Below are positions 1 through 34,082 of a DNA stretch of 34,082 nucleotides, piece after piece. Numbering within the stretch: position 1 is the stretch's first letter; every line of letters starts with the position of its first letter. The DNA is from a virus: positions 1-34,082 of IMG/VR virus record IMGVR_UViG_3300037584_002957; one strand, given 5' to 3'. The position numbers were made by a program, and so were the translations under genes. The notes beneath the pieces are model-generated. The model searched no databases and was not told the origin of the DNA. It saw nothing but the letters and a program-made list of their open reading frames with translations.

Positions 1-117
1 GACAATCAAGGTGATGCTGACTATGGAACGGTGTGCGTAGAACTTTACGATGACTATAAGCAACGCATCGCATCAATAAATGACAGATACTTAAATGTGC
101 CTGAACCTCGGTTTTAA
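1..117 (+). CDS. Partial hypothetical protein (C-terminal 38 residues)
   Basis: An open frame runs from the window edge to TAA at 115-117. It encodes 38 residues ending in NVPEPRF, and the start lies outside the window. The composition is acidic and aromatic (VELYDDY), like the small genes that follow on the same strand. No family is recognised. It is treated as coding because it is the first of a dense run of small co-oriented genes, but the fragment is short. Confidence 0.4.
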   Translation, partial: DNQGDADYGTVCVELYDDYKQRIASINDRYLNVPEPRF

Positions 118-137
118 AAAGGAAACATCACAATGAT

Positions 138-302
138 ATGAATTACACTGACGAACAAGCCGAAGCTATGTACCTTGATTGGTTCAACAACTTCCTTTCA
201 TGCGATGCATGGAGACAACACTACCAACTAGGTATGGCTGAAGGAGAAAACATTCTCGATAGAGGCAGAGCATTAAACCACAAAAGACATGAGCAAACGT
301 AA
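138..302 (+). CDS. Small hypothetical phage protein (54 aa)
   Basis: The gene begins at ATG 138; an ATG at 133 is followed at once by a stop. It gives 54 residues, MNYTDEQAEAMYLDW at the start and GRALNHKRHEQT at the end. The N-terminal half is acidic and aromatic and the C-terminal half basic, a composition typical of real small phage proteins. It overlaps the next gene by 14 nt. An AAGGA-like tract lies about 15 nt upstream, too far for a normal Shine-Dalgarno site. No domain is recognised. It is part of the early small-gene run. Confidence 0.5.
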   Translation: MNYTDEQAEAMYLDWFNNFLSCDAWRQHYQLGMAEGENILDRGRALNHKRHEQT

Positions 303-423
303 ACGAAAAACACAATCAGGGATCGCATCATTCAGTATGCACGATCTCGCAGAACTAATTACTAAACCAATTCAAAATGATAAAGAAAGAACGAATAGAA
401 CAAATAAGCAACGCACTAAATGA
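289..423 (+). CDS. Small basic hypothetical protein (44 aa)
   Basis: ATG 289 opens a 44-residue frame beginning MSKRKRKTQSG, rich in Lys, Arg and Gln. Such a strongly basic small protein could bind nucleic acid, but that is only inference from composition. It overlaps the previous gene by 14 nt and the next by 47 nt, so it is the least certain member of this cluster. The 47-nt overlap means either this gene or the start chosen for the next gene could be wrong. Confidence 0.35.
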   Translation: MSKRKRKTQSGIASFSMHDLAELITKPIQNDKERTNRTNKQRTK

Positions 424-556
424 ATCAGGTGCGTATAAGAAACTTGAATACTTCCTTGTGTATGAGGATGAAACGAATGACTTCTTGCTTACAGACATGG
501 AGAATTTTGCATACGACCTCGAAGAATTTATAGAGGGATGGGCAAGTAATAAATAA
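377..556 (+). CDS. Small acidic hypothetical protein (59 aa)
   Basis: ATG 377 begins 59 residues, MIKKERIEQISNALNESG to the C-terminal EEFIEGWASNK. A basic first segment is followed by a strongly acidic body (YEDETNDF, YDLEEFIEGW), like several other proteins in this cluster. No domain is recognised. It starts 47 nt inside the previous frame and ends 12 nt before the next ATG. Confidence 0.5.
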   Translation: MIKKERIEQISNALNESGAYKKLEYFLVYEDETNDFLLTDMENFAYDLEEFIEGWASNK

Positions 557-568
557 AACCAAAACAAA

Positions 569-736
569 ATGAGTTACACGACACAAGAACAGATGGAACA
601 ATACATAGATAACTTCTATGAGTGCGACACTGAAACATTCATCAGTGAATTCGAATGGCTAGTACGTGCAGTGATATCGGATCCGACACACGCTAGAGAA
701 AGCCTTATTGACGCAATTAAATCACATACAAAATGA
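569..736 (+). CDS. Small acidic hypothetical protein (55 aa)
   Basis: ATG 569 opens a 55-residue frame with a short A-rich leader (AACCAAAACAAA), as is usual for Bacteroidetes genes lacking a Shine-Dalgarno site. The protein begins MSYTTQEQMEQYIDNFYEC and carries a predicted helical segment ETFISEFEWLVRAV. Its stop overlaps the next start in an ATGA arrangement (733-736), which points to translational coupling. No family is recognised. Confidence 0.5.
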   Translation: MSYTTQEQMEQYIDNFYECDTETFISEFEWLVRAVISDPTHARESLIDAIKSHTK

Positions 737-921
737 CCGATAAAAAATACCCATTCAACGAAGGCGATGATTACTGGTACGAATGTGACGGCATGATACT
801 ATATGGTGGATGCTGGGATGATATATCAGAAGAACTTCACGACCAAAATCCTAACAGAGAATACTTTTCAGACGATGAGATATTAGATGTAGCAAGAGCA
901 AACGGAATTAAATATAAATAA
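733..921 (+). CDS. Small acidic hypothetical protein (62 aa)
   Basis: This 62-residue protein starts at ATG 733, overlapping the previous stop by 4 nt, and shares a TAATG junction with the next gene at 919-923. It is acidic and aromatic (NEGDDYWYECDGM, GGCWDDISEELH) with two Cys and ends DVARANGIKYK. Such DNA-mimic-like composition is seen in many phage early inhibitors, but no specific family is recognised and no function is claimed. Confidence 0.55.
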   Translation: MTDKKYPFNEGDDYWYECDGMILYGGCWDDISEELHDQNPNREYFSDDEILDVARANGIKYK

Positions 922-957
922 TGAAAGACAATAAACTAATAGCAGAATTTATGGGGT
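921..957 (+). repeat. Direct repeat, unit 1 (start of tandem gene pair)
   Basis: These 37 nt match 1225-1261 except for one G/A difference at the 25th position, followed by a mismatch at the 38th. A second shared block, the DNA for SWDWLMPVVQK, lies near 1044-1079 and 1345-1380. The repeats mark the tandem gene duplication and could support recombinational gain or loss of a copy. Confidence 0.85.
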
Positions 958-1238
958 ATGTAACTCATTACCCTGCTTATCAAGAGTGTCTGCAATTTAA
1001 AGATGAGAATGGTTTTTGGAATGATGCAGATGTATTCGAAACCTCATGGGATTGGTTGATGCCCGTAGTACAGAAATGTAGATTAGATGGTCAAAATTTA
1101 GTCGGGATAGATAATTGGAGTGAAATAGGATCGGCGTTAGATGAATGTAACCTCGATAAAACATACAAAGCAGTAGTAGAATTTATAAAAGAATATAACG
1201 ACGGATGTCATCAAACTTATAACGATGAAAGACAATAA
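921..1238 (+). CDS. Phage ABA-sandwich-like small protein, copy 1 (105 aa)
   Basis: The protein has the pattern MKDNKLIAEFMG at residues 1-12, SWDWLMPVVQKC in the middle and AVVEFIKEYN near the end. From memory this matches a short family of Bacteroidetes phage proteins grouped as the phage ABA sandwich domain, whose function is unknown. The next gene is a paralogue with the same three blocks. The 3' end overlaps that paralogue by 14 nt: the last codons (DERQ-stop) are the duplicated start region read in another frame. The TAATG junction upstream suggests coupled translation. Confidence 0.7.
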   Translation: MKDNKLIAEFMGYVTHYPAYQECLQFKDENGFWNDADVFETSWDWLMPVVQKCRLDGQNLVGIDNWSEIGSALDECNLDKTYKAVVEFIKEYNDGCHQTYNDERQ

Positions 1239-1261
1239 ACTAATAGCAAAATTTATGGGGT
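1225..1261 (+). repeat. Direct repeat, unit 2
   Basis: Second copy of the 37-nt repeat seen at 921-957, with one mismatch. It contains the start of the second paralogue and also supplies the last codons and stop of the first paralogue in a different frame. Confidence 0.85.
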
Positions 1262-1536
1262 TGCAGTTCTCCAAAGGAGAATACTACCGACCATTATTCA
1301 ATAGTGGGGATTGGATTCCTCAAGATGAACTACAATACCACACTTCATGGGATTGGCTTATGCCCGTAGTACAGAAGTGCTTTGACACACAAGAGCCCTC
1401 AGAAGGTCAGCACTACTTTATCAACGAATCATTATTGACAATGGATATAGAAGTAGTGTACGATAGAGTAGTAGAATTTATTAAAGAGTGGCCTCATCCA
1501 CCTTACACCGATTCAGAGGGAAACACATACATATAA
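1225..1536 (+). CDS. Phage ABA-sandwich-like small protein, copy 2 (103 aa)
   Basis: A paralogue of the preceding gene, with MKDNKLIAKFMG at the start, SWDWLMPVVQKC centrally and RVVEFIKEW near the end; the segments between these blocks differ. At DNA level the first 37 nt match copy 1 except at one base, so the duplication is either recent or under strong constraint at the start. The family is common in Bacteroidetes phages with no known function. The C-terminal HPPYTDSEGNTYI tail is absent from copy 1. Confidence 0.7.
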   Translation: MKDNKLIAKFMGLQFSKGEYYRPLFNSGDWIPQDELQYHTSWDWLMPVVQKCFDTQEPSEGQHYFINESLLTMDIEVVYDRVVEFIKEWPHPPYTDSEGNTYI

Positions 1537-1542
1537 ATAAAA

Positions 1543-1770
1543 ATGGATAAGAGAGAAGTATTATTTGAATTAGGCTGTGGTATTGAGGCTACATTGGTTT
1601 ACTATGTAGTCGATTACCCTGATGGCCTAAGTATAGATATAGATTACGTGTACTATGGGCACGGAAAAAACAAGCACGAGATGTCTTTCCTACTAGACGA
1701 TACACAATTCTATGACTACATGCAGGAGTTAGCTGATGAGGACTTTGAAGAACCTACATACGATGAATAA
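1543..1770 (+). CDS. Small acidic hypothetical protein (75 aa)
   Basis: ATG 1543 follows the previous stop by 6 nt with an A-rich leader (AAATAAAA). The 75 residues start MDKREVLFELGCGIEATL and end ADEDFEEPTYDE, giving a strongly acidic, tyrosine-rich protein with likely beta strands (VYYVVDY, LSIDIDYVYY). No family is recognised. Small acidic beta-rich early proteins are often inhibitors of host enzymes, but this is analogy only. Confidence 0.55.
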   Translation: MDKREVLFELGCGIEATLVYYVVDYPDGLSIDIDYVYYGHGKNKHEMSFLLDDTQFYDYMQELADEDFEEPTYDE

Positions 1771-1776
1771 ATTCAC

Positions 1777-2004
1777 ATGAAAAGACTAATAGGAGTTAAA
1801 GAGTTACGCACTCTGTTAGAATCAAATAAATCTCTTTATGAGATCATGGATGACCTGAACACTAGGGCTAGGGTGTACGCCATTGAAGAAAGTATCCAAA
1901 TTCTACACAGTCATTCAGGTAGGGCTGAGAAACAACGAGCTGAGTACATTACTAAGCAATCAACTGCAAACCCACCTAGGTATGGGACTAAGCACACATA
2001 TTGA
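1777..2004 (+). CDS. Small hypothetical protein (75 aa)
   Basis: Starts at ATG 1777, 6 nt after the previous stop, and runs to TGA 2002-2004. The sequence begins MKRLIGVKELRTLLESNKSL, is mainly helical by appearance, and has a basic tail (AEKQRAEYITKQ). It is the last gene before a structured non-coding stretch, so it probably ends the early small-gene transcription unit. No family is recognised. Confidence 0.5.
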   Translation: MKRLIGVKELRTLLESNKSLYEIMDDLNTRARVYAIEESIQILHSHSGRAEKQRAEYITKQSTANPPRYGTKHTY

Positions 2005-2007
2005 CGC

Positions 2008-2028
2008 ACTGCTGGATGGTCCAGTAGT
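2008..2028 (+). other. 9-bp hairpin just after the early gene cluster
   Basis: ACTGCTGGA (2008-2016) pairs with TCCAGTAGT (2020-2028), with one G-U pair and a TGG triloop. It sits 4 nt after the stop of the last early small gene. There is no immediate T-run (an ATTTTT follows about 13 nt later), so it may act as a weak terminator or as an mRNA 3'-end stabiliser rather than a standard intrinsic terminator. Confidence 0.45.
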
Positions 2029-2186
2029 ATAACATAATAAATTTTTAAAAAGTCTAGAGTGAACGCATCACTCATGATCATGTAATCCTTTTATTATGTT
2101 TACTGATAAGGGGATGGGGTAGTTATTTAGAAACTTTTGCTGAGCTTTTACACTGGCTACCCCTCCTTGAAAATTATTAACAACAG
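2029..2186 (+). other. Non-coding structured intergenic region
   Basis: No convincing gene is seen between 2005 and the start at 2226. The stretch holds an AT-rich run (2029-2050), a 5-bp hairpin GAGTG/CACTC (2057-2073), a perfect 10-bp palindrome CATGATCATG (2073-2082), and a long stem GGATGGGGTAG (2112-2122) with CTACCCCTCC (2157-2166): 10 pairs, one bulged T and a 34-nt loop. It separates the early small genes from the replication operon and could be a regulatory RNA, leader, terminator or origin-like element. The sequence alone does not decide among these. Confidence 0.45.
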
Positions 2187-2217
2187 TTGCAATTAAAGTT
2201 TGTAACACATATATTTG
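2187..2217 (+). promoter_or_regulatory. Bacteroidetes-type promoter (TTG-N20-TATATTTG)
   Basis: TTG at 2187-2189 is followed after 20 nt by TATATTTG at 2210-2217. This fits the Bacteroidetes primary sigma consensus TTG-N17-23-TAnnTTTG, with all specified bases of the -7 box matched. Transcription would start near 2222-2226, just before the first ATGs of the exported-protein gene. It probably drives the replication and recombination operon running to about 8.0 kb. Confidence 0.6.
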
Positions 2218-2225
2218 TCAACGCT

Positions 2226-2759
2226 ATGGGGAAAATGAAGGAAGTATTTATTAAAGACATTGAAGATTTTGGGGAGCATCGTGAACATATTGACGATGAC
2301 TACCATTACCGCAAACACCTACAAAAAAAAGCTATGAAACAATTTAATAAAACACTAAAGATGCTACCGCTAGTGGCATCTATGCTACTAACTACGATAT
2401 CGTACGGGCAATTCTACGGGGACTATGATTACCCTTGCTTTTGTTTATCTAACAATGGTGAGTATTCATTTACTGTTGTGTACGACGGTTTAAATATAAA
2501 TGGATTTGATCTTGTAGAGGGATACGAAATTGAATGGGATGATTGGTCAATTCCTCAAGACGGTGTTATAACACAAAATGTGTATTGGAATGTTACGAGA
2601 GGTAATGACGAGTATTATTACAACGATCTATCTGAATTTGATAACAAACCTTACGTGCAAGTTGAAGCAGATGGTTGGGGATATTACAATTTTTACATGC
2701 ACAATTCTGAAACAGATGAGGTAATTCGTGAAACATCACTATACCTTGATAAACCATGA
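2226..2759 (+). CDS. Exported or membrane-anchored early phage protein
   Basis: From ATG 2226 this is 177 residues. An internal in-frame ATG at 2334 gives a 141-residue form with a classic signal peptide: basic MKQFNKTLK, hydrophobic MLPLVASMLLTTISYG, then Q, the usual Bacteroidetes-like cleavage context. The preceding 36 residues (MGKMKEVFIKDIEDF on) are highly charged and look coding, so a long form with an internal signal anchor is possible. The mature part is aromatic, acidic and beta-rich (CFCLSNNGEYSFTVVYDG, DGWGYYNFYMHNSETDE), with two close Cys in CFC. A TTG frame start at 2187 is rejected because it lies in the promoter. The last 4 nt overlap the next gene. Export by an early phage gene suggests a superinfection-exclusion or envelope role, but no family is recognised. 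Confidence 0.6.
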   Translation: MGKMKEVFIKDIEDFGEHREHIDDDYHYRKHLQKKAMKQFNKTLKMLPLVASMLLTTISYGQFYGDYDYPCFCLSNNGEYSFTVVYDGLNINGFDLVEGYEIEWDDWSIPQDGVITQNVYWNVTRGNDEYYYNDLSEFDNKPYVQVEADGWGYYNFYMHNSETDEVIRETSLYLDKP

Positions 2760-2983
2760 TAGTAGAAGAAGTAACAAGAATCACTGGCGCTACTGGTGAC
2801 GAAGCATTACGCTTAGCTATAGTATACTTAGCTAAGCACAAGGACATGAGCTATTCAGCCATATCTAAAGCTGTTAATGTACACAAAGATCCTATGTTTC
2901 TGCATTGGGTAGAAGCAGATAGATCTATGGATCACATACCAGCATTTAGAACACGATATAAACTTTTAATTCAAACCCTTTAA
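2756..2983 (+). CDS. Small HTH protein resembling DnaA domain IV (75 aa)
   Basis: The gene begins in an ATGA overlap with the preceding stop. Residues 17-50, with RLAIVYLAKHKDMSYSAISK followed by a second helix and MFLHWVE, have the layout of DnaA domain IV: a helix of the 'R-A-YLA' type, a turn, 'S-x-x-x-I/A', then the recognition helix near H-x-x-V/T-x-H. It ends P-x-F-R-x-R-Y, which resembles PLYRVCY in the 118-aa protein at 4735-5091. A role in origin recognition or replication control is inferred from this likeness and from its place at the head of the replication operon. Similarity is weak and judged by eye. Confidence 0.5.
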   Translation: MIVEEVTRITGATGDEALRLAIVYLAKHKDMSYSAISKAVNVHKDPMFLHWVEADRSMDHIPAFRTRYKLLIQTL

Positions 2984-2993
2984 ATTTAAAACT

Positions 2994-3287
2994 ATGGGAT
3001 CATTAATCAAAGGTTCAATTAATTTGAACAAACTGCCAAAAGAAAAACTTATCAAAGGCAAAAACGGAACGTACTATGACTTCACTATTTCAGTGAACGA
3101 TGAGACGGGACAATTCGGTGACAACTGCAGCATCTTCTGCTCACAAACAAAAGAAGAGCGTGATGCAAAGACACCAAAAAATTATGTAGGTAATGCAAAA
3201 GTTATCTGGACTGACGGAACTATCACTACTGCCGAAAGGCAAGAAGAGGTAGAAACAGAATCAGAAACTGCTGACTTACCATTCTAA
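2994..3287 (+). CDS. SSB-like single-stranded DNA-binding protein (97 aa)
   Basis: A short protein with one likely OB fold (residues about 1-75: GSINLNKLPKEKL, GTYYDFTISVNDET, NCSIFCSQTKEERD, NYVGNAKVIW), an acidic linker (EEVETESETAD) and the C-terminal tip DLPF. Bacterial and phage SSBs end in a similar acidic-hydrophobic tip (D-D-D-I-P-F type) that recruits partner enzymes. It is shorter than host SSB (about 110-180 aa) but of usual size for phage versions. It lies two positions upstream of the ERF and exonuclease genes, the setting expected of a recombination-linked SSB. An alternative is an unrelated OB-fold protein. Confidence 0.72.
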   Translation: MGSLIKGSINLNKLPKEKLIKGKNGTYYDFTISVNDETGQFGDNCSIFCSQTKEERDAKTPKNYVGNAKVIWTDGTITTAERQEEVETESETADLPF

Positions 3288-3291
3288 TTTA

Positions 3292-3308
3292 TGCGGCCTT
3301 GTGCCGCA
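3292..3308 (+). other. 6-bp hairpin before the tRNA-like element
   Basis: TGCGGC (3292-3297) pairs with GCCGCA (3303-3308) around a CTTGT loop, 4 nt after the SSB-like stop and 3 nt before the tRNA-like element. There is no T-run, so a processing signal or a weak transcription pause is more likely than an intrinsic terminator. Confidence 0.45.
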
Positions 3309-3311
3309 CAC

Positions 3312-3386
3312 CTCCTGTTACCCACTGGGATGGGCTCGTGTTTAATTGGTTTTCCGAGAGTGTAGGTTCGAATCCTACGCAGGAGT
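3312..3386 (+). tRNA. tRNA-like element, irregular anticodon arm
   Basis: In 75 nt, CTCCTGT (3312-3318) pairs with GCAGGAG (3379-3385) as a 7-bp acceptor with one G-U. T8 and A9 are present. CCC(A)/(T)GGG (3321-3324 with 3331-3334) makes a D arm whose loop carries GG. GTAGG-TTCGAAT-CCTAC (3362-3378) is a perfect T arm with the canonical loop, and a T discriminator follows. CCA is not encoded. The anticodon arm is abnormal: the best stem is CTCG/CGAG (3335-3338 with 3355-3358), 4 bp closing a 16-nt loop, so no anticodon can be assigned. It may be a decayed tRNA, a tRNA with an insertion, or a tRNA mimic. It lies between the SSB-like and ERF genes. Confidence 0.5.
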
Positions 3387-3413
3387 CTAATTTTTAATTT
3401 AATATAATATATC

Positions 3414-3983
3414 ATGGTAGATAAACTAAGCCTTATTCAAGGCAACCTTAAGGCTCCGAAGGGGCAAATGAACAAGTTCGGTGGATACAAATACAGATCT
3501 GCTGAGGACATTTTAGAATCTGTAAAACCTTTACTATCAGAACACGGTCTGATCCTAACATTGTCAGACGAAATGGTAATGGTTGGTGACAGGGTATACG
3601 TCAAGGCTACAGCTAGGCTTACTGACGGTCAGTCTGAAGTTCAAACGACAGCTTTTGCTAGAGAAGAAGAAAGCAAAAAAGGTATGGACGGTAGCCAGGT
3701 AACAGGAGCATCGTCTAGTTATGCAAGAAAGTATGCACTCAACGGACTGTTCTGTATTGATGATACAAAAGACAGTGACGCCACAAATACAGGCGCTGGT
3801 ACTCCAGCTAAAAAGAAAGCTCCTGCAAAAAGCATTTACGAAAAAAGTTTAGCTCATATCAACAACTCTAAAGACAAGGCGTCTGCAGTAAAGCTTATAC
3901 TAGGCAAGTATGAATCTGAGCTTACAAAAGATCAAGTTAAAAAATTAAAGGCGTTAGGGAATCTTGCTGAAGTTATTAAGTAA
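3414..3983 (+). CDS. erf: ERF-family single-strand annealing protein (189 aa)
   Basis: The N-terminal 130 residues carry the ERF pattern: NKFGGYKYRSAEDILESVKP, a central beta region (DRVYVKATARLTDG) and the hallmark GSQVTGASSSYARKYALNGL followed by FCIDDTKDSDATN. This family (P22 Erf type) binds single-stranded DNA and anneals complementary strands in recombination-dependent replication. A linker (GTPAKKKAPAKSIYEK) joins a small helical C-terminal domain. Length is usual for the family. It is preceded by an A/T-rich leader and joined to the exonuclease gene by a TAATG junction, so the pair forms a two-part recombinase. Confidence 0.88.
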   Translation: MVDKLSLIQGNLKAPKGQMNKFGGYKYRSAEDILESVKPLLSEHGLILTLSDEMVMVGDRVYVKATARLTDGQSEVQTTAFAREEESKKGMDGSQVTGASSSYARKYALNGLFCIDDTKDSDATNTGAGTPAKKKAPAKSIYEKSLAHINNSKDKASAVKLILGKYESELTKDQVKKLKALGNLAEVIK

Positions 3984-4738
3984 TGGATCTAGCACTTAAG
4001 TTATCAGAAAAATATGGGAAGGGATACCTCTCTTACTCGTCGATAAAATACGCATTAAAAGACATGCAGTTATTCGAAATGAAGATGAAGGACCAACTCA
4101 AGATAGAGAGTCCTGCTCTTTCTTTTGGTAAGCTATACGACTGTCTGCTCCTCACTCCTGAGTCGTTTAGCGATCAGTTCGTGGTCGCAGACGATACAGC
4201 TATCTGTTTAGAGATAGGTGGTAAAGCTCCACAGAGAACCAAAGCTTACTCAGAATGGAAAGATTCTTTAGCCGAGCCAGGAAAACAAATAGTTTCTGTC
4301 GAAGACAAGGTGAAGGCTGAGGAAATGATACAGAGATTACAAGAAACTGGGGTGCACGAAATATCACTACAAGGCAATGCTCAATATGAGTTTAACGACT
4401 TCATTGGGGACGTCCCTGTACGTGGATTCCTAGACATTTTGAATGACGAATACATAGCTGACTCAAAGACCACGCAGAAGTTAGATAAGTTTAAGTGGGC
4501 TGTGCGAGACTTCGGTTACGATATACAGGCGTATATCTATACAGAGGTTTTAGGGATAAAAGATTTTAGGTGGGTAGCACAAGAAAAGGCATACCCATAC
4601 GCAGTAGGATTATACTTTGCTTCAGATCAAACGCTAGAGTATGGGAAGCAGAAGTTTGATACTGCTGTATCAAGGATACGTGAACACTTAGATAGTGGAG
4701 TAAAAGCAACAACATACTATGAAACATCTTACATATGA
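3983..4738 (+). CDS. PD-(D/E)XK exonuclease, RecE/exodeoxyribonuclease VIII-like
   Basis: 251 residues fit the exodeoxyribonuclease VIII PD-(D/E)XK-like domain. LSYSSIKYALKDMQLF is the N-terminal helix, ALSFGKLYDCLLLTPESF (46-63) corresponds to the G-x-x-x-H/D-x-x-L-x-P segment, RGFLDIL places Asp151, IADSKTT places Asp160 and Lys162 as the D-x-K pair, and GYDIQAYIY supplies the Gln182-Ala-Tyr motif. Such enzymes degrade one strand of duplex ends to expose ssDNA for the annealing partner, here the ERF protein directly upstream (TAATG junction). The stop overlaps the next ATG by 4 nt. All key residues are present, so the enzyme is probably active. Confidence 0.85.
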   Translation: MDLALKLSEKYGKGYLSYSSIKYALKDMQLFEMKMKDQLKIESPALSFGKLYDCLLLTPESFSDQFVVADDTAICLEIGGKAPQRTKAYSEWKDSLAEPGKQIVSVEDKVKAEEMIQRLQETGVHEISLQGNAQYEFNDFIGDVPVRGFLDILNDEYIADSKTTQKLDKFKWAVRDFGYDIQAYIYTEVLGIKDFRWVAQEKAYPYAVGLYFASDQTLEYGKQKFDTAVSRIREHLDSGVKATTYYETSYI

Positions 4739-5091
4739 GAAAGCTAAGTAAAGTACGCAAGCCAAAGCACAAAGGATATTCTTTTGAAGCTGTTGAGCAA
4801 TTGAAGAAAGAGTATGTAGATCTAGTTTTTCCTGCAGAAATGCAACAAGATATAGCTACACGTAAGCATGAGTCTGTGTTTTTACGTTACGCCTTTATCA
4901 ATGCATTTAAAACATACTGTCATCAGAATGTGCTAGCACAGACATGGGACATGGCTAGAACAACGATGTATCATGTGTTTGATAAGCATGAAGACAATCT
5001 AAAGACACATCCTTTGTATAGGGTGTGTTACCAAACAGCATTAAGTCTAAAAGAAAAGAACGACTCTCAAAATGCTGACGATATATCGTGA
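4735..5091 (+). CDS. DnaA domain IV-like HTH protein (118 aa)
   Basis: The N terminus is basic (MRKLSKVRKPKHKGY). Residues 45-100 hold a helical block with RYAFINAFKTYC, a turn, then ARTTMYHVFDKHEDN and HPLYRVCYQTAL. The spacing resembles DnaA domain IV or other TrpR-superfamily HTH proteins, where a helix with conserved Arg/Ala precedes the DNA-contact helix with an R/T-T-x-x-H pattern. The protein at 2756-2983 shares the helix layout and the P-x-[YF]-R ending. It sits between exonuclease and primase-helicase and overlaps both neighbours (4 nt, 20 nt), so a replication or regulation role is inferred. By-eye homology only. Confidence 0.5.
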   Translation: MRKLSKVRKPKHKGYSFEAVEQLKKEYVDLVFPAEMQQDIATRKHESVFLRYAFINAFKTYCHQNVLAQTWDMARTTMYHVFDKHEDNLKTHPLYRVCYQTALSLKEKNDSQNADDIS

Positions 5092-6862
5092 TTTATACAG
5101 CAAAGACTCTCCTAACTATATTTCTTTAGAGCAATGCTTAGACAGGGTAAAGTCTGGTAAGCAGAAAGATGCTATAGAAAAAATAAGAGGCGGAGATAAA
5201 TCTTTAAAGTCAAAGCTACCTGTTGTTTTATTTAGCGGAAAGTTTAATGAACGCAAGGACTCTTCGCTAGTAAAACACAGTGGCTACATTGTCCTAGACT
5301 TCGATCACATCGATGTAGACAACAGTAAAGCTGTGCTTGCTCTAGATCCCTTTGTTAAGGCATGCTGGGTTAGTCCCTCTGGTGATGGGTTAAAAGCTGT
5401 TGTAAAGGTTACAAATTCAGAGAATCATAGAGATCATTTCAGAGCTCTTGTAGAATACTTTGATAATAAGTACAACCTAGAGGTTGATAGCACAGGTATC
5501 AATGAAAGTAGGGCGTGCTTTGAAAGCTATGATCCTGATGCTGTTATCAAGATAGAGTCAGAGCCTTTTGGGAAGATGCTCTTTGACGATATCCCTAAGA
5601 CTCAGGTAGCTGAGGTAAAGGAAATATCTACAGACTACACCAAGCTACACCTTGCAGCCAGGATGATACGCAACGCTCCTGACGGAGAAAAGCACAACGT
5701 ACTTCTGAAAGCTTCTATACTTATGGGCGGGTACATATCTGTGGGTAGGGTTGATGAGCTTGAAGCGTATCGTGTTTTAGAACGTGAGATAGAACTGCGT
5801 GAAGTTGACGATATGTATGTCGCTAAGAATACTATTCGTGATGGCATAGAGCGTGGTAAGATGGCGCCTATACATGAAACTATAGAAGCTGAGGAAGAGG
5901 CTCAAAGGGAGTTGTTACTATCAGATGGTGACATGTCGTTTATGAGTTCAGATGTAGAGGATCTAGACTGGATTATTAGATACAAAAACGGAGAGATTGA
6001 AAAGGGGTGTGGTACAGGTAATGTGCTATTTGATAAAAACTTTATCTACAAAAAAGAATTTGTTATGATCTCAGGCCATAGCTCTGTAGGTAAAACTACA
6101 TTTATGCTGTACATGATGGTTACAATTGCAGTAAATCATGAGTGGGTGTGGGTTATTTATTCATCTGAAAATAAAACTGCTAACGTCAAGATCAAGCTTA
6201 TGCAGTTTGCTTGTGGTAAGTCTCTTGATGAAATGACTGAGGGCGAGGTAAGGTATATGATGAAGTGGGTGTCGAAGCATTTTATTCTGATAGACAACAC
6301 AAAGATGCTCAGCTATGCAGACTTACTTGTTTATACTGAAAAGATAACTAGGCACAGAAAGATAGATGGATTGCTTATAGATCCATACAACTCGCTAAAG
6401 GTTGCGCTTACATCGAACAAGTCAGGTTCAGCTTTTGAGTATCACTACGAAGCAGCTGGTGCATTCCTTACATTTTGCAATAGGTTAGACATAGCTGTAT
6501 GGGTAAACGCACACTCGATTACAGCAGCTCAAAGGCAAAAAGGGGATGATGGGCAACCTGTTGCGCCTCTAGCCCCTGACACAGAGTACGGAGGTATGTG
6601 GGTTAACAGAGCAGACTGCTTCTTAACAATACACAGAAAGATACATCATCCAGACGTAGAAAAGCGTAGTAGGACAGAGTTTCATGTACGCAAAGTCAGA
6701 GAGCAAGAAACTGGTGGTGAGCCAACAGCAATAGACGATCCGTTCTACTTTGACTTCAATGCAAATCACGCAGGATTCACTATGACAGGTCCCTTCTCAT
6801 CACTCTATCAACATATTAACATAGAAGATGTTGATAAACAGCTGGAGTTTGAACATTTTTAA
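5072..6862 (+). CDS. VirE_N (BT4734-like) primase domain fused to DnaB/RecA-fold helicase
   Basis: 596 residues with two modules. Residues 1-160 match the BT4734-like, VirE N-terminal domain: the acidic pair in YIVLDFDHID (72-81), SPSGDGLKAVVKV (101-113) and DSTGINESRACFESYDPDA (139-157). This family is related to archaeo-eukaryotic-type primases. Residues 200-300 form a helical linker. Residues 330-520 are a RecA-fold ATPase with Walker A GHSSVGKT (335-342), Walker B GLLIDPYNS (433-441) and a sensor-like WVNAHS (477-482), close to DnaB-type helicases. The fusion would serve as primase-helicase, the role of T7 gp4, using a Bacteroidetes-type primase. No TOPRIM or zinc motif is seen. Primase activity is inferred, helicase-type ATPase is well supported. 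Confidence 0.82.
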   Translation: MLTIYRDLYSKDSPNYISLEQCLDRVKSGKQKDAIEKIRGGDKSLKSKLPVVLFSGKFNERKDSSLVKHSGYIVLDFDHIDVDNSKAVLALDPFVKACWVSPSGDGLKAVVKVTNSENHRDHFRALVEYFDNKYNLEVDSTGINESRACFESYDPDAVIKIESEPFGKMLFDDIPKTQVAEVKEISTDYTKLHLAARMIRNAPDGEKHNVLLKASILMGGYISVGRVDELEAYRVLEREIELREVDDMYVAKNTIRDGIERGKMAPIHETIEAEEEAQRELLLSDGDMSFMSSDVEDLDWIIRYKNGEIEKGCGTGNVLFDKNFIYKKEFVMISGHSSVGKTTFMLYMMVTIAVNHEWVWVIYSSENKTANVKIKLMQFACGKSLDEMTEGEVRYMMKWVSKHFILIDNTKMLSYADLLVYTEKITRHRKIDGLLIDPYNSLKVALTSNKSGSAFEYHYEAAGAFLTFCNRLDIAVWVNAHSITAAQRQKGDDGQPVAPLAPDTEYGGMWVNRADCFLTIHRKIHHPDVEKRSRTEFHVRKVREQETGGEPTAIDDPFYFDFNANHAGFTMTGPFSSLYQHINIEDVDKQLEFEHF

Positions 6863-6880
6863 CATTTTTTTGTTTATATA

Positions 6881-6896
6881 TTCCCATACGTGGGAA
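6881..6896 (+). promoter_or_regulatory. Inverted repeat covering the GTG start of the resolvase gene
   Basis: TTCCCA (6881-6886) and TGGGAA (6891-6896) form a 6-bp stem around TACG. The GTG start at 6890-6892 spans the loop and the stem, so the RNA hairpin would mask the start codon. A UACG tetraloop belongs to the stable UNCG class, although it is closed here by A-U rather than C-G. It could limit translation of the endonuclease, or be a DNA operator. Confidence 0.45.
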
Positions 6897-7348
6897 AGAA
6901 AGTAAAGAATAGATCTAAGGCTAAAGGCCATAGAAGAGCAGGAAACAAACTTAAAAGCGCTCTTGAGGCATACTGTTATGACAGACTCAAGGATGCTAAA
7001 CTAAAGTTTGGGTATGAGACAGATGTCTTTTATTTAATGGATGGTTTTAGATACAACGGTATCTACCATAAGATGACAAAGGGTAGGGATGTTATGAGAG
7101 ATAACACTCAAAAGGCTGTGCTTGGGATAAAGTACACTCCTGATTTTGTTTCCCACGATCATAAGTTTATCATCGAAACAAAAGGTTACGTGCATGGACA
7201 GCACACTTTTCCGTTGCGGTGGAAACTTTTTCTTAGGTATCTAATTGATAATCAGATGGATGACTACATGTTGTTTATCCCTAAGAATAGAAAACAAGTG
7301 GACGCAACAATCAAAATTATTCAGGATGAACTCAAAGGAACTAAGTAG
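6890..7348 (+). CDS. T7 endonuclease I-like Holliday-junction resolvase (152 aa)
   Basis: 152 residues with a PD-(D/E)XK core in endonuclease I order: Glu26 in LKSALEAYCY, Asp85 in KYTPDF, then FIIETKGY giving Glu96 and Lys98, and RWKLF with Lys112. The N terminus is strongly basic (MGKKVKNRSKAKGHRR). Phage T7 gp3, of about 149 aa, cleaves branched DNA and debranches replication products before packaging. Placement just after the primase-helicase fits this. The start is a GTG at 6890, 27 nt after the previous stop, since no ATG lies upstream of the conserved region. The start is unusual in lying within an inverted repeat. The 3' end overlaps the next gene by 23 nt. Confidence 0.78.
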   Translation: MGKKVKNRSKAKGHRRAGNKLKSALEAYCYDRLKDAKLKFGYETDVFYLMDGFRYNGIYHKMTKGRDVMRDNTQKAVLGIKYTPDFVSHDHKFIIETKGYVHGQHTFPLRWKLFLRYLIDNQMDDYMLFIPKNRKQVDATIKIIQDELKGTK

Positions 7349-7550
7349 ATTGTACTTCGTCACCTGCGATGAGATACAATCGATAACGGCACAGCTGTAC
7401 GAAGATCTACACAAAGACAATGGAGAACCAATAAACAACTGGGAAACTGTTATAGATCTAGCGCTAGACTACAGAAAGGGAGTGCTAGCAGAGATAGAGG
7501 GTATACGAACAGCATGTGAGGAATACAATGAAAGTAAAGTAAAGCTGTAA
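7326..7550 (+). CDS. Small helical hypothetical protein (74 aa)
   Basis: The frame is open further upstream to 7245, but ATG 7326 is chosen because upstream codons only shadow the resolvase gene and because MNSKELSRLYFVTCDEIQSI reads as a natural N terminus. The protein is acidic and helical (YEDLHKDNGEP, WETVIDLALDYRK, AEIEGIRTACEEYNESK). It overlaps the resolvase by 23 nt and precedes the next gene by 1 nt. No family is recognised. Confidence 0.55.
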   Translation: MNSKELSRLYFVTCDEIQSITAQLYEDLHKDNGEPINNWETVIDLALDYRKGVLAEIEGIRTACEEYNESKVKL

Positions 7551-7551
7551 G

Positions 7552-7995
7552 ATGTCAGCTCGAAAGCCTTTCGATAAAAAGTTATATGAAAAGTATGACA
7601 AGCTAGCCAGAGTGGCTACAAAAGCTCACCTTAAAAAGAAAGGATTTACTGCTGTAGATCATCACGATAAGTACGCACAGGATCTTATAGCTTCCAAAAC
7701 AGATGAGTGGGGAGTTAACTATAGCGATCCTTTTTGTGTAGAGTGCGAAGTAAAGATAGTGTGGTCTGGTCCAAACTTCCCTTACAATACAGTACAATTA
7801 CCGCAACGTAAAAGAAAGTTTTTTAAAGAGCTTACTCTGTTTTACATTTGGAACAAACAATTAACGCATGCCGTTATGTTCTGGAGTCAAAAAGTAAAGC
7901 ACCTAAAACCTGTAGAGGTAAAAAACAAATACGTAGGAAGGGGTGAGTACTTCTATCAAATACCTTTAGATCTTACGACAATTATAAAAAGATAA
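7552..7995 (+). CDS. Hypothetical protein with a possible PD-(D/E)XK-like core (147 aa)
   Basis: 147 residues. The segment DLIASKTDEWGV followed by CVECEVKIVWSGPNFPY and TVQLPQRKRKFF has the shape D-n-E-x-K on consecutive strands (Asp44 and Glu-x-Lys in ECEVK). This would fit a small nuclease core, with an NKQLTHAVMFWS strand and a C-terminal FYQIPL strand following. It lies directly after the endonuclease I-like gene. Relatives of the pattern occur in phage genomes without known function, so the nuclease call is inference from motif shape. It shares a TAATG junction with a 28-codon frame. Confidence 0.6.
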   Translation: MSARKPFDKKLYEKYDKLARVATKAHLKKKGFTAVDHHDKYAQDLIASKTDEWGVNYSDPFCVECEVKIVWSGPNFPYNTVQLPQRKRKFFKELTLFYIWNKQLTHAVMFWSQKVKHLKPVEVKNKYVGRGEYFYQIPLDLTTIIKR

Positions 7996-8081
7996 TGTAC
8001 GTAACCACATCCACAATAAGTCACGAATGTATTATAGAACCATATAATGATTCTACATACACTTTACACTTTACTTCTTAG
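7995..8081 (+). CDS. Possible 28-aa microprotein at the convergence point
   Basis: ATG 7995 overlaps the previous TAA in a TAATG junction, the same arrangement as several true gene pairs in this operon. It encodes 28 residues (MYVTTSTISHECIIEPYND on) and ends at TAG 8081, 11 nt inside the opposing holin gene. It is too short to judge by composition and may be chance. If it is not coding, 7996-8070 is simply the convergent intergenic region, where only weak AT-rich inverted repeats (ATTATA/TATAAT near 8032-8050) are seen. Confidence 0.25.
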   Translation: MYVTTSTISHECIIEPYNDSTYTLHFTS

Positions 8082-8499
8082 CCTTTTCAATCGTACGTCC
8101 AGCGAAGTAAGCTCCAAAGGCAGTAAGCATAAGGATCTGAAGTAAATCTACATAAGAGTCCTTTACGTTAAAAGGTACGTTATCCATGCTGTCAATAAAC
8201 ATTGTCACCATAAACATGCTCATCAAAGCAATCAATGTTACAGGACGTATAAGCTTTGCTAGCTTTACATCGCTACCCATATCAGCTTTCCAACGCTCCG
8301 TTACATTTTCTTGAAACCTTACCTCAGCATCGATCTGAGCTTGAGCATCTACAGAGTCTACCTCTGGATCTTTATCGATAAGATTTTTTACTACACCCAA
8401 TCCACCGCTATCTGGTAGCAAGTCTCCTACTACATCCAAAACTTGTGGGGCTTTGCTAGCAAGCCAGCTGCCTAGCTTTGTCTCTTTTATCTTTTTCAT
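8071..8499 (-). CDS. Holin, GTA-type 3TM family (142 aa)
   Basis: The start at 8499 (MKKIKETKLGSW) overlaps the upstream endolysin stop as ATGA; a longer frame to 8532 is a shadow of the endolysin. A helical N-terminal segment with DVVGDLLPDSGGLG precedes the charged VRFQENVTERWKADM. Two clear membrane segments follow: LIRPVTLIALMSMFMVTMFI (83-102) and LLQILMLTAFGAYFAGRT (119-136). The R-P-x-T membrane start and the G-R-T-x-E-K end are typical of the 'holin of 3TMs' family of gene transfer agents and phages. It would permeabilise the inner membrane to release the endolysin encoded just upstream. Confidence 0.75.
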   Translation of the reverse strand: MKKIKETKLGSWLASKAPQVLDVVGDLLPDSGGLGVVKNLIDKDPEVDSVDAQAQIDAEVRFQENVTERWKADMGSDVKLAKLIRPVTLIALMSMFMVTMFIDSMDNVPFNVKDSYVDLLQILMLTAFGAYFAGRTIEKAKK

Positions 8500-8963
8500 A
8501 GTACTATATTTTCTTTTACCTCTTTGTAGCACGTATCTCCATCACCGTCTTTGTATGCTTCAAGGATTCTGTTTCTGTTGTCTTTATCTTTTAACGATAT
8601 GTGTATCCACGAGAAGTCAAACTCGTTGATCATCTGATCAAACTCAATCCCGTTTTGTACAATGTAATCGTATATAACTTGGTTTTTCATAACGCCTTTA
8701 TCCCAGAATTGGATGTCTACAGCTTGGCCTTTGCAGTGCTGCGACTTTGTACTACCGCCAATAGAGCGATTTAATTTAGGTGATCTGTATCCGCTAGTTA
8801 CACGGATAGGGCCTAACTGATCACGCATAGGCTGTAGTATCTCTGTTACAATACGTTGTAGATTTTTATTATGAGCTTCTGTAGGCTCATTTTTTATACC
8901 CTTTCTTTTTGCTGTGCTACTGCGTGTAAGCTCAGAGAGAGTAAAGTTTTTGCTTAGTCTCAT
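8496..8963 (-). CDS. Endolysin, peptidase M15 family (155 aa)
   Basis: A single-domain zinc peptidase of the M15_3 type, which cleaves peptidoglycan stem peptides. The N-terminal FTLSELTRSSTAKRKGI is the usual lead-in, followed by VTSGYRSPKLNRSIGG. The zinc ligands are His76 and Asp83 in SQHCKGQAVDIQ and His121 in WIHISLK. The length of 155 aa is normal for this enzyme type. It overlaps the giant virion protein gene upstream by 4 nt (ATGA) and the holin downstream by 4 nt, forming a coupled lysis cassette at the end of the late operon. The tail has DGDGDTCYKEV, resembling a calcium-binding loop. No signal peptide is present, consistent with holin-dependent release. Confidence 0.85.
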   Translation of the reverse strand: MRLSKNFTLSELTRSSTAKRKGIKNEPTEAHNKNLQRIVTEILQPMRDQLGPIRVTSGYRSPKLNRSIGGSTKSQHCKGQAVDIQFWDKGVMKNQVIYDYIVQNGIEFDQMINEFDFSWIHISLKDKDNRNRILEAYKDGDGDTCYKEVKENIVL

Positions 8964-11900
8964 TCTACTGTGTTTATATCCAACTCTATCAGCACGTTGT
9001 TAAACGTTGCTTCAGAGTTTAAAGCGATGTAATATAGTAAGAAATTGTTATACCTTTTGAAGTCATCAGGATTCATCTCACCTTCCTTACCTCTGATAAC
9101 AGCGGCTATTTCTTTTGGGGAGCGTCTAGATATTCTGCGCACCTCTGCAGAATATTTCTTGTAATCTTGAGGGAACATCATCTCAGTTACCTTGTCTCCT
9201 ACAGCTCCCTTTAATGCTGAATTAAATTTAGCCTGGCTCAACCCTCTAGCTAAAGTCACTGGATCTTCTTCAGCTTGCTTTTGTAGTATGCTAAGCAACC
9301 TTCCTGGTCCTGCGCCCTCTATACCCTTAATGGTAGCTTTGATTTCAGGATCGTTACCTATTGCAATCAGTATAGTTTCAAATGCTGCAAGCTGTTCCTC
9401 TGAAGAAAGCGCCCTGTCTTTAGGCATATCATCTAATGCTTTGGCTACATAGTCAAGTTCCTTAACTCCTACACCTGCCAGGTTAGCAAAAGATAAAAGC
9501 GTTCTTAATGTATTACTCAACATAAAGTCTGCTCGATCTTCTGGTCTAATAAACCTTTCACGCCCCGATCCTGTAGTATATAAAGTACCACCGTTAAGTG
9601 TAGGCTCAAGCATCTTTTCTAAGTCCATCACAAACTTACCGCCAGGTCCAAGCACACTAAGCGCTGTAAGTATAGCGTTTTGTACTGGCCCTTTTTTGTC
9701 TGTCACTCCTGTTCCGTAAGTTGTTACAGCATCACCGTATTGTTTAAACAATTCAAAAGCATCTTTATCTTCAAGTCCTGGAGCATCATAGTCCGAAGCG
9801 TTAAAGAACAAGTAGTAGTTAAAAAAGTCTTTTACTTTGTTATCGATAGCAGGTGTAGACGGAAGTGGAATTGCGTCTAATACTGTTTGTACAGCAGACT
9901 CCCTTATTGTTTTAGTATCTGTAAGTATTTCATCTAAGTTAGATTCATCGTCGTCATCTCCGAAGCCTTTAACAAATTCAGATATTACTGCTGTCATTAC
10001 CCTAGACATATACGCAAACACAAACAAAGAAGCTGTTGTTCCTGCCAATCCTCTTAATCCATCTTTTCTAGCTTGAGCGTTAGAAGGATCGATAATGCGA
10101 CCAACATCACCAGTAATCGATCTTTTTGTATTGATGGCAAAGCTTTGGAACGGGAGCATAGTCTGCACTAAAAATCTTACGAACGCACTTTTATTTTTAT
10201 AAACATTTGCTGCAAGTCTAGAGCTAGAAATGTTTTGGTCTTTGCTAACTATGTTTTCTGCATAAGCTATAGCCTCCATGTTTGGATTAGCAGCCTCTTG
10301 CTCCCAATTGATTTCTGAGATATCATTTACTGTACCCTCAGATAATAAGAAGTCTGCATAGAAAGCATAAAAAGAACTTATAGCAGCTACCTTGTCTGTC
10401 GTTGTTAGCGTCCACATAGACTTGTCTTGTAGCCAATCACGAGTTTTATCAAGTCGACTCTTATCAAACTCTACCCTACCTGTAAACGGATCTATATTAC
10501 CAGCCTTGTAGTCTCTTAAGAATAAAGTGGTGTGACGCAATAGCTCATATCTTCCGTCGTTTATTTTTACTTTAGGATCGCTAAGAACTTTAAGTTTCCC
10601 ATCTCTATCCTTACCTACAAAAGTTAAAGCCAGCATCTCCCCAAAAGTTCTTATGAGGTATGACTTACCTTGTAGTGTTTTAGTGTTCGCAAAAGCAGAC
10701 AGCATAACAGTAGATTGTTTAAAGAACTGTACAAACACACCACCAAAAGCATTTACTACAGCAGCAACCCTAAACATTTCAAATGGGTTACGTATCATCC
10801 TTCCTGCTACCTTTATATTTTTCTGGAATATAAACGGAACTTCTGATGCGTCAGCAACAAGGTAGTTGTCTATCATTTCTGACAGCTTAGCCTTTATGCT
10901 TTTAGGCATGAGGCCTTGCATAGCTTCAGTTTGGAAGGCATACTTCATAGCAAGCACATCCTCAAGCGACATCATAATAAACGAGTTCTGCCTTAGCGTT
11001 GCCTCATTTATCTTTAAAAAGTTTAGTCCTAAAACAGAATCTCCACCGACAGCTCTTGCTTCCCTTTCAAATGTAGCGCCAGGAGTCTTTGTGTAATTGC
11101 TGTTACCTGCACTACTCAGAGCAGTTATCAGTTGTCTACGTATCTCCATAACAGAATCTAACTGATCATCAAAGCCTTTCTTCCTAACCTTAAACGGAGT
11201 GTAGTTTTCTAATACCTCTAAGGTTTTTCCTAGATATCTTTCTGTGAACTGCTCAAAGCGTGGGCGCATAGACTCATGCATCTGAGATAAGAAGTCTACG
11301 ATTTCTACGATGTCTGTTCTTTCGTTTCTAACTTTATCTAGCAGCTCTTGCAGGTTATTAGTTTGCCCAAACAAATATTCACGAGCGTCTTTAAACTCTT
11401 GTATAGTTTCTGGATCGTATATGTCTGACTGCTCTACTTCGTACTCTTGAATCGTAGAGTCCATAGCGTCACGTAGATTCATAAACCACTCTGCTTCAGA
11501 TAGAGCCTCTGGCTTTTGATTAGCCATAGAGAATATCTGTGCTATAGCATTGGATAGATCTGACGTTATCTCACCACCCTTTTCTGTTATCTCATTGATC
11601 TTGTTTTGCAGGGCAGTGACTCTCTCCACGTGAGCCTGCTCATGCAGGTTTACGCTAGACATAACATCTTGGAAGCCTATCGCCACTAATATTTTAGCTA
11701 CGTCAACGTTACCTACTTTAAATACGTTACGTATAAATGAAGGAACGTTATCTGCAAAGCTTCCGTAAGATCTGTCTTTAGATCTAACACCTTTTGCTAC
11801 AAGAGCTTTAATATCACTAGCTAAAGATATCTTGCCTCTTACTATAGATGCTAAGTATCCAAGACCTATAGTAGAAGAGTTTACTAAGTAGTCATTGATC

Positions 11901-14900
11901 TTGTACTCCAAAGCTGCTAGATGTCTCATATCGAGCTGCACAAGCCTAGCCTTAAGTTCTGGTGCAGAAACGTTATCCATACTAAACAAACCTAGTATTG
12001 TTCTAAATGACTTGTCCTGCAGCAATTCCTCAAGGTTAGCCATAACTCTTGGGATGATGGCGTCAGATAAAATAAGTTCCTTTTTATCTTCTGCTAATTC
12101 AGCACTATCCTTAGCTAACTCATCAAGTACAATCTCTAGATCCTGCACGTTGTTTACATCAAGGCCTAGCTTCTTTGCTGTATCCTCTATCTTCTTACGT
12201 GTAGGGCTTAGTCTACTTCTCTGATACTTTTCTAGTATAGCTTTGTACTCCTCTTCAAATGTTGTTGACTCCCCAGCTTTCTTTGCCGCTTCAACAGCTT
12301 TTGTTGCCCTAGCTCTAAAGTTTGCATCCCTTTCTGTTTCTTCTATAGCTTTAAAGTTTGTAGCTATAGCCATCAGAGATTTTACTTCTTTAAGGTTAGA
12401 TTCTGTTACAACAAGATTACCCTCTTCGTCTTTGCTAAATCTAGCCCTCTTCATACTGTTGTTGACGTCGTTAACAAAGTCAGAGAACGACTGCATCTGA
12501 TCAACAGGTATAAGCGAAGCATCTATCCCAGCTACAATTCTTGCAAGAGATCTGTATGCTCCAAAGTCTTTTTGCCTAGACTTCCTAACCAAAGTTTTCT
12601 GCAACTTACGCATACTCTTAACAAGGTTAAGGTGATCGTCCATTGCTTTCCTTGCATCTTGCTTATCGAATATAGTAGCTAGTTTATCGAGGAATGAGTC
12701 TATAATATCGAGATCGTTTTCCGACAGCCTCTTTGCTGAAGTTCTTGCCATCTGCCCAGCTATAGCGAAGAAGCTCTTTAGCTGTGTAGCACTAAACTTA
12801 TTAGATGTCTTCCTATCTTTCATACGCTCTTTAATAAGAGCCTTAGCTTTCTTAAAGAACTCCTGCAAACTCTTAGACTTGTCCTTAAGTTCTTGCAGTT
12901 GCTTACGTAAATTTTTAGCCTCTGTAGATAGCTTACCCTCTCTACGTCTAGCTTGAGAAGCTATCTTAGCTGACTCTTTTCTAGCAGCTCTCCTCCCCCT
13001 AGCAAACTGAACAGCATTTTTGTATGTTTTTTCTGCTTGCTCTTTCTTCATACCGCTATCCTGAAGGATCTGTATAACTTCATCCTTCTTCATCTTAAAC
13101 AAGTTGACTTGCTTAGATGGTTTGAGAACAAGCTTTTTATTCTTACCCTTTCCCTCCATAACCAAGGTAAATCCTTTTTCTGTAAGCATATCAGCTACAG
13201 TCTCTACAATCTTCTGTGCGCTCTTACCTTCCTCTGCTGTATTATTATCTGCTTCAGCTTGATTTAAAGGACCTACCTCAATATTAAAACCTTCTCTTAT
13301 ATTAAAATCTTCTCTTAATCTTACATTAGTAACACCTTCCTCTTCAGCCTGAACTCTAAGACCTTTAGTAGTTGGGAATATAACAAGCTGATCTTCTCTG
13401 GCCACATCTTCTGTAGAGTATAAGTCTTTGTTTTTACCCCACATTAATCTTGAACTTACATTTCTTGCTTCAACTTCGCCAGCTAATCTTTCATACATAC
13501 GATGCATACTAAACTCCACAAGATCGTCTTGAGTTTTATTTTCAGACTCAACCCATAATGAAGTAAGGTCATCATAAAGCTGTAAATCGTTACCGCCAGA
13601 TTCTTGAAAAACATTTTCTGCCTCTTCGTTTATATTAAGATCATTATAAAATCTTTGTATGGCATTACCATAATTTGTTGGTTCAATCTCTGTACCTTCA
13701 AAATAATTTTTAACTTCCTCTACAAGATTATTTTTTTCTATATACTCAGCACTAAACAATTCTTTGATAGTACTAAAAGTACGTGGAGCTGTCTCTATTA
13801 TTGCTGCTAAAGCTTTGTATAATGCATTTTCAACTCTAAGTTTTTCAAGATTTTCTAAATCTTCTTTAGACATAAGCTCCTCAATATTTTCCATGATAAC
13901 CTCATAGTTACCACCAAAAGCAAACCCTTCCTCATACTGAATCCAATGCTGTATTTCGTGAACAAGATCTGATAAAACTCTATTATTATCCTTTACATTA
14001 ATTTCTATTTCAGAAGTGCCGTCTTCATGTTGAATAAACCACGAGTTTTCTCTACCCTCTTTTCTAACATCAATAGTTACTTTAAGATCTCTAAGCTCAG
14101 GATAATTTGTATACAGCTCAGGAGCATCGTAAATGTCAGACAGTTTATTGACTTCTTCACCATCAAATGTCTTAGTTATTTTACCGTCAGGTATTTCGTA
14201 CCTCCATTTGTTATCTGCACCCTTCTGCCATCCAGTTAATAGTTTTATTTTTTCAGGAGTAGCATTTTGAGACTCAAGATGTTTTGCTAAAAAGTACATG
14301 TCAGTAACATTTTCTTTTAAGTCTGCATTAGCGCCAATAATTTGTTTATTTACTTCTTGCTTTTCCTCATCATCAGTGGTTACTGTTGGTACATCTTTAA
14401 GACCTTCTGTAGCTTCAGCTAGCTTTTGCATGCCAGCGACACCAAAGCCTCCTGCCATAGTGCTAGTAACAGACTTAATAGCGTCAGCTACGTTCTTTAA
14501 CGTAGGGTTTTTAAACTCTGTACCAAACAATCTACCTACGTAGTTTTTTAGTGACGTTATAAGACCTTGCTTATACTCTGCTGACAAATCACCGTTAGTG
14601 ATGTCAGCAAGTATTTCCATAACAAGTTCCTCAGCAGCTTGTGGGTTTTTCTCTACGATTTGTGACAGTAATTTTCTAGCAAGCTCATCCGTTACAGCTA
14701 CTTCTGCTAAAGCCTGTTGCTCTTCAGTAAGATACTCACTAATAAAAGCTAAGTATCTTTTAGCGTTAGGTAAAGCCATAGCGAACTGGCGTGCAAGTTT
14801 ACGCAACGCTGTTCCTGCACCTTGCTTTTCGTCCATCTGCATAGCAGCAGAGTGGAAAGCTTCGTGGTATGCTGTGTTTGCTTTTAAAGCAGGTAAGAAA

Positions 14901-17900
14901 AGGTGGACTTGATTACCATCCTTTATATGAATACCTCTTGATACCTCCTGGCCTGTAGCTTTTTCAAAAGCTTTAGCTGTACCATGAATAAATACCTGAC
15001 CTCCCTGACCTACAACAGTTTGTATTACTTTCTTTACGTTTTGAAGTCCACGTATAATTTCTTCACGAGAAGAAAATTTAGTAGATATAATTTTACCAGC
15101 ATTGATAATTCTATCTATAACGCTGTTGGCATTTTCACCAGTAAGCTCTACTGAATTTCCTCTACTTACTCTCCCGTAATCTGTTATATCTGGATCTACT
15201 CTACCCACCTCATCTATAACAGCTTGAGTTTCAGGATCTTCTAAGTTTTGCTCTAGGAAAGATTGATTTTGTGAGTACTTACCCTCTATATTAAACTTAG
15301 CTTCAAAAGCTTGTTTTGTATCTGCCTGTAAAGCTGAAAGCTCTGCTTCGTACACAGCAACAGCATCCTCGTTGCCTTGGCTTCTTGCTTCCTCTAAGTT
15401 TTTTCTAGTATCAAAAGCTTTTCTTCTGTTTTTTCTAATACGAGTATTATACCCACTTATTTCTGTTAGATCTTCATCACTAACATTCATTAAAAAAGCC
15501 ATGTCCCTAGCTGACACCCTCCACATCTGATCCTGCGTTTCAAGCATTTCTTTTTTAATTTGCTTTCTCCTTTCAGGATTTTGTTCAGTTTGTAGTCTTT
15601 TCTGTAAAGCTTCATATTTATTTTCTAAAGATATTTGATCTTTAAAATTAAATTTTGAAGCTAAATAAGAGGGCGCTCTTACAATACCCATTTGTATATT
15701 TCCTGCTACAGTACCTAAAGCAAAAGCATCAAGAGTTTCTATATAGTTATATTTTAAATTAGTTTTTTCTATTTCTTTACCAGCTATTTGTCTTTGTAAA
15801 GAAGAAGACACATCATCAGCTATGCCTGGTGTGTCAAGTCTAGTTTGTAGATCAGAAATTTCTCTAGTCAAAGCTACACGGTGAGCATAATTAGTAAGGT
15901 GCTGACCTGCAAAAGAAACCAACCCTTCCTCTATACCTTCTTCAAAAAATTTAAATACGTTATTTTTTGTTGTTCTTCTCCATAATTTGTTAGCTGTCCC
16001 TACGAAGCCTTTTTTAGCTATGGTTTCTGCTGCTTCTCCTGCAATTTCTTTTCCGCCTATACCAAACATTTTTCGTATAGCATTAGCAGAAATTACCTCT
16101 TGCTTCATAAAAATTTTCTCAGAAAGATATTCAAAGCCTCCCATAAAAGAAGCATACATCATTTTTTCTGCGTGATTTAAATGCGGAACATCTTTTATAT
16201 CACTGTACGCATTACCTGCAGCTGACGTAGCAAAACTTTGTAAAGCTACTTCTGGATGGCCCATAACAGTGAGTCCTATTTGAACAGCTATTTGTGGTAC
16301 TACTTCACCAACTCCGTCTAAAAACAATGTTAGACCTGCTTCAGAATTACCAAAACCTTGTCCGAATATTCCTTTTTCTATTTCCTCTAAAGTCACACCT
16401 TTTCCCAGCAATCTAGATTGCGTCATAGAAGAAGAAATATCACCCCACGAAAGCACAGCTTGATCTATCTTACGTCCATATTTATCAAGTTGTCCTTCTA
16501 CAAACAAAGGGTTTCCCCTGCCTATATCAAGTCCATATGCATCGCTTTTTTCATATGCAGTTATATACTCTTCTGAGCTAGGTATAATCCCAAATGTCAT
16601 CATATTAGCAGCATCTGCTGCCCCAAAAAATAAGAAGCCTGCAAAACTGTCTAAATGTTTAAAGTAAGATCTGTCATCGAAATTCCTACCTATAGACTCA
16701 GCACTTCTTTTATACCTTTCAATAGCTGTGTCAGCGTTCATAAAGACTTCATCCATAGAAAACTGCATTACTAAATCAACAGCATTATATGCTCTCCTTT
16801 TTACACCAAACACTTCGTTAGACTCATTGTATAAAGAAATCATATCTGCTTCAGTTTGTCTAATTTCTTCAAACAATTGTGTTTGCTCCTCAACAGTTGT
16901 TGCTTTAGAAAAAGCATTTGCAAAATTTTCTGCGTATTGTCTAACTGTCTCTCTATTTTTTGCAGCTTGAACCACCTCTGCTTTAGCCGTATAAAAACCA
17001 GCTACTTTATAATATTCTTTTAAGCTTTCAGCCTCAGCATCAGCCTGAGCTTGCTCGTCATCAACATAGGTAACGGCACCTTTGGCGGTATATTCTTTCC
17101 ATTTTTCATACGTATTAATTACCTCTGGCATAATACCTTGAGCTACAGCTAACTCATCTTCGTTTGTTGGGATATATGATTTATTTACATTATCTAAGTG
17201 CGGCTCATAAAAGAAACCATCGTAATCTCCTTCAGGATCTAAGTTGTTTTTTTCAAAAAACTCATCATCCATATCTTCAGTAAAGACTTTTTTTATCTGT
17301 CCATCTTCAGCTAAGTACATTGTAATACGACTCATAGGAATCACACTTTCAGCATAATCGCTATACTCGCCTATATGAAACTCTTTGTTAATTATGTTTC
17401 TTTTTTTAGTTTCTACAGCTAAAGTAGAATTAGGATCATCCATAAGTAAGCCACTGCTTCTTATAACTCTTTCAAAATCTTCTACTGTAGTTGTAGCAAA
17501 AAAATCGTAGTCTCTGTAAGTTTCATAAATTTCGTTTGCAAAACTAGGAATGTCATCCGCACCTACAGGCAAACCAACAGACATGCCTCTATTAACAATC
17601 CATTTTTTAGATTCCGTAAAAATTTCGTAATCTAAATTGCCTTTGTTATTTTCTGGATCTTGTAGTATTTTTGATTGAATATCACGATGCACCGCATTGA
17701 TATCCTCCTCAGAATACATGGGAGTGCCTGCAAAACTATCTACTGTTTGCCTAGACATCTCATCGTAAACATCTACCCTCGTACCAAAGATGCTTTCAAA
17801 AAAATCACCCTGTAGTGCCTCTTGTCGTGACGCCAATCGTGACAGATCGCCCTCCCTTTCTGAAGGTGGCACAGTAGTGTCCGTTTGAACATCTAAACCT

Positions 17901-18157
17901 CCACCTTCTACACCATATCCTAATAGAGTAGAGTACTCTTCCGATAGCACTAAATCTTTTTTTTTTGGGGCTACGCCAGCTAAGAAAATAAAATCCCTTT
18001 CGTTACCCTCAAAGCCAGCTTCTTTAACAAGAGTAAACGCAGAGTCAAAATATGTCTGCTGTTGCATCATATCAAACAGTTGCTCTTGAGTACCTACGTA
18101 TCCAACGTCCTTTAGAATAGTAAATATATTGTTTTGATATTCTGTAAATCCGTTCAT
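8960..18157 (-). CDS. Giant internal virion / polyvalent ejection protein (3065 aa)
   Basis: One uninterrupted frame of 3065 codons. The N terminus has two copies of a mini-motif (FTILKDVGYVGTQEQLF, FTLVKEAGFEGNERDF). Two zinc-metallopeptidase-like motifs follow: YHEAFHSAAMQ (HExxH 1098-1102) and LVHEIQHWIQYEEG (1400-1404). Around 1680-1790 comes a long basic coiled coil (ARGRRAARKESAK, LRKQLQELKDKSKSL). The C-terminal third resembles 'large polyvalent protein-associated' domains (FRVAAVVNAFGGVFVQFFKQ, PFQSFAINTKRS), with a hydrophobic stretch TASLFVFAYMSRVMTAVI near 2705-2725. By position, between a lysin-bearing internal protein and the lysis genes, it corresponds to T7 gp16 but is over twice as long. 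It is probably packaged and injected with DNA. No single-subunit RNA polymerase motifs were recognised. Confidence 0.72.
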   Translation of the reverse strand: MNGFTEYQNNIFTILKDVGYVGTQEQLFDMMQQQTYFDSAFTLVKEAGFEGNERDFIFLAGVAPKKKDLVLSEEYSTLLGYGVEGGGLDVQTDTTVPPSEREGDLSRLASRQEALQGDFFESIFGTRVDVYDEMSRQTVDSFAGTPMYSEEDINAVHRDIQSKILQDPENNKGNLDYEIFTESKKWIVNRGMSVGLPVGADDIPSFANEIYETYRDYDFFATTTVEDFERVIRSSGLLMDDPNSTLAVETKKRNIINKEFHIGEYSDYAESVIPMSRITMYLAEDGQIKKVFTEDMDDEFFEKNNLDPEGDYDGFFYEPHLDNVNKSYIPTNEDELAVAQGIMPEVINTYEKWKEYTAKGAVTYVDDEQAQADAEAESLKEYYKVAGFYTAKAEVVQAAKNRETVRQYAENFANAFSKATTVEEQTQLFEEIRQTEADMISLYNESNEVFGVKRRAYNAVDLVMQFSMDEVFMNADTAIERYKRSAESIGRNFDDRSYFKHLDSFAGFLFFGAADAANMMTFGIIPSSEEYITAYEKSDAYGLDIGRGNPLFVEGQLDKYGRKIDQAVLSWGDISSSMTQSRLLGKGVTLEEIEKGIFGQGFGNSEAGLTLFLDGVGEVVPQIAVQIGLTVMGHPEVALQSFATSAAGNAYSDIKDVPHLNHAEKMMYASFMGGFEYLSEKIFMKQEVISANAIRKMFGIGGKEIAGEAAETIAKKGFVGTANKLWRRTTKNNVFKFFEEGIEEGLVSFAGQHLTNYAHRVALTREISDLQTRLDTPGIADDVSSSLQRQIAGKEIEKTNLKYNYIETLDAFALGTVAGNIQMGIVRAPSYLASKFNFKDQISLENKYEALQKRLQTEQNPERRKQIKKEMLETQDQMWRVSARDMAFLMNVSDEDLTEISGYNTRIRKNRRKAFDTRKNLEEARSQGNEDAVAVYEAELSALQADTKQAFEAKFNIEGKYSQNQSFLEQNLEDPETQAVIDEVGRVDPDITDYGRVSRGNSVELTGENANSVIDRIINAGKIISTKFSSREEIIRGLQNVKKVIQTVVGQGGQVFIHGTAKAFEKATGQEVSRGIHIKDGNQVHLFLPALKANTAYHEAFHSAAMQMDEKQGAGTALRKLARQFAMALPNAKRYLAFISEYLTEEQQALAEVAVTDELARKLLSQIVEKNPQAAEELVMEILADITNGDLSAEYKQGLITSLKNYVGRLFGTEFKNPTLKNVADAIKSVTSTMAGGFGVAGMQKLAEATEGLKDVPTVTTDDEEKQEVNKQIIGANADLKENVTDMYFLAKHLESQNATPEKIKLLTGWQKGADNKWRYEIPDGKITKTFDGEEVNKLSDIYDAPELYTNYPELRDLKVTIDVRKEGRENSWFIQHEDGTSEIEINVKDNNRVLSDLVHEIQHWIQYEEGFAFGGNYEVIMENIEELMSKEDLENLEKLRVENALYKALAAIIETAPRTFSTIKELFSAEYIEKNNLVEEVKNYFEGTEIEPTNYGNAIQRFYNDLNINEEAENVFQESGGNDLQLYDDLTSLWVESENKTQDDLVEFSMHRMYERLAGEVEARNVSSRLMWGKNKDLYSTEDVAREDQLVIFPTTKGLRVQAEEEGVTNVRLREDFNIREGFNIEVGPLNQAEADNNTAEEGKSAQKIVETVADMLTEKGFTLVMEGKGKNKKLVLKPSKQVNLFKMKKDEVIQILQDSGMKKEQAEKTYKNAVQFARGRRAARKESAKIASQARRREGKLSTEAKNLRKQLQELKDKSKSLQEFFKKAKALIKERMKDRKTSNKFSATQLKSFFAIAGQMARTSAKRLSENDLDIIDSFLDKLATIFDKQDARKAMDDHLNLVKSMRKLQKTLVRKSRQKDFGAYRSLARIVAGIDASLIPVDQMQSFSDFVNDVNNSMKRARFSKDEEGNLVVTESNLKEVKSLMAIATNFKAIEETERDANFRARATKAVEAAKKAGESTTFEEEYKAILEKYQRSRLSPTRKKIEDTAKKLGLDVNNVQDLEIVLDELAKDSAELAEDKKELILSDAIIPRVMANLEELLQDKSFRTILGLFSMDNVSAPELKARLVQLDMRHLAALEYKINDYLVNSSTIGLGYLASIVRGKISLASDIKALVAKGVRSKDRSYGSFADNVPSFIRNVFKVGNVDVAKILVAIGFQDVMSSVNLHEQAHVERVTALQNKINEITEKGGEITSDLSNAIAQIFSMANQKPEALSEAEWFMNLRDAMDSTIQEYEVEQSDIYDPETIQEFKDAREYLFGQTNNLQELLDKVRNERTDIVEIVDFLSQMHESMRPRFEQFTERYLGKTLEVLENYTPFKVRKKGFDDQLDSVMEIRRQLITALSSAGNSNYTKTPGATFEREARAVGGDSVLGLNFLKINEATLRQNSFIMMSLEDVLAMKYAFQTEAMQGLMPKSIKAKLSEMIDNYLVADASEVPFIFQKNIKVAGRMIRNPFEMFRVAAVVNAFGGVFVQFFKQSTVMLSAFANTKTLQGKSYLIRTFGEMLALTFVGKDRDGKLKVLSDPKVKINDGRYELLRHTTLFLRDYKAGNIDPFTGRVEFDKSRLDKTRDWLQDKSMWTLTTTDKVAAISSFYAFYADFLLSEGTVNDISEINWEQEAANPNMEAIAYAENIVSKDQNISSSRLAANVYKNKSAFVRFLVQTMLPFQSFAINTKRSITGDVGRIIDPSNAQARKDGLRGLAGTTASLFVFAYMSRVMTAVISEFVKGFGDDDDESNLDEILTDTKTIRESAVQTVLDAIPLPSTPAIDNKVKDFFNYYLFFNASDYDAPGLEDKDAFELFKQYGDAVTTYGTGVTDKKGPVQNAILTALSVLGPGGKFVMDLEKMLEPTLNGGTLYTTGSGRERFIRPEDRADFMLSNTLRTLLSFANLAGVGVKELDYVAKALDDMPKDRALSSEEQLAAFETILIAIGNDPEIKATIKGIEGAGPGRLLSILQKQAEEDPVTLARGLSQAKFNSALKGAVGDKVTEMMFPQDYKKYSAEVRRISRRSPKEIAAVIRGKEGEMNPDDFKRYNNFLLYYIALNSEATFNNVLIELDINTVE

Positions 18158-18167
18158 GCTTATTTAA

Positions 18168-21100
18168 TTATCTAGTTGATCCGCCTTCTGGAGCGAGAGC
18201 ACCTCGTTCTATAGCTAATATACTTATTGCTTCAGCTTCTGCTGGGTTTAGTAAAGGAGCGTTAACTCTTCTAATAGAAACAATTCCTGTGCGAACTCTA
18301 ACATTTCTAACCGTTTCTCCTTCGTCATTTACTATAAATTCTTTACCGTTTTTATATTGCATTTCAAATGGAGTTACTTTATAATCAACGGTAACTTTAT
18401 CACCCTGATTACCACCGAATAATAATACATCCCCATCCTCTGTCATACCAGCGTATAAACCGACGTGATTTCCTCCATACTTATTTTTTATTACAACAAT
18501 ATCTCCTACCCTAGCTCCTGCAGCTGTAATGATTTCATCATTATCATTTTGGATGTCTAGGTTAGGATTATCAAAAATATTATCTCCTATAGTTTGATAA
18601 GACCTAGCTCTAAGAACATTAAGTCTATCCCCCTCGCTAGGAAGATCTTGATCTGGATCAGCTTGCAACATTAAATCCCCAATGAAAATAGCGCACCATG
18701 CCATTACTGGATCAACTTTTAAGTATTCTTTTTTCTTGAAAGCCTTTAAAGAAGTATCTGTTTCTCTTTTATAATCTTCGTATTTAAGACGCTTTTCTTC
18801 TTCTAATTTATCTACAGAATCATCCCAATACCTTTGAGCTCCTGCTTCCGTTGAATACAAGGGGTTAGTAGGATCTGCCGTTGCTACATTTATAAACATT
18901 TCCTCAATATCCTCCATTATATCCCCTTCTGTTTCCCCTAAATTAAATACGTTAGTTAGAAGAGATAGAGCTTGCTTTTCTTTAGAATCATTAAAGTCTA
19001 CAAAATCACTTAATGGCGCTCCTCTATTAATTAGAGTAGCCGTGTTAGGCATTGCCGCACCGAACTCTGCTGTTGTTATTCCATACTTGTTTATGTCAAG
19101 AGCTTGTGCAGCTTCGTAGTGTTTAGTACCCTCTGCTGGCATTCCAAATCTTAAAATCATATTAGCTAAATCAAACTCATAAGTATCTGAACCTTCAACT
19201 AAAAAGTCTTTAGTATCATATAGCTCTTGGTTATCAGGATTAAATGGATTTGGTACAAGCCCCTGTAAATACCCTCCCATAAACTCAGTGATTTTTTCAT
19301 CAGACGCTGTTAACCCATCTGCAACTCGTGCTTTTTCTTCTTCAATAAGCTTTGCTTCAGCTTCAATTTCAGCTTGTTTTTCCGAAGCTTCTCTAGCAAC
19401 TTTCTCTGCTAAAGCCTCTTCAGTTTCTCGCTCAAACTGATCGATAACTTCCTGGCCCCCTAGCTCTTTCGTCATTTTAGCTATGTCCTTATCGTCTCTT
19501 TTCTTACGCCTTTTTTCTCTTCTTTTTTCTTTTTTTGTAGGCTCGTTATAAGAAATTATTTCAGCAAGAAGGCTTGGAGTTTCAACACCAGTATCTATAG
19601 GACCTACCTCCTTACCTGGTAGTTTTTCTATATCTTCCTTCTTTGCTCTTTCCATCAAGGACTGTGTTTGTCCTATGTCAGTTAACTCCACCATTTCGCC
19701 TAACACAGGATCAAACCTCATGTTAGGACTTACAGCAGTTTCTAAAACTTCTGAGTCTTCTTCCTCTACTGGAACCATTTTTCCTGAAACTGGATCATAC
19801 TTCATTTTCTGATCACCGTTCTTTTTTTTTTGATCACCGTTTGTTTCGTCGTCACCATTAGTGCCCCCAGTAATTAAACCTCCTTGCTCCATCTGAATTT
19901 TTCCGCCTTGAGCATTGCTGTTGCCACCACCGCCACTAGATCCACCAGCTCCAGCTCCAGCTCCAGCTCCAGCTCCAGCTCCTCCTCCAATTGCTTGGTT
20001 TATATTGTTTAAGGCTCCTTGATTTACTTGACTTTGACCTTGACCTTGAATAGACGATCCAAGCTGACTCATAGCTTGAGATAGTAGAGTGTTGTATGTA
20101 GAAGCTTTACCAGTTCTTTCTTGCCCCTCTAGCTGCTGCTGTATATTAGTAAAGGCATTAGGATGTGTTGAAGAGTTTACGTATATATCAGCCTCTTCTG
20201 TAAGAAGCGCTAACATATCTGTTTCAGTTTGATTAAGGTTTGTTATGGTTGATAATTTTTCTATAAGCTCTTGATTCTTAGCGATCTTATAACCTATTAC
20301 TTGTCCAGTAGATAAATCTATAATAGCTTTTTCTACTTCTATACCAACATTACTTACTGTTACATCTTTAAAGTTTCCTCCACTAGCTATACTACCTACA
20401 TTCATGTCTGGATATGCATTAGCTAAAGTAGGATCTGCAGCTGGTTGATCATCAGCATATGCTGTAAATATTGTTCTAGTAAGACCAGTAGGACCTGTCG
20501 TTACTCCCGATAGCATTTCTGCTACAGCGTCTTCATCTACCTGCGGGAACTGACCACGTATAGTATTATAGTACTCTCTTGCGTGAACAGTCTCTCCATT
20601 CCTAAAGTTATTTATTTCATCCATGGTTATACCTGGAGGAAGCTGTGTAGGCTGTCCACTTGCAGGATCAATAAACTGCATACTACCATTTTTAATACCT
20701 GCTTCTATGTCTTCTATACTTAGAGCATATATAGGAGTTCCGTCAGTTTCAAAGCCTGTAACTTTAGATATAGAAACACCATCACTGTTTCGTAAATTAA
20801 ACAGCTCTGGGTGCATGGTGTTGTTTATAGATTCTAAATCCCCAGACTGCAAGTCTCTATTGCCAGCGTACATAAACTTATACCCCTCCATAGAGGCGGC
20901 GTTCCACATAGTACGGTTGTTGTTAGCAAATACATTGTACTGATTTGCTACGTCTGCAGAAAAACCCTCCTCGTCAAAGCCCACAACAACAGGTTGAGAA
21001 ATGCCTGGTATAACTTGCGTTTCTTGATACCCTCCTTGCGAGGCGCTTAAGCCTTTTTTAGTAGCAAACTGCGAGTTATATACATCAGCTCCTACTGCAC

Positions 21101-21707
21101 TACCTAAAAACTTATAATCACCTACTATAGATCCTGTTTCGTAAAACAGATTGTCTGCATTAGATGCCGTTATTCCAGAGTTGAAGTAATCTTTTGCGTC
21201 AGCACCTTGCCCAACCATAACGACATTATTTTGCACAGTATATACAGGAGGCATAGAATACTCGTTAATAGCATTTATGTTAGACTCTAAAAGCCCTGAC
21301 TCAGCAAGCTCAGTGTTGCCTTTTATCTCAGCGGTTTTTTTAGCTATAAACTCCGTCCCAAACTTAGCGTCTTCAACAATGCTTAAGTATTGATTTTTAG
21401 CCTGTACAAAAGCAGCTTCGTTAGCACCGCTAGGATCTAACTCAAAATTTGTAGCAGCTTCCTGATAGATATCTAAAGCTAATTGTGCTGCACCCTGATA
21501 CTTTTGATTGATTTGTCCTGGTACAGCCTCTCCTGCTGCGCCCATTGGATTTAATGCCTTCATCTTAGCGTCCCTTTGCGCAGCTCTTTCTTGAGCTACA
21601 GCAAGGATGGGGTTGGCAAATTGCTCTGCAACATTTCTTCCGATAGCCCCGTAGTCTATGTTGGGGGCTAAAAACCCTGTTTTAAATCGTGTACCTTGTT
21701 CAGACAT
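18168..21707 (-). CDS. Internal virion protein with C-terminal cell-wall hydrolase (1179 aa)
   Basis: The C terminus (about 1000-1165) matches the TIGR02594/CHAP-like cysteine peptidase pattern: MAWCAIFIGDLM with Cys1005, VLRARSYQTIG, GDIVVIKNKYGGNHVGLYAG with His1081, LLFGGNQGDKVTV and SIRRV. Such domains cut peptidoglycan. The central part has a Gly-Ala tract (about 575-590), GGNSNAQGGKIQMEQGG, and two copies of the motif M-K/R-Y/F-DPV-x-G-x-MV. A Lys/Arg/Glu-rich helical stretch (KKEKRREKRRKKRDDKD, ETEEALAEKVAREASEK) follows. N-terminal 500 residues have internal-virion-like composition. Between the 287-aa and 3065-aa proteins it occupies the T7 gp15-like slot and would open the cell wall during DNA entry. 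It overlaps the preceding gene by 8 nt. Confidence 0.75.
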   Translation of the reverse strand: MSEQGTRFKTGFLAPNIDYGAIGRNVAEQFANPILAVAQERAAQRDAKMKALNPMGAAGEAVPGQINQKYQGAAQLALDIYQEAATNFELDPSGANEAAFVQAKNQYLSIVEDAKFGTEFIAKKTAEIKGNTELAESGLLESNINAINEYSMPPVYTVQNNVVMVGQGADAKDYFNSGITASNADNLFYETGSIVGDYKFLGSAVGADVYNSQFATKKGLSASQGGYQETQVIPGISQPVVVGFDEEGFSADVANQYNVFANNNRTMWNAASMEGYKFMYAGNRDLQSGDLESINNTMHPELFNLRNSDGVSISKVTGFETDGTPIYALSIEDIEAGIKNGSMQFIDPASGQPTQLPPGITMDEINNFRNGETVHAREYYNTIRGQFPQVDEDAVAEMLSGVTTGPTGLTRTIFTAYADDQPAADPTLANAYPDMNVGSIASGGNFKDVTVSNVGIEVEKAIIDLSTGQVIGYKIAKNQELIEKLSTITNLNQTETDMLALLTEEADIYVNSSTHPNAFTNIQQQLEGQERTGKASTYNTLLSQAMSQLGSSIQGQGQSQVNQGALNNINQAIGGGAGAGAGAGAGAGGSSGGGGNSNAQGGKIQMEQGGLITGGTNGDDETNGDQKKKNGDQKMKYDPVSGKMVPVEEEDSEVLETAVSPNMRFDPVLGEMVELTDIGQTQSLMERAKKEDIEKLPGKEVGPIDTGVETPSLLAEIISYNEPTKKEKRREKRRKKRDDKDIAKMTKELGGQEVIDQFERETEEALAEKVAREASEKQAEIEAEAKLIEEEKARVADGLTASDEKITEFMGGYLQGLVPNPFNPDNQELYDTKDFLVEGSDTYEFDLANMILRFGMPAEGTKHYEAAQALDINKYGITTAEFGAAMPNTATLINRGAPLSDFVDFNDSKEKQALSLLTNVFNLGETEGDIMEDIEEMFINVATADPTNPLYSTEAGAQRYWDDSVDKLEEEKRLKYEDYKRETDTSLKAFKKKEYLKVDPVMAWCAIFIGDLMLQADPDQDLPSEGDRLNVLRARSYQTIGDNIFDNPNLDIQNDNDEIITAAGARVGDIVVIKNKYGGNHVGLYAGMTEDGDVLLFGGNQGDKVTVDYKVTPFEMQYKNGKEFIVNDEGETVRNVRVRTGIVSIRRVNAPLLNPAEAEAISILAIERGALAPEGGSTR
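19945..19980 (-). repeat. Six perfect CCAGCT hexanucleotide repeats
   Basis: CCAGCT is repeated six times without a mismatch, and a degenerate CCTCCTCC tail follows. Read on the minus strand it encodes an alternating Gly-Ala tract inside the 1179-aa virion protein. As 6-nt units, copy-number change would keep the reading frame and alter only linker length. Confidence 0.9.
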
Positions 21708-22563
21708 CTCTTTCGAATCTTAGTAATAATTTTAGTAAATATTTATGCAGTGGACTATCACCTTCCTTTGCTAACTTAAATAATCTTTCAGACTGCTCTG
21801 GGTTGAATACATACTCACCCCCAGTAAGCTCCGCCTCCTTCACTCCGCTTTCCTCATCGACAACAGCTTTTTTGTTTGTGTCGTGATCGAACTCTCCTTC
21901 TGTAACAAATGGAGCTTCTTTAGTTTTACCACCAACTCTGTAACCCACCATGCCTCCGTCTTCCATTAAAACTCCGACAGTACCTCCAACAACACCTGCA
22001 ATACCTCCAGCTACGTTAGCAATATTTTGTATTCTTTGCTGCTCAGCTTGCGCTACTTGAGCCTCTGCTAAAGCTTTAGCATCGTATCCAAACTCTATAT
22101 CTCTTGTGCTACGAGCTTCTTGCAACTGAGTACTTCTTTCTTCAGCAGCACCTAACTGCATAAGAGCTTCGGATTGTAGCTTCTGTTGAGTAAGAGCTTC
22201 TTCCCTTTGCGACCTTTGTGCTTGTGCTGTAGCTCCAGCTAAAGCACCCAACCCTCTAGCACCAAACTGTGTAGCAGCTTGCGCTGTAGTAGCTAGCGAT
22301 CTGTTTATATCATCCATCCTCATCTGCAATAACCTTTGATCATACGCTCCTTTAACACCCTCGTAGTATGCTGATGGTGTAGCTAGAGATGGTTGCGAAG
22401 CTCTAAGGTCTGATAGCTCTTGTAAAGCAGTATCTAAATTTGCTGATGCTTTAGCTTCTAGCTCTTCTTGATTTAACATACCAACAATACCACCTACAAG
22501 TTGGCCTACGCCACCTGCTGCTGTGCCTATTGCTGAAGCTTGTCCTTGTGATAATTGTGACAT
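21700..22563 (-). CDS. Internal virion protein, T7 gp14-like slot (287 aa)
   Basis: The N terminus is a Gly-rich hydrophobic segment (SAIGTAAGGVGQLVGGIVGML, about 10-30, possible membrane insertion). A long Ala/Gln-rich helix follows (RSLATTAQAATQFGARGL, QRSQREEALTQQKLQSEAL), then a second glycine-zipper segment (IANVAGGIAGVVGGTVGVLM, about 183-202). The C-terminal part has MEDGGMVGYRVGG and ELTGGEYVFNPEQSERLF, a GG/GEYV pattern repeatedly seen in podoviral internal proteins. Size, composition and order fit the membrane-inserting small ejection protein of T7-like phages. The name is by analogy, without detected direct homology. Confidence 0.6.
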   Translation of the reverse strand: MSQLSQGQASAIGTAAGGVGQLVGGIVGMLNQEELEAKASANLDTALQELSDLRASQPSLATPSAYYEGVKGAYDQRLLQMRMDDINRSLATTAQAATQFGARGLGALAGATAQAQRSQREEALTQQKLQSEALMQLGAAEERSTQLQEARSTRDIEFGYDAKALAEAQVAQAEQQRIQNIANVAGGIAGVVGGTVGVLMEDGGMVGYRVGGKTKEAPFVTEGEFDHDTNKKAVVDEESGVKEAELTGGEYVFNPEQSERLFKLAKEGDSPLHKYLLKLLLRFERDV

Positions 22564-22566
22564 AAT

Positions 22567-25500
22567 TTATTTTTTATCTTGTGATGGAACTGATGAATTG
22601 TTATGTAAAGGAGAAGACTTGTACACCATGTTTACAGCAAACAACTCTACTGGTGTAGTAGCTGTATTTGTCAAAGCAACTTGAGCATGATAGTCTCTCA
22701 TTTTATCTCCGTTTATACTAGCCGTTGATACAGCCATAACTGTATCGCCTGCTGAAAGGCCAGAAACAGTACCACTAGCGGTAATCTGTTTTCTGCCAGA
22801 TACAGAAGAAATGTTAACACTAAGATTTGTTTCCGATGAACTTTCTAATTTAAACAAGGCGTCTGCAATTCCAAATGGCAAGTTACTAATTTTTGAAGTA
22901 AACGTTATGGTAGATCCACTAACAGAAGCAACTTGACCTAACACAACTTTATGAGATGTATTAGTAGTAGAGTTTGATGTAGCGTCTTTTTCTATTTGCC
23001 TGTAAAATAAACCTTCTCTTTGCTCAAACTCTGCATTAGCCATAGTGCCTGTAGTTTGATTTGTATTAGAAACTACAGCATCCCAAGAAAAGTTACCCTC
23101 TAAACTCATAGCGTCATATACCTTTACATCGCTAGGATTAGCTCTAGATACTAGCGTAAGTGTAGAATTGTTTTGAACTCCATAAAAGTTGTTTCTAGTT
23201 TCGTTAACATTGTGCCTGTGCATAACACCACCAAGAAAAGAGAAAAATCTATCATGAAGTTTCTCATACATTTCTGGTTGAAAAGAGTAAAACGTCAACC
23301 AAAACTCTTTTGTTGTAGAATAAGCTATCGTTTCTGCTGTTACATGACCGCTTGTCGATGTTAGCGTTAGGGATATAGAAGATCCGTCAGATTGTTTTGT
23401 TACAGATGACGGTAAATTAACACTACTGTCTTTTAAAGAAACTGTAGCTGTACCACCTAAACTGCTATTGCTTGTAGTAAGTTTTACCTTGATGCTACTT
23501 GTAGAACTTCTTAAAGCACTATCAACAACACAGCTTCCTCTATCAGCTAGTTTATCTAAAACAATAACGCCATTACCAGAGTGATCCCACTCTTGATCTT
23601 CTAATTGAAAGTTATCTGAAAGTTTTTCCCAAGTGCTGTTACCTCCATCTTTGAAAATAATATCGCATAAAGCATCATTAAAAGTAGTAGTGCTAGACTT
23701 AGAAACATTACTTAAAGTTCCTCCATTAACTGAAGGCACATCAATTCTACGTGTGTCTATGGCTTGTACAGTAACGATATACTCGTCATTGTCTGGATCT
23801 AATCCGCAAGGAATTTTTGCAGTTTGGCTTACAGAGTTTATGTCAGAAAATTTAGTTCCGAAATAAGAATCCATATTATTTGCGCTTATAAGTTTTATTC
23901 CTTTACCACTTATTTCTACAACAGCGCCCTTTGCGACATCGCAAAAGTATATTTTACCAAAACGCTCCACTACGCTTTCTGGCTGTTTTCCTGGACCGTA
24001 GTCACCACCATAAAAAGTTTCTGTACCCATAACATTCATGGATGTTACAAGCTGTCCTCCGCCAGCATCTTCAATAAGTGTACGCCCTATAGGTGTGCTA
24101 GAAACTTTGTTTTCTTGCATTACCATAAGAGTTTCACTGTTGTCTAGCATAAAGCATATATCCCCATCACGACTATTGTAATCTTTAAATGGAAATAAAG
24201 ATGGGTTGAAAGACGATAGGTTTAGTCTACTAGAATCTAAAGCAAACGCATCGCTATACGTAACAGAAGAAGTCCTTTGTATTTCAGCTTGCTCTGGCAT
24301 TTCTACATGTGGTCTTCCTATAGCAACAGCCTTAGAGTCGAAAAAATCGCTAACTGACTCGTCTTCAATGTAATACCTTTTATAAAACTGATCAGAAGGT
24401 TTAGCAGGGTTTGGTTGGTTGTTAATAACAGAATCTCTGACATTAGATAAAAGACTTCTTCTTCTAAAATATACATCCCCAAAAGTTAAAGTGATAGCCC
24501 CAAAAAACATTCCATTAGCACTGTTTAAAGGTATGCTTTGCCCTATTAAAGATGCCAATGGTTGAGGTAAAGTTGGTTGGAAATTGTATGTAAAACCTCC
24601 GCCCTGAACAGGAAAAACTTGAGTGATAAAAACATTTTGATTAGCTATTTGTTGAAAAAAAACTTGATCTCCTACATACAACCTCTGATTACTAAAAAAT
24701 GTGTTATCTGAATTTACAGTTAAAGGAAACGGATCAGGGCTTGTGTTAGGCCTATCTCCTGCGTGTGTTCTTACACCATTTACTTCTACTATATCAAATG
24801 CTTTTCCTACCTCATAAAAGATTTGATTTTCTACTTGAGACTTAGGTCTGTAAATTTCTACAATACAATCATTATGAAAAAAATCTGTGTTTGCTGCTAC
24901 AGAAGCAGCATTAAAATTATTGATTCCCTCATCTCGTATACCTAAATACCACCCTGTTCTTCTATAATTATTTTCGTTATCTAAAACACTATTTGAGGAC
25001 AAACTTATTGGGTTCGTTTCATCATCAGGAAAGTACTTGTAAAAGCTTATAGGAAACTCTGCTAGCGGTCTAATTATATTTAGATTACTATCTAAGCATT
25101 GCAAAATACGCAACATATCGCCCTCTTTATATTCATAAGAAAGCAACGATCCTTTTGATTCTTTATGAGAATTATTTTTCCCCTCCAAAGCCCTCATAGA
25201 AAGATAAATTGTTCCTTGAGTAGCATTAGCTAAAGCAGATTCTATAGGCCTAGTAAGAGGAGCTGAATCCCCTGCGCCAGTTGGGGCTAATGGATCAGAG
25301 TATGTTTCTGTCTTACCTAAAGCCGCCTCCATAATCGATGTATGAAGTATTTTTTCATACGTTGTATTTTTCGAATATACAGGCGCCCATTTGCTAGCCC
25401 AGTAAGGAGGATCGTGAAGTACTTTTATATCTATATGTGTCTTCCCGTTATTGCCAAACCTGTCTTCTTTTCCAAAATGTGATACACTAACGCTATTTAA

Positions 25501-27843
25501 TTTCTGAACTGCTGACGGTCTATTTTTTTCATCATAGTAAACTATCCCAAATTCATGATCTGCACCCGCTTTAAATGAAGGTCCTGAAATACCGTCTTCT
25601 GTAACATAATCTATACTAGAAAATGCTACACTAAAACCTTCATATCCTGTTACTATACCATTAGAAAAACTATCTATTAGGGTATGCGAACCGTTATTTG
25701 AAGTAAAGTTTTGACTTCCTATATTGATTGGAACAAACTGAAGATTATCATAAAATTGAGCTAGTGGCTCTGCTGTTTGTAAAATAGCATCTGAATCAAA
25801 AGCTGTTTCTGCAAATCCAAAACTAAAAAACTCAAGTAACGCCTGACCAAAAGTTTGATCGTCCTCAACAGCCGATACAGAATAGATACTCCCTGGTAAA
25901 CTACAGCTGTTAATAGCAAGATTACTTTCAACAACTCTTATGTGAAATCTAACTTTATCAACCCCGTTATCATTAACATAATGTCCTTGATAAAGCTCAA
26001 ATGTAATAGGGCCATCTATATTTAAGTGTACGGATTGAAGCAACAGATTTGTGAAATTAACTATCCCTCCTTGATTGACTGTTGATGATATAGAAATTTC
26101 TGGTGGTAAATCATCCGAAGTACCCCGTGCATTTATTCCTTCACCTTCAAAAAGCGCAATACCCGTAAGACCATTTAAAGAGTTTGCTATTTTGTTAGCA
26201 AAATTTTCTATTGTACTATTTCCTCCTCCAGATGCACTTGATGTAAGGAAAGATACTGTTTCAAAATTTATACCGCCTTGAGGCGTTAAGCTGTTTATGC
26301 AGCGATCTGGGCTTGAAGAGCTTCCTTGATCGTAACTTGTTAAAAAATTAAATTCAAATGAGCTTGGTAAATTATTATACCCACTTGGAGTTTCAATAAA
26401 TCCTGGATCATTACCATCTTCATTAACAAAATTTGCTATGGCAGAAAAACCTCCAGAGTCGTTACTAAACAAACCCATAGCTAAAGAATCACAAATGACA
26501 CCTATACTACAAACAAAATTTCCTGCTGGTATAACAGCTAAATCAGAAAATTCACTTATGTCTATATCAACTGTAACTGGAGCGGTTGTAGGTGCAGAAG
26601 ATGTAAGAGCGCTATTGTTTGCATTTGGCGTTGATAGAAATTGAGAAAAAGTATTAGAGGGAAATGATAAATTGCTTTGAGCAGTAAGACCTTTAAAATA
26701 CTTATATACCGTATCTTCATCTATAGTACCGTCAGCCCCAAAACTTTCTAAAAGCAAGGCTTCATCTGCAGTGATATTAAAGTCTTGTGGTGTAGTATTA
26801 TACAAAGGGTTAATATCAACTCTAGCTTCTATGTTATCAAAGCCCTCTAAGTAATTGCCATAAAATAATCTGTTGTTACTTATTGCTTGTGCAAAAGCTC
26901 TTCTAGGCACAGAATCAAATAATTTATTAGCTTCCTGATCAGGCAAAAAAGTGTATATCCCATCATTAGTAAAGTCTATAGTTTGAGTACCAACTATATG
27001 ATCTACCTCATCAATTCTAAAAAATGCACCCTCATTATTACGTCTAGCAAAAACTCTAATTTTTTCTATTGGAGCTTGTAATCCAGTAAGAGTAAGTCTT
27101 AGTGTATTATTTTGATTTTCAAAAAAGTTTTGCGTTGTAATGTTGTGAGCCATGTTAGTTCTACTAACAGTAAGCTCCGAGTATTGTGATAAAGCACTTA
27201 CCTCTCCGTCATCATACACATATTGATATGCAAACTGAAAGCAGTTGTTTTTTAAAGCGTTAGAAGAAATACCTTCTATACTTAAAAACTCAAACGTAAT
27301 AGGAGTTTGCGGAGCAGCCTTACATACAGTCAAATAATTGTCTGCTGTAGCAGTATTATCTACACCTGCATCATAGTTGTTTTCTAAAGCTTTGGTAGCA
27401 TTTATCTTTCGTGGTTCGTTTCTGTTATCTGTAAAATACAGAAGGTGCTCCCCAAACTGATTTATAACCACATCAGCTTTAATAAAACTACTCAAAGAAA
27501 AGTTTAACGCACTATTTTCATATATCTTGATGTATGTATTTGTAGCATGGCTATAATGATATATACCATGATTGCCGTTTGAGTTGTATAAAAAAAAGTA
27601 TATGCATTTACCAGCTTCTGAAGCAACTGATCCTAACACACTATTCGTGCCAGTAGGATATGCTTCGCTAAGTCCCGAAGCTGCTATAGCAGTGTTACCA
27701 AGAACGTTTTTTAATATACCTTGATCTCCATCAGACTCATGAGATACACGCACATTAAGTGCGTCTGACATTTCTATACCTTTAATAAGCCTAGCATCCT
27801 CATCTTTATTGAGGTACTGCGGTATGAGTTTATCAATAGCCAT
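22567..27843 (-). CDS. Tail nozzle / P22 gp10-like stabilisation protein, very large (1758 aa)
   Basis: The N terminus (MAIDKLIPQYLNKDEDARL, DALNVRVSHESDGDQGILKN) resembles stabilisation or tail tubular B proteins of P22- and crAss-like podoviruses, which start with a beta strand entering a propeller-like fold. Strands of propeller type recur (YFFLYNSNGNHGIYHYSH, FGEHLLYFTDNRNEPRKIN, FGKIYFCDVAKGAVVEI). The protein is Ser/Asn/Thr rich and beta-rich, as for tail proteins. The usual family members are about 500-1000 aa, so this is oversize and may include receptor-binding or added beta domains in the C-terminal half. It shares a TAATG junction with the upstream ring-protein gene and is followed by the ejection proteins, as expected of gp12 in T7 order. 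Confidence 0.65.
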   Translation of the reverse strand: MAIDKLIPQYLNKDEDARLIKGIEMSDALNVRVSHESDGDQGILKNVLGNTAIAASGLSEAYPTGTNSVLGSVASEAGKCIYFFLYNSNGNHGIYHYSHATNTYIKIYENSALNFSLSSFIKADVVINQFGEHLLYFTDNRNEPRKINATKALENNYDAGVDNTATADNYLTVCKAAPQTPITFEFLSIEGISSNALKNNCFQFAYQYVYDDGEVSALSQYSELTVSRTNMAHNITTQNFFENQNNTLRLTLTGLQAPIEKIRVFARRNNEGAFFRIDEVDHIVGTQTIDFTNDGIYTFLPDQEANKLFDSVPRRAFAQAISNNRLFYGNYLEGFDNIEARVDINPLYNTTPQDFNITADEALLLESFGADGTIDEDTVYKYFKGLTAQSNLSFPSNTFSQFLSTPNANNSALTSSAPTTAPVTVDIDISEFSDLAVIPAGNFVCSIGVICDSLAMGLFSNDSGGFSAIANFVNEDGNDPGFIETPSGYNNLPSSFEFNFLTSYDQGSSSSPDRCINSLTPQGGINFETVSFLTSSASGGGNSTIENFANKIANSLNGLTGIALFEGEGINARGTSDDLPPEISISSTVNQGGIVNFTNLLLQSVHLNIDGPITFELYQGHYVNDNGVDKVRFHIRVVESNLAINSCSLPGSIYSVSAVEDDQTFGQALLEFFSFGFAETAFDSDAILQTAEPLAQFYDNLQFVPINIGSQNFTSNNGSHTLIDSFSNGIVTGYEGFSVAFSSIDYVTEDGISGPSFKAGADHEFGIVYYDEKNRPSAVQKLNSVSVSHFGKEDRFGNNGKTHIDIKVLHDPPYWASKWAPVYSKNTTYEKILHTSIMEAALGKTETYSDPLAPTGAGDSAPLTRPIESALANATQGTIYLSMRALEGKNNSHKESKGSLLSYEYKEGDMLRILQCLDSNLNIIRPLAEFPISFYKYFPDDETNPISLSSNSVLDNENNYRRTGWYLGIRDEGINNFNAASVAANTDFFHNDCIVEIYRPKSQVENQIFYEVGKAFDIVEVNGVRTHAGDRPNTSPDPFPLTVNSDNTFFSNQRLYVGDQVFFQQIANQNVFITQVFPVQGGGFTYNFQPTLPQPLASLIGQSIPLNSANGMFFGAITLTFGDVYFRRRSLLSNVRDSVINNQPNPAKPSDQFYKRYYIEDESVSDFFDSKAVAIGRPHVEMPEQAEIQRTSSVTYSDAFALDSSRLNLSSFNPSLFPFKDYNSRDGDICFMLDNSETLMVMQENKVSSTPIGRTLIEDAGGGQLVTSMNVMGTETFYGGDYGPGKQPESVVERFGKIYFCDVAKGAVVEISGKGIKLISANNMDSYFGTKFSDINSVSQTAKIPCGLDPDNDEYIVTVQAIDTRRIDVPSVNGGTLSNVSKSSTTTFNDALCDIIFKDGGNSTWEKLSDNFQLEDQEWDHSGNGVIVLDKLADRGSCVVDSALRSSTSSIKVKLTTSNSSLGGTATVSLKDSSVNLPSSVTKQSDGSSISLTLTSTSGHVTAETIAYSTTKEFWLTFYSFQPEMYEKLHDRFFSFLGGVMHRHNVNETRNNFYGVQNNSTLTLVSRANPSDVKVYDAMSLEGNFSWDAVVSNTNQTTGTMANAEFEQREGLFYRQIEKDATSNSTTNTSHKVVLGQVASVSGSTITFTSKISNLPFGIADALFKLESSSETNLSVNISSVSGRKQITASGTVSGLSAGDTVMAVSTASINGDKMRDYHAQVALTNTATTPVELFAVNMVYKSSPLHNNSSVPSQDKK

Positions 27844-28652
27844 TAATACTTAGGTGCTTGTTTAAAGTTTTTACGAATAGTTTTAAGAGCTTCCTCTTTG
27901 CTAAATGCTTTTAGTCTAGCGTTAGCTTTTCTACGCTCGTTATAGTACTCTGAGCGTGCCCTAGCCTTCTCAGCCATGGGGACACTGCTTTTCCTTTCTA
28001 TAATCTTGTAGTATATATATGATCGCAAAGCTTCCTCTGCCTCTATATGTACAGTAGGATTTACAGATCTGGCTTCGTCAGCAATATATTCTATAACAAT
28101 TTCGTTAACACTACTGTTAGAAGAAAACTCTATTCTGTTTTGATCAAGGTTGAGTCTATACTCCCCCTCGTAAAACCCTCCGCCTAAACCGTAGATCTGA
28201 CCTATGTTATTTTGGTATATATAATTAGAAAACACAATAAAATCGTCAGCACCGAATACACCACCAGTGGCTATACTGCTTTTAGAATCTACTCTATCAA
28301 ATACGCCGTCTCCATCGCTATCAATAGAATTTCCTGCTGCATCAGTTCTATAAGCTTGAGAGTAGTTGATGTTTTTGTTTTCCCCAAAGACATGCACAAG
28401 TCCATCGCTACCTACGATACCTACCTTTACTAAGCTTACAAAGTCGTCAGGCAAATCAACAGTATTGTTGGTTCCTGCTGAAAGCTTTATCGAGCGTACT
28501 CTCTGCAACAAATCGAAACCCATTTCTCTAATACCACGCAAAGCGTAGTTATGGATAAGAGTATCTGAGGCGTTGTTTGCGTAATCGTCACCCTCTAGTG
28601 TAAGAACAAAGTCATTGACTACTTGATCTACTGTAACTAAATTTCTTGCCAT
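27843..28652 (-). CDS. Neck/tail tubular A-like ring protein (269 aa)
   Basis: The helical N-terminal part (TVDQVVNDFVLTLEGDDYA, ALRGIREMGFDLLQRVRSI), a beta core (VDLPDDFVSLVKVGIVGSDG, YRLNLDQNRIEFSS, VIEYIADEARSVNPTVHIE) and a helical C terminus (EEALRSYIYYKIIERKSS) match the layout of gp11/gp4-type adaptor (ring) proteins, including the D-L-P-D-D-F-V start of the core strand. An insertion carries DSDGDGVFDRVDSK, a calcium-loop-like motif. It follows another neck protein by 3 nt and leads into the stabilisation protein (TAATG). Assignment is by architecture and order. Confidence 0.62.
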   Translation of the reverse strand: MARNLVTVDQVVNDFVLTLEGDDYANNASDTLIHNYALRGIREMGFDLLQRVRSIKLSAGTNNTVDLPDDFVSLVKVGIVGSDGLVHVFGENKNINYSQAYRTDAAGNSIDSDGDGVFDRVDSKSSIATGGVFGADDFIVFSNYIYQNNIGQIYGLGGGFYEGEYRLNLDQNRIEFSSNSSVNEIVIEYIADEARSVNPTVHIEAEEALRSYIYYKIIERKSSVPMAEKARARSEYYNERRKANARLKAFSKEEALKTIRKNFKQAPKY

Positions 28653-28655
28653 CTC

Positions 28656-29396
28656 TTATCGTCTTTGTTGTGTTTGTTGTCCTCCTGTAGCGTATGCATA
28701 TACATCTCTATCACGAAGGTTTACTCCTATAAGTTTACCCATCTCTAAAACTAACTCAGAGGTATAGTGTTCTGGTAACTCAAAGTCTACTGAAGATGAA
28801 GCATTGAAAGCCTCCTTACCATTTTGAATTAAAAAACCAAATGTCGGTAGAGCAACAGTTCTTGCTCCAGTCGTAGGATCTAACCCTTCTGGCTGCTTGT
28901 AGTATCGCATTGTAATTCTGTTTACGCTTGTCGGGAATACAGTGATTGTATCCCTCACAAGCGCAACAGGCTTTGACTTAGTAGGGGCAGAGAGGGTACT
29001 TAAAAGTATTCTGTCGATCTTCTCTTCGTCATACACCGAATCTATCATAACAGAGTTTGTTACGTCGAGAAGGACATCACCAAACGTCTTAAGGCTAATC
29101 AGTCTAGCAAAGTCGTCAGGCTTAGCAAACGATCCACTTGCCTTAGTGATGTTTGTCTGTACAGAAAAGACGGCGAGGTCTTCCTTAATCTGTTTACTTC
29201 TAGACTTATCTCTTGCAGGATCTACGTTTCTTTTACGTAAAGCCTCTACATTGGTAAGCTCTTGAAATAGCCTGTTAAAAATATTCTGTTGTGCTATAGG
29301 AGCAAAAGAGTTGAACTCCGTAGGAGTAACAAACCCTCGCTCATCTTTGTTAGCTAAATCGCTTAATGCGTTGTATACCTCTCTTACGCTTGCCAT
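28656..29396 (-). CDS. Neck protein, first of the tail module (246 aa)
   Basis: It begins MASVREVYNALSDLANKDE followed by RGFVTPTEFNSFAPIAQQ, a helical start seen in conserved Bacteroidetes phage neck proteins. Beta-rich parts follow (FAKPDDFARLISLKTFG, DTITVFPTSVNRITMRYYK) and then LPEHYTSELVLEMGKLIGVN. The P-x-x-Y-x-x-E-L-V segment is the usual C-terminal helix of tubular A-like adaptors. A Gln-rich tail (GGQQTQQRR) closes it. The gene sits directly after a terminator and a candidate promoter, so it opens the tail operon. It may be either the head-tail connector or the first ring protein. Confidence 0.55.
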   Translation of the reverse strand: MASVREVYNALSDLANKDERGFVTPTEFNSFAPIAQQNIFNRLFQELTNVEALRKRNVDPARDKSRSKQIKEDLAVFSVQTNITKASGSFAKPDDFARLISLKTFGDVLLDVTNSVMIDSVYDEEKIDRILLSTLSAPTKSKPVALVRDTITVFPTSVNRITMRYYKQPEGLDPTTGARTVALPTFGFLIQNGKEAFNASSSVDFELPEHYTSELVLEMGKLIGVNLRDRDVYAYATGGQQTQQRR

Positions 29397-29415
29397 TACA
29401 TTTATAGTTGTATGG

Positions 29416-29423
29416 CAAATATA
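29416..29423 (-). promoter_or_regulatory. Candidate -7 box TATATTTG upstream of neck genes
   Basis: On the minus strand TATATTTG matches TAnnTTTG exactly, about 20 nt before the ATG at 29396. It is identical to the box at 2210-2217. A -33 TTG at the expected spacing is absent because that stretch is the terminator hairpin, so the promoter would rely on the -7 box alone. A tail-module promoter is plausible but weak. Confidence 0.4.
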
Positions 29424-29425
29424 AG

Positions 29426-29450
29426 AAAAAGGGAGCAGTGCCCCCTTTTC
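29426..29450 (-). terminator. Rho-independent terminator between head and neck genes
   Basis: On the minus strand AAAAGGG pairs with CCCTTTT around a 9-nt loop (GGCACTGCT) and is followed by further T residues. The A-tract before and T-tract after make it capable of acting in both directions. It lies in the 82-nt gap between the 284-aa gene (upstream) and the neck gene (downstream), one of the two largest gaps in the late block. Confidence 0.65.
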
Positions 29451-29478
29451 CCATTAGCTATGAAGAAATGAAATGTAT

Positions 29479-30333
29479 TTAAGCAATCTCTTCGAGTTGC
29501 CTGTTTATTTCATTGAGAACAGATGAGCCCTTGTCTGTTAAACAAAAGCGTGTCATGGTATCAATTGCATCCTGTCCTACAGGGACCGAAACTACGAGTT
29601 TTCCTGTATCTGACCAAACAATTACACCCTTTTTTTCTGATATGATCTGGAAGTCCAGGGCTTGCATGACGCTAGTTCGTGCGTGAACAAGTGGATTGTC
29701 GAACATCTCGATAAACGTCTGTGGCTTTTTCTTAGCGTATAATACCAAAGCTCTTTTTACCTGCAAGTCTTTTTGATTCGTATTGATTTTCAAAGACATA
29801 GCTACAGGCAGTAGCTCTTCTATAGGTCTAGCTTTAATAAGCGATATAGCATCGTGTATCAAAAACTCGTCTTCTATTTCTTTTTCTACGTCTACTGTTT
29901 TATCTATAAGCTTAAATGCCCCACCACCATTCGCATGATTGTCTGGGTGCTTATCTAAATATTCTTTAAGTGTAGGTTGATCGTAACGAACAAGAAGCAT
30001 TTTGTTTCTAAAAATAACATGCTCTCTAATAGCTTGATCTGATTGCTCGTCTACATAAATAGATGGCTCTCCTGGGCAGTATCTAATTGCTCTTCTTTGC
30101 CCTGTTTCCTTATCAAATACAGTAAGCCTGTTTGCTCTTAGTTTAAAAAACACACCTCCCTTACCGCCGATAGTTTCATACAGCTTAGGTAACTTTTCTT
30201 CATTAGGAAGTGTTCTTTTGATTGTAGACTTCTTAGCTTTTACAGCTTTTTTTGGCGCTGCCTCTGGAGCAGGGCTAGTCTCTTTGCGAGATATAGGACG
30301 GCCTCGCTCTACCGTAGTTTTTTCTTGTGTCAT
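29479..30333 (-). CDS. Conserved-looking hypothetical virion-region protein (284 aa)
   Basis: The N-terminal 45 residues are basic and disordered (ERGRPISRKETSPAPEAAPK, KAVKAKKSTIKRT). A compact domain follows (about 50-130) with KGGVFFKLRANRLTVFDKET, AIRYCPGEPSIYVDEQSDQA and VRYDQPTLKEYLDKHPDN, then a helical C-terminal half with TFIEMFDNP and FCLTDKG. The 'DEQS, L-x-x-Y-L-x-x-HP-x-N' pattern looks like a Bacteroidetes phage conserved protein lying between capsid and neck genes, with no function I can name. The basic tail could bind DNA, by composition only. It is bounded by candidate terminators on both sides. Confidence 0.6.
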   Translation of the reverse strand: MTQEKTTVERGRPISRKETSPAPEAAPKKAVKAKKSTIKRTLPNEEKLPKLYETIGGKGGVFFKLRANRLTVFDKETGQRRAIRYCPGEPSIYVDEQSDQAIREHVIFRNKMLLVRYDQPTLKEYLDKHPDNHANGGGAFKLIDKTVDVEKEIEDEFLIHDAISLIKARPIEELLPVAMSLKINTNQKDLQVKRALVLYAKKKPQTFIEMFDNPLVHARTSVMQALDFQIISEKKGVIVWSDTGKLVVSVPVGQDAIDTMTRFCLTDKGSSVLNEINRQLEEIA

Positions 30334-30357
30334 AATTAAATCGTATTAAATTAAAGA

Positions 30358-30389
30358 GAAAGTGGGGAGAGCCATTCCCTCCCCCTTTC
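30358..30389 (-). terminator. Candidate terminator after the capsid genes
   Basis: GAAAG plus GGGGA (30358-30362, 30364-30368) pair with TCCCC plus CTTTC (30380-30389), giving 10 bp with one bulged T and an 11-nt loop. On the minus strand only an imperfect T-rich run (TCTTTAATTT) follows, so termination may be partial. It lies between the 134-aa gene and the 284-aa gene. Confidence 0.45.
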
Positions 30390-30405
30390 AAAAATAGATT
30401 GCCTG

Positions 30406-30798
30406 TTACGAAACAGCAGCAGAATCAGAAGTATTCAGGATGCTAACAGCCGTTACTTGCTCAACATCATAGTCTGAATTAACATCATCAAATTTAATAA
30501 ATGCAGTTTTAGACTTGTTCATAAGCGTAGCAATACGCTCAGCAGCCGTAGGGATGCTTGCGTTTGCTACTGTAAGAGTAACAACCAGCTTAGGGAAAGC
30601 CTGCTTCGAATCGCTACCCGACTGAAGAGCTTCCTTGTCCTTCGCATCATCGAAGTACAATTTTAAACCTCCGTTGGTAGCAGCCATCTTAGTCAACTTA
30701 TGCTGTGGAATTACCACATAATCATTGTGCGTTGCAGCAGCATTTTCTGTAGCAGTATCACTATCGATAGCGCCTGAGTGAAATATAAATGTTTTCAT
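30406..30798 (-). CDS. Small putative head-associated protein (130 aa)
   Basis: The start is set at ATG 30798 (MKTFIFHSGAIDSDTATEN). The open frame reaches a TTG at 30810 but the ATG is the better start. The sequence is beta-like (NDYVVIPQHKLTKMA, GLKLYFDDAKDKE, FPKLVVTLTVANA) and Ala/Ser/Asp rich, ending VSILNTSDSAAVS. It lies 20 nt after the major capsid gene, where decoration or head-auxiliary proteins are often encoded. No family is recognised, and the role is inferred from position only. Confidence 0.55.
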   Translation of the reverse strand: MKTFIFHSGAIDSDTATENAAATHNDYVVIPQHKLTKMAATNGGLKLYFDDAKDKEALQSGSDSKQAFPKLVVTLTVANASIPTAAERIATLMNKSKTAFIKFDDVNSDYDVEQVTAVSILNTSDSAAVS

Positions 30799-30818
30799 AT
30801 GTTCTAGCAATTAAAAGA

Positions 30819-32306
30819 TTAAACAGTACCTTGAATAAGAACGTGCTGATTAGCAGATCTTGTTACTAGACAACACTCTGAACGGTAGTGGAACTTAGCG
30901 ATATCTTGTGTATCGTTAGTGAAACCAAGAACGCCACCACCAGTTACCCAGTGCTCCATCTCACGGTTGTAACCGCCAGCAGCCTTGAAGTTCATTTCTA
31001 GAGCAGGAGCTCTTTCACCTGAACGTGGATCTACTACGTTAGCAAGAGGAATCATTACACCAGCACATAGTCTGTTGTGAACATCGTCATTACCAAGAAG
31101 TGTTGGATCGTTAAGAAGCTTGAAGCTGTTCTTGTGGAACGTGTATCCGCCACGAGAGAAAGACTTAAACCCAAGGTTTAGAGCCATGTCTCTGTCGTTG
31201 TTGAAAGCTCCGAAGCTTGCAGCAACACCTGCAGTAACGTTAGCACCAGCACCAGCACCAGCAACCATATCGTCAAGAAGAAGGTCTTGGCGAGTAGCTG
31301 AGTAAACAGCATATTCAGCAGGACATCCGTTCTTATCCATCTCCTTAATTAGAGCATCTAGGTCAGTAAGACCAGCAGAACCGATAAGGTCTGAAGTTAC
31401 CATACCACGATCTTCTAATGCTGAGAAGTATCCCTCAGTACCGTCGATATCAGTGATACCGTTTGAAGTATCGATGTTAGTTACTTTTTGTCCCATGAGC
31501 ATAATCATCTCACGCTTATCCATAAAGCGCTGACGAGTATCCATCTCAGACTTGATGTAGTAACGGAAATCTCCACCACCTACGTCGATGTAACCGATGT
31601 TAGTAGCTTGTGATCCAGAAACCTCAAAAGACTCCTTTACGATAGCGTAAGGGTTAGTTCTCTTAACAACGTTAGACTCTAGGAAACGATCTGGTTGATC
31701 AGAACCTTGAGCAAACATGTTACCGATAATAGGCATCGTGTATGTCTGCTCATCAACTAAAGCTACAGTTGGGGCAGCAGCACCGTCAGCAGCGTTAGCT
31801 CCAAGAAGAGGCTTAGTAGTAAAACCTGTTGCAGTAGCAGCAGTAACTAATAAGCGGTCAACACCGTTGATAAGAAGAATATCTCCTACACGACAAATAA
31901 CTTGAGCAGAAGAAGCATCAGTAAAAGATCCTCCATCAGCAGTAGCAACTCCGTCAAAGATTAATCCTCCAGCAATATCTGTAAGGTTAGTTGCTTGAGC
32001 ACCTCCATCTTTGTCAACAGCACTAGCAATAGTAGCAGTTTGTGTTTGGTGTAGACGAGCTTCCTCGTAGTACTGAACATTATCAGCAGTACCATTTGAC
32101 TTGATAGCTCCAGTCATTTTTAAAAATCCAGAAATGCCTTGATTACCGAAAGACTTCGATAACTTAGCACGTACGTCTGGGGCGTTTACTTCATCAATGA
32201 AGTCGAACAACGAAGTATACTTCGTTGGATCTGCTAAATTATACAGGTTGTTATTGATGCCTTTAGGGGCAGAGCTAAACGTACCTGTAGATTGTGAAAT
32301 AGCCAT
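30819..32306 (-). CDS. Major capsid protein (495 aa)
   Basis: 495 residues, suitable for an HK97-fold capsid protein, encoded right after a scaffold-like gene. The N-terminal arm (MAISQSTGTFSSAPKGINN) is followed by VRAKLSKSFGNQGISGFL and YYEEARLHQTQTATIAS. Residues about 95-185 form an Ala/Gly/Asp-rich beta insertion that may decorate the surface. Conserved-looking parts are TRQRFMDKREMIMLMGQK, YAVYSATRQDLL and the C-terminal FHYRSECCLVTRSANQH. A Gly-Ala loop (VAGAGAGANVTAG) lies near 340. The codon use is C/G-richer than in neighbouring genes (for example repeated GCAGCA), as in highly expressed genes. Assigned by order and composition, since no exact match was recalled. Confidence 0.75.
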   Translation of the reverse strand: MAISQSTGTFSSAPKGINNNLYNLADPTKYTSLFDFIDEVNAPDVRAKLSKSFGNQGISGFLKMTGAIKSNGTADNVQYYEEARLHQTQTATIASAVDKDGGAQATNLTDIAGGLIFDGVATADGGSFTDASSAQVICRVGDILLINGVDRLLVTAATATGFTTKPLLGANAADGAAAPTVALVDEQTYTMPIIGNMFAQGSDQPDRFLESNVVKRTNPYAIVKESFEVSGSQATNIGYIDVGGGDFRYYIKSEMDTRQRFMDKREMIMLMGQKVTNIDTSNGITDIDGTEGYFSALEDRGMVTSDLIGSAGLTDLDALIKEMDKNGCPAEYAVYSATRQDLLLDDMVAGAGAGANVTAGVAASFGAFNNDRDMALNLGFKSFSRGGYTFHKNSFKLLNDPTLLGNDDVHNRLCAGVMIPLANVVDPRSGERAPALEMNFKAAGGYNREMEHWVTGGGVLGFTNDTQDIAKFHYRSECCLVTRSANQHVLIQGTV

Positions 32307-32324
32307 GATTTACAATTTTTGTAG

Positions 32325-33401
32325 TTATACTTTAAATGTCATGCCAGTGCTACCTCCGAGTGCGTTTAATAATTGTTCATCAAGTTTATTTCTTTGATCT
32401 GGTTGTTGATTGATATTTGGTCTGCTTGCGTCAACATTAGCTGCTTGTGCTACAACACCTTTTCTCCCATCGCTTAATCCTTGATTATAGATTGACGATA
32501 CGATACTATCTATGTTGTCTACAAGAGCCCTGTGTGCATTTAGCTTATCAAAGTTCCAATCTCCAGAATCACTTACGTAATCGTTGAAGTACTCATCAAG
32601 CTTTGAGTTTTTTTGTACAAGCTGCTTTCTGTAGTTGTCGTCAATACCAAACTTAAACGTTTCGCTTCCTGGTAAATCAAACTCTAAATAACCAAAGTTA
32701 TTTGTTCTAGCAGACATGCTATTAACCCAATCCTCGTCGATAGGACTATCCATGTTGCTCGTTTCTAGTGCAGGAGCTTCGTATGAAGATCTTAATTCTG
32801 TAATAGATTTACGAGCTTTTTCCGCATCCATTTTAAGCTGAAGCTTAGACAACTTTATTTCGTCTTCACTGTGGTAATCCTGGTCTAGCTTGTACTTGTT
32901 TTTAAGTAACAGAGCTACATCATCAGATGTAAGACTAGGGTTTTCAGCGGAAACTTGCAAACGCACTAAGGACATCTCATCCATTTCGGATGGATCTAAT
33001 GATTGGTATCTATACCACTCCTCTGGTGTTCTACCAGTTTCTACGACGAATTTGTTGATCGCTGCTACACGCTCATCAATTTCTACGGGTTTATAAGAAA
33101 TAGCTTCAGAAATAGAATCAAAACTATCGAAGTCTTTACCCAGCCTTTCGCTTAGGAATTGAAGAACTTCTTGGTCTACATTTATGTCTTCTGCTTTCGC
33201 TTCTTGTTGTACAGGCTGTTCAGCCTGTGGTGCTTCTACCTGTTGAGTTTGTGGCTCTGGGGTAGGTGATGAAACCTCGGCGTCAGGTTGTGCCTGAACC
33301 TCGGTTTCTTGTGGCTCCTGCGTAGGAGCTTCTTGCGTAGGTGGCTCATCGCTGATAGCGAAGCCAGCTGACGCCATTGCTTCTTCTAAGTCTTTATTCA
33401 T
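32325..33401 (-). CDS. Scaffolding / capsid assembly protein (358 aa)
   Basis: The first 75 residues are disordered and rich in Pro, Gln and Glu (EPPTQEAPTQEPQETEVQAQ). The rest is mainly helical and acidic (INVDQEVLQFLSERLGKDFD, LSKLQLKMDAEKARKSITEL), and it ends with a short basic-containing tail (QPDQRNKLDEQLLNALGG). A highly acidic, helical protein directly upstream of the major capsid gene is the hallmark of podoviral scaffolds such as T7 gp9. An 18-nt gap separates it from the capsid gene. It acts in procapsid assembly and is expected to leave before or during packaging. Confidence 0.72.
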   Translation of the reverse strand: MNKDLEEAMASAGFAISDEPPTQEAPTQEPQETEVQAQPDAEVSSPTPEPQTQQVEAPQAEQPVQQEAKAEDINVDQEVLQFLSERLGKDFDSFDSISEAISYKPVEIDERVAAINKFVVETGRTPEEWYRYQSLDPSEMDEMSLVRLQVSAENPSLTSDDVALLLKNKYKLDQDYHSEDEIKLSKLQLKMDAEKARKSITELRSSYEAPALETSNMDSPIDEDWVNSMSARTNNFGYLEFDLPGSETFKFGIDDNYRKQLVQKNSKLDEYFNDYVSDSGDWNFDKLNAHRALVDNIDSIVSSIYNQGLSDGRKGVVAQAANVDASRPNINQQPDQRNKLDEQLLNALGGSTGMTFKV

Positions 33402-33428
33402 ATTACATTAAATTTATTTATATACGTT

Positions 33429-33965
33429 TTAGTACTCTACGTGGAATACTATTCTAAGATCATCTGTTGCAGTAAAGTTTAAAGTACCTACATCTAAACC
33501 TGCTACATAGCAAGTGTTTCCTACGCCTGTACTCATATCGCCTTGCAATACAATTCCTAGATCTCCAATATTCATATTACCTACAGCCAAAGTGTTTTCT
33601 GCTCTGTGGCCTATCATAAATCTTACTTTAGGGATTTCATTATTCATTGCATCAGCCTCATCAGTAAGCTTGCATAACCCTAAAAATTTATTTTTAACAA
33701 AATTAGGTGCAGTAATATCTGCTGCTGCATGGGCTGTTCCTAAATCACCCCCACTATTATCTTTAAAAAACAAAAGATGCATTGAGTCTCCATCAACTGT
33801 TGTCGGAGCAACCGTTCCATTTTGATCACCTACGTAAGCAAAGACACTTAAAAGTTTACAATGCTTTGCAGGTAGAGTTATTGCTGTTAAGTTAAAAACA
33901 ACATCTTTAGCGGTGTGCGCTCCTGCTACTACTGTTGGTTGTATTTCTATTGTTGAAAATCCCAT
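33429..33965 (-). CDS. Hypothetical beta-rich virion-region protein (178 aa)
   Basis: The protein is beta-rich and small-residue rich: MGFSTIEIQPTVVAGAHTAK, FNLTAITLPAKHCKLLSVFA, GDSMHLLFFKDNSGGDLG, and ending DDLRIVFHVEY. It is encoded 27 nt before the scaffold. The upstream truncated gene ends in a comparable way (SVEYGFWSV), which hints at related proteins in tandem, possibly head decoration or fibre-like proteins. No family is recognised, and the position upstream of the scaffold is otherwise where portal and packaging genes lie in T7 order. Confidence 0.6.
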   Translation of the reverse strand: MGFSTIEIQPTVVAGAHTAKDVVFNLTAITLPAKHCKLLSVFAYVGDQNGTVAPTTVDGDSMHLLFFKDNSGGDLGTAHAAADITAPNFVKNKFLGLCKLTDEADAMNNEIPKVRFMIGHRAENTLAVGNMNIGDLGIVLQGDMSTGVGNTCYVAGLDVGTLNFTATDDLRIVFHVEY

Positions 33966-33978
33966 AGTTTCTTAATTA

Positions 33979-34082
33979 TTAAACAGACCAAAATCCGTAT
34001 TCTACAGATGTCGCCCCTCCGTATGATTCAGCTGTAATAGCTAAAGCGTTATACAGTGGGAAGAAAGCAAACTCTCCAACTC
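33979..34082 (-). CDS. Partial CDS cut by the window edge (C-terminal 34 residues)
   Basis: The minus-strand frame is open from the edge to TAA at 33981-33979 and gives VGEFAFFPLYNALAITAESY followed by GGATSVEYGFWSV. It ends 13 nt before the start of the 178-aa gene. The hydrophobic and aromatic beta-like composition suggests a virion component, and the ending recalls the end of the next gene. Too little is visible to name it. Confidence 0.5.
   Translation of the reverse strand, partial: VGEFAFFPLYNALAITAESYGGATSVEYGFWSV

Follow-up and report, generated by a model that had tools for sequence, protein, structure and literature searches.

The element at positions 3312 to 3386 of the window (the whole stretch of 34,082 nucleotides of phage DNA that was analyzed) is well supported as a relic of a tRNA gene with a retained top half. 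The comparisons suggest that the amino-acid arm was preserved and the codon-reading part was lost, and that the RNA is kept as an mRNA cutting signal or as a tRNA mimic, not for translation. Judged from the sequence, a role in punctuating the transcript appears the most likely of the readings considered.

The 34-kb record is a marine Bacteroidota phage with a rightward early block of genes for an HTH-like ORF, an SSB-like ORF, the annealing protein ERF, a DUF3799 nuclease, and a primase/helicase with BT4734-like and DnaB domains (Table 1). Named phages with a related helicase have hosts mainly in Flavobacterium, Cellulophaga, Maribacter, and other Bacteroidota. The HTH-like ORF has a homologue adjoining the SSB gene in L223, L009, and L288, and the Pfam search gave no match for the SSB-like ORF. 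A scan of genome contigs with ERF returned ERFs of other bacteria, all of them distant, and nothing closely related to the phage. Elsewhere in the window, the neighboring overlapping ORFs at 921-1238 and 1225-1536 (starting MKDNKLIAEFMG and MKDNKLIAKFMG) are apparently a tandem duplication, and the 3065-aa ORF on the minus strand at 8960-18157 is possibly a large virion or injected phage protein. A close relative (L219:1-1000 and L220, helicase 96%) has a ParB-like ORF inserted between the ERF and DUF3799 nuclease genes.

Table 1. Early-block features surrounding and composing the tRNA-like element of the window
Feature	Positions	Strand	Basis or remark
Small HTH-like ORF, 75 aa	2756-2983	+	Precedes the SSB-like gene; Pfam HTH_23 match weak and under the curated threshold
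SSB-like ORF, 97 aa, acidic tail with DLPF end	2994-3287	+	Homologues precede tRNA-Arg in sister phages
GC hairpin TGCGGC-CTTGT-GCCGCA	3292-3308	+	Just downstream of the SSB stop; separated from the acceptor stem by 3 nt
Acceptor stem, 5′ strand CTCCTGT (CTCCTGC in relatives)	3312-3318	+	Paired in all sequences
U8-A9	3319-3320	+	Invariant
D-arm region, CCC/GGG stem in a slipped register, loop containing GGG	3321-3334	+	Canonical D arm in L007
Central stem, 5′ strand CTCG	3335-3338	+	Window clade: paired with 3355-3358
12-nt core of the 16-nt loop, TTTAATTGGTTT	3341-3352	+	1/12 changed versus L007
Central stem, 3′ strand CGAG	3355-3358	+	Closes the 16-nt loop
T-arm GTAGG-TTCGAAT-CCTAC	3362-3378	+	Perfect, 5 bp
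Acceptor stem, 3′ strand GCAGGAG	3379-3385	+	Alignment and pairing
Discriminator base T (A in L007)	3386	+	No encoded CCA after it
ERF single-strand annealing protein gene	3414-3983	+	Pfam ERF, E 3.4e-42
DUF3799 PDDEXK-type nuclease gene, after ERF	3983-4738	+	Pfam PF12684, E 3.6e-22

The SSB-ERF gap of 126 nt holds the GC hairpin, three bases, and the tRNA-like element. No second promoter of the Bacteroidota TAnnTTTG type was seen in the gap on inspection by eye, and cotranscription of SSB and ERF is therefore likely. The position between these two genes, first noticed in the window, is that of the element in nine IMG/VR contigs. The stem of the GC hairpin is identical in eight sequences, with variation confined to its loop.

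The element is laid out as CTCCTGT TA CCCACTGGGATGGG CTCG TGTTTAATTGGTTTTC CGAG AGT GTAGG TTCGAAT CCTAC GCAGGAG T. The 7-bp acceptor, U8-A9, and canonical T-arm of the original prediction were all present, as was the 4-bp stem (CTCG/CGAG) closing a 16-nt loop; the inner acceptor pair is U-G in the window and C-G in all relatives. The D arm had been described as intact and proved noncanonical, since the CCC/GGG stem of the window clade is slipped one base out of the canonical register and A14 is absent. A canonical D arm with A14 and GG was found only in the relative L007 (GCTC AATGGTA GAGC; the same contig as L223), which differs from the window at 9 of the 14 positions of this region. In place of a normal anticodon arm with 5 bp, a 7-nt loop, U33, and a purine at 37, the window has 4 bp and 16 nt. 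The central-stem pairing is mostly broken in L007 in the window-clade register, and comparison of pairing in the two gave no anticodon arm consistent across lineages.

Default ARAGORN (tRNA/tmRNA) and the Rfam gathering cut-offs missed the element in the window. When the cut-off was lowered, as had been suggested, ARAGORN at a 90% threshold reported exactly one gene in 34 kb, at 3312-3387. A pattern scan for a 7-bp acceptor, U8, a 5-bp T-stem, and a TTCRANY loop also matched the window at the element only, with 0.01 matches expected per window in sequences generated with its dinucleotide content. The folding energy is ordinary (z −1.0). Covariance scoring divided the family: the window version gave no match to RF00005 and its best Rfam model was tRNA-Sec (13.2 bits, cut-off 47), whereas L007, the most divergent homologue, passed RF00005 with 39.4 bits (cut-off 29), so that the family can be taken as tRNA-derived. 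The anticodons that ARAGORN assigned to the window and to L007 are inconsistent. A small ORF spanning the element (MRPCAAHLLLPTG..., start at 3291) is broken in L007 and has no coding conservation by eye.

The nine contigs are mostly near-identical and represent three lineages in all, the depth coming from L009 (ERF 80%) and L007/L223 (ERF 86%). Between L007 and the window-clade member L002, 3 of 31 acceptor and T-arm positions and 1 of 12 positions of the loop core 3341-3352 were changed, compared with 53 of 101 four-fold-degenerate sites of SSB and ERF between the window and L223 (binomial P = 6e-7 and P = 0.002, respectively). The D region and central stems were changed at 17 of 29 positions in the same L007-L002 comparison, significantly more than the acceptor and T-arm (Fisher P = 8e-5). 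Because 17/29 is close to 53/101 and both 3/31 and 1/12 lie far below it, the middle has evolved at an approximately neutral rate and the top half and the loop core have been held; these selection figures rest on few lineages. Every acceptor and T-stem change in the aligned relatives preserves pairing, and the T-loop varies solely at the free position 59. T-stem pair 3363/3377 is U-A in the window and U-G in L007. The original prediction had been staked on compensatory changes in the acceptor and T stems, and one was found at T-stem pair 3362/3378, where G-C is replaced by A-U in L009 through a double change.

No such element was seen beside the SSB-like homologue in Elemovirus and in L090-L095, and the gene table of Polaribacter phage P12002L, which also has an SSB-like homologue, lists none. 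In Flavobacterium phage elemoE (L230:4295-4400), a terminator-like hairpin with a T-run lies between the SSB-like and ERF genes in place of the tRNA-like element. In L092-L095 (about 3300-3400 in each, about 1070 in L094), a conserved tiny ORF, MKKLTINPQFETPVVGL..., lies between the SSB-like and the next gene and overlaps a CTACCAC/GTGGTAG inverted repeat. A search with the pattern ATTGGTTT yielded mostly ordinary tRNAs and chance matches, and a match of the hairpin pattern in L229 was rejected as a chance match in GC-rich coding sequence.

The slot itself points to a tRNA ancestor. In the sister phages L010-L014, L016, and L288, in which the ERF, nuclease, and SSB-like proteins are clear homologues of those of the window, a canonical tRNA-Arg with a TCT or CCT anticodon lies 33-67 nt downstream of the SSB-like gene (E about 1e-51). 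In the window clade the tRNA-like element occupies this slot, 24 nt after the SSB-like stop and with the hairpin between. Overall, a tRNA-Arg or a tRNA-like element was found 24-67 nt downstream of the SSB-like gene in nine of nine loci with a strong SSB-profile match, loci that had been fetched by ERF or helicase searches and some of which are closely related. A strong hairpin separates the SSB-like gene from the tRNA or tRNA-like element in L016, L288, L010, and the window clade, and those of the three sisters are terminator-like, some with a T-run. In more distant phages tRNA-Arg stands behind an 82-87-aa protein weakly similar to the SSB profile. Early-operon tRNA-Arg genes (TCT/CCT), often behind a strong terminator-like hairpin, were also noted more widely (L010-L014, L016, L021, L022, L288, L298, L305, L335, and others).

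Descent from tRNA-Arg in particular is supported by position and not by sequence. A search of 1.06 Mb and 0.75 Mb of phage DNA with R1, a covariance model built from the element, found tRNA genes as its main other matches. Neither R1 nor local alignment with 487 phage tRNAs, a panel biased by the pattern that fetched it, singled out Arg. AGA and AGG make up 72% of the Arg codons in the window, so a lost need for tRNA-Arg is not obvious.

Our favored reading, put forward tentatively and at somewhat less than even odds, is that a former tRNA lost decoding and was kept as an RNase P-type cleavage signal that splits the SSB/ERF transcript; an RNase P signal was also among the readings offered in the original prediction. 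The element would descend from a phage tRNA gene behind the SSB-like gene (tRNA-Arg for AGA/AGG codons in relatives). In the window clade, decoding has been lost, with the acceptor stem stacked on the T-arm kept and a stable hairpin directly upstream. The proposed cuts are one by RNase P at 3311/3312 and one by a tRNA-type 3′ nuclease behind the discriminator. They would leave a protective GC hairpin three bases from the 3′ end of the SSB message and give the ERF-nuclease-helicase message a 5′ end of its own. The comparisons show that the element is of tRNA ancestry, that its top half, its slot, and the hairpin are conserved, and that a decodable anticodon arm has been lost; cleavage and what it does to the two messages are inferred. 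Bacterial RNase P requires the acceptor stem, T-stem, and T-loop, and it also cuts tRNA-like structures in other transcripts, such as a phage antisense RNA precursor and polycistronic mRNA (PMC11143913). Punctuation is favored because the retained parts are those that RNase P needs and because the enzyme cuts tRNA-like structures within transcripts; it fits both the conserved parts and the 5′ hairpin. By sequence and pairing, the element has the layout of non-tRNA RNase P substrates, with an acceptor stem coaxial with the T-stem-loop and a single-stranded 5′ leader of 3 nt behind the hairpin. Against this reading, a 12-nt loop core is held though a pure signal needs none, and no CCA is encoded. 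The GC hairpin is equally compatible with ordinary stabilization of a 3′ UTR and no cleavage. Text searches of an open literature library, itself incomplete, turned up no account of elements of this kind.

The middle has two competing folds. The slipped D stem and the CTCG/CGAG stem give a cloverleaf in the window clade, with an extra pair 3340/3353 that is G-U, A-U, or G-C among relatives. An alternative fold into one long arm matches the cloverleaf in stability in the window, exceeds it in L007, and contains two covarying pairs, 14-47 and 15-46. Cleavage alone would not account for the conserved loop core, which may in addition make a contact of the D-loop kind, bind a protein, or act as a pairing loop.

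The main rival to punctuation is a stable tRNA mimic or decoy, the latter also named in the original prediction, which we regard as unlikely but worth retaining. The RNA would be processed like a tRNA, possibly tailed with CCA, and would occupy a host factor that binds or cuts tRNA, such as an anticodon nuclease or another tRNA-targeting defense; the enlarged loop would be a bait or a site that resists cutting. The kept elbow and acceptor features, the lost decoding, and the conserved loop core agree with such a role, as do the acceptor/T-arm RNAs with unusual middles in relatives. Evasion of anticodon nucleases has been proposed for phage tRNAs whose anticodon loops are altered (PMC10264068). 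An anti-nuclease tRNA of that kind has a functional anticodon with loop mutations, and the element has no usable anticodon loop; the register of the central stem moreover differs between the two lineages, which argues against a fixed mimic of the anticodon arm. A T4 RNA ligase search for an RNA-ligase repair gene gave no match, but it gave none in any control genome either, so that this negative carries no weight.

Less probable is a structured noncoding RNA in which the loop TTTRATTGGTTT is the active part, pairing with a target RNA, binding a protein, or docking with the T-loop as a D-loop does, and the tRNA shell gives just processing and stability. The core changed at 1 of 12 positions against 53 of 101 four-fold sites, its AATTGG, a common D-loop sequence, and the covarying pairs of the long-arm fold speak for it. 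A short acceptor/T-arm RNA in L022 with the loop TTTTGTTGGTG adds to this, but that match was found post hoc and TTGG-like motifs are frequent. There was also no convincing complementary site in the window: in a loop-target search of the window and L223, the longest complementary runs, with GU pairs allowed, did not exceed those of shuffled loops in length.

Rated slightly lower again is a tRNA pseudogene in decay that no longer has a function. The decayed tRNA of the original prediction stands as far as origin is concerned, with L007 at 39.4 bits and the slot that of a real tRNA-Arg in sister phages, and the lack of a usable anticodon and the inconsistent ARAGORN anticodons of the window and L007 would suit it. 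Simple decay is disfavored: it explains neither the conservation of the acceptor, T-arm, and loop core, set against a near-neutral middle and background, nor the compensated T-stem pair.

A functional but atypical tRNA, which might for instance lose loop bases through splicing or editing, is very unlikely: L007 passes the tRNA-model cut-off, but the tRNA with inserted loop bases that had been proposed finds no consistent U33-NNN-R37 frame, the stem register differs across lineages, and no bacterial pathway is known that would splice so short an insert. Least credible is an attachment site that derives from a host tRNA. Attachment sites are often tRNA genes, but no result here supports this reading, and compensatory changes within the phage would not be maintained by identity to an attachment site. 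Neither a tyrosine integrase (PF00589) nor a large serine recombinase (PF07508) was present in any record searched, including two of 55 kb, although some of the records may be incomplete.

A wider survey covered 74 loci fetched with a helicase alignment, in which perfect T-arms outside ARAGORN tRNAs were counted per strand. Nine distinct ones lay on the operon strand, including a tRNA-Arg cut by a contig end, and one on the other strand, with about one expected per strand. In the helicase and ERF loci together, many such T-arms are closed by acceptors of 6-7 bp over odd middles, and some of these RNAs reach the Rfam tRNA cut-off and are rejected by ARAGORN. A branched RNA of about 130 nt with an acceptor-like stem and a tRNA T-arm was found at L292:2717-2845, L319:1603-1731, and L320:845-974; 15 of its 49 predicted pairs are compensated among only three sequences, the L319 version has two mismatches in the acceptor stem, and no Rfam family was found for it. 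It is a plausible suggestion, still short of probable, that Bacteroidota phages keep a varied class of RNAs, with nothing in common but the acceptor stem and T-arm of a tRNA, between early-operon genes on the operon strand. Their middles would be large loops or long branched arms and their role that of a processing signal or tRNA mimic. In such a class the window element would be a mild member and the L292/L319/L320 RNA an extreme one, and standard tRNA annotation would miss the class.

Several further RNAs were recorded individually. In L335:7647-7730, an 84-nt four-arm RNA with the acceptor GGTCATC/GATGACC and a T-arm lies downstream of a real tRNA-Arg; ARAGORN made no call, and the nearest Rfam model was tRNA-Sec (16.3 bits). 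L064 has another acceptor/T-arm RNA with an odd middle, and L022:6852-6912 is the short acceptor/hairpin/T-arm RNA mentioned above, which has no D arm and a loop resembling the conserved core of the window. The tRNA-Leu-like genes at L024:5193-5290, L027:4760-4865, L027:5286-5412, and L027:5503-5599, and those with a tRNA-Leu-like start and long inserts at L293:5602-5717 and L023:1775-1911, have an intact acceptor, D start, and T-arm and at least a dozen extra bases in the anticodon region, with 19-29 nt between the anticodon-stem strands in L024 and L027 by eye. Several reach the Rfam tRNA cut-off and are rejected by ARAGORN. At L027:2657-2776 and L024:4138-4271, a tRNA-like gene carries a second complete T-arm hairpin (GAGAG TTCGAGT CTCTC) in its middle and resembles one tRNA 3′ end nested inside a second.

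The element illustrates how selection separates the halves of a phage tRNA, with the amino-acid half kept and the codon-reading half drifting, and the relatives of the phage suggest an RNA class mostly unreported by ARAGORN and Rfam. Should the element be a cleavage signal, tRNA shells would serve phages as punctuation of operons, and this would bear on the still open matter of why lone tRNA genes occur in phages.

Among known systems, the sister tRNA-Arg genes (UCU/CCU; L010-L014, L016, L288) share with the element the slot, the tRNA-type acceptor and T-arm, and in several cases the upstream hairpin, but they are canonical and found by ARAGORN, whereas the element is without a normal anticodon arm. 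The phage tRNAs of van den Berg et al. 2023 (PMC10264068) likewise concentrate their changes in the anticodon region; these are otherwise ordinary tRNAs whose loops carry point changes, and decoding is proposed for them, whereas the element with its 16-nt loop cannot decode. The tmRNA also joins an acceptor and T-arm to a non-tRNA body, but the element has 75 nt, no tag reading frame, and no ARAGORN tmRNA call. The non-tRNA substrates of RNase P (the C4 antisense RNA precursor of P1/P7, his operon mRNA, the TYMV tRNA-like end, and model hairpins) similarly place an acceptor on a T-arm within a longer transcript; compared with them, the element, known here from its sequence, still resembles the descendant of a tRNA.

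Follow-up and report, generated by a model that had tools for sequence, protein, structure and literature searches.

A linear virus record of 34,082 bases, from a marine bacterial virus and considered here over its whole length (the window), contains a gene for a protein of 3065 amino acids that carries two separate HExxH motifs. The questions raised by the gene are whether the motifs mark zinc metallopeptidases, whether the two play the same part, and whether the protein enters the host along with the DNA, as had been proposed in an earlier reading made from the letters without database searches (the sequence-only reading). The gene and the two large neighbors that give it its setting are:

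8960..18157, minus strand: predicted giant virion (cargo) protein, 3065 aa, about 345 kDa, recognized as one open frame with relatives in IMG/VR
18168..21707, minus strand: 1179-aa protein of the virion region, upstream of the giant gene, matching NlpC/P60 weakly near the C terminus
22567..27843, minus strand: crAss-type muzzle protein, 1758 aa (PF25729, crAss_MUZ_C, E 1.2e-11; phrog_14478, E 1.8e-104)

The frame of 3065 codons noted in the sequence-only reading is borne out, uninterrupted from ATG to stop (18157..8960), and lies on the minus strand, a detail that reading did not give. Both motifs are found where it placed them, HEAFH at residues 1098-1102 and HEIQH at residues 1400-1404. Compared with close relatives, the frame has a dN well below dS. 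From the composition of the protein, 0.018 HExxH motifs would be expected in 3065 residues, and none of 5000 shuffles gave two in one protein, so the motifs, taken as a set, are not due to chance. T7 gp16 has 1318 aa, and the earlier remark that the protein is more than twice that size is correct, yet 3065 aa is not exceptional: the syntenic gp18 of Flavobacterium phage elemoF has 3694 aa, and a protein of Pseudomonas phage 8P, which carries the same HExxH module as the one described below, has 5145 aa. No relatives were found among cellular genome contigs. Residues 7-147 give a match to M32 carboxypeptidase (E 5.7e-4), which lies outside the regions of HEAFH and HEIQH and has no HExxH here.

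The gene order runs from the muzzle/nozzle-like gene through a 287-aa gene and the 1179-aa gene to the giant gene, and in that respect the comparison with the position of T7 gp16 was apt. By its neighbors and by synteny, the giant gene is encoded among virion structural genes, and it follows a crAss-type muzzle gene, as do the genes for crassvirus cargo proteins. The likeness to T7 gp16 is one of position, behind a nozzle-type gene and the internal proteins. The match to a cell-wall enzyme (PF00877, E 1.1e-3, below the cut-off) is found here in the 1179-aa protein encoded upstream. On its downstream side, the giant gene is immediately followed by a gene for a Peptidase M15 protein (8496-8963, minus strand; PF08291, E 1.4e-19), likely an endolysin. 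The major-capsid-like protein is about 29% identical to its counterparts in Flavobacterium elemo, Cellulophaga and Maribacter phages, and at the same position these phages and a Tenacibaculum phage encode other giant proteins: besides elemoF gp18 (3694 aa), those of Gundel (2482 aa), Panino (1829 aa) and phi38:1 (1691 aa). The Gundel protein (Gundel_74; L021, 26539-33987) has a weak GNAT match and an HEFGH, and that of Panino (Panino_69; L016, 31774-37263) resembles pieces of phi46:3 gp120 and gp121 fused together. The phage is probably a podovirus with a crAss-type muzzle and a host among the Bacteroidota.

The first motif belongs to a domain found throughout the family:

14423..15145, minus strand: constant zincin-like domain, residues ~1005-1245, from an 18-sequence alignment and an AlphaFold (AF2) model
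14852..14866, minus strand: HEAFH, from the motif and the alignment
14615..14629, minus strand: candidate third zinc ligand (E1177 and E1181), unchanged across the 18 aligned sequences, both residues on model helix 152-168

Every relative that covers the region has an HExxH at this position: HEAFH in close relatives and in those 47% identical, HEGYH, HEGFH or HEQHH in those 33-38% identical, and HEIFH in elemoF gp18. Among the residues invariant in the alignment are H1098, E1099, H1102, E1177 and E1181. The model (pTM 0.73) has a helix followed by three strands; next comes the HEAFH helix, and further on a helix with E1177/E1181, so that the HExxH helix follows a three-stranded sheet and is itself followed by a glutamate helix, as in zincins; the same order of elements has been described for the metallopeptidases of polyvalent proteins (Iyer et al. 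2017, PMC5512222). A Foldseek search with the model of this domain against solved structures gave nothing below E 0.25, with lethal factor at rank 14, and the fold assignment therefore rests on conservation and topology. These point to a likely zinc metallopeptidase domain, which is a constant core part of the protein.

The second motif lies in a module of a different kind, and a comparison of profiles detected no close relationship between the two domains:

13281..14364, minus strand: variable payload slot with a 1084-nt LPD23 + metallopeptidase cassette, from the comparison of five relatives and GC content
14177..14287, minus strand: LPD23 (PF18838), residues 1291-1327, E 3.4e-9, 36.8 bits against a cut-off of 27
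13946..13960, minus strand: HEIQH, from the motif and alignments of homologues
13463..13480, minus strand: GEVEAR, residues 1560-1565, whose E1563 is a candidate for the third zinc ligand, kept in nearly all homologues

In alignments of dozens of LPD23-metallopeptidase homologues, nearly all rows keep both the HExxH and the glutamate of GEVEAR (the column of E1563 is mostly E), giving the HExxH and downstream conserved glutamate typical of zincins. The catalytic and candidate ligand residues stay invariant even where identity has fallen to roughly 20-30%. A profile search found the module in at least 470 IMG/VR viral contigs. Among the 80 loci retained, it occurs in 45 frames of at least 2000 aa, 36 of which have two or more HExxH motifs, so the architecture with two HExxH motifs is common, and between one and five metallopeptidases per polyvalent protein have been reported (PMC5512222). 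A model of the module found no significant match among solved structures, lethal factor chains occupying ranks 1-5 at E 0.15 or worse, and the surroundings of GEVEAR are modeled with low confidence. The combined model of both zincin domains, of moderate quality (mean pLDDT 67.8) and built on an alignment in which four rows (L125-L128) wrongly set HEAFH under HEIQH, matched 14 models of viral structures at E <= 1e-3, and those with informative names are mostly large polyvalent proteins. A match of the LPD23 profile to PDB 8fg6 was rejected, as the papers naming that entry concern designed peptide-binding proteins. The LPD23-HEIQH-GEVEAR module, judged by its pattern of conservation, likely contains a second zincin. 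The sequence-only reading suggested metallopeptidases for both motifs. Conservation supports this well, with a glutamate as candidate third ligand at either motif, and for HEAFH so does the order of elements in the model, but no solved structure matches significantly.

That reading also treated the two motifs alike, and here it needs correction, for HEAFH belongs to the constant core and HEIQH to an exchangeable insert that is absent from all the near-identical relatives. The 1084 nt of the slot are replaced by 46 nt in relatives L002, L004, L005 and L008 and by 772 nt in L003. The edges agree within three bases across the five, and since the differences in length (1038 and 726) are multiples of three, the frame is kept. 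The flanking DNA segments are 83-96% identical across the five relatives, and L004 is 95-96% identical to the window on both sides. GC content is 32.8% in the slot and 38.4% in the rest of the frame. LPD23 was not found elsewhere in the contigs of L002, L003, L004 and L008, and an exact-peptide scan of IMG/VR found no near copy of this particular cassette.

What the slot holds differs from phage to phage, over a range of about 26 to about 1170 aa, and the protein on both sides remains alignable. The relatives with an empty slot have only a short acidic linker. The insert of L003 has an EGNHR motif and weak, sub-threshold matches to ParB-like PHROGs, which hint at a ParB-like domain; no relatives of the insert were found in phages, viral contigs, plasmids or the PDB. 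L122 and L123 have about 350 unrelated residues, L124 has LPD23-zincin and about 400 more residues, and L142 has LPD23-zincin and DUF7178. The slot of L143 resembles an ART-PolyVal (ADP-ribosyltransferase) domain at 28.7 bits, against a cut-off of 31.2; this slot (5039-8506) also matches phrog_3170 (E 2e-18), a family of unknown function. The roughly 1000 residues in L138, L139, L140 and L145 gave no confident family match and may be a large uncharacterized payload. From these alignments, the payload seems to be exchanged within an otherwise conserved protein. Mosaicism has been reported in other polyvalent proteins (PMC5512222), which means that exchange as such is no new idea, and polyvalent proteins with two HExxH motifs are likewise known; what is new is a payload slot at a fixed place whose exchange can be seen among phages that are otherwise near-identical, and the literature searched yielded no description of it.

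Beyond the slot, the protein offers fewer clues:

8978..13240, minus strand: C-terminal half of about 1430 aa, conserved at 33-96% identity among IMG/VR relatives
12788..13060, minus strand: basic, coiled-coil-like segment, residues ~1700-1790, from net charge and, for the coiled coil, by eye
11630..11644, minus strand: HEQAH, residues 2172-2176, judged non-zincin, not conserved in relatives

The C-terminal half has no relative in Pfam, NCBIfam, PHROGs or the sequenced phages of INPHARED. The basic coiled coil described earlier holds as to its basic part (residues 1701-1800 have a net charge of +20), and its coiled coil is a judgment by eye. There are hydrophobic segments late in the protein, as had been said, at 2461-2479 (KD 1.58) and 2711-2729 (KD 1.54), but they are modest, and both fall short of a confident transmembrane call. 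HEQAH is an additional HExxH that the sequence-only reading missed. I rejected it as a third zincin: L122 and L123 have FEQRH in its place, and L138, L139, L142, L143 and L145 have no HExxH there.

The slot is not the sole mosaic site in the region, and it stands out among them because its alternatives are non-homologous domains or nothing. In the N-terminal part of the protein, residues ~122-610 (16330-17796, minus strand) fall into two allele classes, the window and L004 in one and L002, L003, L005, L008 and L009 in the other; the classes are about 35-57% identical, and the protein beyond residue 900 is mostly more than 90% identical. The middle of the muzzle protein (24349-26830, minus strand) is poorly conserved with L002 and L004 and is common to L003 and L008, possibly a diversification of surface contacts. 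The 1179-aa protein swaps its C-terminal cell-wall enzyme (~18245-18904, minus strand), with matches below the cut-off: the window, L002, L004 and probably L008 have an NlpC/P60-like end, L003 (7439-9994) and L005 a GH19-like one (RGRGYLQITGRANY).

Taken together, these results make it probable that the giant protein is a phage-type polyvalent cargo protein, made up of a constant zincin, a payload slot and a conserved C-terminal half, stored in the virion and ejected with or before the DNA. Unrelated domains (the constant zincin, LPD23 with the second zincin, and the C-terminal half) share one polypeptide, and one of them, LPD23, is a polyvalent-associated domain well identified by its score. 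The earlier designation as a polyvalent protein is thus supported, both by LPD23 (PF18838) and by the Foldseek matches to models named large polyvalent protein. The protein resembles the phage-type polyvalent proteins of Iyer et al. (2017, PMC5512222) in being a giant multidomain late protein with zincins, LPD23 and alternatives of ART and ParB type; it differs from them in that for the rest of it, the C-terminal half of 1430 aa included, no matching family was found in Pfam, NCBIfam or PHROGs, and in that the exchange takes place at one fixed slot between near-identical phages. Pseudomonas H66 gp60 and the F116-like giants (PLxRFG) have the same LPD23-HE[LI]QH-GEVEAR module, about 25-34% identical, but the module is all that they have in common with it. 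With elemoF gp18, a structural protein, the common ground is synteny and a homologous HEIFH domain (E 1e-5); no LPD23 was found in gp18, which has DUF3293, and the rest does not align.

The route into the cell is suggested by analogy. In the crassvirus PhicrAss001, the muzzle gene is followed by genes for cargo proteins, which mass spectrometry detects in virions and which capsid and tail both store (Bayfield et al. 2023, PMC10172136). Those cargo proteins, gp45-gp50, resemble the giant protein in following the muzzle gene and in being very large, and they are ejected. No sequence match to them was found, and the crassvirus giants are associated with RNA polymerase; the protein of the window carries zincins. 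On the basis of its position after the muzzle and of this precedent, the giant protein is probably packaged in the virion; the same considerations, together with the annotation of H66 gp60 as 'verified by mass spectrometry as part ...', suggest that it is ejected into the host. Once there, the slot domain would act as a payload, and the C-terminal half would serve packaging, ejection or passage through the membrane. The anti-defense action raised in the sequence-only reading is conjectural. Zincin metallopeptidases are the commonest domains of polyvalent proteins and have been proposed to process them (PMC5512222). The constant zincin, if catalytic as predicted, would trim the polypeptide or release the payload. 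I prefer processing as its role, given that it accompanies every kind of slot content; since phages with an empty slot keep it too, it may serve some other step, for example trimming during assembly or entry.

It is conceivable that neither zincin processes phage protein and that both are effectors cutting host proteins, of defense or of metabolism. Iyer et al. allow such a role (PMC5512222), and the exchangeable place of the second zincin, beside ParB-like and ART-like alternatives, fits a host-directed effector. The first zincin, however, is present in every covering relative with any slot content or none, which fits housekeeping rather than a changing target, and I regard the proposal as unlikely. 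Less likely still, the zincin-like domains may be non-catalytic structural remnants, serving only as pieces to be unfolded and passed through the tail; partial unfolding on ejection has been proposed for crassvirus cargo (PMC10172136). Remnants of that sort should have lost their catalytic residues, as happened at the HEQAH site, whereas those of both domains are invariant over great divergence and the frame is under the constraint evident from dN and dS.

There is little to recommend the idea that the giant protein is a virion RNA polymerase subunit of crassvirus type, or a tape measure, rather than a carrier of polyvalent effectors. The crassvirus giants gp47 and gp50 are indeed RNA-polymerase associated, and a C-terminal half with no known relative leaves room for such a function, but searches of Pfam, NCBIfam and PHROGs gave no RNA polymerase match, the presence of a T7-like nozzle/muzzle gene speaks against the kind of long tail that would require a tape measure, and domains of polyvalent proteins occupy the middle of the protein. 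That the slot differs only because this contig is misassembled or chimeric, as the lack of a near copy of the exact cassette might suggest, is hardly credible given a frame open for 3065 codons across the slot, modules of this kind in the corresponding place in the independent contigs of L124 and L142, and another insert at the same edges in L003.

Returning to the polyvalent cargo protein, I would tentatively go further and propose that, in this lineage with crAss-type muzzles, the giant protein is a carrier of exchangeable payloads, from which the constant zincin would release the effector in the slot and in which recombination at the edges would swap one payload for another. The effectors would then possibly include a second protease, a ParB-like nuclease, an ADP-ribosyltransferase and others, in a manner that may be likened to the swapping of tips in polymorphic toxins. 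Polyvalent proteins are known mainly from catalogues of domains. Phages that are 95-96% identical around the slot and differ in one domain amount to near-isogenic natural pairs, and if isolates were found, the action of the payload and its release by the constant zincin would be directly testable.
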